Part shown: in pieces, positions 1 through 64,000 of the stretch
How positions within the stretch are numbered: the stretch's first letter is position 1
Layout of the letters: the number at the start of each line of letters is the position of its first letter
Source of the DNA: Bradyrhizobium sp. CCBAU 53421
GTDB taxonomy: Bacteria; Pseudomonadota; Alphaproteobacteria; Rhizobiales; Xanthobacteraceae
Length of the DNA stretch: 64,000 nucleotides
Assembly (NCBI RefSeq): GCF_015291625.1
Contig: NZ_CP030047.1
Location: forward strand, 3,224,001 to 3,288,000
Direction of reading: 5' to 3'
Notes under the pieces: generated by a model
Seen by the model: only the letters and a program-made list of their open reading frames with translations
Databases searched by the model: none
Told to the model about the DNA's origin: nothing
Made by a program: the position numbers and the translations under genes

Positions 1-2
1 TG

Positions 3-1055
3 ATGCTCGCCGGTGCAACGGTGTTGGCGACCCTGGCCGCTTATCGGCATGTGTCTCGATCGGAGACACCGGTCGAAGCTAGGATCGATGCCGAGCCTAC
101 GCTAGCCGAAGCGGAGGATCGCGGGCGGCTGGCTGACACACCGCTGCAGATCCCGGCTGCGGGCTGGAAGGACATTCTGCTGCGCACCTATCAGCAGATC
201 GACGAGGACCGGCTGCTGGCAACCGCCGCCGGCGTCGTGTTCTACGGCCTGCTGGCGATCTTTCCAGCCATCACTGCACTGGTTTCGAGCTACGGCCTGT
301 TCGCCGATCCGTCCACGATATCATCCAATCTGCAAAGCCTGGCACTGATGCTGCCGGAAGGCTCGTTTGCCGTCGTCCAGGACCAGATCGGCCGGGTGCT
401 GGCGAAGGGCACCTCGTCACTGGGACTGACCTTTGCCGTCGGTCTGCTGATTGCGATCTGGAGCGCCAATGCCGGCATGAAGGCGATCTTCGATGCGCTC
501 AACGTCGTCTATGAGGAGAAGGAAAAGCGCGGCTTCGTCAAGCTCAACCTGATGTCGCTCGCTTTCACAATCGCAGCCCTCATTTCGATCATGCTGATGG
601 TGGGCGCGGTCGTCGTTGTTCCGTTCCTGCTGCAGCAGGTTGGACTGGGTACACGGGCCGAACTCATTGTCCGGTTCGGGCGGTGGCCGATCCTGTTGCT
701 CCTGCTCCTCACTGCGCTTGCGGTGCTTTACCGCTATGGTCCCAGCCGAACCAAGCCGCGTTGGCAATGGCTCAGCGTCGGTGCCATAGCAGCAGCCACT
801 CTGTGGCTGATCGGTTCCTCGCTGCTATCCTGGTATCTGGCGAATTTCGGCAATTACAACGCGACCTACGGCTCGCTGGGGGCCGCCATCGGCCTGATGA
901 CCTGGATGTGGATGTCCGCCATCATCGTGCTGTGCGGAGCCGAACTGAACTCGGAGATCGAGCATCAGACCGTGATCGATTCGACGGAGGGGCGCCGCAA
1001 GCCGCTCGGAGCGCGCGGCGCGAGAATGGCGGATACGGTCGGCAAGGTATCATAG
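3..1055 (+). CDS. YihY/BrkB-family inner-membrane protein (N-terminus possibly outside window)
   Basis: Integral membrane protein of the YihY/virulence factor BrkB family, whose molecular role is not settled. Residues about 55-330 show the family pattern of a conserved amphipathic entry segment (Y..I.EDR.LA.AAGV.FY.LLAIFPA) followed by about five more hydrophobic segments, ending in the conserved MTWMWMSAIIVLCGAELNSE region. The first ATG lies at base 3, preceded by a short hydrophobic stretch, so the true start may be upstream of the window. The C-terminal tail is polar and cytoplasmic. It faces a converging frameshifted MFS gene on the minus strand. Confidence 0.85.
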   Translation: MLAGATVLATLAAYRHVSRSETPVEARIDAEPTLAEAEDRGRLADTPLQIPAAGWKDILLRTYQQIDEDRLLATAAGVVFYGLLAIFPAITALVSSYGLFADPSTISSNLQSLALMLPEGSFAVVQDQIGRVLAKGTSSLGLTFAVGLLIAIWSANAGMKAIFDALNVVYEEKEKRGFVKLNLMSLAFTIAALISIMLMVGAVVVVPFLLQQVGLGTRAELIVRFGRWPILLLLLLTALAVLYRYGPSRTKPRWQWLSVGAIAAATLWLIGSSLLSWYLANFGNYNATYGSLGAAIGLMTWMWMSAIIVLCGAELNSEIEHQTVIDSTEGRRKPLGARGARMADTVGKVS

Positions 1056-1080
1056 CTCGATCTATGCCGCGCAAGTCACC

Positions 1081-2291
1081 TCAGTACTGCTGCACCGTCG
1101 GCCGGAAGACAATCCAGATTGCGACCGACAGCAAGCCCAGTCCGCCGAGCACCAGGAAGGCCGGGCCATAGCCGAGCCATTGCGCGACCCAGCCGCCGAG
1201 CGCAGGGCTGAGCGAAGCGCCGATGCCCTGGATCGTAATGACCGCGCCTTGCCCAAGATTGATGCGGCCGGTTCCGTTCAGCGATCGCGCCACCATTCCC
1301 GGGACCGCGACGCTTTGCAGTCCGGCTCCGACGCCGTCGAGGATTTGCACCGGCACCACGCCCCACCAGCCGGAAAGAAAGAAGGCAAGCACGCCGCGCG
1401 CCGGCAGGGCCAGAAACGACAGCAGCAGGACGATCCAGTAGTTGCGGCGCTCGGCAGCGTGCATGCCGGCGATCGACGCCAGGATCATCACCGCCTGGGC
1501 GATCACGATGGTTGTTGCGACGAAGCTCGGACCGTCGGCAAGCCCGCCGGCGACCGCAGCAAGGCCGTAGAGCGGCACGATGGCCGCATTGCCGAGATGG
1601 AACGCGGCAAGTGCAAAGGCAAGCACCAGCAGCGGCCTGTGCTTGACCAGCACCGTGAAGCCGCTGGGCTGGCTTTCCGGGTCTTCCTCCTTACCGCGGG
1701 CCGCGTGGTAGTCGATGCTGTCGGGCGCGATCATTAGGACGCAGGCGATCGTGATTGCGCCAAACAGCGCGGCGAGCAGGAATACCGCCACGTAGCCGTA
1801 GTGCCGCCGAGATAGCCGGATGCCGCCGCGCCGATCATGTTACCGGCATGGTTGAAAGCCTGGTTGCGGCCGTTCTGCCGGTTGAAGCCGCGCTGCTTGA
1901 CGATGCCGAGGGTGATGCCGGTGACCGCCGGAACGATGGCCGCACCCGCGATCGACGTCGCAACCTGGGACAAGGCCACAGCCCAGAATGTCTGCGACAG
2001 CAGGATGATGCTTGATGCCACGACGACCGCGATGCCGGGCGCGATCACCCATGCTCGCTTGTGGTTGGTGGTGTCGATACAGCCGCCGATCGGGGTCGTG
2101 ATCAGCATGCCGGCGACATTGCCGAGGGTCATCGCAGTCCCGATCAGCCCGCTGCTCCAGCCATGCAGCTGCAGGAATATCCCGACGAACGGTCCGATCC
2201 CGGACTGCATGTCCGCCATGAAGAAGTTGACGGCAAGCAGCGGCCACAGGCGTGCCGAAGGAGTGGAAGTTCGGGCTTTGCGGCGGTGCAT
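1081..2291 (-). pseudogene. MFS transporter with a single-base frameshift
   Basis: Major facilitator superfamily transporter split across two frames. The N-terminal half (from ATG 2291, about residues 1-165, including MADMQSGIGPFVGIFLQ and five to six membrane segments) runs into the wrong frame after the sequence GYLGG. The rest resumes in another frame as YGYVAVFLLAALFGA and continues to the stop at 1081. The break lies near 1790-1803; one extra base between GGC and ACTACGG on the coding strand would restore a protein of about 400 residues. It could be a true pseudogene or an assembly error. A longer N-terminus from 2363 is possible, but MHRRK at 2291 is the better start. Confidence 0.75.
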
Positions 2292-2403
2292 GTTCCATGA
2301 ACGCGCGTAGCCGCCGAATGACACACTGCGGATTGATAATTTCCGCAACCGAACATGCGGCAACTTGCGTAGGAACCAACGACAGCACGCACACTTGAGC
2401 CAA

Positions 2404-2634
2404 ATGGTTCAGATCACCGTGCTGGAAACACCGATCGCGCGCATCAAGGAAACCTGCGAGCTGACGGGCATCGCAGACAAGTTCGATCGTGCGCTTCCCG
2501 AACTCGAGACGTTTCTCGAGGTACAGGTCGCGAAAGGCGAGGTCAGAGAGACCAGGCTGACCTTTGACGGGCTATGCTACTTGCGGCGGTTGCTGACCGG
2601 GGCAGTGCTCCAGTCACCAGAGAACGCTGAGTAG
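2404..2634 (+). CDS. Small hypothetical protein (76 aa)
   Basis: Unrecognised soluble protein of 76 residues starting MVQITVLET. It is mostly helical, acidic, and has two cysteines (residues about 18 and 57). The ATG at 2404 is chosen over an in-frame upstream codon at 2365 because the upstream extension is compositionally odd. It precedes the PfpI-like gene by 50 bases on the same strand. A GGAAC motif sits at 2372, but it has no convincing -10 and is too close to the ATG to be a promoter for it. Confidence 0.5.
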   Translation: MVQITVLETPIARIKETCELTGIADKFDRALPELETFLEVQVAKGEVRETRLTFDGLCYLRRLLTGAVLQSPENAE

Positions 2635-2684
2635 CTGCGGCGCGCTTGATCATGAACTGGCAGAAAATCTCAACGGAGCAGCTT

Positions 2685-3245
2685 ATGGATTTGAACGGCA
2701 AGAAGATCGCCATCCTCGCAACGCATGGCTTTGAACAGTCGGAGCTCGAAGTGCCGCGGGATCGTCTGATCAAGGCCGGCGCAACGGTCGAAATCGTGTC
2801 TATCGCCGCGGGCGAGATCAGGGGATGGGACAAGAAGGATTGGGGGCGTCCGGTCAAGGTCAACAAGACACTCGATCAAGCCGTGGCCGCCGATTACGAG
2901 GCGATCGTCCTGCCGGGCGGACAGATCAATCCAGACCTCCTGCGTGTCGAACCCAAGGCGCTGAAGTTCATCAAGGATATCTTCGATGCCAAGAAGATTG
3001 TCGCCGCGGTCTGTCACGCCCCTTGGCTGCTGATCGAGACCGGAATCGCCGACGGGCGCAAGATGACCTCCTACAAATCGATCAAGACCGACGTCGTGAA
3101 TGCCGGCGCGACCTGGCAGGATGCCGAGGTCGTGGTGGATCAAGGCGTCGTGACCTCCCGAAATCCAGGAGATCTCGAGGCCTTCAGCGCCAAGATCATC
3201 GAGGAGGTGAAGGAGGGGCGTCATACCCGGCGCAGCGCGGCGTGA
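2685..3245 (+). CDS. DJ-1/PfpI family protein (type 1 glutamine amidotransferase fold)
   Basis: Member of the DJ-1/PfpI (YhbO/YraA-like) superfamily, linked in other bacteria to stress resistance, with deglycase or protease activity debated. The 186-residue product starts KKIAILATHGFEQSELEVP, carries LPGG at about residue 77, and has the nucleophile elbow AVCHAPW with Cys110 followed by His111. Start 2685 is chosen because GGAG lies six bases upstream; a TTG at 2646 in frame lacks this. The copper-binding protein gene follows after seven bases, so the two are probably cotranscribed. Confidence 0.9.
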   Translation: MDLNGKKIAILATHGFEQSELEVPRDRLIKAGATVEIVSIAAGEIRGWDKKDWGRPVKVNKTLDQAVAADYEAIVLPGGQINPDLLRVEPKALKFIKDIFDAKKIVAAVCHAPWLLIETGIADGRKMTSYKSIKTDVVNAGATWQDAEVVVDQGVVTSRNPGDLEAFSAKIIEEVKEGRHTRRSAA

Positions 3246-3252
3246 GGTGATC

Positions 3253-3582
3253 ATGGCATTCTCGCAGGAAATGAACCGATGCATCGAGAGCTGCTTGTCC
3301 TGTTACAAGACCTGTCTCGCCACCGCGATGAACCATTGCCTCGTTAGCGGAGGCAAGCATGTCGAGCCTGCACATTTCCGCCTGATGATGGCGTGCGCGG
3401 AGATGTGCCGGACGGCAGCTCACTTCATGCTGATCAACACGCCGCACCACAAGCATACGTGCCGCGAATGCGCCGAGATATGCAGTGAATGTGCCGCGGA
3501 TTGTGAGCGCCTCGGCGGCATGGACGAATGCGTTGCCACGTGCCGGGCGTGCGCAGAATCCTGCCGGAAAATGGCGGCTTGA
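3253..3582 (+). CDS. Four-helix bundle copper-binding protein (DUF326-like)
   Basis: Small Cys-rich protein (109 aa, about 15 Cys) of the four-helix copper-storage type (DUF326/Csp-like). Cysteines recur in C-x3-C and C-x2-C spacings along predicted helices (NRCIESCLSCYKTC, ACAEMCRTA, CRECAEICSECAADC, CVATCRACAESC). No signal peptide is visible, so it is probably cytosolic (Csp3-like). ATG 3253 has GAGG nine bases upstream. It forms an operon with the PfpI-like gene just upstream. Copper binding is inferred from the family. Confidence 0.85.
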   Translation: MAFSQEMNRCIESCLSCYKTCLATAMNHCLVSGGKHVEPAHFRLMMACAEMCRTAAHFMLINTPHHKHTCRECAEICSECAADCERLGGMDECVATCRACAESCRKMAA

Positions 3583-3621
3583 CCACCGGCCGTTCCTGCC
3601 TGGAATCCTGGCAGCTGTCGT

Positions 3622-3768
3622 CTATCTCATCAGAACGCAGACGAGGGTAACGATCGCCAGCGCGATGATAATCGAGGTGACGATCATGCCGTATGGACGT
3701 GCCTGTCTTGCTTGCGTCGTCTCGGCGATGCTCGGCGGCGCCGATTCAGCGGGACCTTCTCTGACCAC
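3622..3768 (-). CDS. Small single-span membrane protein (48 aa)
   Basis: Small open frame starting GTG at 3768 (AGGA seven bases upstream) and ending TAG at 3622. The N-terminal 28 residues are polar (VREGPAESAPPSIAETTQ); the C-terminal 20 form one membrane span (IVTSIIIALAIVTLVCVLM) with a final Arg. An EcfG-like promoter (GGAAC-N16-CGTC, 3824 to 3800) lies just upstream in the right orientation. No homolog is recalled by name; promoter, ribosome binding site and composition support it as a real stress-induced small membrane protein. Confidence 0.6.
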   Translation of the reverse strand: MVREGPAESAPPSIAETTQARQARPYGMIVTSIIIALAIVTLVCVLMR

Positions 3769-3799
3769 GTTGGTGTCCTGCGCGGAGAAGCTCTATCCC

Positions 3800-3824
3800 G
3801 ACGCTGCCGATGCTGGTTGGTTCC
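3800..3824 (-). promoter_or_regulatory. EcfG-like promoter for small membrane gene
   Basis: GGAAC (3824-3820) then 16 bases then CGTC (3803-3800) on the minus strand, near the EcfG consensus GGAAC-N16/17-CGTT. It points at the 48-aa membrane gene starting at 3768. Confidence 0.55.
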
Positions 3825-3856
3825 TATAGCAGCCCGGGGGCAGTGCGGCGTACTTA

Positions 3857-3881
3857 GGAACCTCGTTCCGAACGTGCCGTT
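3857..3881 (+). promoter_or_regulatory. EcfG-type promoter, exact match
   Basis: GGAAC (3857-3861), 16 bases, CGTT (3878-3881): an exact match to the alphaproteobacterial general stress sigma factor consensus. It lies 24 bases before the DUF2231 gene and probably drives DUF2231 plus the overlapping dehydrogenase gene. Confidence 0.75.
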
Positions 3882-3904
3882 GGACCTCTTTCGGAGCTGC
3901 GCAA

Positions 3905-4378
3905 ATGCAAGACGTCACAGTGGTCACCGCGCATTCGGTCAATCCGGCCTCGACGGCAAGAATAGGCACCCACCCCATCCATCCGATGCTGGTGCCGTTT
4001 CCGATCGCCTGCTTTGTCGGCGCGCTGGTGACCGACATTGCGTACTGGCAAACAGCTGAGATGCAGTGGGCCAACTTTTCGGCGTGGCTGTTGTTCGCGG
4101 GGCTGATCATGGGTGGCCTCGCCGCGATCGCCGGCCTGATCGATTTCCTGAGCAATCGGTTGATCCGCCGACTAACCTATGCCTGGTTTCACATGGTCGG
4201 CAACGTGGTCGTGATGCTGCTCGCGCTGTTCAACGCGTTCGTCCACAGCCGTGACGCCTGGACCTCGGTGGTGCCGACCGGGCTGGTGCTGTCGGCGCTG
4301 ACCGTCCTCGTGATGCTGTTCACGGGCTGGCTCGGTTGGGCCATGGTTTATTTTTATCGGGTCGGAGTGGCGGACTGA
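3905..4378 (+). CDS. DUF2231 membrane protein
   Basis: Four-span membrane protein (157 aa) of the DUF2231 family, function unknown. The family signature HPIHPMLVPFPIACF is at residues about 23-37, followed by spans near 55-75, 95-112 and 123-147. The gene starts 24 bases after an exact EcfG-type promoter. Its stop overlaps the next start by one base (TGATG), so translation of the following sorbosone-type dehydrogenase is probably coupled. DUF2231 proteins often sit next to periplasmic redox proteins, which fits this pairing. Confidence 0.85.
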   Translation: MQDVTVVTAHSVNPASTARIGTHPIHPMLVPFPIACFVGALVTDIAYWQTAEMQWANFSAWLLFAGLIMGGLAAIAGLIDFLSNRLIRRLTYAWFHMVGNVVVMLLALFNAFVHSRDAWTSVVPTGLVLSALTVLVMLFTGWLGWAMVYFYRVGVAD

Positions 4379-5721
4379 TGCGGATCGATCTGAGGCGGAC
4401 CACTCACACTAGAATTGCGATGACGCTAATAGCGGGGGCGTGCCTTGCAGGCTGCAGTAAAGAGGCAGCGCCTGACCCGAAGACACAGATCGGCGCGCGT
4501 CCGGACCTGCCGGCGCTGGAGCAGTATCTGATGCCACCTATGCACGTGGCATCCGTAGTGGGGTGGAAGCAGGGCGAGAAGCCAAGGGTACCGGACACGT
4601 TACAGATCAATGCGCTCGCTACCGGCCTCCAGCATCCGCGTTCGCTCTATGTGCTTCCGAATGGCGACATTCTGGTCGTCGAATCCAAGGCGCCGGGGAC
4701 CGAGCCGATCAAGCGGCCGAAGGACTTCATCATGAAATGGGTGGAGTCGTGGGCAACGTCCGGCGGCGATACCGGCGAAAGCAATCGCATCACGTTGCTG
4801 CGCGGCGCGAGAGGCGATGGCAAGCCGGAGATGCAGAGCGTCTTCCTCGACCACCTTCATTCGCCATTCGGCGTCGCGCTAGTCGGTAACGATCTGTACG
4901 TCGCAAATACCGATGCGATCGTCCGGTATCCGTATCACGAAGGCGATACCAAGATCACCGAGCCGGGGCAGATCCTGACACAGCTTCCGGGCGGGCCGAT
5001 CGATCACCACTGGACCAAGAGCCTGGTGGCAAGCCCGGACGGCGCGTTGCTCTATGTCGGTGTCGGCTCCAACAGCAATGTCACCGAGAACGGGATGGAG
5101 GCGGAGAAGAACCGGGCGGCAATCCTCGAGGTCGAGCGTTCAACCGGCCGCTGGCGGATTTTTGCCAGCGGGCTACGCAATCCCAATGGGCTGACCTTCG
5201 AACCGCAGAGCCACGCGCTATGGACCGTCGTCAATGAACGCGACGAGATTGGTCCGAATCTCGTGCCCGACTATCTGACGTCGGTGAAGGAGGGCGGCTT
5301 CTACGGCTGGCCGTACAGCTATTTCGGTCAGAATGTCGATCCGCGGGTGCAGCCGCAACGGCCGGACCTTGTCGCGAAGGCCACCGTTCCGGACTATGCA
5401 TTGAGCTCGCACGTCGCGCCGCTGGGGCTTGCCTTCTATACCGGCGACAAGTTGCCGTCGTCCTATCGGGGCGGCGCCTTCATCGGCGAGCACGGTAGCT
5501 GGAATCGACCGCAGCTCAACGGCTACAAGGTTGTGTACGTGCCGTTTGCCGACGGCCATCCGAGCGGACCGGCGCAGGATGTCGTGACCGGCTTCCTGAG
5601 CGAGGACGAGAAATCCCGCGGCCGGCCGGTGGGTTTGGCGATCGACAAGTCCGGCGGCCTGCTGATTGCCGACGATGTCGGCAACACCGTGTGGCGGGTC
5701 AGCGCTTCGGGCAGGCTCTGA
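4378..5721 (+). CDS. PQQ-dependent sugar (L-sorbosone-type) dehydrogenase, lipoprotein
   Basis: Periplasmic beta-propeller dehydrogenase of the sorbosone/soluble glucose dehydrogenase family (447 aa). The N-terminus carries a signal with lipobox LAGC (ACLAGCSKEA), so it is probably a lipoprotein. Family blocks are clear: ATGLQHPRSLYVLPNGDILV, HSPFGVALVGNDLYVAN, GLRNPNGLTFEP, EGGFYGWPYSYFG and GEHGSWNRP. PQQ binding and substrate are inferred from the family. ATG 4378 overlaps the DUF2231 stop by one base, placing it in the EcfG-driven operon from 3857. Confidence 0.85.
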   Translation: MRIDLRRTTHTRIAMTLIAGACLAGCSKEAAPDPKTQIGARPDLPALEQYLMPPMHVASVVGWKQGEKPRVPDTLQINALATGLQHPRSLYVLPNGDILVVESKAPGTEPIKRPKDFIMKWVESWATSGGDTGESNRITLLRGARGDGKPEMQSVFLDHLHSPFGVALVGNDLYVANTDAIVRYPYHEGDTKITEPGQILTQLPGGPIDHHWTKSLVASPDGALLYVGVGSNSNVTENGMEAEKNRAAILEVERSTGRWRIFASGLRNPNGLTFEPQSHALWTVVNERDEIGPNLVPDYLTSVKEGGFYGWPYSYFGQNVDPRVQPQRPDLVAKATVPDYALSSHVAPLGLAFYTGDKLPSSYRGGAFIGEHGSWNRPQLNGYKVVYVPFADGHPSGPAQDVVTGFLSEDEKSRGRPVGLAIDKSGGLLIADDVGNTVWRVSASGRL

Positions 5722-5797
5722 CGTCCCGCTTGGTCGTGAGGTGGCTGCCGCTGGCACAGGTTCATGGCCGCGACGAGACTCGATCGTGGAGGTTACG

Positions 5798-5977
5798 GTG
5801 TCGAATATGCTCGAGGAAAAGCTGAGAGAAGCGATCATCGGCGAGATGAAGCGGCAAGCCGCCAACCGTCCGGAGTTGCTACGGGTGCATGATGCGGAAG
5901 ATCTCACCGTGCACGGCAGCATCGATCTCGACGCGCTGGTGATGGTGATCGCGGGCTCGGTCGCGGGTGGGCCGTGA
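5798..5977 (+). CDS. Small hypothetical protein (59 aa)
   Basis: Unrecognised 59-residue protein starting GTG at 5798 with GGAGG five bases upstream; the in-frame ATG at 5807 lacks its own spacing. The sequence (LEEKLREAIIGEMKRQ then a short hydrophobic end, LDALVMVIAGSVAG) suggests an amphipathic helix and a short membrane-prone tail. It is the first of a run of five tiny plus-strand genes. Confidence 0.5.
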   Translation: MSNMLEEKLREAIIGEMKRQAANRPELLRVHDAEDLTVHGSIDLDALVMVIAGSVAGGP

Positions 5978-5992
5978 TGAACCGTCGGTTTA

Positions 5993-6017
5993 GGAACTCC
6001 TCGCCATATCGGCGCTT
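5993..6017 (+). promoter_or_regulatory. Possible EcfG-like promoter (degenerate -10)
   Basis: GGAAC at 5993-5997 followed after 16 bases by GCTT (or after 15 by CGCT). The -35 is exact, the -10 imperfect. It sits 21 bases before the ATG of the 64-aa gene at 6038. Confidence 0.4.
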
Positions 6018-6037
6018 CTGGTCTTGAGGAGATCGAC

Positions 6038-6232
6038 ATGAACAGAAAACCCGTGACGCCGGATTCCGGCCGCTCCAGCGACTGGGGCTCCCATGCGCAA
6101 ACCGACAAGCCTTGGAAGGGCAACCCCGAAAAGGAGCAGCGCACCGGACACGAGAAGCGCTCTGGAGGCAACAAGCACTCCGGGGATGAGGAGCTGGATC
6201 TGGAAAACTGGCATGAATCGAACACGCACTGA
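6038..6232 (+). CDS. Small hydrophilic protein (64 aa), probable stress protein
   Basis: A very hydrophilic, probably disordered 64-residue protein rich in Gly, Lys, Glu, Ser and His (for example EKEQRTGHEKRSGGNKHSG), with no hydrophobic core. Such hydrophilin-like proteins are common in general stress regulons, but no named family is recognised. TTGAGGAG lies eight bases before the ATG. A GGAAC element lies just upstream. Confidence 0.55.
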   Translation: MNRKPVTPDSGRSSDWGSHAQTDKPWKGNPEKEQRTGHEKRSGGNKHSGDEELDLENWHESNTH

Positions 6233-6241
6233 TCGGCGGGT

Positions 6242-6340
6242 ATGACAATGCCGGCCTTTCACTGCGCAATCGTCGGCGATCAGCGGGTCATCGACTCGCT
6301 GGGGCAGCGGGTCGAGGATCGCGACCAGGAGCGAGACTGA
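6242..6340 (+). CDS. Mini-protein (32 aa), coupled to next gene
   Basis: A 32-residue open frame starting MTMPAFHCAIVG and ending in a charged tail (EDRDQERD). Its stop overlaps the next ATG (TGATG at 6338-6342), a typical coupling arrangement, which is the main support for it. Function unknown; it could also be a leader peptide that sets translation of the next gene. Confidence 0.4.
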   Translation: MTMPAFHCAIVGDQRVIDSLGQRVEDRDQERD

Positions 6341-6495
6341 TGGATATGGGTCTGGATATCATTTACGGCGTCGGAGCGCTCGTGCTGCTGACCGCCCTGA
6401 TCTTCGCAGTGCTGCAACATCACTTCCGCAACCGGCGGTCAATTCAGGCCGGCGACAAGGTCGTCCGGGAGAGATACGAGCGGAATGAGACGTAA
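6340..6495 (+). CDS. Small single-span membrane protein (51 aa)
   Basis: A 51-residue protein with one clear membrane span (IIYGVGALVLLTALIFAVLQ, residues about 7-26) followed by a basic then mixed-charge cytoplasmic tail (HHFRNRRS...RERYERNET). It overlaps the preceding 32-aa frame by one base. Codon choice and the positive-inside pattern fit a real small membrane protein; function unknown. Confidence 0.6.
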   Translation: MDMGLDIIYGVGALVLLTALIFAVLQHHFRNRRSIQAGDKVVRERYERNET

Positions 6496-6522
6496 CACAG
6501 CGGTTTGACTAAGGAGGGCATC

Positions 6523-6735
6523 ATGGGCTTGGCACAATATGCGGTGATTGCGGCCGGCGAGGAATGGGGCGTTCTGCACGACGGCAATGTCAATGGCGGA
6601 TACGCAACCAAGGAGGCCGCATTCGAATCTGCGGCTGCCGCTGCGGCACTGGCGATCAGAATGGGACATGAAGTCCATGTCAGCGTGCCAGGACGCGAGG
6701 AGGGCGAGGCTGCCCTCACCAAGCGCGCGAGCTGA
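6523..6735 (+). CDS. Small DUF2188-like protein (70 aa)
   Basis: A 70-residue protein with the pattern of DUF2188-like proteins: W-x-V then a short beta hairpin (WGVLHDGNVNGGYATKEAAF), an Ala-rich helix (ESAAAAAALAIRMGHE) and a final strand (VHVSVPG). Start 6523 is set by AAGGAGGGC just upstream. Family assignment is from pattern only. It is the last of the run of small genes here. Confidence 0.6.
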   Translation: MGLAQYAVIAAGEEWGVLHDGNVNGGYATKEAAFESAAAAAALAIRMGHEVHVSVPGREEGEAALTKRAS

Positions 6736-6793
6736 ACGTTGCTTTAGCTCGAGCCCTGTGTGCCCTCGCGCGATCCAGGTCGCATATATGCCG

Positions 6794-6892
6794 TTAGTCC
6801 GAGCTGACATAGTTGGCGCGCCAAAGCAGCGCCATGGCAATCATGGCCACGAATCCCCCGGCGATCAAAATCCACGGAATATAGTCGGCCAT
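6794..6892 (-). CDS. Small single-span membrane protein (32 aa)
   Basis: A 32-residue frame from ATG 6892 (AGGA eight bases upstream) to TAA at 6794. One membrane span (PWILIAGGFVAMIAMALLW) is flanked by MADYI and RANYVSSD. It lies 61 bases downstream of the CBS-pair gene on the same strand and may share its EcfG-driven transcript. Confidence 0.5.
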   Translation of the reverse strand: MADYIPWILIAGGFVAMIAMALLWRANYVSSD

Positions 6893-6953
6893 TGACCCAT
6901 CCTGACGGGCTCCGCTCCGCGAGCGAGGGCGCGCGGAGCGGAGCCACGAACAT

Positions 6954-7385
6954 TCAGAGCTGCGCGTGCTGGGTGGTCGGGCGTGAGATCTGGCTCAGCG
7001 CCATGCCAACGCCGTCATTCGCTTGCACCTGTGCGATATCGCCGAGCGCAATAATGCCGACGAGGCGCTTGTCCCGGCTCAGTACGGGCAGGCGGCGGAC
7101 CTGGATCGCTCCCATGTTCTGAGCGATGTCCTCGACCTCCTGATCCTCGAAGCAGTATTTCACCTCTGCGGTCATGATGTCGCCGACCCGCGACTCCGGG
7201 CCACGCCCCATCCCGATGCCGCGAACCGCGATGTCGCGATCCGTGATCATGCCAACCAGGCGTTCATTGTCGGCAACAGGCAGCATACCAACGCCCAGCG
7301 TGCCCATGGCTTCGGCGACGTCGCGCAGCGTATCGTCGGGGGTACACAGCTGGACCTCAGGTGTCATCGCGTCGCAAATCTTCAT
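6954..7385 (-). CDS. CBS-pair domain protein
   Basis: A 143-residue protein made of two CBS motifs (about residues 7-62 and 75-130), a Bateman module that binds adenine nucleotides or related ligands. Typical features: TPDDTLRDVAEAMGTLGVGMLPV and GMITDRDIAVR in the first repeat; RRLPVLSRDKRLVGIIALGDIA in the second. Start 7385 is chosen for the GGAGAGG upstream; an in-frame codon at 7529 would add a non-family extension containing the promoter. An EcfG-type promoter (GGAAC-N17-CGTT) lies 37-62 bases upstream. Confidence 0.88.
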   Translation of the reverse strand: MKICDAMTPEVQLCTPDDTLRDVAEAMGTLGVGMLPVADNERLVGMITDRDIAVRGIGMGRGPESRVGDIMTAEVKYCFEDQEVEDIAQNMGAIQVRRLPVLSRDKRLVGIIALGDIAQVQANDGVGMALSQISRPTTQHAQL

Positions 7386-7421
7386 GAGCGCCTCTCCATT
7401 TGGCTGTTTGCTCGACGGCTC

Positions 7422-7447
7422 AACGAGGCGGCCCAGAGCGGCGTTCC
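7422..7447 (-). promoter_or_regulatory. EcfG-type promoter of CBS gene, exact match
   Basis: GGAAC (7447-7443), 17 bases, CGTT (7425-7422) on the minus strand, upstream of the CBS-pair gene at 7385. Both elements match the consensus exactly. Confidence 0.72.
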
Positions 7448-7518
7448 TAACTTTGCCGGAGGACCATTGCCGGACACGAGGAACGGCGGTCATCGAAGGA
7501 TAACGGTGGGACGGCGCA

Positions 7519-8226
7519 CTACTTGCCATTCTCGGTGGTCAGCTCGAAAGACTTGATGACGAAATGTTTCTCGACCACTCGCAGAAGGTCGACCGGCGGA
7601 GGGGACGTTTCGGGCCGCCGCCACGAGATCTCAAAAAGATAGTCGACGTTAGCGATGCCGTCATGGTGTCGCTGCTCCTGAAATCGGCCGCTGTAGTGCA
7701 GCGGCTCGATCAGTTTTGGGAGCGCATCGATCACGCCAAAATCGGCTTCAGAGGTCACGGTCAGGGCCGCGCGGTGGCGCCGCGGGATCGTCTGGTCGAC
7801 CCACTTGAGGACCGAGAGGGTGACGACCCCAATGACGGTCGCGATGCAGCCCAGCGCAAGCTGACCGCCGCCGAGGCAAAGGCCGATCACCGTTGTCAGC
7901 CAGAGTGTCGCCGCCGTCGTCACGCCGGTGACAAGATCACCTTTCTTGAGGATCGTGCCGCCGCCGATGAAGCCGACGCCCGTTAAAATGCCGAGCGGGA
8001 GCCGCATCAAGTCCATGACCGCGAATGAGCCCGAGGCCTTTCCATCAAGGCCAAGCAGGAGATTGGCCTGGATCATCGACAGCGAGGCGGCCAGGCCGAC
8101 CAGAATTGTGGTCCTAAGTCCGGCGGCATGCCCGCGCGCACCGCGGTCAAAGCCGATGATAGCGCTCGCCAGAACGGTCAAGGCGAGGCGGATGGCTATG
8201 TCGGTCCAGGTGGGGTGAAGCGGCAT
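7519..8226 (-). CDS. MgtC/SapB family membrane protein
   Basis: A 235-residue MgtC/SapB-like protein: four to five membrane spans, then a soluble ACT-like C-terminal domain (from about residue 150, PRRHRAALTVTSEADFGV). Conserved blocks include GFDRGARGHAAGLRTTILVG and LTGVGFIGGGTILK. MgtC proteins are linked to low-magnesium or acid survival and to modulation of the F-type ATP synthase in other bacteria; the role here is inferred. ATG 8226 lies 14 bases after the flavodoxin-fold gene, so both probably share the EcfG-like promoter at 8910. Confidence 0.88.
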   Translation of the reverse strand: MPLHPTWTDIAIRLALTVLASAIIGFDRGARGHAAGLRTTILVGLAASLSMIQANLLLGLDGKASGSFAVMDLMRLPLGILTGVGFIGGGTILKKGDLVTGVTTAATLWLTTVIGLCLGGGQLALGCIATVIGVVTLSVLKWVDQTIPRRHRAALTVTSEADFGVIDALPKLIEPLHYSGRFQEQRHHDGIANVDYLFEISWRRPETSPPPVDLLRVVEKHFVIKSFELTTENGK

Positions 8227-8240
8227 ATCCCGCTCCGTAC

Positions 8241-8858
8241 CTAGGATACGCCGGGGTAGGAGGTCGACTTCAGCAGGCGTGCGACATGCGCCGCGTTGGC
8301 GGCAAGCATATTGGTGGTCTGCACGGTCTTGTCGTAAGGCTTTTCCAGATCCTTGTAGTCGGTGGATCCCATCGCCTCGCCGACCCAATAGGTGCCGCCG
8401 CCGGCCGGAATGGTGAAGCCGACATCGTTCAGCGCCTGGAATAGCTCGGCGTGGCAATGATGGGCGCCGTCCTCATTGCCGACCACGGCGATGATTGCGA
8501 CCTTGCCGAAAGATGGCATGCGGTTCTTGTCGTCGGTCTCCTCCAGGAATGCGTCCATTCGCTCCAGCACCCGCTTGGCGACGCTGGATGGCTGTCCGAG
8601 CCAGATCGGGGTGCCTACGATCAGAATGTCGGACGCCAGGATCCTTCTGCGCAGGTCCGGCCAGTCGTCGCCCGCGCCCTCGTCCGAGGCCACGCCTGGC
8701 TTGATGTTGAGGTCGACGACGCGAACCAGTTCGCCGGAGACGCTGTACTGACTGAGAGAATCGAGCAGTTCGCGAAGTAGCTTGTCGGTAGAGGAGGACT
8801 CCTTGTCGCGCTTGAGTGTGCAATTGAGGGCGATGGCTTTCAGCGTGTCGGAGGGCAT
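8241..8858 (-). CDS. Flavodoxin-fold NAD(P)H-dependent reductase
   Basis: A 205-residue flavodoxin-like protein of the NADPH-dependent FMN reductase family. Beta-1 and phosphate loop region ALNCTLKRDKESSSTDKLL, the acidic second block GDDWPDLRRRILASDILIVGTPIWLGQPSS, and AIIAVVGNEDGAHHCHAELFQALNDVG match the family. It likely binds FMN and reduces quinones or flavins. Upstream lies a GGAAC-N16-CATT motif; downstream MgtC follows after 14 bases. Confidence 0.85.
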   Translation of the reverse strand: MPSDTLKAIALNCTLKRDKESSSTDKLLRELLDSLSQYSVSGELVRVVDLNIKPGVASDEGAGDDWPDLRRRILASDILIVGTPIWLGQPSSVAKRVLERMDAFLEETDDKNRMPSFGKVAIIAVVGNEDGAHHCHAELFQALNDVGFTIPAGGGTYWVGEAMGSTDYKDLEKPYDKTVQTTNMLAANAAHVARLLKSTSYPGVS

Positions 8859-9661
8859 CGCATCTGTTCCTTTGCTTTGGGAGCCAATGCAAGGCAGAAT
8901 TGTTGGTTCCTATGGCGAGGCGGTCGAGGAACGGCGGAGCCAAGCAGTTCGCAAAGCCTCCGGGCGTCGGCCGGCGCCGCGCTTTTCTGATCGTTGTCGA
9001 AATAGACGTAGACGTCGCATCCCTGCCGCTTCCAGCCCTGGATGCGCTTTGCCCAGTCGGCGAGCTGGGTTGGCTTGTAATGGCCCCTGTAGCGTCCGCC
9101 CGGACCATGGCCGCGCACATAGACGAAATCGGCGGTCCGTTTCCACGGGGCCGGGGCGTCGTGGTGGTCGGAAATGCAGAGCGCGATGTTGCGGGCCGTC
9201 AGCAGCTTCAGGATGCGCGGCTCGTACCAGCTGGAATGCCGGAATTCGAACGCGTATCGCCGCTGCCGTTTCAAGAGCCTAAGGAACGAGGCCAGACGAT
9301 CGGCGTCGATCGTAAAGTTCGGTGGGAGCTGGAACAGGATCGGACCGGCCTTGCCACGCAGCAGCGACAGACGGTCCTCGAGCAGTTCGAGACTGTTCGC
9401 CGAGTTGCCGGAGAGACGCTTCCAGTGCGTGATGAATTTCGACGCCTTCCAGGCGAAGACGAAATCCTTGTTGGTCGCATCCCGCCAGCCAGCCACGGCC
9501 TTTTCCGTCGGCGTGCGATAGAACACGCCATTCAGCTCCGTGGTCGTGAACTGGGTTGCGTAGTAGCCGAGCTGCCGCTTGAGCGGCAGTTCCTTCGGAA
9601 AGAACGGACCGCGCCAGGACGGATAGTGCCAGCCGGACGTGCCAATCAGGATGCGTGCCAT
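8840..9661 (-). CDS. DUF72 domain protein
   Basis: A 273-residue TIM-barrel-like DUF72 protein: GTSGWHYPSWRGPFFP at the start, YATQFTTTELNGVFYRTP, FAWKASKFITH, FQLPPNF, AFEFRHSSWY and VYVYFDNDQKSAAP are all family blocks. Function is unknown. Start 9661 is the M of MARILIGTSGW; a longer frame upstream is non-coding in character and overlaps the ThDP gene. The gene starts 38 bases after the ThDP enzyme stop, so they likely form one operon, and its tail overlaps the next gene's start by 19 bases. Confidence 0.88.
   Translation of the reverse strand: MARILIGTSGWHYPSWRGPFFPKELPLKRQLGYYATQFTTTELNGVFYRTPTEKAVAGWRDATNKDFVFAWKASKFITHWKRLSGNSANSLELLEDRLSLLRGKAGPILFQLPPNFTIDADRLASFLRLLKRQRRYAFEFRHSSWYEPRILKLLTARNIALCISDHHDAPAPWKRTADFVYVRGHGPGGRYRGHYKPTQLADWAKRIQGWKRQGCDVYVYFDNDQKSAAPADARRLCELLGSAVPRPPRHRNQQFCLALAPKAKEQMRCPPTR
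8886..8910 (-). promoter_or_regulatory. EcfG-like promoter of reductase-mgtC operon
   Basis: GGAAC (8910-8906), 16 bases, CATT (8889-8886) on the minus strand. The -35 is exact and the -10 differs at one base. It lies inside the 3' end of the DUF72 gene, 28 bases before the reductase start. Confidence 0.5.
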
Positions 9662-9699
9662 GCGATGGTCCGTGCGTCGGTGCGGCAGTGGCGCTCGCC

Positions 9700-11487
9700 T
9701 CACTCCTTGCCCGGAAGGATGGTCTCCAGCACTTGCCGAGCAGCACCGCGGATCACGCCAACCTCGTTGGGATCGCCCTTGGCGAGCGCAATGGAGAAGT
9801 TCTTGGCCTGCTCCAGCGTGATGTGCGGCGGAAGCGGAGGCACCTCCGGATCGGTCTTCACTTCCAGCACCACGGGCACATCGCTCGCCAACGCCTGCTC
9901 CCAGGCTGGTCCAACCAGATCGGGCCGATCGACATAGATGCCGCGCAGGCCGATCATCTCGGCGAAATGAGAGTAGGAGACATCGGGGATGCGCTGGGAG
10001 GCCTCGAACTTCGGATCGGCATTGATGATCCGTTGCTCCCAGGTCACCTGATTGAGGTCCTCGTTGTTGAATACGCATACGATCCAGCGGTGGTCTTTCC
10101 ACTGTCGCCAGTATTTCGCGACCGTGATCAATTCGGCCATGTTATTCATCTGCATCGCGCCGTCGCCGACCAGCGCGATCACCGGACGGTCGGGCGCGGC
10201 ATATTTGGCGGCGATCGCGTAGGGGACCGCGGCTCCCATCGAGGCAAGGCCGCCCGACAGCGAGGCGTTGATCCCGCGCCGCATCTTGACATCGCGCGCG
10301 AACCAGTTGGCGCAGGAGCCGGAGTCGCTGGTGATGATGGCGCGATCTGGAATCCGGGGCGACAGCTCCCAGGTGACGCGCTGCGGATTGACCGGCTTGG
10401 CGGGCTGCCGCGCGCGATCTTCAAGCGTCGTCCACCATTCGCGGACGTTTCCCTCGATCGACTTGCGCCAGCCGTCCGGGTTCTTTTGCTTCAGCCGAGG
10501 CAGCAAGGCGCGCATCGTCTCGGCGGCATCGCCGACAAGGCCGACTTCCATCGGAAAACGGATCGATAGCATGCCGGCATCGATGTCGATCTGAACGCCG
10601 CGGGCGCTGCCGTCCTTGGGCAGGAATTCGGAGTAGGGAAAGGCGGAGCCGACCATCAGCAGCGTGTCGCATTCCATCATCAGGTCGTAGCTTGGCTCGG
10701 TGCCCAAAAGTCCGATCGAGCCGGTGACCCAGGGAAGATCGTCGGGGAGCACAGCCTTGCCAAGCAGCGCCTTGGCGCAACCCGCTTGCAGCCTCTCCGC
10801 AACCGCGATGACCTCGTCGGTGGCGCCGAGTGCGCCGGCGCCGACCAGCATCGCAACCTTCTTTCCGGCATTCAGGATATCGGCGGCGCGGTCGAGCTCG
10901 GCCTCAAGCGGGACGACGCGGGGCGGGGCGTAACCGATGCCGGAGCGCAGCGTTCCATGTGCCCGCGGCGGGTCCTGGTAGGCCTCCTCCTGAAGATCGT
11001 TCGGAAGGATGACTGCGGTCACGGTGCGCCGGGCCAGCGCGATGCGCGCTGCGCGGTCGATCAGATGGCGAACCTGCGCCGGCGAGGAGGCTTGGGCGAC
11101 ATAGGCGCTGGCGACGTCCTTGAACATCGAGACCAGGTCGAGCTCCTGCTGATATTGGCCGCCAAGCGCGTTGCGCGCCTGCTGGCCGACCAGCGCAAGG
11201 ACGGGCTGATGATCCAGCAGCGCATCATAGAGGCCGGTCGTGAGATGCGAGGCTCCGGGACCAGACGTCGCAATGCAGACGCCGAGGCGTCCGGAGAATT
11301 TTGCATAGGCCGAGGCCATGAACGCCGCCATTTCTTCGTGGCGCGCCTGGATGAACTCGATCCGGCCGTCTGCTCGATTGAGCGCGCCGAACACGCCATT
11401 GATGCCGTCGCCGGGGTATCCGAAGATGTGCCGGACGCCCCAATCGTGCAGGCGGTGGACGATGAAATCGCTGACGGTCTGGGGCAT
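9700..11487 (-). CDS. ThDP-dependent enzyme, pyruvate oxidase (PoxB) type
   Basis: A 595-residue thiamine-diphosphate enzyme of the pyruvate oxidase/acetolactate synthase superfamily. N-terminal pyrimidine-binding domain includes GYPGDGINGVFGAL and the catalytic Glu in FIQARHEEMAAFMA; the central domain follows (residues about 195-330); the C-terminal domain has the ThDP/Mg motif GDGAMQMNNMAEL with the closing Asn in FNNEDLNQVTWE. The family often acts as a stationary-phase pyruvate:quinone oxidoreductase; substrate is not proven here. An exact EcfG-type promoter lies 34 bases upstream and DUF72 follows. Confidence 0.85.
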   Translation of the reverse strand: MPQTVSDFIVHRLHDWGVRHIFGYPGDGINGVFGALNRADGRIEFIQARHEEMAAFMASAYAKFSGRLGVCIATSGPGASHLTTGLYDALLDHQPVLALVGQQARNALGGQYQQELDLVSMFKDVASAYVAQASSPAQVRHLIDRAARIALARRTVTAVILPNDLQEEAYQDPPRAHGTLRSGIGYAPPRVVPLEAELDRAADILNAGKKVAMLVGAGALGATDEVIAVAERLQAGCAKALLGKAVLPDDLPWVTGSIGLLGTEPSYDLMMECDTLLMVGSAFPYSEFLPKDGSARGVQIDIDAGMLSIRFPMEVGLVGDAAETMRALLPRLKQKNPDGWRKSIEGNVREWWTTLEDRARQPAKPVNPQRVTWELSPRIPDRAIITSDSGSCANWFARDVKMRRGINASLSGGLASMGAAVPYAIAAKYAAPDRPVIALVGDGAMQMNNMAELITVAKYWRQWKDHRWIVCVFNNEDLNQVTWEQRIINADPKFEASQRIPDVSYSHFAEMIGLRGIYVDRPDLVGPAWEQALASDVPVVLEVKTDPEVPPLPPHITLEQAKNFSIALAKGDPNEVGVIRGAARQVLETILPGKE

Positions 11488-11520
11488 GCAAGCCTACCTC
11501 TGGACTGACCTTCGGAATTG

Positions 11521-11545
11521 AACGGCTCCGTCGGCCGGCCGTTCC
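11521..11545 (-). promoter_or_regulatory. EcfG-type promoter of ThDP enzyme, exact match
   Basis: GGAAC (11545-11541), 16 bases, CGTT (11524-11521) on the minus strand, 34 bases upstream of the ThDP enzyme ATG. Confidence 0.75.
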
Positions 11546-11564
11546 TATCCGAGAAAGCCCGCCC

Positions 11565-12767
11565 TCAGCGCCGGTAGACCAGGCCGAAGATCAGCGCGAC
11601 TACTGCGAAGGCCGCGATCACAGCGGAGAATGCCATGTCGGCAATGGTCGTGTTGGTGAGGCTCGACAACACGCCGACGCCAATCACCGGAAGCGCGTTG
11701 CCGATGAAGCAGCACACGAAATAGGTCGATACCACCGCGGCGCGCTCGTCCGCGGGCGCGATCTGGTTGACCACCTGAAGGCTGCCGCGATAGCCAAGCC
11801 CGGCGGATATCGCCACGACGGCGGTGGCCGCCAGCATCACCCACAGCGATGCGGATACCTGCGCGACCACGATCGCCGCAGACGCGGGGATCATCAGCGC
11901 AAGCGACCACAGCATCGAGGTCCGGCTGGCGAGGGCCTGCGTCGCCACGATGACCAGCGCGACAACGAGGGCGAGTTCAAACAGCAACGCTCCGCCGGCC
12001 GCGCGATTCTCGATGTGAAGGTCGTGCGACAGGATCGACGGCATCAGCGAGGCATAAAAGCCGACCAGCGCCATCAAGCCGAATCCGGTGATTGCAGGGG
12101 CCACGAATTGCGCCTGCACCTTGCGCGGCAACGCCAGTTTCGGCCGAAGCTCGATCTGCCGGGGATCGGGATGTTGCACGGTTTCCCGGGTGATCCAGAT
12201 CAGCATGGCGACGGCGCATGCGACGAGGAGATAGATGATAAACGATAGCTGCAAAGGCCATGGTGCGTATTGCGCAAGCAGGCCCGATAGCAGTGCCGCG
12301 ACGCCGAGCCCAAGGAAATTGGTGCTGGTGCCGATGATCGCCGCGCGTCCTTTGTCGGCTTCACCGACGAGCTCGGCGAGCCATGCATTGCCGGTGCCGC
12401 TGGCAAGACCGATGCCGAGGCCGCTGAGGATCCGGCCGACGTAAAGCCAGGCGATGCCACGGGCGAACAGGAAGATCAAAGCGGCAAGGATCAGGACCGC
12501 GATCGCCGACAATGCCGTCATGCGCCGGCCGGCACGGTCGGAAGCGCGGCCGAACAGCAGTGCGGCGATATTGCCGATCGCATAGGCGGCATAGATCAGG
12601 GTCAGGGTGATCTGCGAGAAGCCAAAAGTCTTCTGGTAGATCAGGTACAGTGGCGTGATCAGGGTGCTGAGGCCGAAGGCTGTGGCGAGCAGCATCCCCA
12701 CTGCGGCGAGCGCCGCCGTATGCTGAAGTTCCACTCGTGGGGTGCGCATGGCGTCAAGCTGCGCCAT
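11565..12767 (-). CDS. MFS transporter
   Basis: A 400-residue major facilitator transporter with about 12 hydrophobic segments. The loop 2-3 signature GNIAALLFGRASDRAGRRMTA is near residue 65 and the motif C-like GRILSGLGIGLASG near 110. Start 12767 (MAQLDAMRTP) is preferred over an in-frame codon at 12815 whose extension is unlike MFS N-termini. Substrate cannot be told. It ends 20 bases before the promoter of the ThDP operon, so it is a separate unit. Confidence 0.85.
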   Translation of the reverse strand: MAQLDAMRTPRVELQHTAALAAVGMLLATAFGLSTLITPLYLIYQKTFGFSQITLTLIYAAYAIGNIAALLFGRASDRAGRRMTALSAIAVLILAALIFLFARGIAWLYVGRILSGLGIGLASGTGNAWLAELVGEADKGRAAIIGTSTNFLGLGVAALLSGLLAQYAPWPLQLSFIIYLLVACAVAMLIWITRETVQHPDPRQIELRPKLALPRKVQAQFVAPAITGFGLMALVGFYASLMPSILSHDLHIENRAAGGALLFELALVVALVIVATQALASRTSMLWSLALMIPASAAIVVAQVSASLWVMLAATAVVAISAGLGYRGSLQVVNQIAPADERAAVVSTYFVCCFIGNALPVIGVGVLSSLTNTTIADMAFSAVIAAFAVVALIFGLVYRR

Positions 12768-12800
12768 TCGAATTGCCTCATGAAGCCGGAATAGCAAGGC

Positions 12801-12825
12801 AATCCGTGATGGCACCGTTCGTTCC
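12801..12825 (-). promoter_or_regulatory. Possible EcfG-like promoter of MFS gene
   Basis: GGAAC (12825-12821), 16 bases, GATT (12804-12801) on the minus strand, upstream of the MFS start at 12767. Only the -35 is exact; the same GATT variant occurs before actA. Confidence 0.35.
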
Positions 12826-12872
12826 AGGCGATGCCGCCGGCAGCCAGATCGGCGGCTGCCGGCGATCGGTGA

Positions 12873-13409
12873 CTACTTCCGGTTCTTTTCCAGGTCCTGC
12901 GCCATTGCGAGATGATGCTGCAGGGCCGGCAAGGTCTTCCCGGCCCAATCCTTCAGCTTCGGATCGGCGCCGCCCTTGGCGTAGCGTTCGAACAGCGAGA
13001 CTGCGTCCTTGTGGGCGCTGACCTGCATCGGATCATATTCGCTGGCGAAATCGTCCGGTTTGGTGTTGCTCAGCACGTTGAGCTTCTTCTGCGAGCTGTC
13101 GTCGAGGCCGGTCGGCAACGCGGACTTCATCTCGCCGGTGACCATCCCTTTCAGCTCGGTACTGGTCTTGGTATGGTCCGTCACCATCTGGTCGGCGAAC
13201 TTCTTCTCGGCGGCATTGCCCTTCTGCTGGGCAATCTTGGCCGCTTCGATCTCCAGCATGTCGCTCAAGGCCACTTCTTTGATGAACTCTTCCGTCTTCG
13301 GCGCGACGCCGAGCACAGAGTTGACACCGGTCTTCTCGCCGACCGATTGGGCCATGGCGGGCATCGTCAGCCCGCAACCGATGGCAATTGCCAGGATAGT
13401 TCGCTTCAT
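12873..13409 (-). CDS. DUF4142 periplasmic protein
   Basis: A 178-residue secreted DUF4142 protein. A signal peptide (MKRTILAIAIGCGLTMPAMA, cleavage after AMA) precedes a helical domain with family blocks EEFIKEVALSDMLEIEAAKIA, KKFADQMVTDHTKTS and LYERYAKGG-like SLFERYAKGGADPKLKDWA. Function unknown, ferritin-like helical bundle suggested. It starts 11 bases after the DUF892 gene and shares its promoter. This DUF892-DUF4142 pair is recurrent in stress loci of rhizobia by recollection. Confidence 0.88.
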   Translation of the reverse strand: MKRTILAIAIGCGLTMPAMAQSVGEKTGVNSVLGVAPKTEEFIKEVALSDMLEIEAAKIAQQKGNAAEKKFADQMVTDHTKTSTELKGMVTGEMKSALPTGLDDSSQKKLNVLSNTKPDDFASEYDPMQVSAHKDAVSLFERYAKGGADPKLKDWAGKTLPALQHHLAMAQDLEKNRK

Positions 13410-13420
13410 CGCGCGTCTCC

Positions 13421-13909
13421 TCAGGCCGCTTCGGCGTTGATGGCACTGACGGCGAGCTTGGTGAGCGCCTCGTCGGTCTTCTTTTCCTCGGCCAGGGTCT
13501 GGTCGATGAGCTTGACGGCGTCCTTCATGTTGAGCCGGCCCGCCCAGGCCTTCAGGGTGCCGTAGCGGGCGATCTCGTAGTGTTCAACGGCCTGGGCCGC
13601 GGAGAGCAGACCGGCATCGAGCGCCGGCGTGTCGGCATACTCCTCCATGATCTCCTTGCCTTCGTCGAGGATGCCCTCGATGGCGTCGCATTTCTTGCCG
13701 CGCGCCGGCTTGCCCACCAGGTCGAAGATCTGTTCTAGCCGATCGATCTGTCCTTCGGTCTCGTCATGGTGCTTCTCGAAGGCGGCGCGTAACTGGTCGG
13801 ACCCGGCGGCCTTGGCCATGCGCGGCAGTGCCTTGAGGATCTGTTTCTCGGCGTAATAGATGTCCTTGAGGGTATCGAGGAAGAGGGCGTTGAGGTCTTT
13901 CTCCGGCAT
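13421..13909 (-). CDS. DUF892 ferritin-like protein (YciE/YciF type)
   Basis: A 162-residue ferritin-like protein of the DUF892 (YciE/YciF) family: FLDTLKDIYYAEKQILKALPRMA, then HHDETEGQIDRLEQIFD, DEGKEIMEEY and AVEHYEIARYGTLKAWA supply the Glu and His residues that form the di-metal site in YciF. Start 13909 (MPEKDLNALF) is the family start; an in-frame codon at 14071 would run through the promoter. First gene of the two-gene operon with DUF4142, driven from 13969. Confidence 0.9.
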   Translation of the reverse strand: MPEKDLNALFLDTLKDIYYAEKQILKALPRMAKAAGSDQLRAAFEKHHDETEGQIDRLEQIFDLVGKPARGKKCDAIEGILDEGKEIMEEYADTPALDAGLLSAAQAVEHYEIARYGTLKAWAGRLNMKDAVKLIDQTLAEEKKTDEALTKLAVSAINAEAA

Positions 13910-13944
13910 GCTGGCTCCGTGAGCGTGGGTTGATCCATTCCCAC

Positions 13945-13969
13945 AACAGGCATCCTGCAGCCTCGTTCC
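13945..13969 (-). promoter_or_regulatory. EcfG-like promoter of DUF892 operon
   Basis: GGAAC (13969-13965), 16 bases, TGTT (13948-13945) on the minus strand; one mismatch in the -10. It lies back to back with the csbD promoter at 14028. Confidence 0.6.
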
Positions 13970-14027
13970 TATCTGCCATGGTTCATCCGCGGACGTACGG
14001 TTGTGCACTTTGACGCAAGGCACGCAA

Positions 14028-14052
14028 GGAACGAAGCGTTGGCACATCCGTT
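14028..14052 (+). promoter_or_regulatory. EcfG-type promoter of CsbD gene, exact match
   Basis: GGAAC (14028-14032), 16 bases, CGTT (14049-14052), 32 bases before the CsbD ATG. Confidence 0.78.
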
Positions 14053-14083
14053 GGACGGTCTCATATTTCAACGGAGAACCGCG

Positions 14084-14287
14084 ATGGACTGGAATCGTGT
14101 CGAAGGCAACTGGAAGCAGATGAAGGGCAAGGTCAAGGAGCAGTGGGGCAAGCTGACCGATGACGACCTCGACGTGATCGCCGGCAAGCAGGACCAGCTC
14201 GAAGGCCGTCTGCAGCAGCGCTACGGCTATGCCAAGGACCAGGCCACGAAAGAAGTGAACGACTGGTACGGTCGCCAGAAGTGGTGA
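14084..14287 (+). CDS. CsbD family stress protein
   Basis: A 67-residue CsbD-like protein: DWNRVEGNWKQMKGKVKEQWG and LTDDDLDVIAGKQDQLEGRLQ are family signatures, ending in YGYAKDQATKEVNDWYG. CsbD proteins are general stress proteins of unknown biochemical role. ATG 14084 is preceded by CGGAGAA. Its exact EcfG-type promoter and strong downstream terminator make it a compact monocistronic unit. Confidence 0.93.
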   Translation: MDWNRVEGNWKQMKGKVKEQWGKLTDDDLDVIAGKQDQLEGRLQQRYGYAKDQATKEVNDWYGRQKW

Positions 14288-14303
14288 ATGGCACCGCGTT
14301 CCA

Positions 14304-14334
14304 GGCCCCGCTTTGGCGGGGCCCCGTTTTTCTT
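14304..14334 (+). terminator. Intrinsic terminator after CsbD gene
   Basis: GGCCCCGC stem at 14304-14311, short TTTG loop, GCGGGGCC at 14316-14323, then CCCGTTTTTCTT. Located 16 bases after the CsbD stop. Confidence 0.85.
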
Positions 14335-14402
14335 ACGCCGCCCCTAAGCCGGATCGTGAGCCGATGTGCGCCGGATAATGGCGGTTCAAGCAGGTCGGAG
14401 TG

Positions 14403-14996
14403 ATGGGACAGCTTCTTAGCGCGCCTGGCCCCTCTGCGGTGCGTCTATGCATCGACATGCAGCGGCTGTTCGAGCCCGGTGGGCCGTGGCCACATATCGT
14501 CGCCTTGGCACAACATGCACCAGAACGCACAGTGTTCACCCGCTTCATTCCACCGCTCACCGCTCAAAGCATGACGCGCGCGGGACATGGACATGGCGGG
14601 CCTACTACGGGAAATGGGAATGCGTGACGCGCGAGCGGCTTGAGCCGGCGCTAGTGGAGCTCGTGCTGGCGCTCGCCGCCTGTGTGCCGCCAGCAGCCAT
14701 TGTCGACCGCCAGATTTACAACGCATTCGGCAATGGACGCCTGCAAGCTCATCTGGATGCACATGGGGTGGATACGATCATCGTCTCTGGGGGGCGAGAC
14801 CGACGTCTGTGTGCTCGCCACTGTGCTCGCGGCGATCGATATCGGCTACCGCGTGATCGTAGCGGAGGACGCGCTGTGCAGCTCGTCGGCTCAAAGCCAT
14901 CACGCGCTGCTGCAACTTTATGCCGAACGGTTCAGCATCCAGATCGAGGTGACACCCACAGCGGACATCCTGCGCGTCTGGACAGTGCAGGACTGA
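14403..14996 (+). pseudogene. Isochorismatase-family hydrolase with two frameshifts
   Basis: Cysteine hydrolase of the isochorismatase/nicotinamidase family in three frames. Frame one gives RLCIDMQRLFEPGGPWPHI (catalytic Asp region) and RTVFTRFIPP. Frame two takes over near 14575 with TWRAYYGKWECVTRERLEP and HGVDTIIVSGG. Frame three takes over near 14785-14795, inside a run of six G, with ETDVCVLATVLAAIDIGYRV, where Cys is the nucleophile. Restored length would be about 197 residues. Two frameshifts suggest decay, though the second sits in a homopolymer and could be a base-calling error. Confidence 0.75.
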
Positions 14997-15035
14997 TGAT
15001 GCCGCTAAGCCTTCCCACGCCGGACCGCATTGACT

Positions 15036-15311
15036 TCAGGCCCGGGTCAGGAAATCCATCAGGCCGAGCCAGAGCAGGATGCCGAGCCAGAACAGGCCGG
15101 CTCCGGCAAACACCAGGGTCAACGCGTCCCGACTCCGCAGCTCCATGAAGATCGCGGCGACCAGCGTCGCCTTGATGATGCCGATCCCTATGGCGATGAT
15201 GGCGTTCACCGCGCCGAGCGGCACATAGGCCGTCGCCACGGTCAGCGCGAGCAGGCCCATCAGGCCGAGCCAGGCGACGACCAGCGGCAGCGAAGGGCGG
15301 TGTTGCGTCAT
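15036..15311 (-). CDS. ctaF: Cytochrome c oxidase subunit IV (caa3 type)
   Basis: A 91-residue membrane protein with three spans, matching the small subunit IV (COX4_pro/CtaF) of caa3-type oxidases: ATAYVPLGAVNAIIAIGIGII, KATLVAAIFMELRSRDALT and a final span. It does not bind cofactors; it supports assembly of the complex. ATG overlaps the ctaE stop by four bases (ATGA). Last gene of the minus-strand cta operon. Confidence 0.85.
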   Translation of the reverse strand: MTQHRPSLPLVVAWLGLMGLLALTVATAYVPLGAVNAIIAIGIGIIKATLVAAIFMELRSRDALTLVFAGAGLFWLGILLWLGLMDFLTRA

Positions 15312-15952
15312 GAACTTGACCTTCCCGGCAGATAGATCAACGCGAACAGGAATATCCAGACAATGTCGACGAAGTGCCAGTACAGCGCTGCGCTGTGCAG
15401 CGCCGCACGATGCCGGCTCGAAGGGGCATTGCGGCAGAGCAACGCTAGGGCCGCCAAAAGTCCGATACCGATGATCATGTGCAGCGCGTGGATTGCGGTG
15501 GCGATGAAGTAAAAGATGAAGAACAGCTGGACGCCATTAGCGAGGTCGCCCTTGAATTCGAAATCGATGCCCGGCACGAGATGCTCCTCGTACTCGCCGT
15601 GATATTCGATGCCCTTCAGCGCAATGAAGGCAAGCCCGAGGCAGATCGCGGCGGCGAGCAGCCAAGCTGTCAATTTTCGCGTTTCCGCCGAGAACATCTC
15701 CACGGCCCACGCGACAAGGAAACTGGACGTGAGCAGGATCGCCGTGTTGGCCGTTCCGATCACGATCTCAGTGTGGCGGCTCCCGGTCGCAAAGCCCTGC
15801 GGATAAGCGTGCCGGTAGACGAAATAGGCGAGCAGCAGCCCGCCGAACAGCAGCACTTCGGTCGCGATGAAGACCCACATGCCGAGCTCGGCGGTCTCAT
15901 CGCGGTGGCCGACCGAAGCGAATTGAGGGGCGACAGCGGGGAGGTCACGCAT
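15308..15952 (-). CDS. ctaE: Cytochrome c oxidase subunit III
   Basis: A 214-residue heme-copper oxidase subunit III with five spans: [79 protein letters not shown] and [19 protein letters not shown]. The five-span length is typical of caa3 and ubiquinol oxidases. It overlaps ctaD upstream (ATGCGTGA) and ctaF downstream, so all are translationally coupled. Confidence 0.92.
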
Positions 15953-17552
15953 TCTGCGGCTCCGCCTCGAAGTTTCGGGAGTATTGATAGGGCGCGCGTG
16001 TCACGACGGGCTGGATGTCGAAATTGTGCTCGGGCGGCGGCGACGATGTCTGCCACTCGAGCCCCGGTGCGTCCCAGGGATTGGCAGACGCACGCGCGCC
16101 GAAGAACACGGAATAGCCGAGGTAGAACAGCGGCAGCAGGTAGGCGGCAGCCAGTATGGTGGCCCCGCCGGACGACAGCACGTTCCATAGCTGGAACTCA
16201 GGCGGATAGACGTGGTAACGCCGTGGCATGCCCTCGGCGCCGAGGATGAATTGCGGGAAGAAGGTGAGGTTGAAGCCGAAGAAGATCAGGACGGCAGCGG
16301 TGCGCGCCCAGTACTCCGAATAGAGCCGGCCCGTGATCTTCGGCCACCAGTAATGCAGCCCGCCGAAATAGGCGGTCACCATGCCGCCCACCATGATGTA
16401 GTGGAAATGCGCGACCACGAAGTAGGTGTCGGTGGCGTGCACGTCGAAGGCAAGGCAGGCGAGGAACAGGCCGGTGAGGCCGCCGATCGTGAACAGCCCG
16501 ATGAAGGCCAGCGCGTACAGCATGGGTGCGTCGAACCGCAATGAACCCTTGTGCAATGTCGCAGTCCAGTTGAACACCTTGATCGCGGAAGGGACGGCCA
16601 CGACAAAGCTCATGAACGAGAACACCAGACTCGCGACCAGCGATTGCCCAGTGACGAACATGTGGTGGCCCCAGACCAGGAAGCCGAGGGCGGCGATCGC
16701 CAAGCTCGCCCAGGCGACGAACTTGTAGCCGAACACCTGCTTGCGCGAAAAGCACGAGATCAGCTCGTTGATCACGCCCATGCCGGGCAGGATCATGATG
16801 TAGACTGCCGGATGCGAGTAGAACCAGAATAGGTGCTGAAACAGCAGTGGATCGCCGCCGATCCGCGGATCGAAGAAGCCGACGCCGAAACAGCGTTCGA
16901 CCGCAATGAGTACGAGCGTGATCGCCAGAACCGGCGTCGCGAGCACGAGGATTACAGAGGTCGCATAGAGCGACCAGAGGAACAGTGGCAGCCGGTACCA
17001 GGTCAGACCCGGCGCGCGCAGCCGGTGAATGGTGACGATGAAGTTTAATCCCGTTAGGATCGACGAGAATCCGGCAATGAAGACGCCGGCAGCGGCGACC
17101 ATGACGTAACTATTCGAATAGAGCGTCGAGAACGGCGTGTAGAAGGTCCAGCCGGTATCAATGCCGCCGGCCAGGATCGCAAACAGCGTCACGCTGCCGC
17201 CCAGCATGAAGATGTACCAGCTCAGCAGATTGAGCCGCGGGAAGGCGAGGTCGCGCGCGCCGATCATCAGCGGGGCGATGAAGTTGCCGAGCGTGTTGGG
17301 GATCGACGGGATCAGGAAGAACCACACCATGATGATGCCATGCATGGTGAACAGGCGGTTGTAGATGTCGTCGCTGACGAGATCGGCCTGCGGCGTGGCC
17401 AGTTCGATCCGCATCGCGGTCGCCCCCGCGCCGCCGATGAAGAAGAACAGCGTGAGGCTTGCGAAATACAGGATCGCGATCCGCTTGTGATCGGTGGTGA
17501 AGAACCACGAACGCAGCGTGTAATTGGCAGTGAGGTAATTCAGTTCGGTCAT
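15945..17552 (-). CDS. ctaD: Cytochrome c oxidase subunit I, A2-type
   Basis: A 535-residue catalytic heme-copper oxidase subunit I with 12 spans. Low-spin heme ligand in [12 protein letters not shown]; CuB site in [15 protein letters not shown] (near residue 242, with the cross-linked Tyr), HHMFVTGQ; high-spin heme and low-spin heme ligands in [23 protein letters not shown] in place of GHPEVY lacks the D-channel Glu and marks the A2 subclass known from caa3 oxidases. Start 17552 is set by the ATGA overlap with ctaC; a longer upstream frame is a ctaC shadow. Confidence 0.95.
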
Positions 17553-18526
17553 GGCTGTCGACCCAGCGATTTGATGTAGAGCACCAGGCGAAGCAGCTGA
17601 TCCTCGGTGACTTTGCCCTCGAAGGACGGCATCAGCGGCTCGTAACCCGCTGCGATCTGGCTGCGCGGCAGCAGGATGGAGTCGCGGATGTATTTGTCGT
17701 CGGCGATCACGGTGGTGCCGTCGGACAGGGGTACGGGACTGCCGTAGATTCCCTCCAGCTGCGGCGCATGGATCTTGCTGCCTGCGCTGTGACAGCCGCC
17801 GCAGCCGAGCTGCCGGAACAACGCGCCACCTTCGTCCGCGAGAGAGCTTGTTGGCGCCTGCTGGGTGAGCCAGTTGGCAAAATCCGCTTGCTCCATCACC
17901 ACGACCTCGCCGATCATTCCCGAATGCGCCGTGCCGCAATATTCGGCGCAGAAGAGGGCGTAATGACCCGTCTTCTGCGCGGTGAGTTCGAGGTCCTGAT
18001 AGCGGCCGGGCACCACGTCATGCTTTAGCCGAAGCGCCGGAATGAAGAAGCTGTGAATCACGTCCTGCGAGGCCATCACCAGCCGGATCGGACGGTCGAC
18101 CGGCATGTGCAGTGCATTGATCTCGGACTGACCGCCGGGATGCTGGACCTTCCACATCCACTGCTTGGCGACCACGAAAGCCGTGAGTTCGTCGGGTAGC
18201 CTGCGGTAAAGTTCGAGGTAGACGCTCGCGCCCCAGACGAAGAGGGCGAGAAAGCAGAGCAGGGAGGCCGTCGTCCAGCTCACCTCCCAGTGCCAGCTCT
18301 TGGCCTCGTGGTTCTCGCGATCCACCTCGTTGCCGGCGCGATAGCGTACGCAAAACAGCGCCAACAGGAAGAACAACAAGCCCAGCACGAGCGCGCTGGC
18401 GAGCAGAAGGCCGGCGAACAGCAGATCGACGTCTCCGCCTTCCGGGGACACGCCCGGGTGCCAGAACGGAATCCACTGGCGCCACATGCTCAGGCCACCG
18501 CCGGTAACCTGGCGGGGGAATCGCAT
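17549..18526 (-). CDS. ctaC: Cytochrome c oxidase subunit II with fused cytochrome c (caa3)
   Basis: A 325-residue subunit II: two N-terminal membrane spans, a CuA cupredoxin domain ([20 protein letters not shown] and [13 protein letters not shown], about residues 145-200) and a C-terminal cytochrome c domain with CGGCH near residue 242 and a likely axial Met in [12 protein letters not shown]. The fused heme makes this a caa3 oxidase, able to take electrons directly from a partner complex. Start 18526 leaves one base after the upstream stop; an alternative ATG at 18487 is possible. Confidence 0.93.
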
Positions 18527-18527
18527 A

Positions 18528-18881
18528 TCAAGGGGTAGGCCATCCCGGCAGGCCCTTTCGCAGCAGCATTTCGGTGGCGCGCTTGACCGGCACGCGTACG
18601 ATTCCACGGTCGCGGTCGACCCAGCCGTAGCTGTTCGTGATTTCCGCGTCGCCGCGCCGCGCGCGCTCAAGCTCGTCCGATGGCGTGACCTCTAGAGGCG
18701 GAGCATTTGAGCTCAGCGCGGGCCGCGCGACGGGACTGACGTGGCGCATCGACTGCGGAAAGATCAACGGCATTACGAGCGGAACGACCAGCACGAATGT
18801 GCCGAGACCCGCGGCGATCCCGGCAATGGCCTTGGTCGCCATGTCCGACCGTTCGTAGTCGAAGCCGGTCGCTTCAGCCAT
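18528..18881 (-). CDS. Unknown membrane-anchored protein, first gene of cta operon
   Basis: A 117-residue protein with one N-terminal span (IAGIAAGLGTFVLVVPLVMPLIF, residues about 17-39) and a periplasmic tail rich in Pro and charged residues (RGDAEITNSYGWVDRDRGIVRVPVKRA). No named family is recognised; similarly placed small proteins precede ctaC in some caa3 operons, suggesting an assembly role, which is inference. Start 18881 is supported by GAGG nine bases upstream. The next start lies one base beyond its stop. Confidence 0.75.
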   Translation of the reverse strand: MAEATGFDYERSDMATKAIAGIAAGLGTFVLVVPLVMPLIFPQSMRHVSPVARPALSSNAPPLEVTPSDELERARRGDAEITNSYGWVDRDRGIVRVPVKRATEMLLRKGLPGWPTP

Positions 18882-18909
18882 GTTGCTGGATCCTCGGGTG
18901 CCCACGGAC

Positions 18910-18934
18910 AATGCGGTCCGGGCGTTTGCGTTCC
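18910..18934 (-). promoter_or_regulatory. EcfG-like promoter of caa3 operon
   Basis: GGAAC (18934-18930), 16 bases, CATT (18913-18910) on the minus strand, 29 bases before the first gene of the cta operon. Its -35 lies seven bases from the opposing -35 at 18942. Confidence 0.55.
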
Positions 18935-18941
18935 TCGATTA

Positions 18942-18966
18942 GGAACCAACCGCCAGAGGCCAGATT
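18942..18966 (+). promoter_or_regulatory. EcfG-like promoter of alternative complex III operon
   Basis: GGAAC (18942-18946), 16 bases, GATT (18963-18966), 35 bases before actA. The -10 is degenerate. Paired back to back with the cta promoter. Confidence 0.45.
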
Positions 18967-19000
18967 GACGGTAAAGTACCCGCCAGCTGGTCGGCCACGG

Positions 19001-19657
19001 ATGGCTCAGCTCTTTTCACCCGCCGCCGATACGTGGATGCGGTTGTTCCTAGTTGGAAGTCTTTCGCTGATGGCCGGTGGCACGGTTGGCATCATCGGTT
19101 TTGCGCGGTCCGCTTACATGACCTCGACCGACGTCCGCCCCCAGCAGCCGGTCCCGTTCAGCCATCGTCACCACGCAGGCGAGCTGGGGATCGATTGCCG
19201 CTACTGCCACAGCAATGTCGAACGGGGCCCTCAGGCCGGTCTGCCACCGACGGAAACCTGCATGACCTGCCACTCGCAGATCTGGACCAACGCCTCCGTG
19301 TTGGAACCGGTCCGGCAAAGCCTCGCGCACCAGACGCCGGTCGAATGGACGCGCGTCGCGAAGCTGCCGGACTACGTCTATTTCCGCCATGACATCCACA
19401 TCGCCAAAGGCGTCGGGTGCTCAGACTGTCACGGTCGCATCGATAAGATGGCATTGACCTATCGCGCAAAGCCCTTCACCATGGAGTTCTGCCTGGATTG
19501 CCATCGCGATCCGGCACCGAGACTGCGGCCGCCGGAGCACGTCACCGATATGGCGTGGACGCCGCCGGCCGACGCCGGCGCCAAAGGCGAGGCGATCGCG
19601 GCGCATGAAAGGATCCGCTTCGGCGAGCTCACCCATTGCACGGTGTGTCACCGATGA
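19001..19657 (+). CDS. actA: Alternative complex III subunit A, pentaheme cytochrome c
   Basis: A 218-residue multiheme c-type cytochrome with an N-terminal membrane anchor (MRLFLVGSLSLMAGGTVGII) and five CXXCH motifs: CRYCH, CMTCH, CSDCH, CLDCH and CTVCH. ActA of alternative complex III is a membrane-anchored pentaheme protein, so number and order fit. It passes electrons from the quinol site toward ActE and the oxidase. ATG 19001; the stop overlaps actB by four bases. Confidence 0.93.
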   Translation: MAQLFSPAADTWMRLFLVGSLSLMAGGTVGIIGFARSAYMTSTDVRPQQPVPFSHRHHAGELGIDCRYCHSNVERGPQAGLPPTETCMTCHSQIWTNASVLEPVRQSLAHQTPVEWTRVAKLPDYVYFRHDIHIAKGVGCSDCHGRIDKMALTYRAKPFTMEFCLDCHRDPAPRLRPPEHVTDMAWTPPADAGAKGEAIAAHERIRFGELTHCTVCHR

Positions 19658-22548
19658 GGCGCCACCATCAATTCAAAAAGCCGCCCGGGCCCCTTGAAGG
19701 CCGGCAACGCCAGTGGTCGGGCATCGAGGAATTGTCCGGCGATCCAGCGTTCCAAGCCTTCGTCGATGCGGAGTATCCAGCCGTACAGCAGTTCTCGCCG
19801 ACCGCCCGGCGGCAGTTCCTCAAACTGATGGGCGCGTCCTTCGCGCTGGCGGGACTTGCAGGTTGCGAGAAGAGCCCGTTCGTGGCCGCATTGCCCTATG
19901 TCGATCAACCCGACGGCGTGACGATCGGAACGCCACGTGGCTACGCCACTGCGGTCGTGTTCGACGGATATGCGCAGCCGGTGATCGCCACGACCTATTC
20001 GGGGCGGCCGACCAAGCTGGACGGCAATCTTGATCACCCCGTCACAGGCGGCCGTAGCGACCTTTTCATGCAGAGCGCGGTGCTCGGGCTCTACGACCCC
20101 GATCGTGCCAAGGCTCCGACACGCCGCGGCGAACCCGTGAGCTGGAAGGATGTGGTCGCGGCCATCGGCGTATTGCGCGAGGGATGGGCGAAGGATGGAG
20201 GAGAGGGGCTGCGGCTGCTGGTTGGTCCGATTACATCGCCGACATTGCTGCGGCAGCTCGATGCGTTACTGAAGCAGTATCCAAAAGCGCGGGTTCATCT
20301 CCATGTTCCGGCAGACATGTCTCCGCTGCAGTTCGCGGCGTATGGAAGGCGCCTGAACCTTCACTACGCGTTGGAACAATGCGACATCATTGTCAGCCTC
20401 GATGATGACTTTCTCGGCCCCGGCCTCGATCAGCTCCGCAACGCCCGGGGTTGGGCGGCATCCCGACGCCGGTTTTCCGATCGTCCTGGCAATCGCCTGT
20501 TCATGGCTGAGAGCGTGCCATCGGCGACCGGCGCGATGGCGAGCAATCGGCTGATTGCGGATGCGTCGCGCATGCCGCTTCTCGCGGAAGCATTGGCGAA
20601 TGCGCTCGGTGTTTCCGACGCGGCCACTGGTGAACTCACGGAGCGCGAACGCGATTGGATCAAGCGCGCGGCTGATGCCTGCGGGAAGGCGCGCGGCAAG
20701 TCCTTGGTCGTCACCGATCTGGCCGGCGGCGAGGCGGCAGCGATTTGGGCCGCCAGGATCAATGATGCCCTTGGCAATGCCGGCCAGACACTGAAATTCA
20801 CCGATCCGATTGCCGGCCCGGCAGACGTGGGGACACTGGTGGAACTGATCTCTGACATCGACGCGGACAAAGTCCGTTCGATCATCGTGATCGATTGCAA
20901 TGCGGCCTACAGCTCCCCTGGCGAGCTGATGGCGGCGGAGGCGTTGCAGCGTGTGCGGACATCGCTTCATGTAGGGCTGCAGCGCGACGAATCTGGCGTG
21001 CTCTGCGAGTGGCAGCTTCCGCTCGCACATGCGCTGGAGAGCTGGAGCGACGCGCGTGCGGTCGATGGTACGGCGACCATCATCCAGCCCGTCATCGCGC
21101 CGTTCTACGACGTGAGGACCGTTCATCAAGTCCTCGCGATGCTGCTCGGCGAGATCGATCCTGCCTGCGATGCCGCCGTGCATGAGACCTGGCGGGCTGT
21201 TTTTGGCGACGCATTTTCGACGCACTGGAAGCAGGCGCTGCGCGATGGCTTCGTTCAGGGGGCGGCGCCCTTTGTCGACGCGAAGCCCGTCAGTAGAGCA
21301 GTCAGCGCTCCTTTGGCAAGTGAAGGGATCGACATCGTGTTTCGGCCCGACCCGACCATCTGGGACGGCCAGTTCGCCAATGTCGGCTGGCTGCAGGAAC
21401 TCCCGAAGCCCCTGACCACGGTAACCTGGAGCAACGTCGTTGGGATCGCGCCCGATCTGGCGAGACGCATCGCCGTCACCAACGGCAATCACGTGGAGGT
21501 GCGAATTGGCGACCGCAGCATCACCGGCCCGGCCTGGATCATGCCGGGACAGGCCGGCAACACGGTCGCTCTCTATTTGGGTTATGGCCGGATGCGATCT
21601 GGGCGGGTTGGAGACGGGCTTGGTTACGATGCCTACCAGGTGCGCCCGGCCGATCGGCCGTGGCTCGCCAAGGGTACCCTGCGCAAGATCGACCAGACCG
21701 AAACGCTTGCGGTGACGCAGCTGCATCACCGCATGGAAGGGTTTGATCTCGTCCGCGCGGTGAATCCGGACGAGGTGACAAAGCCGGCATCGTCCGACCA
21801 GGCGAGCTCTTATCCAAAATGGGCGTCGTCGGAGAATGCCTGGGGCATGGTGATCGATCTTGATGCCTGCATCGGCTGCAATGCTTGCGTAGCGGCCTGT
21901 ACGGCCGAGAACAACGTTCCGGTCGTGGGGGCCGACCAGGTCAAGGTCGGCCGCGAAATGCACTGGCTGCGGATCGCCCGCTATTACGACGGCACCATCG
22001 AGGAGCCCAGGAGCCATTTCCAGCCGGTGCCCTGCATGCATTGCGAGGACGCGCCCTGCGAGATGGGATGTCCGGTGCATGCGACCACGCACAGCCCGGA
22101 AGGGCTCAACCAGATGGTCTATAATCGCTGCATTGGGACCCGGACCTGCTCGAGCTACTGCCCCTACAAGGTGCGGCGCTTCAACTTCTTCGACTATCGC
22201 GCGCCTGCCGAGTCCCCGACGCAAGCTGCGCACAATCCGGACGTCACGGTGCGCTCGCGCGGCGTGATGGAGAAGTGCACTTATTGCGTCCAGCGCATCG
22301 AGGCGGCCCACGTCACGGCCGACAAGGAGAGCCGTCCGTTGCGCGACGGGGAGGTCGTGACCGCGTGCCAGCAGGCTTGTCCAACCCAGGCGATCGTATT
22401 CGGCGACATCAAGGATCCCAATGCCGAGGTAGCGCGGCTGAAGCGCGACGGCCGGCACTACGTCCTGCTGGAAGAACTCGGGACGCGGCCTCGCACCACC
22501 TATCTGGCGCGCTGGCGCGATGACGGCTCGGGGAGCGGGCAAGGATGA
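19654..22548 (+). CDS. actB: Alternative complex III subunit B, molybdopterin-like/iron-sulfur fusion
   Basis: A 964-residue protein. Residues 52-71 form a twin-arginine-like signal with lipobox (RRQFLKLMGASFALAGLAGC), then a domain related to molybdopterin oxidoreductases (about 75-700) that in characterised complexes holds no cofactor, then an iron-sulfur domain (about 738-880) with CIGCNACVAAC, CMHCEDAPCEMGC, CIGTRTCSSYC, CTYC and CQQAC clusters. This matches ActB, carrying one [3Fe-4S] and three [4Fe-4S] in known structures. Start 19654 by ATGA overlap with actA. Confidence 0.93.
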   Translation: MRRHHQFKKPPGPLEGRQRQWSGIEELSGDPAFQAFVDAEYPAVQQFSPTARRQFLKLMGASFALAGLAGCEKSPFVAALPYVDQPDGVTIGTPRGYATAVVFDGYAQPVIATTYSGRPTKLDGNLDHPVTGGRSDLFMQSAVLGLYDPDRAKAPTRRGEPVSWKDVVAAIGVLREGWAKDGGEGLRLLVGPITSPTLLRQLDALLKQYPKARVHLHVPADMSPLQFAAYGRRLNLHYALEQCDIIVSLDDDFLGPGLDQLRNARGWAASRRRFSDRPGNRLFMAESVPSATGAMASNRLIADASRMPLLAEALANALGVSDAATGELTERERDWIKRAADACGKARGKSLVVTDLAGGEAAAIWAARINDALGNAGQTLKFTDPIAGPADVGTLVELISDIDADKVRSIIVIDCNAAYSSPGELMAAEALQRVRTSLHVGLQRDESGVLCEWQLPLAHALESWSDARAVDGTATIIQPVIAPFYDVRTVHQVLAMLLGEIDPACDAAVHETWRAVFGDAFSTHWKQALRDGFVQGAAPFVDAKPVSRAVSAPLASEGIDIVFRPDPTIWDGQFANVGWLQELPKPLTTVTWSNVVGIAPDLARRIAVTNGNHVEVRIGDRSITGPAWIMPGQAGNTVALYLGYGRMRSGRVGDGLGYDAYQVRPADRPWLAKGTLRKIDQTETLAVTQLHHRMEGFDLVRAVNPDEVTKPASSDQASSYPKWASSENAWGMVIDLDACIGCNACVAACTAENNVPVVGADQVKVGREMHWLRIARYYDGTIEEPRSHFQPVPCMHCEDAPCEMGCPVHATTHSPEGLNQMVYNRCIGTRTCSSYCPYKVRRFNFFDYRAPAESPTQAAHNPDVTVRSRGVMEKCTYCVQRIEAAHVTADKESRPLRDGEVVTACQQACPTQAIVFGDIKDPNAEVARLKRDGRHYVLLEELGTRPRTTYLARWRDDGSGSGQG

Positions 22549-23891
22549 GCGATCACTCCGAGATCCTGCCGCGGCGTCAGAGCATGGGCGGCATCGCCGA
22601 CCAGCTCACCGGCATTCCACTGCATTTTCCGGCGGAACGCCGCTGGGTGATCGCAATGGCCTTTGCGAGCGCCTTGCTCCTCCTGCTGATGGTCTCGGTG
22701 ACCGAGCTGTTCACGCGGGGCGTCGGAATCTGGGGCATCAATATCCCGGTCAATTGGGCATTCGCGATCCACAATTATGTCTGGTGGCTTGGTATCGGCC
22801 ACGCCGGCACGCTCATCTCGGCACTGCTGCTACTGACCGGCAGCGAATGGCGCAACTCGCTCAACCGCTTCGCCGAGACCATGACGCTGTTCGCCGTCGT
22901 CTGCGCCGGAATCTACCCCATCCTGCATCTTGGCCGGCCCTGGTACGTCTATTGGATGTTTCCGTATCCCGCGACGATGGGCGTCTGGCCGCAATTCCGC
23001 AGCCCGCTGGAGTGGGACATCTGGGCGGTAATGACCTATCTCACGGTCTCCCTGGCGTTCTGGTACATCGGGTTGATCCCGGACTTGGCCGCGGCGCGTG
23101 ACCGCGCAACCGGACGTGGCTGGCAGATCTTTTTCGGCATCACCTCGCTCGGCTGGCGCGGCTCCGCCGTGCACTGGCTGCGCTGGTCGCAGGCCTATCG
23201 TATGACCGCGGCGCTCGCCGTGCCATTGGTCGTATCCGTCCACAGCGAGGTGTCGTTGCTGTTCGCAGCCGGGCAGATCCCGGGATGGCATTCGACGATC
23301 TTCCCGCCGTATTTCGTGCTGGGTGCAGCATTCTCGGGCTTTGCCATGGTCGCGATCATCGCCGTCGTGCTGCGCTGCTGGTTCGGCCTGGGAAACCTGG
23401 TCACCGACGACCATCTCGACGTGCTCGGCAAGGTCCTGCTCGCGACCGGGCTGATGACCGGTTACGGCTATGTTTTCGAGGTCTTCGATGCACTCTATTC
23501 GGGCGAAGCGCACGAGATGCGGACGCTGCTGGATCGCGTCGCGGGCGTGTACGCATGGATCTATTGGGGCGCCGTGCTGTTCAACTTCGTCCCGCTGCAG
23601 GCCCTGTGGTGGCGGGGCGTGCGGCGCTCCGGCTGGGCGCTCCTCCTGATCTCGATCTCGGTTGCGATCGGGATGTGGCTGGAGCGGGACATGATCCTGG
23701 TCACCAGCCTCTATCGCGATTTCCTGGTTTCGTCGTGGAGCAAGTTCACGCCGACGTTCTGGGATTGGTCGACCTATCTCGGCACGATCGGCCTATTCCT
23801 GGTGCCGTTCCTGATCGCCGTGCGGCTTATTCCGATGATCTCGATCTTCGAGACCAAGGAGCTCCTCCACGAAGAGAAGGAGGGGGCGTAG
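22545..23891 (+). CDS. actC: Alternative complex III subunit C, NrfD-like
   Basis: A 448-residue integral membrane protein of the NrfD/PsrC family with about ten spans. ActC is proposed to hold the quinol-binding site facing ActB. Typical blocks: GVGIWGINIPVNWAFAIHNY, WWLGIGHAGTLISALLLL, HLGRPWYVYWMFPYP. The ATG overlaps the actB stop by four bases. Confidence 0.93.
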   Translation: MSDHSEILPRRQSMGGIADQLTGIPLHFPAERRWVIAMAFASALLLLLMVSVTELFTRGVGIWGINIPVNWAFAIHNYVWWLGIGHAGTLISALLLLTGSEWRNSLNRFAETMTLFAVVCAGIYPILHLGRPWYVYWMFPYPATMGVWPQFRSPLEWDIWAVMTYLTVSLAFWYIGLIPDLAAARDRATGRGWQIFFGITSLGWRGSAVHWLRWSQAYRMTAALAVPLVVSVHSEVSLLFAAGQIPGWHSTIFPPYFVLGAAFSGFAMVAIIAVVLRCWFGLGNLVTDDHLDVLGKVLLATGLMTGYGYVFEVFDALYSGEAHEMRTLLDRVAGVYAWIYWGAVLFNFVPLQALWWRGVRRSGWALLLISISVAIGMWLERDMILVTSLYRDFLVSSWSKFTPTFWDWSTYLGTIGLFLVPFLIAVRLIPMISIFETKELLHEEKEGA

Positions 23892-23892
23892 C

Positions 23893-24423
23893 ATGGCTGA
23901 GCGCGCCTATGGAATGCTCGGCGAGTTTGAAAGCCCTGAGGCACTCTTGGCTGCCGCACGGTACGCGCGCGCCGCCGGCTATCGCGAACTCGACGCGTTC
24001 ACGCCATTTCCTGTCGAGGGTCTCGCGCAAGTCCTGAAAATTCCACGCCCATGGATCTCCCTGGTCGGCCTGATCGGGACCCTTGCAGGAGCGGGCACGG
24101 CGCTCTTGATGCAGATGTTCGTCAGTTACGACTATCCCCTGAATGTTGGCGGCCGGCCAATCTATGCGCTGTCGGCGTTCGCCGTGGTCACATTCGAGCT
24201 GACCATCCTGTGCTCGGCACTCGCCATGCTGATCGTCATGCTCTGGCAGAACGGCCTGCCGCGGCTCAACTATCCCGTCTTCGCGGCGCCGCGCTTCCAT
24301 CTCGCCAGCAAGGATCGCTTCTTCCTCTGCGTCAAAAGCGAAGATCCGATGTTCGATGACCGGGAGATCGCGGCCTTCCTGACCGGCCTGGGTGCCGCGT
24401 CGGTGGAGCGCGTACCGTCATGA
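23893..24423 (+). CDS. actD: Alternative complex III subunit D (DUF3341)
   Basis: A 176-residue protein of the DUF3341 family. A soluble N-terminal part (YGMLGEFESPEALLAAARYARAAGYRELDAFTPFPVEGLA) precedes two membrane spans (about 55-75 and 95-117) and a short soluble tail (FDDREIAAFLTGLGA). Matches ActD, a structural subunit. Starts one base after actC and overlaps actE by four bases. Confidence 0.92.
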   Translation: MAERAYGMLGEFESPEALLAAARYARAAGYRELDAFTPFPVEGLAQVLKIPRPWISLVGLIGTLAGAGTALLMQMFVSYDYPLNVGGRPIYALSAFAVVTFELTILCSALAMLIVMLWQNGLPRLNYPVFAAPRFHLASKDRFFLCVKSEDPMFDDREIAAFLTGLGAASVERVPS

Positions 24424-24950
24424 TCAGATTGGCGCTCATCGTCGTACTCGCCTTGTTGCTCGCGGCCTGCGACCAGAACATGGACGTACAGCCGAAATAC
24501 AGCGAGTACTCCCGCGCGCCGCTGTTCCGCGGCAGCGTGTTGCGGCTTCCGCCGGCCAACACCGTGGCCCGCGACGATCTGGAGTGGGAGAGAGCGGTGA
24601 CAACCAAGCCTGCACTGTCCGCCGAGCTGCTGGGCCGCGGCCAGCAGCGGTTTGCGATTTTCTGTTTGCCGTGCCACGGCGCAGGCGGCGATGGCGATGG
24701 CATCATCGTTCATCGCGGGATGCCGCGTCCGACCAGCTACCATGTCGACCGGTTGGTGACGGCTGACGACCAGCACTTCTTCGATGCAATCACCAACGGC
24801 TACGGCGCGATGTATTCCTACGCAGCGCGCATACTCCCCCAGGACCGTTGGGCCATCGTGGCCTACATTCGCGCCTTGCAGCTCAGCCGTCGCGCCTCGA
24901 TCGAGGACGTGCCGCCGGACGAGCGCGCCAAGCTCAGGGTACAGCCATGA
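24420..24950 (+). CDS. actE: Alternative complex III subunit E, monoheme cytochrome c lipoprotein
   Basis: A 176-residue lipoprotein (lipobox LLAAC at residues about 14-18) with one heme motif CLPCH near residue 82 and a probable axial Met further on (GMPRPTSYH or AMYSYAARI). ActE is the monoheme subunit of alternative complex III and the likely donor to the caa3 oxidase encoded across the divergent promoter. Overlaps actD and actF by four bases each. Confidence 0.92.
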   Translation: MIRLALIVVLALLLAACDQNMDVQPKYSEYSRAPLFRGSVLRLPPANTVARDDLEWERAVTTKPALSAELLGRGQQRFAIFCLPCHGAGGDGDGIIVHRGMPRPTSYHVDRLVTADDQHFFDAITNGYGAMYSYAARILPQDRWAIVAYIRALQLSRRASIEDVPPDERAKLRVQP

Positions 24951-26044
24951 GCAGGCGCCGCGAGATCAAGATCATCGTCCTCCTCGCCGCCGGCCTGGCG
25001 CTCGCGGCCGGCTTTATGCTCGATCGCCGTTCCACGGCATCGGCATATCTCGTGGCCTGGGTGACGGCAGCCGCGATCCCGATCGGAGCACTGGCGTTGT
25101 GGGCGACGAGCTATCTGGTCCGTCGCGTATGGACCGAGGCGCTGCATGAGCAATTCGTCGCAACAGCGGCAACGTTGCCCGTGATTGCTGTGGCGTCGCT
25201 GCCGATCCTATTTTTCACCAAGCAACTCTATCCGGCGGCCGCCGATCCGTCCGCCTTGCCGCCATTTAAGAGCTACTACCTTGCAACCTGGTTCTTCATA
25301 TTGCGTGGCGGTATCTATTTTGGGCTCTGGATCGGGCTCACCGTTCGGCTACGCCGAGCGTGGCGCAACGATGGCGCCATGGTGCGCGCGGCATCTGCGG
25401 GATTGGTCGTCTACGCCTTGACCGTATCGCTGGCCGGTATCGACTGGATGGAATCGCTCGAGCCTGACTTTCATTCCTCGGTCTACGGCCTTCTCTTCCT
25501 TAGCTTTACGCTGCTCAGCGGCTTCGCCTTTGTGCTGGGCGTCAGCCTGCTCCCGGGACGTCGGATCGGCCGTAGCGCCGGCTATAGCGGATTGCTGCTT
25601 TCGCTGATCCTGCTGTGGGGCTACCTTCATGCGATGCAGTACATCGTGATCTGGTCGGGCAATATCCCCGATGAAGTGACCTGGTATCAGGCACGATCGG
25701 AACAGGGGTGGCAGTATCTGCTTGCTGTGCTTTCGCTCGGACAGTTCGTGCTGCCGTTCTTCGCACTGCTGAGCGCGAAGGTTCGATTCGGTCCCCGTGC
25801 GCTCCTGATGCTCTGCGGGCTGACCTTGCTGATGCGCTGTTGTGAGGCAGCTCTTTTGATCCTGCCGGCGATCCACCATATCGCGCTGTTGACCACAGCT
25901 CTGATGCTCCTTGCCGCCGTGCTATTCTTTGGATCGCTGCTGTGGCTGGCTTTCGACCGGGCGTTGGCCAATGACGGCCGCCTTTTCAGCCTGGCTTGGG
26001 GGATGCGCCACTCCGCCGGATCGGAAGCGCCACCAGCGCGATAA
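24947..26044 (+). CDS. actF: Alternative complex III subunit F
   Basis: A 365-residue membrane protein with about ten spans, related to ActC but without a clear quinol site; matches ActF, the last subunit of the complex. Start 24947 is set by the ATGA overlap with actE; an upstream in-frame codon at 24848 lies inside actE. Its 3' end overlaps the convergent SCO gene by 59 bases. Confidence 0.9.
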   Translation: MSRRREIKIIVLLAAGLALAAGFMLDRRSTASAYLVAWVTAAAIPIGALALWATSYLVRRVWTEALHEQFVATAATLPVIAVASLPILFFTKQLYPAAADPSALPPFKSYYLATWFFILRGGIYFGLWIGLTVRLRRAWRNDGAMVRAASAGLVVYALTVSLAGIDWMESLEPDFHSSVYGLLFLSFTLLSGFAFVLGVSLLPGRRIGRSAGYSGLLLSLILLWGYLHAMQYIVIWSGNIPDEVTWYQARSEQGWQYLLAVLSLGQFVLPFFALLSAKVRFGPRALLMLCGLTLLMRCCEAALLILPAIHHIALLTTALMLLAAVLFFGSLLWLAFDRALANDGRLFSLAWGMRHSAGSEAPPAR

Positions 26045-26810
26045 GGGCGGCCATCGTGATCACGACAGCACCAGTTAATATTCGCCAGATCGCAAGGGTA
26101 TAGACGCCTGTTGCCGGATCGAAGCCATAGCAGAACAGGTGGGCCTGATCCGACCATGTGCCGACGTGGCCGCGGCCAGCCTCGACCAATGCGAGCCGCA
26201 GGTCACGGGGATCGATGGCGATGCCGGATAGCGCGCGCGAGACGCGGCCCCCTGGCGTGACCACGAATGCCGCGACCGGATGGGCGAACTGGTCGCGCTC
26301 GCGGTCATAGCTCGTCCGGATGCCGAACGACGCCAGCAGCTCGTTCACGCTGGCGGAAGTTCCCCGCAAGAATGTCGCGTGATCTGCGACTTCGCCGCGG
26401 GTGGTGACCTGCTTGGCTTTCATGGTCTGGGCGTCGCCAGCCGTGTCCTTTGGATCAAGCCCGAGCACCACCAGCCGAAAATCGATTCCAGCCCGCAAAC
26501 CGGTATCTGCCAGCGCGTTCGAGACGATCGACAGCAGCGGACCGCAAAGCGTCGCGCAGGTGTAATCTGCATTGATCCAAACGGTGGGAGTCGCTTGCAG
26601 CCACGCCTGAAGAGGCCGCGTCTGATTCAGCTCATTCGCGAGGGGCACGTCGAGCGGCAATTGCCTGCTCAAGGTGGAGGTCGTCTCGACTCGTTCCAAT
26701 TGATCCCGTTCGAGCGCGGCATGCGCACAAGGCATTGTGCTCACGAGAGCAACCAGCAGTCCTATCCAGATTGAGAAGACAGAGGGGTTAGTTTGCGGAA
26801 CGTGCGTCAT
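25986..26810 (-). CDS. SCO1/SenC-type copper chaperone
   Basis: A 274-residue SCO-family protein: signal/anchor at the N-terminus (residues about 10-31), thioredoxin fold with the copper motif C85-ATL-C89 (YTCATLCGPLL), the distal His in DQFAHPVAAFVV, and an unusual extra C-terminal membrane span (LTGAVVITMAALIALVAL). SCO proteins load the CuA site of subunit II. Start 26810 gives the best signal; a longer frame exists upstream. It is placed next to the act operon rather than the cta operon and converges on actF. Confidence 0.88.
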   Translation of the reverse strand: MTHVPQTNPSVFSIWIGLLVALVSTMPCAHAALERDQLERVETTSTLSRQLPLDVPLANELNQTRPLQAWLQATPTVWINADYTCATLCGPLLSIVSNALADTGLRAGIDFRLVVLGLDPKDTAGDAQTMKAKQVTTRGEVADHATFLRGTSASVNELLASFGIRTSYDRERDQFAHPVAAFVVTPGGRVSRALSGIAIDPRDLRLALVEAGRGHVGTWSDQAHLFCYGFDPATGVYTLAIWRILTGAVVITMAALIALVALPIRRSGASPKPG

Positions 26811-27591
26811 GGCTGAACCGGTGACATCCGCAAGGCAAGTGCGGTGCGCTGACGATGGTTCCTGAGACATTCGCTTCGTTAATGGTCGCGGTCCGGCGTT
26901 CCGCGTCCGCCCGCCGCGTGTCCTCTCGCGATGGCTGCCGTTTTGCACTGTTCCGTTCGTAACTTAGGTTGTGGTTGCAATCCTCGTCACTCCGTGAGCT
27001 GCCTTGTGCTGGTGACGCGGACGCTTCCGCTTCCAACCGAAGCACGACATAAAGAAATCTCGATACTGATCCAAGCAAACCACGACGCTTCGACAGCTCT
27101 CGGCCTTCAAGGACGATGTCCTTCGGCAAGCATCAAACCTGAAAGGGGGCCGAGCGCGAGGACGCCATGCAAAGAGTTCGCTCTGCTGAACTTGCTGTGA
27201 AGATCCGACGACTGGGCTCTGACCCACGGAATGGGGCATGGAGTTGCTCTCTTCCGGCTCCTGAGCCCCTAAGGGCCTCCGCTGGGAAGCGGGGCCCCTT
27301 CATCTTACTGGACATCCGGGCCGATCGTGGTCGATCGTTCGGGGCATTCTCTTTGGCGCGTTGCATCTCTTTAGCTACGCCGTCGCAAAGCCTTGCAGGC
27401 GGCTTTCGAGCGCCACGGCTCTCCATCGGCGGTCAATCAGCTCGATTCGCAGCGGCTTGTTTCGAACTGGAACTGCAGCAGCAAGTCGGATCAGCAAATA
27501 TTGCGCTGGCAGCCGCAATGTCGGTTTGCAGACATTCTCCGCGGTCGTTTCTGATTCTTTAGTGTTCAGGTAACGACCGACGACTGAGGCT
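26811..27591. other. Gene-poor stretch without supported genes
   Basis: No frame here shows a recognisable protein or a good start. It holds a small perfect inverted repeat (AAGGAC-GAT-GTCCTT near 27109-27123) and a GC-rich imperfect hairpin near 27266-27300. A GGAAC motif on the minus strand (26862-26858) lacks a -10. It is the left part of a decayed region reaching 31.6 kb. Confidence 0.5.
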
Positions 27592-27690
27592 TCAGTTCTC
27601 CCAAATCCTTGCCACGCGGATCGACGTCAGCCCGTTTTCGCCCAGCTCAAGCAGTCGTCGCTCGTGTTCCGCGGTCCACGGCTTTGGCAT
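27592..27690 (-). CDS. Mini-protein, SANT/Myb-like N-terminal fragment (32 aa)
   Basis: A 32-residue frame from ATG 27690 to TGA 27592 that begins MPKPWTAEHERRLLELGENG. The W-T-x-E-x-E-R-R-L-x-E-L pattern is that of the first helix of a SANT/Myb-like small DNA-binding protein, which normally continues for another 20-40 residues; this one stops after RVARIWEN. Probably a truncated relic. Confidence 0.3.
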   Translation of the reverse strand: MPKPWTAEHERRLLELGENGLTSIRVARIWEN

Positions 27691-27834
27691 CGTTCGCTGG
27701 TTTTCCTGAAGGCGTCTGATTGTGCCGGTTCGCTGATCGATCCATCGCAATCCACGTGTGCTGATGGCACCGGGGCGATACGGGAAATCATCTCGTCATG
27801 GGAATAGACCGATGCGGCCAAATGGATTCATAGA

Positions 27835-27881
27835 AACGGCCTCAGCACTTCTGGGGGCCGGAGGCCAGTGCTGAAGCCGTT
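27835..27881. repeat. Long hairpin (15-base inverted repeat)
   Basis: Arms at 27835-27849 and 27867-27881 are complementary over 15 bases with one mismatch (AACGGCcTCAGCACT against AGTGCTGAaGCCGTT); the 17-base loop contains a second small GGCC..GGCC pairing. No T-run follows on either strand, so it is not a standard terminator; it could be part of a small RNA or a transposable-element end. Confidence 0.6.
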
Positions 27882-28025
27882 GCCTGAACATCCGGGAGTG
27901 AGTCGCTGGAGACAGGCAACAATATGATGTCGACGCCCAAAGTTCCCGCATTTGCATATGTGAATGAGCGCCCCGGCTTACCACAGTCGTGGTTCGGACC
28001 AAGCAGATGGCGAGCGGTCCCGCGT

Positions 28026-28175
28026 TCAGTGCCCGAGCCCTAGCAGGAGCCGAAAGCCAAAATAAGCGCCCGTAACGACAGCCGCGGTGACTACAAATGA
28101 GAACAGGATGCGCCAAAGGTCGGCTTGCTTGAGCTTGAAAATGGGTTCGTTGCTCCCAAGCAAAAGTCGCGTCAT
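28026..28175 (-). CDS. Small single-span membrane protein (49 aa)
   Basis: A 49-residue frame from ATG 28175 to TGA 28026: a polar N-terminus (MTRLLLGSNEPIFKLKQADLW) and one membrane span (ILFSFVVTAAVVTGAYFGF) ending RLLLGLGH. Composition and charge pattern fit a real protein; no strong ribosome binding site is seen and no family is recognised. Confidence 0.45.
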   Translation of the reverse strand: MTRLLLGSNEPIFKLKQADLWRILFSFVVTAAVVTGAYFGFRLLLGLGH

Positions 28176-28876
28176 CCCGGAAGGCAGGATTACCTCTCAC
28201 GATAGTCTGGGGGAGCTGGCCGCCGCCTTAACATGGGTGAAGCAGAAAGATGATTTCCGGCGAGCCGATATCGGTCGCGGGGTGCTGGTCTTTGCCACTA
28301 CCGCGGCGGATGCGGTGACTGTGCAAGCAAGGCCCCGAGGGGTTAGACGGGTGTGAGGCCTCGCTCTGGAGAATCTGCAGACCGGCGGATGCATCCGGCG
28401 ATCTGATCTCCGTCCGATGATGTCGCTTACGGTGCTAATGCGAGGCGGAAGGCCCGGCTTTTCATTTTCATGTCGTTGGCGGTCGCGCCCCGGATACGCT
28501 GAGCCTGGGCTGCTGCTCGCATCTTCGGCCGCTTGCATTTGGCCGCCGAGACCATCGAGAAGCTGACACTGCGCGTCGTCGGCTGCCCGGCCGGAGCCGC
28601 GACCGAGATTGCGGCCATCGTCTTTTTTGACGCTGCATCTCATCTCGATCGGAGCGCTTATGGTGGTCATTTTCACCGGCGCAAAGGCGCACCCTAGGAG
28701 CCAAAAAATTGGCCGTTATGAACTCGGCCCGGTTTGCGTCCCTTGCTCGAGAGGGAGAGCGGAGAGAGCCGCTCATTGTGGACCTCACGAGCTACGCGAG
28801 CACGTCTTTGCCGATATCCGCGAACTTGTATTAGGGGCTGCGCAGGAACGATGTCCTGTACGGCGCGTAGCCGTTC
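28176..28876. other. Stretch with no supported gene
   Basis: Several overlapping frames exist on both strands but none has a convincing start, domain or codon pattern. No mobile-element signature is seen. Confidence 0.45.
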
Positions 28877-29084
28877 ATGAGTGCGGATGCTTATCTCGAA
28901 ATGGCAGAGCATTGTCGGCGAGGCCAAGGAATGGACACGGGATGCTTTCACGCGCCGATACTTGGAGCATATGGAGCGCAGCTACCGCGTCTTAGCCCGC
29001 AGCGAGGCCATGCTGGAAGATTCCGAGAAGGCGCAGGCGAAGCTGGACAATAGCAAGCGAGGAAAGGCGCCCGGCGTCATCTGA
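28877..29084 (+). pseudogene. Small conserved-type protein with a frameshift
   Basis: Frame one from ATG 28877 reads MSADAYLEMAEHCRR, then the sequence shifts at about 28916-28928 to another frame that continues EAKEWTRDAFTRRYLEHMER and on through SYRVLARSEAMLEDSEKAQ to the stop at 29084. Together they make one helical protein of about 68 residues of a kind I recall as common and unnamed in bradyrhizobia. One inserted base in CGGCGAGGCC explains the break. Confidence 0.55.
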
Positions 29085-29169
29085 TGCGAAGAGAGGCCGC
29101 CAACTGAGACGGCGTCTCTTCGCAGGTCGGGATGCGAGGCCTGTGAGATCGCAATTTGCGTGCGCCAAT

Positions 29170-29301
29170 CTATAGCTCAACAGCCTGCCCGATAGCGAGC
29201 TTCCGCGCCTTGTCCTTCGCGGCTTCGTCGTCGCACACCAAGTCCACGCGGTCGATGATATGGCCATCGTCCCCCGGGACATACGCCTTGTAGTTCCGCA
29301 T
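29170..29301 (-). pseudogene. Small conserved-type protein truncated by a stop
   Basis: ATG 29301 starts MRNYKAYVPGDDGHIIDRVD, then LVCDDEAAKDKARKLAIGQAVEL, where a TAG at 29170-29172 ends it at 43 residues. This matches a small protein type I recall from bradyrhizobia in which VEL is followed by Trp and a basic tail. Reading through the stop gives IGARKLRS, so a TGG-to-TAG change is likely. It could still be a working short form. Confidence 0.45.
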
Positions 29302-29380
29302 TGCCTGGAGCGCTCCCGAAGAACGTAGAATGGTTCCAGGTCTGCGGTCTACGGAATGCGGGAAGTCGACCGAGGCGGCC

Positions 29381-29548
29381 TTATTTGTCGTCCTCGCGAG
29401 GCGGATCGAATTTGTTGCCTAGGAAAATGTTGGGGACAGGGAGACGGAGCATTTCCAGTGTGCGGGCGCAAATCTGTCGCGTCCGTTCGATCTCTTCGGC
29501 TATTCGTGCGGTTTCAATGGCAAGGTTCTTCTTGGAATCTGATAGCAC
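29381..29548 (-). CDS. Small hypothetical protein (55 aa)
   Basis: A 55-residue frame from GTG 29548 (GGGAG seven bases upstream) to TAA 29381. A charged amphipathic helix (NLAIETARIAEEIERTRQIC) is followed by ARTLEMLRLPVPNIFLGNKF and an acidic tail. The pattern resembles short unnamed proteins common in bradyrhizobia. Function unknown. Confidence 0.55.
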   Translation of the reverse strand: MLSDSKKNLAIETARIAEEIERTRQICARTLEMLRLPVPNIFLGNKFDPPREDDK

Positions 29549-29693
29549 AGCGGCGCTCCCTGTTATGCAGGCGGGAGCGCTTTTGGTCTCTCAGCCACCG
29601 ACGCCTACGGGCAGAGCCTCGGCCGGTGATAGCCGTACTATGCGCCAGCTTCGCAAATGTTGCTATAGGAACTCCGTTCACCGACGGAGGACC

Positions 29694-29761
29694 ATGGAAG
29701 CCGCCGAAGCGGCCCCAGCAACCTTTGGGGGCCCTGATGAAGGGGGCTAGTTGCTGGGGCC
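29694..29761 (+). other. Mini-ORF inside a strong inverted repeat
   Basis: An 18-codon frame (ATG 29694 to TAG 29748-29750) sits four bases after a perfect GGAGG. Its second half spans a perfect 12-base inverted repeat: GGCCCCAGCAAC at 29711-29722 and GTTGCTGGGGCC at 29750-29761. The arrangement resembles a leader peptide with an attenuator-like hairpin, but no gene follows closely on the plus strand. Confidence 0.4.
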
Positions 29762-29797
29762 ATCTACCGGCCCGATGCGCCGAGCCAGGTTCGCTTT

Positions 29798-29881
29798 TCA
29801 GGTAAGCAGGGCAAGGGCGACTATCGCGATGGGGCACAGTCCGAACGTGACGACGCCGATCCGGATTAGAAATTCGGCCAT
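29798..29881 (-). CDS. Very small membrane peptide (27 aa)
   Basis: ATG 29881 to TGA 29798 encodes a 27-residue peptide that is almost entirely one membrane span (IRIGVVTFGLCPIAIVALAL). GGAG lies eight bases upstream. No relatives are recognised. Confidence 0.4.
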   Translation of the reverse strand: MAEFLIRIGVVTFGLCPIAIVALALLT

Positions 29882-30059
29882 GGCACGAACTCCAAACGCT
29901 CTACTAAGTTAAGTCCGGAGCTTTCGCGTGCAAAGTGCAGTTTGTGCCTGCCGCGCGCTGACGTTCGGCGGCAGAGAACACATAGCGTCCGATAAAAAAT
30001 GATGAGGCCAGAACATTTACCAATGCGTCTCGGTAGTCCTGCAACTTCCGTTCACCTCA

Positions 30060-30284
30060 TCAGGGCCTTAGCCTGTATAACGGATAGCGCGGTGGTTCTG
30101 TGATGCATGTGCCCGCTGACGACACTCGGCATGGCACGTCATAGTGCAACCTGCCGCCGGAGTTATTGGCTCGCACCTTTGGCATTGTGGGATCAGTTGG
30201 CGCGGTAGCGTGCCGCTCAGGCGGCTCTCCAGCGGCGCTGAGGTTGTTCGTGGCGAAAAGGCTCGCCCCCGCGAGAGCCAGCAA
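30060..30284 (-). CDS. Possible small secreted protein with unclear start
   Basis: A frame with a signal-peptide-like start (KSLLLALAGASLFATNNLSA, cleavage near AAGE) and a Pro/Arg-rich mature part with two Cys (PCRVSSAGTCITEPPRYP). The only starts in frame are TTG 30284 or weak ATA/ATT codons near 30300; the original start may have mutated. Function unknown. Confidence 0.3.
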   Translation of the reverse strand: MLALAGASLFATNNLSAAGEPPERHATAPTDPTMPKVRANNSGGRLHYDVPCRVSSAGTCITEPPRYPLYRLRP

Positions 30285-30422
30285 AAGAGATTTCGTTATA
30301 ATGATCCGACGTCCCCGTATGGCCGCGTGACAACAGCATATTAGCAGGAAACCAGGTTAGCGTCTGGACTCTGCGTTCTATATCTGTTCTTGTGATTCAC
30401 ATCAAGCGCAGAACCAAGAGCC

Positions 30423-30653
30423 ATGCCGGACCTCGATACTGTTCGACGAGACATTCAGTACATGCGCGTCCAGGTCGGGCGCCAAAGAAGGGAAATGCTG
30501 ACGCTCCGGGAGGCAGGTATCTCGACAGGCTCGGCCGAAGCGCTGCTGGGGCGGATGCTCGACAAGGTCGATGGTCTCTGCGCTCAGCGGGACCGGCTCA
30601 AGAGGGATCTGCCCCAGGCCAGGCCGAAGGTGTTGGGAGGCCGGAGCTGGTGA
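30423..30653 (+). CDS. Small hypothetical protein (76 aa)
   Basis: A 76-residue basic, helical protein (MPDLDTVRRDIQYMRVQVGR then a QRREMLTLREAGI stretch, SAEALLGRMLDKVDGLCAQRDRLK) ending KVLGGRSW. This helical-hairpin type is recalled as a frequent unnamed protein in bradyrhizobia. ATG 30423 fits; CAAGAG lies just upstream. Confidence 0.6.
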   Translation: MPDLDTVRRDIQYMRVQVGRQRREMLTLREAGISTGSAEALLGRMLDKVDGLCAQRDRLKRDLPQARPKVLGGRSW

Positions 30654-31115
30654 GGTACTTCGATGACGAGAAGGAGCTGCCACCGTTTTTGGCGGCGCTC
30701 AATGAAAGTTCGGCATCGTGCGACGCGGGAAGGGCTATCCATGATCGCGGCACCGAAAATTGCGCTCGCGTTGGATTTTCGCGACAGACTTGCTTTCGCC
30801 CGACCGGTGGCGTCAACATCCCTGCATGAACGTAAAGGTCCGCTCGCCCAAGGCTCGCGAACAGCCTACGCGTAAGATTGGATGCGATATCGTAGGTCTG
30901 GCTGGTGTGGGGAAAAGCGGTAGCGCTCCACGGACTCGAATCCCCGCGACGCTTCATCCTTTGGTTCGTTCGGGCGCCCCAATCTGGTATCGCGCGCCAA
31001 TCTTGCCAAATCAAAACATTCAATCGGCGGATCATAGCCGAAGCGTCTCTCTTGCCGGTCAGCGCGCGCCTCAGCCTTTCGGGCTTGACCCGCTCCGCGA
31101 AGGCAATTTGGCCAT
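30654..31115. other. Stretch with no supported gene
   Basis: Frames on both strands are low quality. No sequence coding for the missing N-terminal part of the downstream monooxygenase fragment can be seen in any plus-strand frame. Confidence 0.5.
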
Positions 31116-31607
31116 TTGGAAACGTGGACCATCTCGCGTTCGTTACCGGCGCTGGCGTTGCACGACGAGCTCTATGGTCTGTCCCATCCGGAGGCCGGAC
31201 TCTCGACATTGTCCTATGATCTCGGCGTCGATCTCTCGCTGTTTCCACAGGATCAGGTCTTGCCGGAGAATCTCAGTGTCCCCGGCGTCGAGGGCCATTA
31301 TCGCGAGGTCTCCGAGTTGACCCGTCGCTCCGGTCTCAGCCTGGTCGAACTGGGGCAGCGGTACGGCGCGGGTCGTACGACCAGCGGCTTCACCGGGACG
31401 CCCGGCGCGGTCGCCGACCGCATGCAGGAGTGGTTCGAAGCCGGCGCCTGCGACGGCTTCATGTTGCAGATCCCCTACCTCCCGGGCCGGATCGAGGACG
31501 TAGTACATCAATTGGTGCCGGAGCTGCAGCGCCGCGGTCTCTTCCGAACCGAGTATGAAGGCGCGACTCTACGCGACTCGTTTGGATTGGTCCGACCGCC
31601 GAACTGA
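31116..31607 (+). pseudogene. C-terminal fragment of NtaA/SnaA/DszA-type FMN monooxygenase
   Basis: About 150 residues homologous to the C-terminal third of the bacterial-luciferase-like NtaA/SnaA/DszA family: HDELYGLSHPEAGLSTLSYDLGVD, ELGQRYGAGRTTSGFTGTP, VADRMQEWFEAGACDGFMLQ and VPELQRRGLFRTEYEGATLR. The full protein would be about 450 residues; the FMN-binding N-terminal part is absent. The intact paralogue lies at 34949. The first 15 codons are probably not original coding sequence. Confidence 0.75.
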
Positions 31608-31703
31608 CTGAAGAGCGCGGATCTGACGGCTGCTTGTCGTCATCCCTTCACGATCAGCAGATGTCGGCATCGGTGGTTGCGCCTCCTCGCAACCAAGGTG
31701 ATG

Positions 31704-31743
31704 AATAACCCAGCAATCCTGAATGGATTGCTGGGTTATCTTT
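31704..31743 (+). terminator. Intrinsic terminator with 15-bp stem
   Basis: ATAACCCAGCAATCC (31704-31718), loop TGAAT, GGATTGCTGGGTTAT (31724-31738), then CTTTT. Perfect 15-base stem. The T-run serves the plus strand (after the monooxygenase fragment), and the hairpin also sits just past the stop of the convergent StyA-like gene. Confidence 0.85.
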
Positions 31744-31752
31744 TGTGCGAAA

Positions 31753-33108
31753 TCAACCGACCCTTCCCGCAGCGCGTGCAAATTGCTCCGGCGCCTTGAA
31801 CCTTGCCAGGACAGCTTCCGCCGGCTCGGCCGCCAGATCAGCGATCAGCTTGTTTACCTCTTCTCGGCTCTGGATACCCAGCAACGGTTGCGGTTCTGAG
31901 AGAAAATCGAAGAACGCGCTTCCGATCTTCGGATTGACCGCCGCAGCCGGAAACAGAAGTTCGGCATGCGCCGCGTACTTTGCGTCGCCGAGAAACAGCC
32001 GTGTAACTTCCGTTGCCGCTGCGGCACGATGGTCCCAGTGCTTGCCGAACTGACCCTGCAGCCACTCGTACGTGATCTTGCCTTTGTACTCCCTGAGAGC
32101 CCGAATCAGCAGTGCAGACTGAACGACTGCATTTTGCGCGCCCTGGCCGCCGATCGGATCAAAGGAGACCGCGGCGTCGCCAATCGCAGCAACAGGGTGC
32201 CCGCTTGTCGTGATGGCGACGGCACGACGAACAGTGGGCGTGACAGCGCCCAGGAACCAGGAATGCGGGTCCTCATGCAGGGGCTCGAGCTGTTCGATCA
32301 ATGCCAGATCCTCCGGGAAATAGCCCGCAAACAGGCTGACGACGGCGTCGCGAGCGCTCTGCGTATCGATCGCGGATTTGAACAAGTCGATCCACGGGCT
32401 ACCAGGCTTGGCAAAGCCGATGAACGCCCGTGTGGCGCCGAGATCCTTGTGCAGATAAGGACCAAAGAACGTCTCGCCAAATTCGGCATGAATGGTGAAC
32501 CAATTATGCCTGGCGCCGTCTGAGCTGCGATAGGCGAATTGCTGATCGGCCCGATCCAACTCCTTGAAGGTCGCAAGCAGCAGGTGCCGCTGCGGCTCTG
32601 CGTAGACCGTGCGATCCGGGTCAACCGGGAAAAACGAGGACAAGCCACCCTTGCCCGTCGCGACGAGGGTGAGGTCGACGTCCGCGGCAATCGCGTCCAG
32701 GTCTTCTGTCGTGACGGCGCGCACGATAAACTTGCCACCTCGCGCCAGGAAGCAACCGAGGCGATCGTCGGCACGGAGCCGGGTGTCCACCGCCTGTGCT
32801 CGATAGTTGAATGGCCGGTCGAATTCGATGACCGGGGTTCGGGCTTCACCGGTACCGGAGACAATCCGGACGCTCATGCCGGTGCTGTTTCCGATCTCGT
32901 AGAGATTCTCGATGATCTCGGCATCGTAGTCGAGCGACTTGCCGAAATAGACGGCCGTGCCGGTGGGAGGCACATCGTTGCGCAGCGACCTGCGGTCTCG
33001 GTCGCTGTAGATCGTGACGTCAAATCCCGCGTTGACGAGGCCCAACCCTATCGTCGTTCCAGCAAGGCCGGCTCCGACGATGGCGACTCTACGTTTGGTG
33101 TTGGTCAC
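31753..33108 (-). CDS. StyA-like FAD-dependent monooxygenase
   Basis: A 451-residue flavoprotein of the styrene/indole monooxygenase (StyA) type. The FAD Rossmann motif VAIVGAGLAGTTIGLGLVNAG is at residues about 7-27, and a second FAD block AAIGDAAVSFDPIGGQGAQN near 310. Such enzymes oxygenate styrene, indole or similar compounds with FADH2 supplied by a separate reductase (StyB), which is not seen here. Start GTG 33108 has AGGAG 8 bases upstream; the longer frame to 33267 has no such site. Likely cotranscribed with the DszC-like gene 94 bases upstream. Confidence 0.8.
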   Translation of the reverse strand: MTNTKRRVAIVGAGLAGTTIGLGLVNAGFDVTIYSDRDRRSLRNDVPPTGTAVYFGKSLDYDAEIIENLYEIGNSTGMSVRIVSGTGEARTPVIEFDRPFNYRAQAVDTRLRADDRLGCFLARGGKFIVRAVTTEDLDAIAADVDLTLVATGKGGLSSFFPVDPDRTVYAEPQRHLLLATFKELDRADQQFAYRSSDGARHNWFTIHAEFGETFFGPYLHKDLGATRAFIGFAKPGSPWIDLFKSAIDTQSARDAVVSLFAGYFPEDLALIEQLEPLHEDPHSWFLGAVTPTVRRAVAITTSGHPVAAIGDAAVSFDPIGGQGAQNAVVQSALLIRALREYKGKITYEWLQGQFGKHWDHRAAAATEVTRLFLGDAKYAAHAELLFPAAAVNPKIGSAFFDFLSEPQPLLGIQSREEVNKLIADLAAEPAEAVLARFKAPEQFARAAGRVG

Positions 33109-33202
33109 CTGACTCTCCTGAAAGAACAATGGGCCGGTCCGAATGAGGGGGCGCAGCGCGGCTGCACCCAAGGCAATACATGAAGCCGCCAAAAAGGCGG
33201 TG

Positions 33203-34426
33203 CTAGCTGCTCTGTTGTCGTGCCGGACGGACGCCTGCGCTCCATGCGTATGGCAGGGCTTCGTCATTCAATTCATGTGCGCCGATGGCGCGAAGCTTGA
33301 AGTTCACGGGGTTGTGGGACGCGACGGTGCGCGCGTTGCGCCAATGCCGGTCGATCGCGAGCCTTTCCGAGCTGAGAGAGGCTCCGCCCACCTCGAACAG
33401 CTCGGTCGTCGCGTCGAGCACGAGCTTGATGACCACCACTTGCGCCTGTGCTGCCGCGAGCTCGGAGGCATCAAGCTGCTGAGGATCTTGATGGCGACCG
33501 TCGAGTGTTCTCGCGAGCTCGTCGACGGCGGCAAGAACGGCCGCCCGGGCACCAAAAGCGGCGGCCGAGAGCCTGCCGATGACCTGCTGCACCAATGGAT
33601 CGTTCCGCGGCAGGTCTGCAGTCGCGTGGGTGAAAGTACGGGTTCGTTGTCTGATCCAGTCAGCTGTGTCGGCCCCCGCGCGCCGCGCAATGCCAGCGAG
33701 GGTTGCAAGCAGGACCAGTTGAACGTGAGCCGTTCCAAACACCCGGCCTTCCGTTCCGTACCCGGGACCGAGAATTCGGTCACCGGGGATCTCCACATTC
33801 CGAAACTCTGCTGTGCCGCTCGCGGTGAGTCTCTGGCCGAAGCCATCCCAGTCGTCCCGGACGCTGACGCCGGATTGGTTGGCGTCGATGAGGACGGAAA
33901 CTCGTTTGCCGTTCTGGTCGGCTGCCACGATCAAGTGATCGGCGTAGAGAGTGCCAGTCGTGTAATATTTCGTGCCATTGAGCCGCAGGTCGGCTCCCTC
34001 CGAGGTCACCGCGGTCCGGTAGCGATCGACAGCGCCGACGCCCAACTCTGTAACTGCGACGCCGATCAACGCGCCGTCCGCGATGGCTCTGAGCCAGCGC
34101 GATCTGACCGTCTCATCCTTGTTCAGGCGCAGGTCTTCGACAAGGTTGAAATGTGCCCGCAGCGCCTGTGGCAGATTGGAGTCCGCGGCCGCAAGTGCGA
34201 TGAGCAGGTCGAAGGTCTGGCGGAGCGATGCGCCGAGCCCCCCGAGCTCGACTGGCACGCGCAAAGCTCCAAAGCCGGTCTCTTTCAGCAGTTTGATCTC
34301 TTCTAAAGGGAGCGTGCGGTTTCGTTCGCGTTCCACTGCACCGGCCGCGATCTTCTTGAACACCGGGGCGAAGCGCCCTTCGAGTTCTTCGTCGTTGATG
34401 GCCCGATTGACGAGGTGAATGGTCAT
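33203..34426 (-). CDS. Acyl-CoA-dehydrogenase-fold monooxygenase, DszC/SfnC-like
   Basis: A 407-residue protein of the acyl-CoA dehydrogenase fold, in the group of FMNH2-dependent monooxygenases such as DszC (dibenzothiophene) and SfnC. Blocks: RTLPLEEIKLLKETGFGALR, PVELGGLGASLRQTFDLLI, LRLNGTKYYTTGTLYADHLI, WRNARTVASHNPVNFKLR at the C-terminus. The usual acyl-CoA dehydrogenase catalytic Glu pattern is lacking and the HNP motif typical of this monooxygenase group is present. First gene of the minus-strand pair. Confidence 0.8.
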   Translation of the reverse strand: MTIHLVNRAINDEELEGRFAPVFKKIAAGAVERERNRTLPLEEIKLLKETGFGALRVPVELGGLGASLRQTFDLLIALAAADSNLPQALRAHFNLVEDLRLNKDETVRSRWLRAIADGALIGVAVTELGVGAVDRYRTAVTSEGADLRLNGTKYYTTGTLYADHLIVAADQNGKRVSVLIDANQSGVSVRDDWDGFGQRLTASGTAEFRNVEIPGDRILGPGYGTEGRVFGTAHVQLVLLATLAGIARRAGADTADWIRQRTRTFTHATADLPRNDPLVQQVIGRLSAAAFGARAAVLAAVDELARTLDGRHQDPQQLDASELAAAQAQVVVIKLVLDATTELFEVGGASLSSERLAIDRHWRNARTVASHNPVNFKLRAIGAHELNDEALPYAWSAGVRPARQQSS

Positions 34427-34948
34427 CGCTTTGCTTCTCTTTGTCCAACGCAGTAGATCGAAATCGATCGCGTTCGAAAGAATAGCCAGCCGTCGCTGGA
34501 GGGCCAGACTGTATTTCTCGAAGTTCCAAGGCGATCGTTCGGAGCGGCGCGCCGTTCAAAGAAAAATCTGCTGCGTAATGCGATAGCCGAAAGCACCGCG
34601 CGGCCGGCGCGCGCGTTGGCCCATCGGCCGGACAATGCGCGACGAGTGCCGGCACATTCATCTCGAGAAAGGCATTCTTCACAATGCCGGGCAGCGCGGA
34701 GAGTTATATCGACGTTCGATTGGGACGAAGTGGTTTTCTTGCCATCAGCGTAGAGTGTGCCGCCCAGTTTTGTCGGCGCCGGCATTCGATTGCGGAAACT
34801 CGAGAGAGAGTTTCTCTTGTCAGGCAGAGCATTGAAGAAACGTGCGCGTTGAAAAACGCGGATAAAAGCGATGGACCACCGATCGTCTGCTGTGGCGAGA
34901 TACCAGCGAGAAGACAGAGTGAAGCTGGCGGCGCGGAAGGACACATCG
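34427..34948. other. Divergent intergenic region of the monooxygenase cluster
   Basis: A 522-base gap between divergent starts at 34426 (minus) and 34949 (plus). It must hold the promoters of both arms. No clear -35/-10 pair or regulator site is evident; a small palindrome GATCG-AAAT-CGATC lies near 34455. No regulator gene is encoded in the cluster. Confidence 0.5.
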
Positions 34949-36370
34949 ATGGTACGGCAAATTCGTTTCAATGCGTTCGACATGAATTGTGTCGGCCATC
35001 AATCGCCTGGCGTTTGGGCGCATCCGCGAGATCGGTCCTATAAGTACAAGGACCTCGATTATTGGCAGGATTTGGGGCGAACGCTCGAGCGCGGAATCTT
35101 CGACGGCATCTTCATTGCGGATGTCATCGGCTATTATGACGTCTACAAGAATTCGCTGTTCCATGCGCTCGAGCAGGCAGCGCAAATCCCTGTCAACGAT
35201 CCGTTGCAGCTCGTGGCTCCGATCGCGCTCGCAACAGAACATCTCGGAATCGGCATTACCGCATCGACGTCGTTCGAGCACCCGTATACGTTCGCGCGCC
35301 GGCTCTCGACGGCGGATCACCACACCAAGGGTCGCGTCGGCTGGAACATCGTGACCTCGTACCTCGAAAGCGGGGCGAAGAATATCGGGCAGGGTGGGTT
35401 GCGCCGCCATGACAATCGGTACGAGGTGGCGAACGAATATGTCGAGGTGCTTTACAAGTTGTTTGAGGGAAGCTGGGAGGAAGGGGCCGTTCTGCGCGAT
35501 GCCGACAAGCGGATTTTTACGGATCCCTCGAAGGTTCACGAGATCGCGCATAAGGGAAAATACTTCGATGTGCCCGGCTATCATCTGTGCGAGCCGTCGC
35601 CGCAGCGAACGCCGTTGCTCTATCAGGCCGGCGCCTCAGGCGCCGGCAAGGCCTTTGCGGCCGGGCACGCTGAGTGTGTCTTCGTCGCGGCTCCGATCAA
35701 GCCGGTTCTGAAATCCTACGTTGCCGAGGTGCGGCGGCAGGCGGCGGAGGCCGGTCGCGATCCCCGAAAGATACTGACCTATAATCTGGTCACGGTGATC
35801 GTCGACGAAACCGACGCCGAGGCACAGGCGAAGTTTAGGGAGTATCAGCAGTATGCTTCCTATGACGGCGCTCTGGTGTTCATGTCGGGCTGGAGCGGCA
35901 TCGACTTCGGACGGTACGCGCCGACCGATCTGGTCAAGAAGGTAGACACCAACGCCATCGTCTCGGTCGTCGAGCACCTCGCCAGCGGCAGCAAGTCCTG
36001 GTCGATTGAGGAATTGGCGCGCTGGGGCGGCATTGGCGGGCTCGGCCCGGTGTTCGTCGGCTCGCCGTCGACGGTGGCCGATATCCTGCAGGAGTGGGTG
36101 GAGGAGACCGATGTCGACGGGTTCAATCTGGCCTACGCCGTAACTCCGGAAACCTTCGAGGATGTGGTCAATCTGCTCGTCCCCGAACTGCAGCGGCGCG
36201 GTGTCTATCCGACCGCCTATCGTCCCGGGACCCTGCGCGAGAAGCTGTTCGGCGAGGGGCCATATTTGCCATCGAGCCATCCGGCCGCGGCCTACCGTGA
36301 CATCGAGGCGGTGAAGCGGCGCGCCAGCCAGGCGGCCGGTGCGCCGGAGCGGCAGACGGTCGAGGCCTGA
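34949..36370 (+). CDS. NtaA/SnaA/DszA-family FMN-dependent monooxygenase
   Basis: A 473-residue luciferase-like flavin monooxygenase. Family blocks: WQDLGRTLERGIFDGIFIAD, LVAPIALATEHLGIGITAST, RRLSTADHHTKGRVGWNIVT, YFDVPGYHLCEPSPQRTPLL, YQAGASGAGKAFAAGHAECV and PELQRRGVYPTAYRPGTLRE. Members oxygenate aminopolycarboxylates, dibenzothiophene sulfone and other sulfur or nitrogen compounds; the substrate is not set by sequence. Start 34949 (MVRQIRFNAF) is preceded by GGAAGGAC. It opens the operon with the ABC transporter genes, six bases before the next ATG. Confidence 0.88.
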   Translation: MVRQIRFNAFDMNCVGHQSPGVWAHPRDRSYKYKDLDYWQDLGRTLERGIFDGIFIADVIGYYDVYKNSLFHALEQAAQIPVNDPLQLVAPIALATEHLGIGITASTSFEHPYTFARRLSTADHHTKGRVGWNIVTSYLESGAKNIGQGGLRRHDNRYEVANEYVEVLYKLFEGSWEEGAVLRDADKRIFTDPSKVHEIAHKGKYFDVPGYHLCEPSPQRTPLLYQAGASGAGKAFAAGHAECVFVAAPIKPVLKSYVAEVRRQAAEAGRDPRKILTYNLVTVIVDETDAEAQAKFREYQQYASYDGALVFMSGWSGIDFGRYAPTDLVKKVDTNAIVSVVEHLASGSKSWSIEELARWGGIGGLGPVFVGSPSTVADILQEWVEETDVDGFNLAYAVTPETFEDVVNLLVPELQRRGVYPTAYRPGTLREKLFGEGPYLPSSHPAAAYRDIEAVKRRASQAAGAPERQTVEA

Positions 36371-36376
36371 CGCACG

Positions 36377-37147
36377 ATGTCCGGAGCGATTCTGCAGCTG
36401 CGCGACGTGTCCCTGTCGTTCAAGGGAATCAAGGCGCTCAATGCGCTGAGTTTCGAGGTCGCACGGGGCGAGATCTGTGCGCTGATCGGTCCGAACGGGG
36501 CCGGCAAGAGCTCGCTGTTGAACATCATCAATGGAGTCTATCGGGCCGACAGCGGCAGCGTTGTCTTCGACGGCCAGCAGTTCGTTCGCATCCGCCCCGC
36601 CCGTGCCGCGCACCTGGGCGTTGGCCGGACCTTCCAGCACAACGCGCTGTTCAGGCAACTCAGCGTTCTCGACAACGTGCTGGCGGGGCTCATCCGGCGC
36701 AGCCGGACGACGCTCATCGAGCACGCCTTTGGCGTTGGCCGCGACCGCAGCGAGACGCACGAGTTCAGCCGCCGGGCGGACGAGATCATCGATTTTCTGG
36801 ATCTCACCAGGCACCGGGACACGGTGGCGTCGACCCTTCCTTACGGCGTTCAGAAGCGGGTCGATCTCGCACGAGCGCTGGTCGGCCGTCCGAGCCTGCT
36901 GCTGCTCGACGAGCCAATGGCCGGGATGAACCAGGACGAGAAGCATGAGATGAGCCGATTCATCCTGGAGGCCAACCGCACGCTGGGCACCACGATTGTG
37001 CTCATCGAGCACGACATGAACGTCGTCATGGGACTCTCGCATCACGTCGTCGTGCTCGACTACGGCCGCAAGGTCGGTGACGGCACCCCTGAGGAGGTAC
37101 GCAAGAACCCCGACGTGATCGCGGCCTATCTGGGCACGGTGCATTGA
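36377..37147 (+). CDS. ABC transporter ATPase, LivG type
   Basis: A 256-residue ATPase of branched-chain-amino-acid-type importers: Walker A GPNGAGKSS, signature LPYGVQKRVDLARAL, Walker B LLLLDEPMAGMN, and the characteristic C-terminal YLGT. Substrate in this cluster is probably an organic sulfur compound or related monooxygenase substrate rather than an amino acid (inference from neighbours). Confidence 0.9.
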   Translation: MSGAILQLRDVSLSFKGIKALNALSFEVARGEICALIGPNGAGKSSLLNIINGVYRADSGSVVFDGQQFVRIRPARAAHLGVGRTFQHNALFRQLSVLDNVLAGLIRRSRTTLIEHAFGVGRDRSETHEFSRRADEIIDFLDLTRHRDTVASTLPYGVQKRVDLARALVGRPSLLLLDEPMAGMNQDEKHEMSRFILEANRTLGTTIVLIEHDMNVVMGLSHHVVVLDYGRKVGDGTPEEVRKNPDVIAAYLGTVH

Positions 37148-37154
37148 GGTCCAG

Positions 37155-38036
37155 ATGAGCTTCTTCATCGAAACGCTGGTCGGCGGCTTGCTTGCGGGCG
37201 TCATGTACTCCCTGGTTGCGATCGGATTCGTGCTGGTTTTCAAGGCCTCCGGCGTCTTCAATTTCGCGCAGGGGGCGATGGTGTTGTGCGCCGCGCTCAC
37301 CTTCGTGACCCTGCGTGACAAGGGGCTCGATTTCTGGCTCGCCGCGCCGATCACGCTTTTGATCATGGTGGCGATCGGTATCGTGGTGGAGCGCGTCGTC
37401 TTGCGGCCGCTGGTCAATCGACCGCAGATCACGCTGTTCATGGCAACCCTCGGCGTATCCTTTGTGATCGAGGGACTTGCGCAGATCGCGATGGGGGCGA
37501 GCGTGCACGAGCTCGATCTCGGCATCGTCGACACGCCGATCTCGATCGGCGGAGTCCAAATCAGTCAGTTCGACCTTGTTGCCGCCGGCACGGCCGGCGT
37601 TCTCGTGGTCGCACTGTCGATCTTCTTCAACACGACCCGGGTCGGAATCGCGCTGCGCGCGATCGCAGACGATCCGCAGGCTGCGCTCTCGATCGGGATC
37701 CGGCTGCAGACCCTGTGGCAGATCGTGTGGGGCGTCGCGGGTTTTGTCTCGCTGGTCGCTGGTCTGCTCTGGGGCGCGCGCCAGGGCGTTCAGTTCGCGC
37801 TCACCCTCGTCGTGCTCAAGGCGCTTCCGGTGCTGATCATCGGGGGATTCACCTCAATATCCGGTGCGATCGTCGGTGGCCTGATCGTAGGTGCCGGTGA
37901 CAGCCTCGCAGAGATCTATCTTGGGAACATGTTGGGCGGCAGCGTATCGACCTGGTTCTCCTATGTTCTGGCAGTCGCTTTTCTGTTGGTCCGGCCGGCC
38001 GGTCTGTTCGGCGAAGCGCCGATTGAAAGGATCTGA
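37155..38036 (+). CDS. ABC transporter permease, LivH type
   Basis: A 293-residue inner-membrane permease with about eight spans: LVGGLLAGVMYSLVAIGFVL near the N-terminus and the LivH block GVFNFAQGAMVL. It starts seven bases after the LivG-type gene and is followed by LivM after three bases. Confidence 0.9.
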   Translation: MSFFIETLVGGLLAGVMYSLVAIGFVLVFKASGVFNFAQGAMVLCAALTFVTLRDKGLDFWLAAPITLLIMVAIGIVVERVVLRPLVNRPQITLFMATLGVSFVIEGLAQIAMGASVHELDLGIVDTPISIGGVQISQFDLVAAGTAGVLVVALSIFFNTTRVGIALRAIADDPQAALSIGIRLQTLWQIVWGVAGFVSLVAGLLWGARQGVQFALTLVVLKALPVLIIGGFTSISGAIVGGLIVGAGDSLAEIYLGNMLGGSVSTWFSYVLAVAFLLVRPAGLFGEAPIERI

Positions 38037-38039
38037 AGC

Positions 38040-39098
38040 ATGTCGGCGATCGGCACGGAAACAATCGAGACATTCAGCCCGCCTGGCGTCACAGCGCACG
38101 ACCGGTTGCACCTCGCCTCTGCCGTCGCGCTGCTCGCCGTGCTTGCCGGCATTCCGCTCGTGGCGAACGACTACTGGCTCAATGCCGTCTTGATCCCGTT
38201 TCTGATCATGTCGCTCGCGGCTTTGGGGCTGAACCTGCTGATGGGCTATGCGGGCCAGGCCTCGCTTGGCAGCGGCGGGTTCATGTCTGTCGGAGCATAT
38301 GCGACCTACAATCTGCTGCTGCGGCTGCCGGAGCTACCGTTACCCGTCAGTCTGCTGCTCGGAGGGATCGTTGCCGGGCTCGTGGGGGTCATTGCGGGCC
38401 TGCCAAGCCTGCGGATCAAGGGATTTTATCTCGTCGCATCGACGCTGGCCGCCCAGTTCCTGCTCGAATGGCTGTTCAATCAATATGGCTGGTTCTCGAA
38501 CTACTCGACCTCGAGTTCGATCTCGGCGCCGCGGCTCGCGCTTCTTGGTCATGATCTCTCGAGCCCGGCCGGCCGCTATCTGTTGACCCTGGCCACCGTC
38601 GCGGCCGTGACGGTGATCTCGATCCGTCTGGTTCGTAGCCAGACCGGCCTGACCTGGATGGCGATCCGCGACATGGACACAGCGGCTTCGGTGATCGGCA
38701 TTCCCGTGTCGGCCGGAAAGCTGAAGGCCTTCTTCGTCAGCTCGCTGGTGATCGGCATTGCGGGTGCGCTTTGGGGCTTCGCCTATCTCGGCACGGTCGA
38801 CGCGCGCAGCTTTAACCTCGACCGCTCGTTCGAGGTGATGTTTGCGATCATCATCGGTGGCATGGGCAGCATCAGCGGCGGCTATCTTGGCGCCGCTTTC
38901 ATGATCTTGCTGCCGATCCTGCTCGATCATGTCGGGGGCCGGCTGTTCGCAGGCGCGGTCGACGCCGGGCAACTCGAGAACTTTCAGAAGGCGCTCTTCG
39001 GCGCGCTCATCGTCTGGTTCCTGATCAAGGAGCCGAGGGGGCTCGCGGCGTTGCTGTCGCGGGTATGGACGCAACTGGTTTCGCGGTTGGCCCGCTAG
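38040..39098 (+). CDS. ABC transporter permease, LivM type
   Basis: A 352-residue inner-membrane permease of the LivM type: ALGLNLLMGYAGQASLGSGG is the family hallmark, followed by LRIKGFYLVASTLAAQFLLE and GMGSISGGYLGAAFMI. Pairs with the LivH-type permease. Confidence 0.9.
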   Translation: MSAIGTETIETFSPPGVTAHDRLHLASAVALLAVLAGIPLVANDYWLNAVLIPFLIMSLAALGLNLLMGYAGQASLGSGGFMSVGAYATYNLLLRLPELPLPVSLLLGGIVAGLVGVIAGLPSLRIKGFYLVASTLAAQFLLEWLFNQYGWFSNYSTSSSISAPRLALLGHDLSSPAGRYLLTLATVAAVTVISIRLVRSQTGLTWMAIRDMDTAASVIGIPVSAGKLKAFFVSSLVIGIAGALWGFAYLGTVDARSFNLDRSFEVMFAIIIGGMGSISGGYLGAAFMILLPILLDHVGGRLFAGAVDAGQLENFQKALFGALIVWFLIKEPRGLAALLSRVWTQLVSRLAR

Positions 39099-39159
39099 TG
39101 TCGCGTACCACGTGCGAGGATCAAACGTAAGTTCTGTAGTCATATGGAGGGGTAAGCAG

Positions 39160-40515
39160 ATGTCTTTGCGAAAACAAGAGATGCGGATGCGGGTCGTGAG
39201 CAAGGTGTTGGGGCTGGCGGCACTCGGTCTGTCGGTCGTTGGCACCGCCGCCTCGGCGGAAGATGCGAAAACGCAATATTTCCCGCTCGCGACCTTTCGC
39301 GTCGGAGCCTATGCCTCGAGCGGCATTCCGGTCTGGGCCGGCGAGATCGACTATTTCCGCTACATCAACGAGGTGGAGGGCGGCATCAATGGGATCAAGC
39401 TGGTCTGGGACGAATGCGAGACCAATTGGGAAGTCGAGAAGGGCGTCGAGTGCTACGAACGGGTAAAGGCGGGTAAGAATGGGTCGGCCGTTCCGATCTT
39501 CCTGCCGCATGGCGATCCGATCTCGAAGGCGCTGACCGAGAAATCGGTGGCCGACAAGATTCCGCTGGTGACCATCGCCTACGGTCGCACCGAAGCGATC
39601 GATGGGCGGGTCTTTCCTTACAGCTTCCCCGTCGTTTTCAGCTTCTGGAGCGAAGCGTCCTCGGCGGTCAATTTCATCGCGGAAAAGGTCGGCGGCAAGG
39701 ACAAGCTGAAAGGTCTCAAGATCGCGACCGTCTATCACGACTCGCCGTACGGCAAGGAGACCCAGGTTCCGCTCGCCCACCTTGCCAAGACCTACGGCTT
39801 TGAGGACATCCAGATTCCGGTGCCGCATCCGGGCAATGAACAATCGGCGCAGTGGGCCAAGATCCGTCAGCTCAAGCCTGACTGGGTGTTCCTGCGCGGC
39901 TGGGGCGTGATGACACCGGTTGCGATTAAGACCGCGGCCAAGGTGGGCTTCCCGGTCGATCATATCATTGGTGGCATCTGGTCGGGCTCGGAAGAAGATG
40001 TCCGTCCGGCGGGTACCGTCGCCAAGGGCTACCTTGCAATCACGCCATTTCCGGCTGGCGCCAATTTCGAGATCCACCAGAAGCTCAAGAAGTACGTTCT
40101 CGACAAAGGTCTGAGCGATCTCAAGGATCCGAAGAGCTTCGGCTCGGTCTACTACAATTCCGGTGTCGACGAGGCGATCGTTGCGGTCGAGGCAATTCGC
40201 ACCGCCCAAGCGCATTTCGGCGTGCGGCCGATCAATGGTGAGGAAGCGCAGTGGGGCCTCGAGCACCTTGACCTCTCCGAGAAGCGGCTCGCGGAAATCG
40301 GCGCGACCGGCCTCCAGCAGCCCCTGAAGTTGTCGGCCAAGGACCACGAGGGCGGTGGCGCCGGCAAGGTGCTGCAGTGGGATGGCGAGAAGTGGAATGT
40401 GGTGTCGGACGGCTGGGTGAAATCCGATCGTGATCTGTTGCTGCCGCTGATCTATGAGCGCGCTGCCGCCTACGCCAAGGAGAAGGGCATCACGCCGCGC
40501 GATGCCACCAACTGA
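39160..40515 (+). CDS. ABC transporter substrate-binding protein, LivK type
   Basis: A 451-residue periplasmic binding protein of the leucine-binding fold. Signal peptide (VVSKVLGLAALGLSVVGTAASA) ends near residue 33; the mature part begins EDAKTQYFPL and has FRYINEVEGGINGIKLVWDE and IATVYHDSPYGKETQ. Start 39160 is set by GGAGGGG upstream. The larger size than LivK and the YFPLATFRVG start are recalled from binding proteins of urea- or aromatic-type transporters; ligand unknown. Confidence 0.88.
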   Translation: MSLRKQEMRMRVVSKVLGLAALGLSVVGTAASAEDAKTQYFPLATFRVGAYASSGIPVWAGEIDYFRYINEVEGGINGIKLVWDECETNWEVEKGVECYERVKAGKNGSAVPIFLPHGDPISKALTEKSVADKIPLVTIAYGRTEAIDGRVFPYSFPVVFSFWSEASSAVNFIAEKVGGKDKLKGLKIATVYHDSPYGKETQVPLAHLAKTYGFEDIQIPVPHPGNEQSAQWAKIRQLKPDWVFLRGWGVMTPVAIKTAAKVGFPVDHIIGGIWSGSEEDVRPAGTVAKGYLAITPFPAGANFEIHQKLKKYVLDKGLSDLKDPKSFGSVYYNSGVDEAIVAVEAIRTAQAHFGVRPINGEEAQWGLEHLDLSEKRLAEIGATGLQQPLKLSAKDHEGGGAGKVLQWDGEKWNVVSDGWVKSDRDLLLPLIYERAAAYAKEKGITPRDATN

Positions 40516-40533
40516 GGTGGCCGAGGGATCGCC

Positions 40534-41328
40534 ATGACCACGTCTCAATTTCTCGACGTCGACAACATCGAGGTTCTATACGGTCACGCGATCCTGGCCT
40601 TGCGCGGTGTATCGCTCAGGGTCGAACAAGGGTCGATCGTTGCTCTTCTCGGCGCCAATGGCGCCGGGAAGACGACGACGCTGAAGGCGATCTCGAACCT
40701 GCTCGCGTCCGAGCGCGGCCACTTGAGCCGTGGCGCGATCACCTGGCGCGGCGAGGTGACCAACCGTCTCGATCCGGCCGATCTTGTGGCCAGGGGCGTC
40801 GTCCAGGTTCTCGAAGGCCGCCACGTCTTTCCTCAGCTTACGGTCGAGGAGAATCTGCTCAGTGGCGGCTTTGTGCGCCGGCCGAGCCGTCGTGCGCTCG
40901 CCGAGGATCTCGATCGTATCTACGGCTGGTTTCCGCGCCTGAAGCAGCGCCGCAGGGCTCGTTGTGGCCTGACCTCGGGCGGCGAGCAGCAGATGGTCGC
41001 GATCGGGCGAGCACTGATGACGCGCCCGACGCTCGTGCTGCTCGATGAGCCCTCGATGGGGCTGGCGCCGATTATCGTGGAAGAGATCTTCCAGATCATC
41101 CGCGACCTCAATCGGAACGAGGGCGTCAGCTTCCTCCTGGCTGAGCAGAACGCGCATCTCGTCCTGCGGTTTGCCGACCACGGCTATGTCCTCGAGAACG
41201 GACGGGTGGCCGCATCAGGCACGGCGGCCGAACTCGCAGAACGCGACGATGTCGCCGAATTCTATCTGGGTGGTGCGGCAACCGGAATGGTGGCTGCCGC
41301 AGAGCCTGTCCAAACGGCAATCAGTTAG
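40534..41328 (+). CDS. ABC transporter ATPase, LivF type
   Basis: A 264-residue ATPase with Walker A GANGAGKTT, signature LTSGGEQQMVAIGRAL and Walker B LVLLDEPSMGLAP, matching LivF. It lies 18 bases after the binding-protein gene and 15 before the SfnG-like gene, so it is in the same operon. Confidence 0.9.
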   Translation: MTTSQFLDVDNIEVLYGHAILALRGVSLRVEQGSIVALLGANGAGKTTTLKAISNLLASERGHLSRGAITWRGEVTNRLDPADLVARGVVQVLEGRHVFPQLTVEENLLSGGFVRRPSRRALAEDLDRIYGWFPRLKQRRRARCGLTSGGEQQMVAIGRALMTRPTLVLLDEPSMGLAPIIVEEIFQIIRDLNRNEGVSFLLAEQNAHLVLRFADHGYVLENGRVAASGTAAELAERDDVAEFYLGGAATGMVAAAEPVQTAIS

Positions 41329-41343
41329 TGGGAGCAGCGCGTC

Positions 41344-42429
41344 ATGGCAATTCGCTTCGGATACTGGATGCCGCTCGGCAGTGGCGGCTTTGTCATCAGC
41401 AACGTTCCGCAGCGGACTGATTGGACCCTCGACTACAACGCCGGGCTCGCGCGCGAGGCCGAGGATCTCGGCTTCGAATACGGGCTGGCGCCGGCGCGCT
41501 TCATTGCGAGCCACGGCTGGGAGCTGCAGCAGGAGGCCATCACCTGCACCGCGGTGCTTTCGGCCCAGACCAGCCGGCTGAAGCTCATCAGCGCGATCCA
41601 CACCGGCTTCTGGCATCCCGCCATGATCGCGAAGGTGGGAGCCACCATCGATGTCTATTCCAAGGGGCGGTTTGCAATCAACATCCTGACCGGCTGGTTC
41701 AAGGACGAATTTCGCGCGTTCGGCGAGCCCTGGCTGGAGCACGACGAACGCTACCGCCGCTCGGAAGAGTTCATCCAGGTGCTCAAGGGCCTGTGGACTC
41801 GGGATCGTTTCACCTTCAAGGGCGACTTCTACAGCATCAATGACGCATGGTTGAAGCCGAGGCCGATCTCGCAACCGTATCCGGAGATCTTCCAGGGCGG
41901 CAATTCCAAGGCAGCGCGCCGGATGGCGGCGAAATATTCGGATTGGTATTTTCTCAACGGCACCACCGTGGAAGGCGCCAAGCAGCAGATCGACGAGGTC
42001 CGTGCGCTCGCCAAGGCGAAGGGCCGCACGGTGAAGTTCGGGCTCAACGGCTTCGTCATCCAGCGGCCGACCGAGCAGGAAGCGCTCGACCAGCTCGAAG
42101 CGATCATCGCAGGCGCCGACCCGGAGATCGTTAAGGCCTTCGCGGAGCAGGTGAAGCAGGCGGGCGCATCGACCGCCGACAAGATCGGGATGTGGGCCGA
42201 TTCGAACCATGCTAACCTGGTGCAGCCCAATGACGGCTTCAAGACCCGTCTCTTCGGTCCTCCCGAGCTGATCGCCGAGCGCATCCGTGCCTATGAAGCT
42301 ATCGGCGTCGACATGATCCTGTGTGCCTTCCTGAACTTCACCGACGAATTGCCGGCCTCCGGCCGCGAGGTCATCCCGCTGCTGAAACCGGCAAAGGCCG
42401 ATCGGGCGTATGAGCCCGAGCGTGCTTGA
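41344..42429 (+). CDS. sfnG: FMNH2-dependent dimethylsulfone-type monooxygenase (SfnG-like)
   Basis: A 361-residue luciferase-like monooxygenase of the SfnG/SsuD group: FGYWMPLGSGGFVISNVPQR, LISAIHTGFWHPAMIAKVGA, ILTGWFKDEFRAFGEPWLEH and FLNFTDELPASGREVIP. SfnG converts dimethylsulfone to methanesulfinate with FMNH2 from a separate reductase. Family match is strong; the exact substrate is inferred. It is the last gene of the transporter operon begun at 34949. Confidence 0.82.
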   Translation: MAIRFGYWMPLGSGGFVISNVPQRTDWTLDYNAGLAREAEDLGFEYGLAPARFIASHGWELQQEAITCTAVLSAQTSRLKLISAIHTGFWHPAMIAKVGATIDVYSKGRFAINILTGWFKDEFRAFGEPWLEHDERYRRSEEFIQVLKGLWTRDRFTFKGDFYSINDAWLKPRPISQPYPEIFQGGNSKAARRMAAKYSDWYFLNGTTVEGAKQQIDEVRALAKAKGRTVKFGLNGFVIQRPTEQEALDQLEAIIAGADPEIVKAFAEQVKQAGASTADKIGMWADSNHANLVQPNDGFKTRLFGPPELIAERIRAYEAIGVDMILCAFLNFTDELPASGREVIPLLKPAKADRAYEPERA

Positions 42430-42784
42430 TGCAGCGTGTGAGCGGGGTGAACGCAATGCCGCTGCGTCGCGAGCTGATTGGATGATTGGGTGGAGCGGTT
42501 CGCTTGGTGCGCAGAGTGAGTTCACCGCGCCAGTCATCGCGCGGAAGAATCGGACTGCAATCAACACCGGCTTGGAAACAAACCAAATGCGGATGAAGCG
42601 TGCGGCAGCGTATGCATCGTAATTTCGTTCGACGGCTCGACACTCGCGAAATCGAACAGCATCATTCTCGTACAGAACCGTTCACCCATGAGTGGCCTGC
42701 GAAATCGCTGCGTGCTCTTGGGATGTTCGGAATAGCACCCTTCTACCAACCGGCAGCCGGGCACTTTTGGAGCGGAGCTTTGTC
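42430..42784. other. Intergenic region before the second ABC transporter
   Basis: A 355-base gap with no supported gene. It probably carries the promoter for the sulfonate-type transporter genes. No clear operator or hairpin is seen. Confidence 0.5.
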
Positions 42785-43810
42785 ATGACGAAATCGAGAG
42801 ATCGTAATTTTTCTCGCCGAACGGTTCTCAAGGCAGCCGGGGTAACCGGACTGGCGGCATCGAGCGGATTCGTAGCGAGCAACGTCTATTCGCCCGCGGT
42901 TGCTGGACCGGCGCCGAAGATACGGCTGGCCTGGACCGAGGTTGCGGCGTGTCATTCACCGCTCGGCTTCGGAGTCGAGAAGGGGATCTACGCCAAGCAC
43001 AATCTCGACGTCGAGTTGTTCTACCAGGGCGCCAGCGGCCAGACGCTGATCCAGGCGCTTGCGACCGGCAAGGCCGATGCCGGAGCCGGCTTGATCGGCG
43101 ACTGGCTGAAGCCGCTGGAGCAGGGCTTTGATGTCAAGCTTTTCGTCGGTTCGCATGGTGGGTGTCAGCGCCTGCTGGCGTCACAGAAGTCCGGCATCAA
43201 GGATATCGCCGGAATCAAGGGCAAGACGATTGCAAGCTATGATGTGGTGTCGCCGCCGAAGGTGGCCTTCCAGGTCACGCTCGCCAAGGCCGGCATCGAT
43301 CCAGAGACTGACGTCACTTGGAAGGTCGTGCCGTTCGATCTGGTGGGCGAGGCCGTGAACAGGGGGGAAGCGGATATCGCCGCGCATCTCGATCCCTGGG
43401 CATACTCGATCGAGAAGAAGTTCAACTTCGTCAAGCTGGCCGATACCCAGACCGGGGTCTATGAGGGCCACACATGTTGCGTCCTCGGCGCCAACGGCCC
43501 GTTTTTCAGCGCCAACAAGGATGCGCTGCGACGCCTCGCGGAAGCGAATATCGAGGTGCATGAATACACCGCCAACCATCCGGACGAGGTGGCGAAGTGG
43601 TACTTCGAGACGCTCAAGCCGGCGGGACTTACTCAGGCGGAGTTGGCGGAGATCCTGGGTTCGCTGACCTACCACAATCACCCGATCGGGCAGCCCTTGG
43701 TGGACCAGATCCAGAAGACGGCCGAGGACCTCAAACTCGTCAAGGTGCTGGATTCGACCACCGATCCCAAGGCGTTCGCCGAACGTGTCACGGTCAATCT
43801 ACTGGCGTGA
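42785..43810 (+). CDS. ABC transporter substrate-binding protein, sulfonate/taurine type, Tat-exported
   Basis: A 341-residue SsuA/NrtA-like periplasmic binding protein. It has a twin-arginine signal (FSRRTVLKAAGVTGLAASSG) ending near VYSPAVAG. The mature part shows WTEVAACHSPLGFGVEKGIY, LFYQGASGQTLIQALATGKA and GEADIAAHLDPWAYSIEKKF, typical of the family binding sulfonates, nitrate or similar anions. Start 42785 is preceded by GGAGC. Confidence 0.88.
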   Translation: MTKSRDRNFSRRTVLKAAGVTGLAASSGFVASNVYSPAVAGPAPKIRLAWTEVAACHSPLGFGVEKGIYAKHNLDVELFYQGASGQTLIQALATGKADAGAGLIGDWLKPLEQGFDVKLFVGSHGGCQRLLASQKSGIKDIAGIKGKTIASYDVVSPPKVAFQVTLAKAGIDPETDVTWKVVPFDLVGEAVNRGEADIAAHLDPWAYSIEKKFNFVKLADTQTGVYEGHTCCVLGANGPFFSANKDALRRLAEANIEVHEYTANHPDEVAKWYFETLKPAGLTQAELAEILGSLTYHNHPIGQPLVDQIQKTAEDLKLVKVLDSTTDPKAFAERVTVNLLA

Positions 43811-43820
43811 GGCGTTTGCT

Positions 43821-44816
43821 GTGACCGAGACGACGCACGCGATCGGCGGATCGCTTTCAGGTCAGCTGCCCTCGTTTCGCCGCATCTGGTGGGAAGGTGT
43901 GTTCGCCGCGGCATCCTGGGCGACCGCGGCGGCGATCACGGTGGGACTGCCCGATGTCGTTCCTTGGGGCAGCGCGGGTCTTTTCGCCGGGATCACTGGC
44001 GCGATTGCGATTGCATTTCTGGTGCTGTCTGCCGTAGCGCATCGTCTTGGACGCATCAGCGAGAGTCTGATCCATTATGGACCGTGGTTTGTCGCCATCG
44101 GAGTCTGGCTCGCATTGTGGGAGCTGACCACCGCGAAGTTCGGATGGCTCCCGAAGCCCTTCTTCTCGCCGCCGCACGGGCTTCTGAACGTCTATGTAAC
44201 CGATGGCCAGCGTCTCCTGATCTGCATCGGCTACACGCTGCGCCTGTGGTCGCTGGGCTTCGTGTCCGGCGTCATCGTCGGCTACGCTGCTGGCGTGGCG
44301 CTTGGCTGGTCGAAACGCTTCAGCTACTGGGGCATGCCGTTCCTGAAGCTGATCGGCCCCGTTCCGGCGACGGCCTGGATACCCTGCACGTTCTATTTCT
44401 TTCCCACAACCTTCGGCGCCAGCATATTCATCGTGGCGCTGGCCTCCGGCATTCCGGTCGCGATCCTTACCGCATCGGGCGTGGGTGCAGTCAACCGTGC
44501 CTTCTATGATGTCGGTCGAATTCTCGGTGCGGACAGCTGGTACCTGATCCGCAGGATCGCGATCCCGGCCTCGACGCCGCATGTGTTCGTCGGGCTCTTC
44601 ATGGCGCTTTACTACTCGTTCGCCGTTCTGGTCGTCGCGGAAATGCTCGGCGCCAAATATGGGCTTGGTTGGTATATCCAGTTCCAGACAGCATATTCGG
44701 GCTATGCGAACGTCTACGCCGCGTTGATCATCATGGCTTTGCTGTGCGCCGGGATCGTCCGCCTGCTGTTCGTCGTGCGCGATCGTCTCCTGAGCTGGCA
44801 GGAAGGATTTATCTGA
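43821..44816 (+). CDS. ABC transporter permease, SsuC/TauC type
   Basis: A 331-residue permease with two extra N-terminal membrane spans, then the SsuC-like domain: LWELTTAKFGWLPKPFFSPP, TLRLWSLGFVSGVIVGYAAG, PATAWIPCTFYFFPTTFG and ILGADSWYLIRRIAIPASTP (EAA loop). GTG 43821 is the likely start with GAGG upstream. Its stop overlaps the ATPase start by one base. Confidence 0.88.
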   Translation: MTETTHAIGGSLSGQLPSFRRIWWEGVFAAASWATAAAITVGLPDVVPWGSAGLFAGITGAIAIAFLVLSAVAHRLGRISESLIHYGPWFVAIGVWLALWELTTAKFGWLPKPFFSPPHGLLNVYVTDGQRLLICIGYTLRLWSLGFVSGVIVGYAAGVALGWSKRFSYWGMPFLKLIGPVPATAWIPCTFYFFPTTFGASIFIVALASGIPVAILTASGVGAVNRAFYDVGRILGADSWYLIRRIAIPASTPHVFVGLFMALYYSFAVLVVAEMLGAKYGLGWYIQFQTAYSGYANVYAALIIMALLCAGIVRLLFVVRDRLLSWQEGFI

Positions 44817-45613
44817 TGGCCGATGCAGCGTTTGCGGCGGTCGAGCCGGGGGGCGCACGGCATGGCAGCACGGCCGTCGATGTCCATGCCGTCAGCCATC
44901 AGTTCAATCTGTCCGGCGCGAGGTTGCCTGTGATTGAGGCGATCGATTTTGCGATCGGGCGTGGGGAGTTCGTGGCGCTGCTCGGTCCGTCGGGGTGCGG
45001 CAAGTCGACGCTGTTACGGTTGATCGCGGGACTTGAGCTGCCGAGCAGTGGCAGCATCCTGGCCGATGGCCGGCCGATCAATCGTCCGGATCCCTCGCGC
45101 ATCCTGGTTTTTCAGGATCCGACGCTGTTTCCCTGGGCCACCGTCTGGCGCAATGTCGCGACCGGATTGGAAGCACGCAAGGTGCTGAAGGAGTCGCGCG
45201 GGCGCGTCGACGCCGCGCTCGACCTTGTCGGACTCGCTGCTTTTGCCGACGCCTATCCCCACCAGCTATCGGGCGGCATGGCGCAGCGCGCCTCGCTGGC
45301 ACGTGCCCTTGTTAACGATCCGACGCTCTTGTTGCTCGACGAACCGCTGGGAAAGCTCGATTCACTGACGCGACTGACCCTGCAGGCTGAACTCGTGAGG
45401 CTGTGGCAGCGCAACGGTTTCACGGCTCTCCTTGTCACGCACGACGTGGAGGAAGCGCTGCTGCTCTCGTCACGCGTCATCGTGCTCAGCGAGCGCCCGG
45501 CGCGGATCAAGGCCGAGTTCCGTTTCGAGAAACCGTACCCACGGCACCGGGACGATCCCGAACTCGTGACTCTCCGCCGAAGCATCCTTGCAACGCTAGG
45601 GCTTTCGACCTGA
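44816..45613 (+). CDS. ABC transporter ATPase, SsuB/TauB type
   Basis: A 265-residue ATPase: Walker A GPSGCGKST, signature LSGGMAQRASLARAL, Walker B LLLLDEPLGKLD and the H-loop LLVTHDVEEALLLSSR, with the FQDPTLFPWATVWRNV block typical of nitrate/sulfonate importers. TGATG overlap with the permease. Confidence 0.9.
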   Translation: MADAAFAAVEPGGARHGSTAVDVHAVSHQFNLSGARLPVIEAIDFAIGRGEFVALLGPSGCGKSTLLRLIAGLELPSSGSILADGRPINRPDPSRILVFQDPTLFPWATVWRNVATGLEARKVLKESRGRVDAALDLVGLAAFADAYPHQLSGGMAQRASLARALVNDPTLLLLDEPLGKLDSLTRLTLQAELVRLWQRNGFTALLVTHDVEEALLLSSRVIVLSERPARIKAEFRFEKPYPRHRDDPELVTLRRSILATLGLST

Positions 45614-45620
45614 GGCGAAG

Positions 45621-45899
45621 ATGGCGCGGGTCTCTACGCATCTCCTGTCGGTCGGCATCCTGATCGTCATGCTCGCCGTCATCTGGTGGTGGGTCACGTA
45701 CCGCGACGTGATCCTTTATGCCTATCTTTCGACGAAGGAGGCGGGGCTCTGTCTCCTCGGGCGTTCGGACATCTGTGATCTCGCCCGCACGCTGTGCCGA
45801 GGTACACCCGCTCTCATCAACTACTGGTGGGGAACGTTCTGGATCGGCGTCGCCCTCGTGTCGGCAAGTCTGGCGATACATGGCCCGCGCCGGGCGTAA
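45621..45899 (+). CDS. Small two-span membrane protein
   Basis: A 92-residue protein with two spans (HLLSVGILIVMLAVIWWWV and YWWGTFWIGVALVSASLAIH) and a loop with four Cys (GLCLLGRSDICDLARTLC). It follows the ATPase by seven bases and ends the operon. No family is recognised; an accessory to the transporter is an inference from position. Confidence 0.65.
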   Translation: MARVSTHLLSVGILIVMLAVIWWWVTYRDVILYAYLSTKEAGLCLLGRSDICDLARTLCRGTPALINYWWGTFWIGVALVSASLAIHGPRRA

Positions 45900-46129
45900 T
45901 TCTTGCTTCGACCGCAGAATTCATCATGCTGCGGGTTTCCGGCGCGCGATATCCTCTCGAATGTTGGAGCAGCAGGAACTCGACCCCACGGTGCCCAGTT
46001 TTGCGGCCAACGCAGCTGCGACGTGATGAGCGGGATTGGCTGCCGCTCGAGCCGGGCGACGAATGCCCATCCTCGGCCGGATAGGTCCAGGTGTGCGAAA
46101 GGCAAGTCATTGATTTTTCTCAGGCTGTG
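45900..46129. other. Gap before the tRNA fragment
   Basis: No supported gene. Overlapping low-quality frames only. Confidence 0.4.
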
Positions 46130-46179
46130 GCTGACTCTTAATCAGCGGGTCCCAGGTTCGAGCCCTGGTGCGCCCACCA
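46130..46179 (+). tRNA. 3' fragment of tRNA-Lys(CUU), probable attachment-site scar
   Basis: The sequence folds as anticodon arm (GCTGA-CTCTTAA-TCAGC, anticodon CTT), variable region, T-arm (CCAGG-TTCGAGC-CCTGG) and the 3' acceptor strand TGCGCCC followed by ACCA, ending at 46179. The expected 5' acceptor (GGGCGCA) and D-arm are absent in the 60 bases upstream, so it is not a complete gene. Such 3' fragments commonly remain where an element integrated into a tRNA gene. Confidence 0.75.
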
Positions 46180-46822
46180 AGCTTTCATAGCTTAGGTTTA
46201 GCCCTCGTAACGGCCATCGCAGCCGCCGGTCGCGTCTAGTCAGGCAACCCGGCCGTTGTTGTTCGCGCCTCACGACATTTCCTGATCTGCGATCTCATCG
46301 CCCGGCGTGTTGGTCTCGCCGTGTCCGGCCTCACCGTGTGGCTCGCGATTCAGCGACCGCTTTTGCGTCATGCTTCAGGTCCACGCGTTCTCGTGTCGCG
46401 CGTACCGTCCGGCTCCGGCCCGAAGCTCGTCATGACAGGCCGCAGCTGCTGTTCCGAAAGATGAGCGATGCGCGAGGTGCTATCGGAGCGCGGGGCGCTC
46501 TGCGGCGAGGGCGGTTGACAGGGCGGAGCGCCCACTTTAATCACCTGACTAATTAATCAATTAATTAAGGTCTGAATCCTAGGGAAAGAATCCGCCTGAT
46601 GCTGGCCGGCCACAGATATCCGAAGCTGCTTGACCCGCTTGGTTGCGGCTTCATTGGGCTGGAAGCGAAGGCGCCCGCCGTCAGATCCTACATGCAGGTC
46701 CGCTCGCGCGTGCGCCGCCCGGCGTCGCTCGCCCGTCAGCGATGTCGCGGACCGGCGCGTCCTGCCCGAACCCGGGCGGGCTTCATTCACCCGAACGCAA
46801 ACTGAGGAGTGAGGCGTAAACG
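46180..46822. other. Gene-free stretch with a promoter-like site and AT-rich palindrome
   Basis: No supported gene. A sigma70-like pair TTGACA (46515-46520) and TAATCA (46538-46543, 17-base spacer) is followed by the palindrome at 46550-46567. Several G+C-rich shadow frames are ignored. Confidence 0.5.
46550..46567. promoter_or_regulatory. AT-only palindrome, candidate operator
   Basis: TAATTAAT-CA-ATTAATTA, a perfect eight-base inverted repeat in a GC-rich setting, directly after a promoter-like TTGACA/TAATCA pair and 255 bases before the IclR-type gene. Confidence 0.45.
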
Positions 46823-47245
46823 ATGGGACGTCGATCTGAAGTACTGATGGCGCAAGACACCGCCGGCACGGACAACCGGCGCGTGATACAGGTGGTATCG
46901 CGCGCATTCGACATCGTGCGTTGCTTCGAGGGTCGAAGCATACGCCTCGGCAATCGCGAAATCGCCGATCGCTGCGGTCTTCCGCGATCGACGGTCTCGC
47001 GCCTCACGCTCACCCTCACCCAGATCGGCCAACTGATCTACCTGCCGCAAGAGCAGAAATACGCGCTCGGTCCTCACGCCGCCGCGCCCGGCGCACCGTT
47101 GTTTGCGCAGAGTCCGGACAAGCCCGCCTGCGCCGACGAGCGCGAGCGCGATACGGCGCAACCGTCCGTGCTGATCAACGCGCGCTATTTCGAAGATCAG
47201 CGCAGCCCAATTGCCGCGCCGCTTGCGGTGACGCCACACCGCTGA
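46823..47245 (+). pseudogene. IclR-type regulator, truncated after the DNA-binding domain
   Basis: The first 75 residues form an IclR winged helix (VIQVVSRAFDIVRCFEGRSI, LGNREIADRCGLPRSTVSRL, TYTLTQ-like TLTLTQIGQLIYLPQEQKYA). After ALGPHAA the sequence loses IclR character and ends at 140 residues instead of about 260, with no ligand-binding domain in any frame before the thiolase gene. Probably decayed, but the intact helix could still bind DNA. Confidence 0.7.
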
Positions 47246-47343
47246 AGTCTCCGGCCGTTCCGGGGTAAAAGACGCAGCGGAAGCGGCCGGTACCGATCGG
47301 CACGAGCCCACAGTCAATAAACATCCAAAGCAGAGGGAAACGC

Positions 47344-48594
47344 ATGTCTGAAGCATACATCATCGACGCGGTCCGCACGCCGCGCGGCATCGGCAAGCCG
47401 GGCAAGGGAGCGCTGTCGCACCTGCACCCGCAGCAGCTGGCGGCAACCGTGCTCGGCGCGATCAAGGAGCGCAACAAGCTCGATACCTCGACCGTCGACG
47501 ACATCATCTGGTCGACCTCGACCCAGGAAGGCAAGCAGGGCGGCGATCTCGGACGCATGTCGGCGCTCGCGGCGGGATACGACATCAACGCCAGCGGCAC
47601 GACGCTGGATCGCTTCTGCGGCGGCGGCATCACCTCGGTGAACCTCGCGGCAGCATCGGTGATGTCGGGGATGGAAGATTGCGTCATCGCCGGCGGCACC
47701 GAGATGATGAGCTATCAGCAGACCCTCGCAGCCGAACGCTCCAAGGCGGGGCAGCCGGCGCGCATGATGGGTTCGGGCAATCCGGCGCTTGACGAAATTC
47801 ACCCGCAGTCGCACCAGGGCGTGTGCGGCGACGCCATCGCCACGCGTGAGGGCATCAGCCGCGAAGCCTGCGATGCGCTGGCGCTGGTCAGCCAGCAGCG
47901 CGCCAAGCGGGCAATAGATGAAGGCCGTTTCGCCAAGTCGGTAATCCCCGTGCTCAACGACGACGGCAGCGTCGCCCTCGGTCGTGAGGAATTCCCGCGC
48001 CCCGAGACCACGGCCGAAGGCCTTGCTTCGCTGAAGCCGAGCTTCGAGCAGCTTGCCGATTTCGATCTCGGCAACGGCGTGACCTTCAAGAAGCAGATCC
48101 AGCGCCGCTACCCGGGTCTCGAGTGGAAGGGCGTGCATCATGCCGGCAACAGCTCGGGCGTGGTGGACGGCGCCGCCGCGGTGCTGATCACGTCGAAGGA
48201 ATATGCCGAGAAGCACGGCCTCAAGCCGCGCGGCCGCATCGTGGCCTATGCCAATCAGGGCGATGATCCGACACTGATGCTCAATGCGCCGGTCCCGGCG
48301 GCGAAGAAGGTTCTCGCCAAGGCCGGCCTGACCAAGGACGACATCGACGTCTGGGAGATCAACGAGGCCTTCGCGGTGGTCGCCGAGAAGTTCATCCGCG
48401 ATCTCGAGCTGGATCGCGAGAAGGTCAACATCAATGGCGGCTCGATCGCGCTCGGCCATCCGATCGGCGCCACCGGATCGATCCTGATCGGTACCGCGCT
48501 CGACGAGCTCGAGCGGAGCGGCGGACGTTATGGCTTGGTTACCATGTGCGCCGCCGGCGGCATGGCGCCGGCCATCATCATCGAACGCATCTGA
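47344..48594 (+). CDS. Acetyl-CoA acyltransferase (thiolase)
   Basis: A 416-residue thiolase II-type enzyme: nucleophile Cys92 in DRFCGGGITS, HHAGNSSGVVDGAAAVLI, the NEAFAVV motif, the catalytic His in NGGSIALGHPIGATG and the second Cys in VTMCAAGGMAPA. It cleaves 3-ketoacyl-CoA or condenses acetyl-CoA. First of four closely placed beta-oxidation-type genes; 18 bases separate it from the SDR gene. Confidence 0.92.
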   Translation: MSEAYIIDAVRTPRGIGKPGKGALSHLHPQQLAATVLGAIKERNKLDTSTVDDIIWSTSTQEGKQGGDLGRMSALAAGYDINASGTTLDRFCGGGITSVNLAAASVMSGMEDCVIAGGTEMMSYQQTLAAERSKAGQPARMMGSGNPALDEIHPQSHQGVCGDAIATREGISREACDALALVSQQRAKRAIDEGRFAKSVIPVLNDDGSVALGREEFPRPETTAEGLASLKPSFEQLADFDLGNGVTFKKQIQRRYPGLEWKGVHHAGNSSGVVDGAAAVLITSKEYAEKHGLKPRGRIVAYANQGDDPTLMLNAPVPAAKKVLAKAGLTKDDIDVWEINEAFAVVAEKFIRDLELDREKVNINGGSIALGHPIGATGSILIGTALDELERSGGRYGLVTMCAAGGMAPAIIIERI

Positions 48595-48612
48595 TCGCGA
48601 AAGGATAGTGCC

Positions 48613-49395
<783 letters not shown>

Positions 49396-49419
49396 CCCAA
49401 CCCGCAGGAGACCATAGCG

Positions 49420-50187
49420 ATGTCCGAAGAAACTCCGGTCCTCACTGAAGTCCGCGGACCTATTCTGATCATCACGCTGAACCGGCCGGAAGCCAAGAAC
49501 GCCGCCAACCTCGCCCTCTCCAAGGGCGTGGCCGCGGCGATCGACCGGCTCGACGCCGACGATGCCCTGAGCGTCGGCATCATCACCGGCGCCGGCGGCA
49601 CGTTCTGCTCGGGCATGGATCTCAAGGGGTTCCTGAAGGGCGAGCGGCCGTCGATCCCCGGCCGTGGCTTCGCCGGCCTCACCGAGGCGCCGCCGAAGAA
49701 GCCGCTGATCGCGGCCGTCGACGGCTACGCGCTCGCCGGCGGGATGGAGATCGCGCTGTCGTGCGACATGATCGTCGCCAACCGCAACGCCAAGTTCGGC
49801 ATCCCCGAGGTGAAACGCGGGCTGGCAGCCGCAGCCGGCGGGCTGATCCGCATGCCGCGCCAGATGCCGTTCCGCGTGGCGATGGAGTTCGCTTTGACGG
49901 GCGAGTTCTTCGGCGCACAGCGCGCCTATGAGCTCGGCATCATCAACCGCGTGACCGATGGGCCGGCGCTCGATGCCGCGCTCGAGCTCGCGGCCGCGAT
50001 CGGCGCCAATGGCCCGCTCGCGGTCAAGGCATCCAAGCAGGTGATCGTCGAATCCCGGCTCTGGCCGGAAGACCAGATGTGGAAGAAGCAGCAGGAAATC
50101 GTCGGTCCTGTCTTCGTCTCCGAGGATGCCCGCGAGGGCGCGGCTGCCTTCGCGGAAAAACGCGCGCCGAACTGGAAGGGCAAGTAA
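49420..50187 (+). CDS. Enoyl-CoA hydratase/crotonase family
   Basis: A 255-residue crotonase-fold protein: TLNRPEAKNAANLALSKGV, the oxyanion block GAGGTFCSGMDLKGF, and ALAGGMEIALSCDMIVA with IPEVKRGLAAAAGG, where Glu is a likely catalytic residue. Hydrates enoyl-CoA in the pathway with the neighbours. A terminator follows 20 bases after the stop. Confidence 0.9.
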   Translation: MSEETPVLTEVRGPILIITLNRPEAKNAANLALSKGVAAAIDRLDADDALSVGIITGAGGTFCSGMDLKGFLKGERPSIPGRGFAGLTEAPPKKPLIAAVDGYALAGGMEIALSCDMIVANRNAKFGIPEVKRGLAAAAGGLIRMPRQMPFRVAMEFALTGEFFGAQRAYELGIINRVTDGPALDAALELAAAIGANGPLAVKASKQVIVESRLWPEDQMWKKQQEIVGPVFVSEDAREGAAAFAEKRAPNWKGK

Positions 50188-50207
50188 GGCAGCGACTGTC
50201 TCGACAA

Positions 50208-50254
50208 CGGAGCGCCGGTTTTGATTGCAGCAGAACCGGCGCTCCGATTTTTTT
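50208..50254 (+). terminator. Intrinsic terminator after crotonase gene
   Basis: GGAGCGCCGGTT (50209-50220), 13-base loop, AACCGGCGCTCC (50234-50245), then GATTTTTTT. Perfect 12-base stem. It separates the first three genes from the acyl-CoA dehydrogenase. Confidence 0.88.
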
Positions 50255-50315
50255 GTGAAGGCCGTGCCTGCTACACCGGCCGGTTTCCAGATCGATTGAG
50301 AGCGCTATTGGGTGA

Positions 50316-51479
50316 ATGATGCGCAGCTTTACCGAAGACCAGGTCATCTTCCGCGACTCCTACCGCAAGTTCCTCGCCAGCGAGATCGCGCCTTACATGG
50401 AGGAGTGGCGGGAGGCCGGCATCGTCGACCGCAGCGCGTTCAAGAAGGCCGGCGACCTCGGCTTCCTGATGATCTGGCCAGAAGAGAAATATGGCGGGAT
50501 GGGCGACGAGGACTTCCGCTATGAGCAGATCATCATCGAGGAGACCGCGCGCTCCGGCTGCAAGGGCTGGTTCAACACGCTGCACAGCCGCCTGGTCGGC
50601 TCCTATTTCAAGCGCTTCGGCACCGAGGAGCAGCGCGACCGCTTCCTGCCCAAATGCGTCAGCGGCGAGACGATCCTGGCGATCGCGATGACCGAGCCCG
50701 GCGCGGGCTCGGACCTCGCGGGCATGCGGACGACAGCGGAAGACAAGGGCGATCATTTCCTGCTCAACGGCTCGAAGACCTACATCTCCAACGGAATCAA
50801 TTCCGACGTGGTGATCGTGGCCGCCAGGCTTGCAGGCGCCGAGAAGAAGCACGCCATGGTGCTCTTGATCGTCGAGCGCGGCATGGAGGGCTTCGAGCGC
50901 GGCCGCAATCTCAAGAAGATGGGCATGCCGGCGCAGGACACCGCCGAACTGTTCTTCCAGAACGTGAAGGTGCCCAAGGCCAACGTGCTCGGAGAACCGG
51001 GCAGGGGCTTCTACTATCTCATGGAGGGCCTTGCCGAGGAGCGGCTGATTTCCGCGGTCGGATCGATCGCCAATGGCCGCAAGGCGTTCGACATCACGCG
51101 CGCTTACGTGATGGATCGCAAGCTGTTTGGAAAGCCGCTCGCCGAACAGCAGAACACCCAGTTCCGCATGGCGGAGATGGATGCCGAAATCGACCTCGTG
51201 CAGGTCTATGTCGATCACTGCGTGGCCGAGCACAATGCCGGACGCCTGACCAGCAATATGGGCGCCAAGGCCAAGATGATGTCGTCGGAAGTCGAGTGGA
51301 AGATGCTCGACCTCGGCGTACAGCTGCACGGCGGCGCGGGCTATATGGATGAATATCCGATCAGCCGGATGTTCACCGACGCGCGCGTCAACCGGATCCT
51401 GGCGGGAAGCTCAGAAGTGATGCGGCTGATCATCGGCCGCGATGTCTTCTCGGAGCACTACAAGAGCATTCTGGACTAG
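50316..51479 (+). CDS. Acyl-CoA dehydrogenase
   Basis: A 387-residue acyl-CoA dehydrogenase: YGGMGDEDFRYEQIIIEETA, AMTEPGAGSDLAGMRTTAED, HFLLNGSKTYISNGINSDVV, QLHGGAGYMDEYPISRMFTD and the C-terminal ILAGSSEVMRLIIGRDVF with the FAD-contact Arg. Forms the enoyl-CoA for the crotonase. It has its own start region downstream of the terminator, so it may be a separate transcript. Confidence 0.92.
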   Translation: MMRSFTEDQVIFRDSYRKFLASEIAPYMEEWREAGIVDRSAFKKAGDLGFLMIWPEEKYGGMGDEDFRYEQIIIEETARSGCKGWFNTLHSRLVGSYFKRFGTEEQRDRFLPKCVSGETILAIAMTEPGAGSDLAGMRTTAEDKGDHFLLNGSKTYISNGINSDVVIVAARLAGAEKKHAMVLLIVERGMEGFERGRNLKKMGMPAQDTAELFFQNVKVPKANVLGEPGRGFYYLMEGLAEERLISAVGSIANGRKAFDITRAYVMDRKLFGKPLAEQQNTQFRMAEMDAEIDLVQVYVDHCVAEHNAGRLTSNMGAKAKMMSSEVEWKMLDLGVQLHGGAGYMDEYPISRMFTDARVNRILAGSSEVMRLIIGRDVFSEHYKSILD

Positions 51480-51585
51480 AGCGTTTTCGAGCGAAGTGGA
51501 GACCGGTTCGCGTGAAGAAAACGCGTCAAACAAGAATCTAGAGCTTGGTTCTGATTTAATCAGAACCAAAGCGCTAGCCGGTCAG
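51480..51585. repeat. Intergenic palindromic repeat of the Bradyrhizobium type
   Basis: The block begins AGCGTTTTCGAGCGAAGTGG, has an internal GACCGGTTCGCGTGAAGAAA then ACGCGTCAAACAAGAATCTA, and ends in a hairpin (TTGGTTCTGATT at 51545-51556, AATCAGAACCAA at 51558-51569). I recall closely similar copies, frequent between genes in Bradyrhizobium and Rhodopseudomonas genomes. No second copy is seen in this window. Confidence 0.65.
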
Positions 51586-51613
51586 AGCGACGAGCTCGCT
51601 GCTTCGCTCCGCT

Positions 51614-52291
51614 TCAGCCGCGCGCCTGCCGCAGCGGCTCGCGCGCATGCTCCTTCGAGCGCATCAACGCGTCGACGAAGATCGGCTCCCAGGAGCGGAT
51701 GTGACCGCGCAGCAGGGTCGGCAGTGCCTCGGTCTCGCCGGCCAGCGCGAGCTCGATCAGCCGGTAGTGCTCGGGCACCGAGGCCTGCTGCCGTTCGAGG
51801 CCGGCGCGTGAGCTGATGCCGTAGAGCCGCATCTTGTCGCGCAGGCCCATCACCATCTCGGTCAAGAGTTCGTTGCCGGCGGCTGCGACGAATTCGCGGT
51901 GATAGTTGCGATCGGCTTCCAGATAGAGCTGGACGTCGTCGGTCTCGACGGCCCTGGCGATCTGGTCGGCCCAGTCGCGCACGACGGCTAGATCCTTTGG
52001 CGGATTGGCGGCGACCAGTACTGCGGCGTGCAGCTCCAGCACCTCGCGCATGTCGAACAGGTTGCGCAACTCGGTCAGTGACGGCTCCACCACCTTGAAG
52101 CCACGGTTGCGCATCGGCTCGACCAGGCCGCCGCGGCTGAGCTCGAGCAGTGCTTCGCGCACCGGCGTCGAGGAGACGCCGAGGCTCGCCGCAAGACTCG
52201 GCACCGAATACATCGTGCCGGGAAGGCTCTGCCCGGAAATGATCTCGGCGCGCACCCGCTGCAGCACCTGTTCGCGCAAATTCTGGTCCAT
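51614..52291 (-). CDS. GntR-family regulator with FCD domain
   Basis: A 225-residue regulator: N-terminal winged helix (YSVPSLAASLGVSSTPVREA then LLELSRGGLVEPMRNRGFKV) and C-terminal all-helical FCD domain (LFDMREVLELHAAVLVAANP, DRNYHREFVAAAGNELLTEM, HYRLIELALAGETEAL) with the D-x4-R and His residues that bind metal and carboxylate ligands. Divergent from the molybdopterin gene; the operator-like palindrome at 52382 lies between them. Confidence 0.92.
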   Translation of the reverse strand: MDQNLREQVLQRVRAEIISGQSLPGTMYSVPSLAASLGVSSTPVREALLELSRGGLVEPMRNRGFKVVEPSLTELRNLFDMREVLELHAAVLVAANPPKDLAVVRDWADQIARAVETDDVQLYLEADRNYHREFVAAAGNELLTEMVMGLRDKMRLYGISSRAGLERQQASVPEHYRLIELALAGETEALPTLLRGHIRSWEPIFVDALMRSKEHAREPLRQARG

Positions 52292-52381
52292 GGGTGGTCG
52301 CGCCGCCTCTCGTTGGGAACCCCGATTCGTCCCCTGATTATTACTTAGCCTTGACGGGACCGGTAGCGTATGACGTAAATG

Positions 52382-52395
52382 TGTAACGCATTACA
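52382..52395. promoter_or_regulatory. Palindromic operator candidate between GntR and Mo-enzyme genes
   Basis: TGTAA-CGCA-TTACA, five-base perfect arms, centred 40-53 bases before the GTG of the molybdopterin gene and about 90 from the GntR start. Short inverted repeats of this kind are usual for FCD-type GntR regulators. Confidence 0.5.
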
Positions 52396-52434
52396 TGAAC
52401 GCGTCACAAGGGCTGACTTGATGGTGAGACGGCG

Positions 52435-55400
52435 GTGAAACAGCGGCTCCCCGGCTATTGCACGCTTTGTCGCTCGCGCTGCGGTTCTGTCACCGTGGTC
52501 GAGGACGGGCGTCTTGTCGGCGTAGAGGTATTGAATAACCACCCGACCGGCGGCGCACTTTGCGCCAAGGGCCGGGCCGCCCCCGAAATCGTCGCGAGCC
52601 CGCGCCGTCTGACCGTTCCGTTGAAGCGGACCCGGCCGCGCGATGCCGCCGATCCCGGCTGGGTCGAGGTGTCCTGGGACGAGGCCCTGACCGAGATCGC
52701 CGACCGGCTCCGCAGGATCCGCGCCGAGAGCGGCGCCGAGGCGGTGGCGTTCGGCGTCACCACGCCAAGCGGCACGCCGATGGTCGACAGCTTCGAGTGG
52801 GTCGAGCGCTTCATCCGCGGCTTCGGCAGTCCCAACCTGATCTACGCGGTCGAGATCTGCGGCTGGCACAAGGACTACGCGCACGCGCTGACCTTCGGCC
52901 GCGGTATCGGCTTTCCCGATTACGACAATGCCGATGCGATCATCCTGTGGGGCCACAACCCCGCGCGCACCTGGCTCGCCCAGGCGACGCGGATTGCGGA
53001 CGCGCGGCGGCGCGGCGCCAAGGTCGTCGTTGTCGATCCCAAGCCGAACGGCTCGGGCCAGCAGGCCGATCTCTGGCTGCGCGTCCGCCCGGGCGCCGAT
53101 GGCGCACTTGCGATGGGCGCGATCCGTCATCTCATCGCGACCGGCAGCTTCGATGCAGACTTCGTCGACGCATGGACCAATGGATCGCTGCTGGTCGATC
53201 GCGCCACCGGGTGCCTCCTGCGCGCCGATGCGTTGTGGCCGGATGGCGCGCCTGAGGCTTTCGTTCGTCTCGATGCGTCGGGCTCGCCCGTGCCTTGCGA
53301 CACCCGCTACGCGCCGAAGCGCGGCGGCCAGCTTCGCGGCGCGCTCTCGATCCGTGCATGCGACGGCCGGATGATCTCGGCGGCAACCGCGTTCGAATTG
53401 CTGGCCGAGCGCGCCGCGCCCTATACGCCGGCGCGCGTCGCGGAGTTGACCTGGCTGCGCATCGAGGACGTCGACGCCTTCAACGCGCTGCTCGCCGCCC
53501 GGCCGCGGCTCGCCTATCATTCCTGGACCGGCGTCGGCCAGCACACCAACGCCACTGCGATCGAGCGCGCGATCGCGTCGCTTTATGCGCTGACCGGCGC
53601 CTGCGATCGGCCCGGCGGAAACCGCTGGCCGGTGCCGCCGCCGACACGCCCCCTCAACGACTACAATATCCTGCCGCCGGAGCAGCAGGCCAAGGCGCTC
53701 GGCATTGCCGAACTGCCGCTCGGCCCGCCGGCGAAGGGCTGGATCACGGCGCGCGATTTCAGCCGGGCCGTGCTCGAGGGCGAGCCTTACCGGGTGCGTG
53801 CACTGGTCGCCTTCGGCACCAACTTCGTCGTGTCGCAGGGCCATTCGGCGCGTAACCGCGCGGCGCTGAACGCGCTGGAATTTCAGGTTCATATCGACAT
53901 GTTCATGAACCCGACCGCGGAGAGCGCCGATTTCGTTCTGCCGGCCAGCACGCCGTGGGAGCGCGACGCGCTGAAGATCGGGTTCGAGATCACGCAGGAG
54001 GCTGTCGAGACCGTGCAGTTCCGCCCACGCATGGTCGAGCCGATCGGCGAAGTGAAGGCCGATTACGAGATCGCCGCCGCACTCGCGCTCAAGCTTGGGA
54101 TGGAGAACTTGTTCTTCGGCGGCGACATCGAGGCCGGCTGGAATTATCAGCTGGCGCCGCTCGGCATCGATGTCGAGGATTTGCGCGACCATCCCGAAGG
54201 ACGCCGCTTCCCGCAGGTCTTCCGCGATGAAAAATACGCCATGACGCGCGAGGACGGAACGGCGGCGGGCTTTGCGACACCGACACGCCGTGTTGAGATC
54301 TATTCGGAGCTGATGCTGGGACACGGGCATGACCCGTTGCCCGATCACGTCGAACCGGTCGGCAGCCCGCTCACGCCGGCGGCGGACGAACGCTTCCCGC
54401 TTGTACTCTCTACCGCCAAGAGCGGCTGGTTCGTTCACTCCTCGTGGCGGCATGTCGCCTCGCTACGGCGCAAGTCGCCCGATCCGGCCGTCGAGATCAG
54501 CCCGCAACTCGCCGCGCGGCGCGGACTTGTGGAGGGCGACTGGGCCGTGGTGGAAACGCACGGCGGAGCCGTGCGCCTGAAAGTACGCCTCAATGCGGCG
54601 CTCGACGACCGCGTCGTCGTCGCCGAATTCGGCTGGTGGGAGGATTGCCCGCCGCTCGGCCGCGAACGTTCGGCGGCGACAGGCGGCCTCACGCGCAACA
54701 TCAACGCGGTGCTGCACGACGATGCGCGCGATCCGGTCAGCGGCTCAGTCCCGCTGCGCGCGATCGTCTGCAATATCAGGCGGGACGACGTGGCCAGCCG
54801 CGGCGTCTGGAGCGGCCGGCGGCGGTTCGTGGTCGGCGAGCGCACCGTCGAGGCGGACAACGTTATCGCCCTCAGCCTGCGGCCGCTTGACGGTGGCCCG
54901 CTGCCCGACTTCCTGCCGGGGCAACATGTGATGACCGCGTTGCCTGATGCCGCAGAGGCGCGCGCCTATTCGTTGACCGGATCGGGCGATCAGCCACAAG
55001 CGCTATCGATCGCGGTGAAGGGACGTTTCCTGAACGAGGCTCGCAGCGCCGACGCGCCGTTTTTCATGCCGGATCGTCTGCATGGCCTTGCCGTTGGCGA
55101 CCAGGTTCTGCTGGAGCCGCCGGGCGGCATCTTCACGCCGCCATTGAAGGGGGCCCGGCCGCTGGTCTTCCTCGCCGCCGGCATCGGCATCACGCCGTTC
55201 ATCAGCCACCTCGAGACGTTGCAACAGGTGGCGCAACAGGATCGCGTTGCCGAAGTCGTGCTGCTGCACGGCTGCCGCAGCAGCCGCGAGCATCCGTTTG
55301 CGCGGCGGCTTGCGGAGCTGGAAGTCGGCACGTCGGGGCTAACGCGGATAACGTTCTATTCGGCGCCGCTCGCGCAGGACGCGGTCGCTTCGTCGTCGTT

Positions 55401-55836
55401 GCGCAAGGGGCGGATCGATCTCGAACAGGTCAAGCCATGGTTGGCGCGCCGCCCGCTGGTCTACATCTGCGGCTCGCCGGATTTCGTTGCGGCGCAGATC
55501 GAGGCTGCCGTGGCGCTCGGTATCCCGCGGTTCGACATCTTCGCCGAAAGCTTCGTGTCGCCGCCGCCGGTGCCGAGCGACCTTGCGCCGCGAACCATCC
55601 GGCTTGCGGGCAGCAAGCAGAGCTTTGCGTGGGGACCGGAGCAGGGGACGCTGCTCGACGCCGCAAGCGCGGCGGGCATCGCATTGCCGAGCGGCTGCCG
55701 TGTCGGGCAGTGCGAAAGCTGCGCCGTCGAGGTGGTCGACGGGGAATTCACCCATCTCGGCCCCGTCGACGGCAGCGACGGGCAGTGCCTCACCTGCCAG
55801 GCCGTGCCGCTCACCGATCTCACGCTCGCACTTTGA
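52435..55836 (+). CDS. Molybdopterin oxidoreductase fused to FAD/NAD reductase and [2Fe-2S] ferredoxin
   Basis: A 1133-residue three-part redox enzyme. Residues 1-760: DMSO-reductase-family domain with a [4Fe-4S] site (C9-x2-C12-x3-C16-x26-C43), a likely Mo-ligand Cys142 (EICGWHKD), bis-MGD blocks such as ILWGHNPARTW and ATPTRRVEIYS, and a C-terminal MGD-binding part. Residues about 785-1040: ferredoxin-NADP-reductase-like domain (EARAYSLTGSGD, VFLAAGIGITPFISHLETL, VYICGSPDFV). Residues about 1060-1133: plant-type [2Fe-2S] (C1088, C1093, C1096, C1118 or C1121). It could run electrons from NAD(P)H to the Mo site without partners, or the reverse. Substrate unknown; the fused layout recalls some assimilatory nitrate reductases. 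Starts GTG. Confidence 0.88.
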   Translation: MKQRLPGYCTLCRSRCGSVTVVEDGRLVGVEVLNNHPTGGALCAKGRAAPEIVASPRRLTVPLKRTRPRDAADPGWVEVSWDEALTEIADRLRRIRAESGAEAVAFGVTTPSGTPMVDSFEWVERFIRGFGSPNLIYAVEICGWHKDYAHALTFGRGIGFPDYDNADAIILWGHNPARTWLAQATRIADARRRGAKVVVVDPKPNGSGQQADLWLRVRPGADGALAMGAIRHLIATGSFDADFVDAWTNGSLLVDRATGCLLRADALWPDGAPEAFVRLDASGSPVPCDTRYAPKRGGQLRGALSIRACDGRMISAATAFELLAERAAPYTPARVAELTWLRIEDVDAFNALLAARPRLAYHSWTGVGQHTNATAIERAIASLYALTGACDRPGGNRWPVPPPTRPLNDYNILPPEQQAKALGIAELPLGPPAKGWITARDFSRAVLEGEPYRVRALVAFGTNFVVSQGHSARNRAALNALEFQVHIDMFMNPTAESADFVLPASTPWERDALKIGFEITQEAVETVQFRPRMVEPIGEVKADYEIAAALALKLGMENLFFGGDIEAGWNYQLAPLGIDVEDLRDHPEGRRFPQVFRDEKYAMTREDGTAAGFATPTRRVEIYSELMLGHGHDPLPDHVEPVGSPLTPAADERFPLVLSTAKSGWFVHSSWRHVASLRRKSPDPAVEISPQLAARRGLVEGDWAVVETHGGAVRLKVRLNAALDDRVVVAEFGWWEDCPPLGRERSAATGGLTRNINAVLHDDARDPVSGSVPLRAIVCNIRRDDVASRGVWSGRRRFVVGERTVEADNVIALSLRPLDGGPLPDFLPGQHVMTALPDAAEARAYSLTGSGDQPQALSIAVKGRFLNEARSADAPFFMPDRLHGLAVGDQVLLEPPGGIFTPPLKGARPLVFLAAGIGITPFISHLETLQQVAQQDRVAEVVLLHGCRSSREHPFARRLAELEVGTSGLTRITFYSAPLAQDAVASSSLRKGRIDLEQVKPWLARRPLVYICGSPDFVAAQIEAAVALGIPRFDIFAESFVSPPPVPSDLAPRTIRLAGSKQSFAWGPEQGTLLDAASAAGIALPSGCRVGQCESCAVEVVDGEFTHLGPVDGSDGQCLTCQAVPLTDLTLAL

Positions 55837-55886
55837 TGACCAACACGATTGAAGGCCAACCGCATCACCGGAAGGGGATCAGATTG

Positions 55887-57341
55887 ATGACGAATGCAAC
55901 GCACGACCAAACCGTAGACTTACGAAAACCCGTCGCGGATAACATCATGGCGCGCTTTTCGCAGGCCCTGGTGGCGTTCGCCGAGCGCTGGTTTCCGGAT
56001 GCGTATGTCTTCGTCCTGATCGCCGTGATCGCGGTGGCCGCAGGCGCGATTCTGCATGGCGGCTCGCCGCTCGCCGTCAGCCGCGCATTCGGCGATGGCT
56101 TCTGGAACCTGATCCCGTTCACGATGCAGATGGCGTTGGTTGCGATCGGCGGCTACGTTGTAGCGATGTCGCCGCCGGTCGCAGCCGTGCTGGCGCGGCT
56201 CGCGAGCGTGCCGAAGACCGGGCGCGGCGCGGTGGTCTTCGTCGGGATGCTGAGCATCTTCCTCTCGCTGCTGAACTGGGGCCTGAGCCTGATCTTCTCC
56301 GGCCTGCTGGTACGGGAAATCGCACGGCGTACCGACATCCGGCTCGACTATCGGGCGGCCGGCGCGGCCGGCTATCTCGGGCTCGGTTGCGGCTTCACCC
56401 TCGGCATCACGTCCTCCGCCGCACAGCTCCAGGCCAATGCCGGCAGCATTCCGGCATCGCTGCTGCCGATCACCGGCGTGATCGGCTTCTCGGAAACCAT
56501 CCTGACCTGGCAGAACATGGTCACCGTCGTGATGGTGAGCGTGGTGTCGGCGGCGATCTGCTATTTCACGACACCGGCGGCGGAGCAGGCGAAGACCGCG
56601 GAAGACCTCGGCGTTGCGCTCGGCGATGATCGCATCGAGGCGAGGAAGCCGGCCCGTCCGGGCGACTGGCTGGAGTTCAGTCCGCTGCTGACGATCCTGA
56701 TCGCGCTGCTTGCCGCCGGCTGGCTGTGGCAGACGTTCCAGTCGGGCAACCCGCTGATCACGCTGTCGGGGCTCAACACCTACAATTTCGTCTTCCTCAT
56801 TCTCGGCATCGTACTGCACTGGCGGCCGCGCAGCCTGATCGAGTCGTTTTCGAAGGCGATGCCGAGCGTCTCCGGCGTGCTGCTGCAGTTTCCGTTCTAT
56901 GCCGGCATCGCGCAGATCCTGACCAAGGTGCCGAACAGCAGCGGCATCACGCTGTCGGACACGATCGCGCACTGGTTCGTCGGAGCGTCCAGCAATTCCA
57001 CCGTGTTTTCATTCCTGGTCGGAATCTATTCGGCGCTGCTCGGCTTCTTCGTGCCGTCGGCCGGCGGAAAGTGGATCATCGAGGCGCCCTACATCATGAA
57101 GGCGGCCAACGACATCGGCGCGCATCTCGGCTGGACGGTGATGGTCTACAACATCGCCGAGACGCTGCCGAACTTCATCAACCCGTTCTGGATGCTGCCG
57201 CTGCTCGGCATCCTCGGCCTGAAGTCGAAAGATCTGATCGGCTACACCTCGGTGCAGTTCTTCATCCACTTCCCGATCGTGATGCTGCTGGCCGCGATCC
57301 TGATGGCGACCTTCACCTATCACCCGCCGATCCTGCCCTGA
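55887..57341 (+). CDS. atoE: Short-chain fatty acid transporter, AtoE family
   Basis: A 484-residue membrane protein of the AtoE (TIGR00366-type) family with about 12 spans: LNWGLSLIFSGLLVREIARR, GAAGYLGLGCGFTLGITSSA, FQFPFYAGI-like LLQFPFYAGIAQILTK, and FFVPSAGGKWIIEAPYIMKA are family blocks. AtoE moves short-chain fatty acids. Start 55887 has AAGGGG upstream; an in-frame ATG at 55836 would overlap the Mo-enzyme stop (TGATG) and add 17 residues. Either way it is in the same operon. Confidence 0.88.
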   Translation: MTNATHDQTVDLRKPVADNIMARFSQALVAFAERWFPDAYVFVLIAVIAVAAGAILHGGSPLAVSRAFGDGFWNLIPFTMQMALVAIGGYVVAMSPPVAAVLARLASVPKTGRGAVVFVGMLSIFLSLLNWGLSLIFSGLLVREIARRTDIRLDYRAAGAAGYLGLGCGFTLGITSSAAQLQANAGSIPASLLPITGVIGFSETILTWQNMVTVVMVSVVSAAICYFTTPAAEQAKTAEDLGVALGDDRIEARKPARPGDWLEFSPLLTILIALLAAGWLWQTFQSGNPLITLSGLNTYNFVFLILGIVLHWRPRSLIESFSKAMPSVSGVLLQFPFYAGIAQILTKVPNSSGITLSDTIAHWFVGASSNSTVFSFLVGIYSALLGFFVPSAGGKWIIEAPYIMKAANDIGAHLGWTVMVYNIAETLPNFINPFWMLPLLGILGLKSKDLIGYTSVQFFIHFPIVMLLAAILMATFTYHPPILP

Positions 57342-57728
57342 GTGATCGCGGCCGGGCACCAGCACGCACGGTGCCCGGCCAGCGTCCGCCTGGTTGGCGG
57401 TCCGTAACCGTGATCGCCAAAACTGTGCTGTTTTCTCTGCCTGCTGCGAATGAGCCATCGCGCCGGGACGTGATCTTTGGTCGGGCATTTCATTGACCGC
57501 AGCGCGATTCGGCCGGATATTGATCCGCGCTATCCCGCGTTGTTCAAGGCCGCCGCCATGAGACATGACCACTGCAGCTTGATGTGCGACATGCGAAGCC
57601 GCATGCAGCATCGCTGCGTCTCGGCGGCGACCGGCGTCTGTTGTTGATCGCTTCGACGATCCAAAGCACCCGACAATCAGACAGGAGCGCCGTCATCCGG
57701 CGATCGAGCACGCATGTCCCAAGCCCAA
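57342..57728. other. Intergenic region with a GC hairpin after atoE
   Basis: No gene supported. A perfect 11-base inverted repeat (GGCCGGGCACC at 57350-57360, GGTGCCCGGCC at 57370-57380) begins eight bases past the atoE stop; it lacks a T-run but may end transcription or protect the 3' end. The rest shows nothing distinctive. Confidence 0.55.
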
Positions 57729-57944
57729 ATGTCACAAGCCTACATCATCGAAGTATCGGATCGCACCGCGGGTATCGTCGTCAGCGACGCCAGAGGCTTC
57801 TGCTTTTTCTCGTCGGATCGCGCCTTTGATGGCCTCGATGGTGGTTACTTCGGCTCAGCTCGCGCCGCAGAGCGTGCGGTGAGGGCGCTGTTGCAGCAGC
57901 GCCGCCCGGTGCCATCGAGATCGGGGCCGCGCGCCGGCATCTAA
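57729..57944 (+). CDS. Small hypothetical protein (71 aa)
   Basis: A 71-residue protein starting MSQAYIIEVSDRTAGIVVSD with a compact beta-rich first part (GFCFFSSDRAFDGLDGGYFG) and an Ala/Arg helix (SARAAERAVRALLQQRR). This type is recalled as frequent and unnamed in bradyrhizobia. A second ATG at 57714 is in frame. Confidence 0.6.
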   Translation: MSQAYIIEVSDRTAGIVVSDARGFCFFSSDRAFDGLDGGYFGSARAAERAVRALLQQRRPVPSRSGPRAGI

Positions 57945-58062
57945 GCGAATCGACGTCGCTCATCCCGCCGCACGCGGTCGCGCCAACGTTGTTGCGGCTG
58001 CCGCCAGGCAGCCGCGCGGGGTGCAATACCGTCTTGCGGAAAGTACCGCCCGCGATGGGGGA

Positions 58063-58551
58063 TCAGGCGGGGCAGACCATCGTCAGCAGCAGGAGCGTTG
58101 GCGGCTGATTGTCGCCGTTGGCGTGTTGCCAGGTCAGCAGAATGTCATGCCGATCGGCATTCGGCGCATTCTTGTCCTTTTCCTTGACATCGATCTGCAT
58201 CGGGATCGGCGGTTCGGCGTTGAAGCACTTGCGGACGCTGGCATCCAGCAGCGCGCATTTCGTGAGCGGGACAACTCCGGGCTCGTCCTTGGACAGTGGC
58301 GCTGTATTCGCCTGGCGGGCGAGGTCAAGGCGCGCCTTGCCCATCTCCTTCTGCCACAACTTGCCGCTTCCACCCGGCCACTGGTTCCTGGGCGACAGGA
58401 TCGGCTGGTACTGACCATATTCCAGCGTCTCGATGTCGATGAGATCCGACGCTTTGAGTATAGCGACGCTCTTGACCATGTTCTGCAAAGGATAGTAGTG
58501 CGCGTTGATATGATCTTTGAACTGCTGATTATTGTATACTCTTCCGCCCAT
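58063..58551 (-). CDS. Unrecognised protein (162 aa)
   Basis: A 162-residue hydrophilic protein starting MGGRVYNNQQFKDHINAHYY, with no signal peptide, membrane span or known motif; two Cys in the middle (KCALLDASVRKC) and a beta-rich end (HDILLTWQHANGD, PPTLLLLTMVCPA). AAGG lies eight bases before the ATG. The upstream 60 bases are AT-rich compared with the neighbourhood, suggesting recent acquisition. No function proposed. Confidence 0.55.
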   Translation of the reverse strand: MGGRVYNNQQFKDHINAHYYPLQNMVKSVAILKASDLIDIETLEYGQYQPILSPRNQWPGGSGKLWQKEMGKARLDLARQANTAPLSKDEPGVVPLTKCALLDASVRKCFNAEPPIPMQIDVKEKDKNAPNADRHDILLTWQHANGDNQPPTLLLLTMVCPA

Positions 58552-58844
58552 AGGATTTCCCTTTCATTACAACTTTGACTTGCTCTGGCTATACGTAAGT
58601 TATGCAACGCGGGGACGTCGAACGAAAATAGGTCGTACGGCTCGGGTTGCGCCGTCTGATTTCTCGCGCCTCGACCTACCACTCAAGACTGTATCTCGTC
58701 CAGTTTAGCAACCTCTCGGGTTGGCGCGGATGCAGGCGGACTGCACGTCTGGATTGATAAGCAGTTCCCGATAGGTAATCTCTACCCTAAGCTGCTCACC
58801 GGGATGCTGAGCTGGCGAGATCGCAGCAGCCTTTGAGAGCAGGA

Positions 58845-61800
58845 ATGCTTTGCTTTGCATGCCAATCGACGATCGGAGCGGACGACAATTGGTGCGCCCA
58901 ATGCGGTGCAGCTGTAGCTAAGCGCGTCGATCCCGACAGCGAACAGCGATTTGTGACGATCCTTCGCGCCGACGTGGTCGACTCCACGGGGCTCGTAGCG
59001 GACCTGGACCCGGAAGAGGCCGTCTCACGTCTGGAGCCGGCTTTGGCCGCCATGCGGGGCGCGGTGCGCCAGTTTGGCGGTATCGTCAGCAAGGAATTGG
59101 GCGACGGGCTCGCAGCGGTATTTGGCGCGCCGATCGCTGACGACAACCATGCGCCGCTTGCCTGCCATGCGGCGATCGAGCTCGTTCGACGTATCGGCGG
59201 CTTGGGTGATCCGGCGCTCCAGGTCCGGGTCGGGCTCCATTCGGGACGCGTGGTGACCTACATGGTCGCCAGCGAATATTCCAAGGTCTATGAGATCGGA
59301 GGGGCGGCGCAGCATCTTGCGGCGCGCCTCGAAGCGGTCGCCGGGCCGAACCAGATCTACGCATCCGAGGCGTGTCAGAGCCTGGCCGATGGCAATGTCC
59401 AATTTGACTATCTGGGTCGCAAACAGCTCAAAGGGTTCAGCGAGCCTTTGCCGATCTATCGCGTGACCGGGGCAACCAATGTCTCCAGTTGGCGGGTACG
59501 CAGGGCACGAAGCGTAGCACGGTTCGTCAACCGCGTGGACGAGACCGGGTTGCTCAGGCGGCTGGCGCAAAATGCCGGCCCGAGCCGGCAGACCGCGCTC
59601 CTGATTGGCGATCCCGGCATCGGAAAGTCGCGGCTGGTGCACGAGTTTGTCGATGAGCTCAAGCGCGAGGACTGGCGGCTGGTCCACGCGGAGTGCAGCC
59701 CGAATCTTCAAGGAGCGCCGTTCAGCGCGCTGAAGGCGCTGATGCTGTCGATGCTCGAGGAAACTGCGGCGGACGCCGATATCCTGACCGAGCCTCCGAC
59801 TGCTCTGATCGGCACTGCACGTTCCGCCATCAATGCGGTGCTGGATCGCCCGATATCGGATCCCGAGTGGGGCGAACTGGAGCCGCACGCGCGTGGCCGC
59901 GCGATCAGCGACGCGAGCTGCGCGGTTCTCGAGATGCTGGTCGCTCGCCAGCGCACGGTGATCCTCGTCGAGGATCTGCACTGGATCGATCGCGCCAGCG
60001 AAGCCGTTGTCGCCGCGCTCGCGTCGCTACAGATCCCTGGACTTCTGGTGTTGTTGACCAGCAGACCCAACGGAATTCCGGACTGGATCGCGCGTTGCAA
60101 TGCCGAGATCACCGCGTTGCGGTCGCTCGCCGAGGATGCCGGACGGGAAATGCTTGACGATATCCTGGGGCGGTCCGCGAACATGGCCGATCTGAAGAGC
60201 CGCGTCGTTCTTCATACGGCGAGCGTGCCGCTCTTCATTGAAGAAGTCTGCCGAGGACTCAAGGACAGCGGGATTCTGCGAGGGCATTGGGGTGACCTGG
60301 CGCTGGTGCGTCCGGTCGGCGAGCTCGGTATCCCGAGCAGTATCCAGGGAGTCATCGCGGCGCGTCTGGATCGGGTGTCGAGGGAGGAGCGCTCCCTGTT
60401 GCAGATCGCGGCAGCGCTAGGCCCACGCTCGACGGAAGTTATCCTGCGCGAGGTGTCCGGCCTCCCCGAGCCGGTGCTGCAGCGCTGCCTGGCGGTTCTC
60501 GACCGCTCGGAGTTTCTGGTGAAGATCGATATCGAGCCGGACCGATTGCTCGAGTTTCCGCACGAAATGATCCGCCAGGTCGTCTACGACTCGATGGTCG
60601 AAAAAGTGCGTGAAGGCGTCCACGCGCGCATTCTTGCGACGTTGGAGAGCAATGGAAGCTCGCACGATGAGCCCAGCAAGCTCTGCTATCACGCAATGCG
60701 AGCCAAGGATTGGCAGAAAGCCTTCGCCTACGGCAGAACTGCCGCGCGGAAGAGCCTGGCACGATCGGCATTTGCCGACGCTGCCAACTACTTCGAGATA
60801 GCGATGACCGCGCTCGACAAGACGCCATTCGCTCGCTCGCGCGAAGCGGATGCGGTCGACCTCCGCATCGAGGCGCGCACGGCCTTCATGAGCGCAGGCA
60901 AGGTCGCCGAATGGTTCGATCTCGGAAGAGACGCCGAGGGACGCGCCAACGCAATTGACGATATCGGGCGGAAGGTTGCGGCGATGGCGGTCAGGTCGGG
61001 CGCGCAGAACTTCTATGGCACGCCGATCGAAGCCATCGAAACCGGCGAGGAGGTTGCTCGCCTGGCGGGAGAGTGGGGCAATCCCGGTTGGCTCAACCTT
61101 GCTCAATACAGCCTTGGCCAAGCCTATTTCATTGCCGGGCGCTATCGCGACGCAGAGCAGATGCTGGGACAGGCTTGCCTCCGCCTGTCGGGTCCGGATG
61201 CCAGCGCGCCGCCCGGGACGACGCCTAAAACCCTGGAGCTGCTGTGCTGCATGATGAAGAGCGTGACCCACACGACCTTGGGAGAGATTGATACGGGGGC
61301 CGAGTTTCATCAACGCGCGTCAGCGATCGCCACCGAGAGCAACAGGCCGTTCGATCGTGTTGGCGCCGGCTATAGCGGCGGTTGTCTGGCGCTCGGTCGG
61401 GGCAATCCCGGCGAAGCAGCGGCGATCCTGGAGGACGCTTTTGCCATTACACAAAAGTATGGAATTCGCCTCTTTGTGCCGGTCATCACCTGCCATCTCG
61501 GTATTGCCTATCTGGAACAGGGGCGTCTTGCCGACGCGCGGGTGACGCTCGTCGAAGCTCGAGAGGAAGCCAGATCGGTGGGCTATACCTCGATCGTGCT
61601 GCGTACCTCGATCTATCTGGCACTGGCTCTCAGTCGGCTCGGTGATGTACAGGCTGCGCAGAACATGCTGCGAGAGGCCCGGAATACCGCCCGTCAGCAA
61701 GGATTCTCCGGCCTGGAAGCGGAGGCGTTGTTCGGAGAGGCGGCGGTATCGCCGGCGTCAAATGAGAACGACAGGACTTCCGTTCTCCACCAGTTGCGCG

Positions 61801-61910
61801 CGGCGATCGCGATTGCGTCGAGCAGTGGCACGAAGCCGCTGCTGCATCGCGCCGAAGCGTTGCTGAACGGAATGCTCGCCGATCCCCAGGGAAGCGTCTG
61901 GCGCCACTAG
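58845..61910 (+). CDS. Class III adenylate cyclase with AAA-type ATPase and TPR-like region
   Basis: A 1021-residue signalling protein. A zinc-ribbon (C3-x2-C6 ... C17-x2-C20) precedes a class III cyclase domain (about 35-200) with both metal Asp residues (D43 in RADVVDST, D87 in KELGDGLAAVFG). Then an AAA/STAND ATPase module: Walker A GDPGIGKSRL near 253, Walker B VILVEDLHWIDRASE near 372. Residues 600-1021 are helical repeats of TPR type. The family is large in bradyrhizobia; the trigger is unknown. ATG 58845 starts the zinc-ribbon; TTG 58833 in frame is an alternative. Confidence 0.88.
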   Translation: MLCFACQSTIGADDNWCAQCGAAVAKRVDPDSEQRFVTILRADVVDSTGLVADLDPEEAVSRLEPALAAMRGAVRQFGGIVSKELGDGLAAVFGAPIADDNHAPLACHAAIELVRRIGGLGDPALQVRVGLHSGRVVTYMVASEYSKVYEIGGAAQHLAARLEAVAGPNQIYASEACQSLADGNVQFDYLGRKQLKGFSEPLPIYRVTGATNVSSWRVRRARSVARFVNRVDETGLLRRLAQNAGPSRQTALLIGDPGIGKSRLVHEFVDELKREDWRLVHAECSPNLQGAPFSALKALMLSMLEETAADADILTEPPTALIGTARSAINAVLDRPISDPEWGELEPHARGRAISDASCAVLEMLVARQRTVILVEDLHWIDRASEAVVAALASLQIPGLLVLLTSRPNGIPDWIARCNAEITALRSLAEDAGREMLDDILGRSANMADLKSRVVLHTASVPLFIEEVCRGLKDSGILRGHWGDLALVRPVGELGIPSSIQGVIAARLDRVSREERSLLQIAAALGPRSTEVILREVSGLPEPVLQRCLAVLDRSEFLVKIDIEPDRLLEFPHEMIRQVVYDSMVEKVREGVHARILATLESNGSSHDEPSKLCYHAMRAKDWQKAFAYGRTAARKSLARSAFADAANYFEIAMTALDKTPFARSREADAVDLRIEARTAFMSAGKVAEWFDLGRDAEGRANAIDDIGRKVAAMAVRSGAQNFYGTPIEAIETGEEVARLAGEWGNPGWLNLAQYSLGQAYFIAGRYRDAEQMLGQACLRLSGPDASAPPGTTPKTLELLCCMMKSVTHTTLGEIDTGAEFHQRASAIATESNRPFDRVGAGYSGGCLALGRGNPGEAAAILEDAFAITQKYGIRLFVPVITCHLGIAYLEQGRLADARVTLVEAREEARSVGYTSIVLRTSIYLALALSRLGDVQAAQNMLREARNTARQQGFSGLEAEALFGEAAVSPASNENDRTSVLHQLRAAIAIASSSGTKPLLHRAEALLNGMLADPQGSVWRH

Positions 61911-62629
61911 GATGCGGCCGCGAGCGGCGGCGAGACCACCTGCGGCGCCTCGGGGGCCTGCGTGGCGGTCGTTGCCAGCTGGAAGCGGATGCCGTGCACG
62001 GAGACGGTCAGCGGGATGGCACGGAAGTCGTCGTGGAAGGCGCGGATCCGGCGGGCCAGTTCGCCGGCGCTGATGCCGGCGGGAAGCTCGCACATCTCGC
62101 GGTACATTTGCCGTGTGCTCTTGATACCGCACCAGGCGATTTCCAGCTCCTGCAGCGGCGAGGGATCGCGGGCGAGGTCGCGCGACATCCGCCAAAACAG
62201 ATGGGCAAGCCGCACATAGGCGATCTGCTCGAGCCCACGCACGCTGATCTTGTCGGGAATGATGAAGGGCTCGACCCCGACGATGGGGCCGGAATCGACG
62301 CGCGCGGCCATCACGTGGGCCGTCGCGCCGAACGTGCGGGCGCCGTCATAGAACGCGAAATGGGCCGGCGCCCAGCCGGGATACTGAGGCGGGCCGGGGT
62401 GGAAATTGTAGGCGCCATGGCCGAGCGCCGCGAGGATGCTCTCAGGCACGATGACGCTGGTGGTGAACGCTAGCAGCCGCGCCTCGCGCAACACTTCGGG
62501 CTCGATCGCCGCGAGGTCCTCGGCCGTCACCGCGCAGCGGAACGACAGCGCCGGATTGTGCGCCTTCAACAGCTCGGTGAGTGCGAATTGCTGGCTGGCG
62601 ACGCCGGTGAGAAGGATGATGGTCTTCAT
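61907..62629 (-). CDS. Formyltransferase-like protein
   Basis: A 240-residue protein resembling the formyltransferase N-terminal fold (methionyl-tRNA formyltransferase/GART superfamily). The Asn-x-His part appears in GAYNFHPGPPQYPGWAPAHF, followed by FGATAHVMAARVDSGPIVGV, which carries the His and Asp expected for formyl transfer. It lacks the C-terminal RNA-binding domain, so it likely modifies a sugar or small molecule. ATG 62629 (MKTIILLTGV) is preceded by GAAGGA; upstream in-frame starts exist at 62662. Confidence 0.7.
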   Translation of the reverse strand: MKTIILLTGVASQQFALTELLKAHNPALSFRCAVTAEDLAAIEPEVLREARLLAFTTSVIVPESILAALGHGAYNFHPGPPQYPGWAPAHFAFYDGARTFGATAHVMAARVDSGPIVGVEPFIIPDKISVRGLEQIAYVRLAHLFWRMSRDLARDPSPLQELEIAWCGIKSTRQMYREMCELPAGISAGELARRIRAFHDDFRAIPLTVSVHGIRFQLATTATQAPEAPQVVSPPLAAAS

Positions 62630-62670
62630 GATGTCGATGTCCTTCTCTTGGCTGGTCATTACACGGTTGA

Positions 62671-63996
62671 TCAGCCGCGCTGCCCGGCCATGACGACGAC
62701 GCTGCCGGCGTTGCGGGATTGCCCCACGGTGCGGAACAGATCGGCCGGCAATGCCTGCCAGGGCGCGATCTCGATGATCCGGTTGTTCGCACTCCTGGCT
62801 GCCGATTTCGCCGCGCGAATATCGTCCTGCCAGGGGCACAGCGCGAGCTCGAGCCGGCCGAACCCGCCGCAATCGGCGACGAACGCTCCGGTGACTGCCT
62901 CGATGCTGGCAGCCATTTCGCGTGCGTCGCTGGTTGCGATATCGCGCATGATCACCGTGATCGCGTCATTCGAGGCCGCTTGCGACCTGATCACGATCAT
63001 GGCGTCCCGGCCGCCGCTGCGGCTCGCGCGCCGCGCGGCTCGCATCGCGATGCCGAATTCGGCATCGGGTCCCAGGTCGCTGTTGTCGGTCGGCAGATTG
63101 TGGACGATCGTGGTGTGGCGGGGCGTGCCGGCATCTTCGGCAGGCGCATGGTACGAGCGCGGCAGCCAGGCCGTGTCGAGCGCCATCTGCGACGAGGTCA
63201 AGCTCCAGGCCTGATCGAGCAGGTAGCCCTCCCAGACCGCGGGATAAGCGGTCGCGATGTGATGCCAGTTGCGCAGCAGCGCTTCGGCGGCAGGGGTGCG
63301 ACCGAAATAGAGCGTGCGTGCCGACATCTCCCACCGGTTCCATTTGTGGAGCGCGACGTCGCATGCGAGCGACGACGGTAGCAGTGGCGGCTCGCTGAGC
63401 GTCGCATCGGCCTCGATGAACAGCAGCGGCTCGCGATGCTCCTGCCACATCCGCAGCATGAAGCCAGTCTTCTCGGACGCGCGCATGCGCTCACCGTCAG
63501 CGGTGTCGATCGGCACGATGTCGCAGGCGATCTCGAATTCGGCCAGCTTCTCGCGGAGCACGCGGGCATGATCGTCGCCGAAGGCGCGGGGATAGCAGGA
63601 GACCACGCGCAGCGCGGTCTCGGATCGGGCGCCTTCCGCGGGCGCGATCGGGCGCCAGTTGAGACCGCCCCACCACATCTCGTGCGGACCATCGAAGCTC
63701 GGCCCGATGGTTCCGAAATCGGTCAGCTTGGACTTCAGGAAATCGAACGCGGGATTTTCGCCGAAGGGCACTACCACCGCACAGTCGGTGCGAAGCGACC
63801 GGTAGAGGATTTCGGCGGCGGGGCCGCTCGGCGGCTCGACGAGGATGATCACGCCGTGCTCCCGCTCCGGCAAAGAGCCGGCCTGATGAACGGTTGCACG
63901 TCCGAGCCGTTCAGACAGCCATGCGACCCGGCGGCGCTGTACAGCGCTCATCCGGATACCGTTCGCCGCCAGTAATTGGTCGAAATTCGTCTGCAA
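62671..63996 (-). CDS. Large unrecognised protein, glycosyltransferase-like region, near window edge
   Basis: A frame of 441 residues from 63996 to 62671. The middle has a nucleotide-sugar-transferase-like feel (LRVVSCYPRAFGDDHARVLR, GFMLRMWQEHREPLLFIEAD with a DxD-like acidic end, CDVALHKWNRWEM) but no family is certain. Its start is four bases from the window end, so the real start may lie beyond. It lies 42 bases before the formyltransferase-like gene on the same strand, suggesting a shared operon for sugar or cell-surface modification. Confidence 0.5.
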   Translation of the reverse strand: MQTNFDQLLAANGIRMSAVQRRRVAWLSERLGRATVHQAGSLPEREHGVIILVEPPSGPAAEILYRSLRTDCAVVVPFGENPAFDFLKSKLTDFGTIGPSFDGPHEMWWGGLNWRPIAPAEGARSETALRVVSCYPRAFGDDHARVLREKLAEFEIACDIVPIDTADGERMRASEKTGFMLRMWQEHREPLLFIEADATLSEPPLLPSSLACDVALHKWNRWEMSARTLYFGRTPAAEALLRNWHHIATAYPAVWEGYLLDQAWSLTSSQMALDTAWLPRSYHAPAEDAGTPRHTTIVHNLPTDNSDLGPDAEFGIAMRAARRASRSGGRDAMIVIRSQAASNDAITVIMRDIATSDAREMAASIEAVTGAFVADCGGFGRLELALCPWQDDIRAAKSAARSANNRIIEIAPWQALPADLFRTVGQSRNAGSVVVMAGQRG

Positions 63997-64000
63997 GCCG

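Follow-up and report, generated by a model that had tools for sequence, protein, structure and literature searches.

A molybdoenzyme of the acetylene hydratase branch, fused to its own flavin/[2Fe-2S] reductase and recurrently encoded beside a predicted cyclic-ketimine reductase

A 64,000-nt stretch of the forward strand of Bradyrhizobium sp. CCBAU 53421 (NZ_CP030047.1, positions 3,224,001-3,288,000; GCF_015291625.1), called here the window, encodes a Mo-bisMGD oxidoreductase fused in one polypeptide to its own reductase (hereafter MO), whose relatives occur in Proteobacteria and Actinobacteria, often beside a predicted OCD-family cyclic-ketimine reductase. We tentatively propose that MO is an NAD(P)H-driven reductase that gives a cyclic ketimine from a nitrogen-ring 2-carboxylate, ahead of the ketimine reductase, a reading that we hold to be plausible, if somewhat short of probable.

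The MO gene (1133 aa, GTG start) lies at 52435..55836 on the plus strand of the window, as do all its domains listed below; it was delineated by domain search, fold comparison and full-length homologues. Both the domain search and the fold assign residues 1-785 to a [4Fe-4S]/bis-MGD molybdopterin part, in which the Fe4S4, molybdopterin and dinucleotide-binding domains follow each other in the order characteristic of the MopB/DMSO-reductase superfamily, with Pfam scores above the gathering thresholds. The [4Fe-4S] segment (residues 1-57; 52435..52605; Pfam) contains Cys9/12/16/43, retained in 117 of 118 rows of the family alignment, the remaining row having a gap there. The molybdopterin domain (residues 58-551; 52606..54087; Pfam) has Cys142 at the Mo-ligand position, within the family motif C-[N/G]-W-H-K-D; Cys142 and Trp144 are found in 118/118 rows, and His145, Lys146 and Asp147 in 114 each. 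It is followed by the dinucleotide-binding domain (residues 656-774; 54400..54756; Pfam). Residues ~791-1133 constitute, again by domain search and fold, a phthalate-dioxygenase-reductase-like part, comprising flavin and NAD(P) domains (residues ~791-1042; 54805..55560; Pfam, fold), with the sequences RAYS (843-846) and GIGITP (916-921), which we take to be flavin/NAD(P)-domain motifs, and a plant-type [2Fe-2S] ferredoxin domain (residues 1056-1125; 55600..55809; Pfam, fold). The flavin-NAD-[2Fe-2S] order and the CX4CX2C...C pattern match an electron supply of the phthalate-dioxygenase-reductase type, and the fold of this part resembles that of oxygenase reductases, which pass electrons from NAD(P)H. 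The sequence-only reading had described one polypeptide with [4Fe-4S], molybdopterin, FAD/NAD and [2Fe-2S] parts and had suggested a domain and fold check; all these cofactor-binding domains have been recovered. Scans of the 64-kb window for tRNAs and Rfam families returned no matches.

Acetylene hydratase (PDB 2e7z) is the best match of the Mo part by sequence, tree and fold. The two group together with a support of 96/92 among the MopB members compared, 2e7z sitting on a long branch, and VIA-align ranks acetylene hydratase 1 in the fold comparison. MO is placed away from NapA and from a separate NasA-like protein (L171) of the same genome, which scores 448.5 with the NasC model, itself below the cut-off. 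MO obtains only 135.7 bits with that model (NF047855, cut-off 1100) and 221.6 bits with the formate dehydrogenase alpha model (TIGR01591, cut-off 666); at position 143, where formate dehydrogenase alpha has the His that follows its Mo ligand, MO has Asn in 98 and Gly in 20 of the 118 rows. On model scores and tree, we rejected a role of MO as a nitrate, formate or S/N-oxide reductase. One plasmid record labels an MO homologue (H1) nasC, but the tree, the NasC score and the presence of the separate NasA-like protein make an assimilatory nitrate reductase with a built-in reductase extremely improbable. The sequence-only reading had likewise argued against nitrate assimilation, and the phylogeny of the Mo domain that it had suggested, with no tight grouping with nitrate reductases, bears it out.

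MO is probably not acetylene hydratase itself, an identity set aside because Asp13 is absent. This residue, which neighbours the cluster ligand Cys12 and whose change to Ala is reported to abolish acetylene hydratase activity (PMC12096430), is Arg13 in the window protein and Arg (107), Lys (6) or Ile (4) in all 117 rows that reach the position, one further row having a gap. The same replacement weighs against a non-redox hydratase or dehydratase, in which the fused reductase would merely keep the metal reduced while a hydroxy imino acid is dehydrated to Δ1-pyrroline- or Δ1-piperideine-2-carboxylate. Such an enzyme would agree with the relationship to acetylene hydratase, described as working only when reduced (PMC12096430), and with hydroxyproline dehydratases, which are reported to pair likewise with OCD reductases (PMC4113996); however, a conserved, covalently joined reductase suggests stoichiometric use of electrons, and we regard a hydratase as rather improbable.

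The gene neighbourhoods hint at the substrate class. Among 80 named loci, a gene for an OCD-family cyclic-ketimine (Δ1-pyrroline/piperideine-2-carboxylate) reductase accompanies MO in 46 and one for an AtoE-type transporter in 51; counted within 3 kb on the same strand, both are present in 38 loci, OCD only in 8, AtoE only in 13 and neither in 21 (5 of which had a short flank). Some of the loci with neither partner lie among copper/heavy-metal genes, and in Photorhabdus such an MO gene is near an omega-aminotransferase. The orders MO-OCD-AtoE, MO-AtoE-OCD and AtoE-MO-OCD all occur, so the unit is not one frozen block. We scanned 42 partner OCDs from the ~58 loci that have one (the others were omitted, mainly since their ORF ends were unclear). 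NF004793 is matched by 40 of them at E<=1e-96; the remaining two (L099 and L114), which share 28% identity with the first OCD row, pass NF045512 with 449.7 and 454.3 bits (cut-off 400). Both models bear the name Δ1-pyrroline-2-/Δ1-piperideine-2-carboxylate reductase, which suggests that the function has been kept while the gene differs. Proline-ketimine reductases are reported to fall into the OCD or MLD2 superfamilies (PMC4113996). An Ldh_2/MLD2 gene beside a non-fused MO of an alphaproteobacterium (L053) might represent a second ketimine reductase type, but it passes the malate/lactate/ureidoglycolate dehydrogenase model NF007504 (342 vs 336) and was therefore not counted as support.

In the window, MO has AtoE beside it and no adjacent OCD; the sole NF004793 match of the genome (E<=1e-20) is located ~0.8 Mb away and reaches 301 of the 322 bits that the model requires. 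Only 2 of the 15 group A loci, those fetched with long flanks, carry OCD next to AtoE, while AtoE pairs with MO in 14 of them. The window transporter (484 aa; 55887..57341, plus strand; Pfam, with the start picked from homologues) is an AtoE/TIGR00366-like short-chain carboxylate transporter that passes PF02667 (269.2, gathering score 27) and stays below the TIGR00366 cut-off (266.1 vs 575.75). An FCD-family GntR regulator (51614..52291, minus strand; domain search, homologous loci) is divergent from MO; the regulator is present in 14/15 group A loci. The pairing with AtoE and the divergent regulator, both proposed from the window, are borne out. Intergenic comparison pointed to TGTGTAA-CGCA-TTACA (52380..52395), between gntR and MO, as a possible operator; TGTGTAA occurs in 9 of the 14 intergenic stretches compared, the window included, a count made without a shuffled control.

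On the other side of the regulator lies a thiolase, SDR, crotonase and acyl-CoA dehydrogenase set (47344..51479, plus strand; domain search, genus comparison), a lineage-limited neighbour. It adjoins MO only in close copies (~88% identity or more): its acyl-CoA dehydrogenase is present in 22 of 242 genomes of the genus, 21 of which have it next to MO, and 21 of 26 MO copies of at least 85% identity carry it alongside. Chance synteny was dropped as an explanation, since few genomes of the genus carry the set and, within one lineage, it goes together with MO; the association is a linkage within that lineage, a shared function being unproven. Degradation of a short-chain fatty acid, or of a compound related to one, by MO through this set would also suit the AtoE family, named for short-chain fatty acids; however, among the 32 loci L049-L080 only five contain the set, and it is missing from all 80 named, 6 plasmid and 14 HglS loci, whereas AtoE and OCD persist across phyla, and we consider such a role very unlikely. 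Of the small-organic-acid context drawn from the window, the adjoining set stands, and the substrate class, in the form given, is not supported: the recurrent partner, a ketimine reductase absent from the window, points to nitrogen-ring acids instead of short fatty acids.

Some loci add genes of amino acid metabolism. HglS, marking a pipecolate-to-2-oxoadipate block, is found in 17/242 Bradyrhizobium genomes; nine of these also hold fused MO, in eight of them with HglS within 10 kb and in one with the two far apart, and eight are without fused MO. The per-genome chance of 0.25% and the co-occurrence p of 0.0016 were computed as if the genomes were independent of each other, an assumption that does not hold. 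Both group A and group B, which is ~49% identical, show the proximity, and the arrangement varies. In L070 the HglS passes NF049974 (732 vs 550) and the aldehyde dehydrogenase of the block passes NF050084, L-piperidine-6-carboxylate dehydrogenase (798 vs 730). The clusters of group B also encode an FAD amine oxidase closest to L-pipecolate oxidase AmaA (463 and 461 bits, under the cut-off of 600). The window genome yielded no HglS at E<=1e-80 and no piperideine-6-carboxylate dehydrogenase at E<=1e-100, which makes a six-carbon route doubtful in this strain. A Rhodococcus opacus plasmid carries GntR, MO, OCD and AtoE, followed within 12 kb by proline dehydrogenase, PruA and NAD-glutamate dehydrogenase; proline dehydrogenase and PruA are also near MO in the close L130, and proline genes near MO were found in these two close Rhodococcus only.

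According to the proposed ketimine-forming scheme, MO would be a cytosolic, self-sufficient reductase, in which electrons would pass from NAD(P)H via the C-terminal flavin and [2Fe-2S] to the N-terminal [4Fe-4S] and on to Mo (or W) bis-MGD, the direction being presumed together with the route. A nitrogen-ring 2-carboxylate would enter through the AtoE-type permease, or other transporters in relatives. At MO, pyrrole-2-carboxylate might be converted to Δ1-pyrroline-2-carboxylate (2 electrons), the substrate and ring size being guesses, or picolinate to Δ1-piperideine-2-carboxylate (4 electrons), also a guess, for the window especially. The OCD-family reductase, if MO acts just before it, would then yield L-proline or L-pipecolate. 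Where Bradyrhizobium relatives have the six-carbon block, pipecolate could proceed through the AmaA-like oxidase, piperideine-6-carboxylate dehydrogenase, an aminotransferase and HglS. NAD(P)H reduction of an unactivated aromatic ring is hard, and we know of no MopB enzyme that carries it out. It is possible, though we say so with considerable doubt, that a one-protein, NAD(P)H-fed Mo (or W) enzyme dearomatises picolinate or pyrrole-2-carboxylate in oxygen-respiring bacteria and so provides a short reductive route that leads from nitrogen aromatics to pipecolate or proline and has spread through two phyla as a compact cassette.

Alternatively, MO might reduce a C-OH or N-O bond, acting as a reductive dehydroxylase or deoxygenase whose substrate would be a hydroxylated ring acid, cyclic nitrone or N-hydroxy imino acid (e.g. 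4-hydroxy-Δ1-pyrroline-2-carboxylate or N-oxidised pipecolate) to give the ketimine for OCD. Many MopB enzymes reduce S- or N-oxides, and the OCD, amine oxidase and aminoadipate context agrees with this reading as well; however, among the minority of neighbour clusters identified the amine oxidase is the only candidate maker of such a precursor, and it is found near MO in 8 loci (7 Bradyrhizobium, of which two represent a single place, and 1 from another family) plus L188 and L189. We judge this alternative unlikely.

Proteins similar to acetylene hydratase are described in a review as so far lacking biochemical characterization (PMC12096430). MO represents a widespread sub-branch of this little-characterised branch with its own reductase included, which would allow the catalyst to be assayed with NAD(P)H as one purified protein. 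Should the ketimine reading be true, it would provide aerobes with a reductive entry of nitrogen heteroaromatic acids into amino-acid metabolism; the aerobic routes known to us are oxidative or decarboxylating. Among the titles and abstract openings of the matches listed from the open-licence literature no such enzyme is described, and a query for a picolinate or pyrrole-2-carboxylate reductase gave only matches seemingly irrelevant by title. Compared with acetylene hydratase of Pelobacter/Syntrophotalea acetylenicus (2e7z), MO lacks Asp13 (Arg/Lys/Ile) and possesses a fused flavin/[2Fe-2S] reductase and amino-acid genes alongside, in hosts that we presume to be mostly aerobic. Phthalate dioxygenase reductase (2pia) is free-standing and serves a Rieske oxygenase, whereas the reductase of MO is fused behind a molybdoenzyme. 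To our knowledge, no molybdoenzyme is known in catabolic clusters of the hydroxyproline/proline type. They are reported to contain a ketimine reductase of the OCD or MLD2 type (PMC4113996), the same type of partner as in the MO loci. Gut catechol dehydroxylases, by their description nearest to acetylene hydratase and reductive in chemistry, resemble MO, as read here, in these respects, but the passages describing them mention no fused reductase (PMC7028382). Finally, the metallopterin-dependent ergothioneine synthase is described as combining an acetylene-hydratase-like module with another domain in one polypeptide, as in MO; there, however, this additional domain is a cysteine desulfurase instead of a reductase, and the enzyme is reported from anaerobes only (PMC9516567).

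The 1133-residue protein MO (window 52435-55836, plus strand), in which a [4Fe-4S]/bis-MGD molybdoenzyme is fused to a C-terminal flavin/NAD/[2Fe-2S] reductase, has a match in 58 of 242 genomes of the genus (E<=1e-100); 10 of these carry only a copy without the reductase (one incomplete) and 48 a fused copy, as counted from the rows of that search. The fused copy is 85-100% identical to MO in 26 genomes (in two pieces in three of them) and 62-69% identical in 13, these 39 genomes being termed group A; in nine, only a 48-49% identical fused copy is present (one incomplete). Fused copies at 44-49% identity are termed group B. At two sites (G101:C20 and G198:C2) the homologue reads as a pair of neighbouring frames that join around residue 731, by natural split or sequence error. 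A paralogue from the same Mo clade, not fused to a reductase, is also encoded by the window genome (G000:C1:2045010-2047385; L049, L173); it is 42% identical over residues 4-783. Matches were found in 5 of 398 genomes sampled across the phylum, the window's own included (E<=1e-80), and in 39 of 72,556 plasmid records (E<=1e-60), with at least 80% of the protein covered in 26 of the 39; 22 of these 39 rows are labelled "molybdopterin-dependent oxidoreductase", by itself or with additional pieces, and a single row is named nasC. The best 80 of 575 confirmed stretches from named genomes, hereafter the named loci, include Salinicola, Salinisphaera, Pseudomonas, several Burkholderiales, Photorhabdus, Bradyrhizobium and other Rhizobiales, as well as Rhodococcus, Streptomyces, Amycolatopsis and Mycolicibacterium.

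A divergent FCD-GntR regulator gene and a gene for an AtoE-type short-chain carboxylate transporter are present in 14 of 15 group A loci with long flanks, drawn from the 38 group A genomes besides the window's own; L071 has neither. In the named loci, genes on the same strand within 3 kb of MO were counted as partners. Among these best 80 of 575 stretches, a gene of the OCD family lies beside MO in 46 and AtoE in 51, with both in 38 and neither in 21, five of which have short flanks. When 42 OCD proteins, out of about 58 loci with one, were scanned, 40 matched NF004793 at E<=1e-96, which was used in place of the model's cut-off. The proteins of L099 and L114, 28% identical to the first row, score 148-149 bits on NF004793 and pass NF045512 (449.7 and 454.3 vs a cut-off of 400), both models being named Δ1-pyrroline-2-/Δ1-piperideine-2-carboxylate reductase. 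Gene order in the unit is variable and the outer genes differ between loci, which gives the set of regulator, MO, OCD and AtoE the look of a movable cassette.

Relatives in Bradyrhizobium have next to MO a block of genes for HglS (2-oxoadipate dioxygenase/decarboxylase), L-piperidine-6-carboxylate dehydrogenase and an aminotransferase. Few genomes of the genus, 17 of 242, have HglS; eight of the 17 lack fused MO and nine carry it, at a distance of at most 10 kb from HglS in eight and on a different contig in the ninth (G216). In G017 a second HglS lies elsewhere in the genome. In five of the eight linked cases, all from group A, the block lies upstream; a further group A locus (L071) has it on the other side of MO, and two group B loci (L188, L189) carry genes for MO, OCD, solute-binding protein, AmaA-like oxidase, LysR and HglS, with one further block gene besides HglS within the fetched stretch. 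After the MO unit, Rhodococcus opacus has genes for proline dehydrogenase, PruA and glutamate dehydrogenase. Each set of genes covers a route that starts at a cyclic ketimine and ends in 2-oxo acids, the HglS block for six-membered and the R. opacus genes for five-membered rings.

From the OCD partner and these downstream genes we infer that MO would supply the ketimine. Since MO carries a fused and conserved flavin/[2Fe-2S] reductase of the type that feeds oxygenases, the step is probably reductive; plain oxidised precursors could be pyrrole-2-carboxylate for the five-membered ring, two electrons from the ketimine, and picolinate for the six-membered ring, four electrons from it. Two other steps are live candidates: MO might instead reduce a C-OH or N-O group, or dehydrate its substrate by means of a reduced metal centre. 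The sequence-only reading had proposed catabolism of a small organic acid or related compound by an unusual Mo-dependent step; the gene partnership suggests a different function, and one that can be tested.

In the window, MO is adjoined by AtoE and GntR, and no OCD gene lies beside it. The nearest OCD protein of the window genome scores 301 vs the NF004793 cut-off of 322, and neither HglS (E<=1e-80) nor piperideine-6-carboxylate dehydrogenase (E<=1e-100) was found in that genome. If the window copy acts on a five-membered-ring substrate, ordinary proline catabolism would suffice. Of the 26 close copies of MO, 21 are linked to the thiolase/SDR/crotonase/acyl-CoA dehydrogenase set, which was found in none of the other tested loci; in this lineage the set may therefore have a part in the MO pathway, or it may have been inherited along with MO. 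Elsewhere, the window encodes a large adenylate-cyclase/AAA/TPR protein (58833-61910; best NCBIfam match TOMM kinase/cyclase, 258 vs a cut-off of 706, far below it), a branched-chain-type ABC transporter set between two luciferase-like monooxygenases (34871-42429), followed by NMT1-type transporter genes up to 45613, and an NrfD-type polysulfide-reductase membrane subunit (22545-23891).

Some MO relatives lack both OCD and AtoE. In the Klebsiella-plasmid/Leclercia-chromosome/Alteromonas type (L164, L102, L106), where neither adjoins it, the relative stands among genes for CueR-type regulators and heavy-metal P-type ATPases, names taken from the annotation of the Klebsiella plasmid (L164) and applied to L102 and L106 by common neighbour clusters. 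In the Klebsiella plasmid, lpxC and def genes are nearby as well. In Photorhabdus (L103, L118, L122, L124) the relative is found near an omega-aminotransferase gene (in L103, 693 vs 500 bits on the AptA model) and, in three of the four loci, near a gene of N-ethylmaleimide-reductase type. Relatives of this kind have either distant partners or another function. Just upstream of a non-fused relative, L050 carries a gene (7310-8593) with three units of the imine-handling Rid family.

In a midpoint-rooted maximum-likelihood tree of 39 rows, fused and non-fused MO members form one clade (support 98/99), with the fused rows grouped together at modest support (70/88). The clade lies apart from FdhF, FdnG, NapA, the genome's NasA-like protein, DmsA, TorA and NarG, and its sister is acetylene hydratase (96/92), on a long branch. 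This position of the Mo part, beside acetylene hydratase and away from NapA and the NasA-like protein, upholds the earlier view that MO does not serve nitrate assimilation. The MO family is a real, widespread and distinct architecture within the acetylene-hydratase branch of molybdoenzymes, uncharacterised as far as the literature surveyed goes. Over 118 rows, near-copies and non-fused copies included, Cys142 (the metal-ligand position) and Trp144 are kept in all, and His145, Lys146, Asp147 and Trp180 in 114 each. Acetylene hydratase likewise has Trp at the position of Trp180. According to PMC12096430, its Asp13 is found only in the acetylene hydratase subfamily and is required for activity; in contrast, the 117 MO rows reaching that position have Arg (107), Lys (6) or Ile (4). 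By the Asp13 test, MO is thus related to acetylene hydratase without being one itself.
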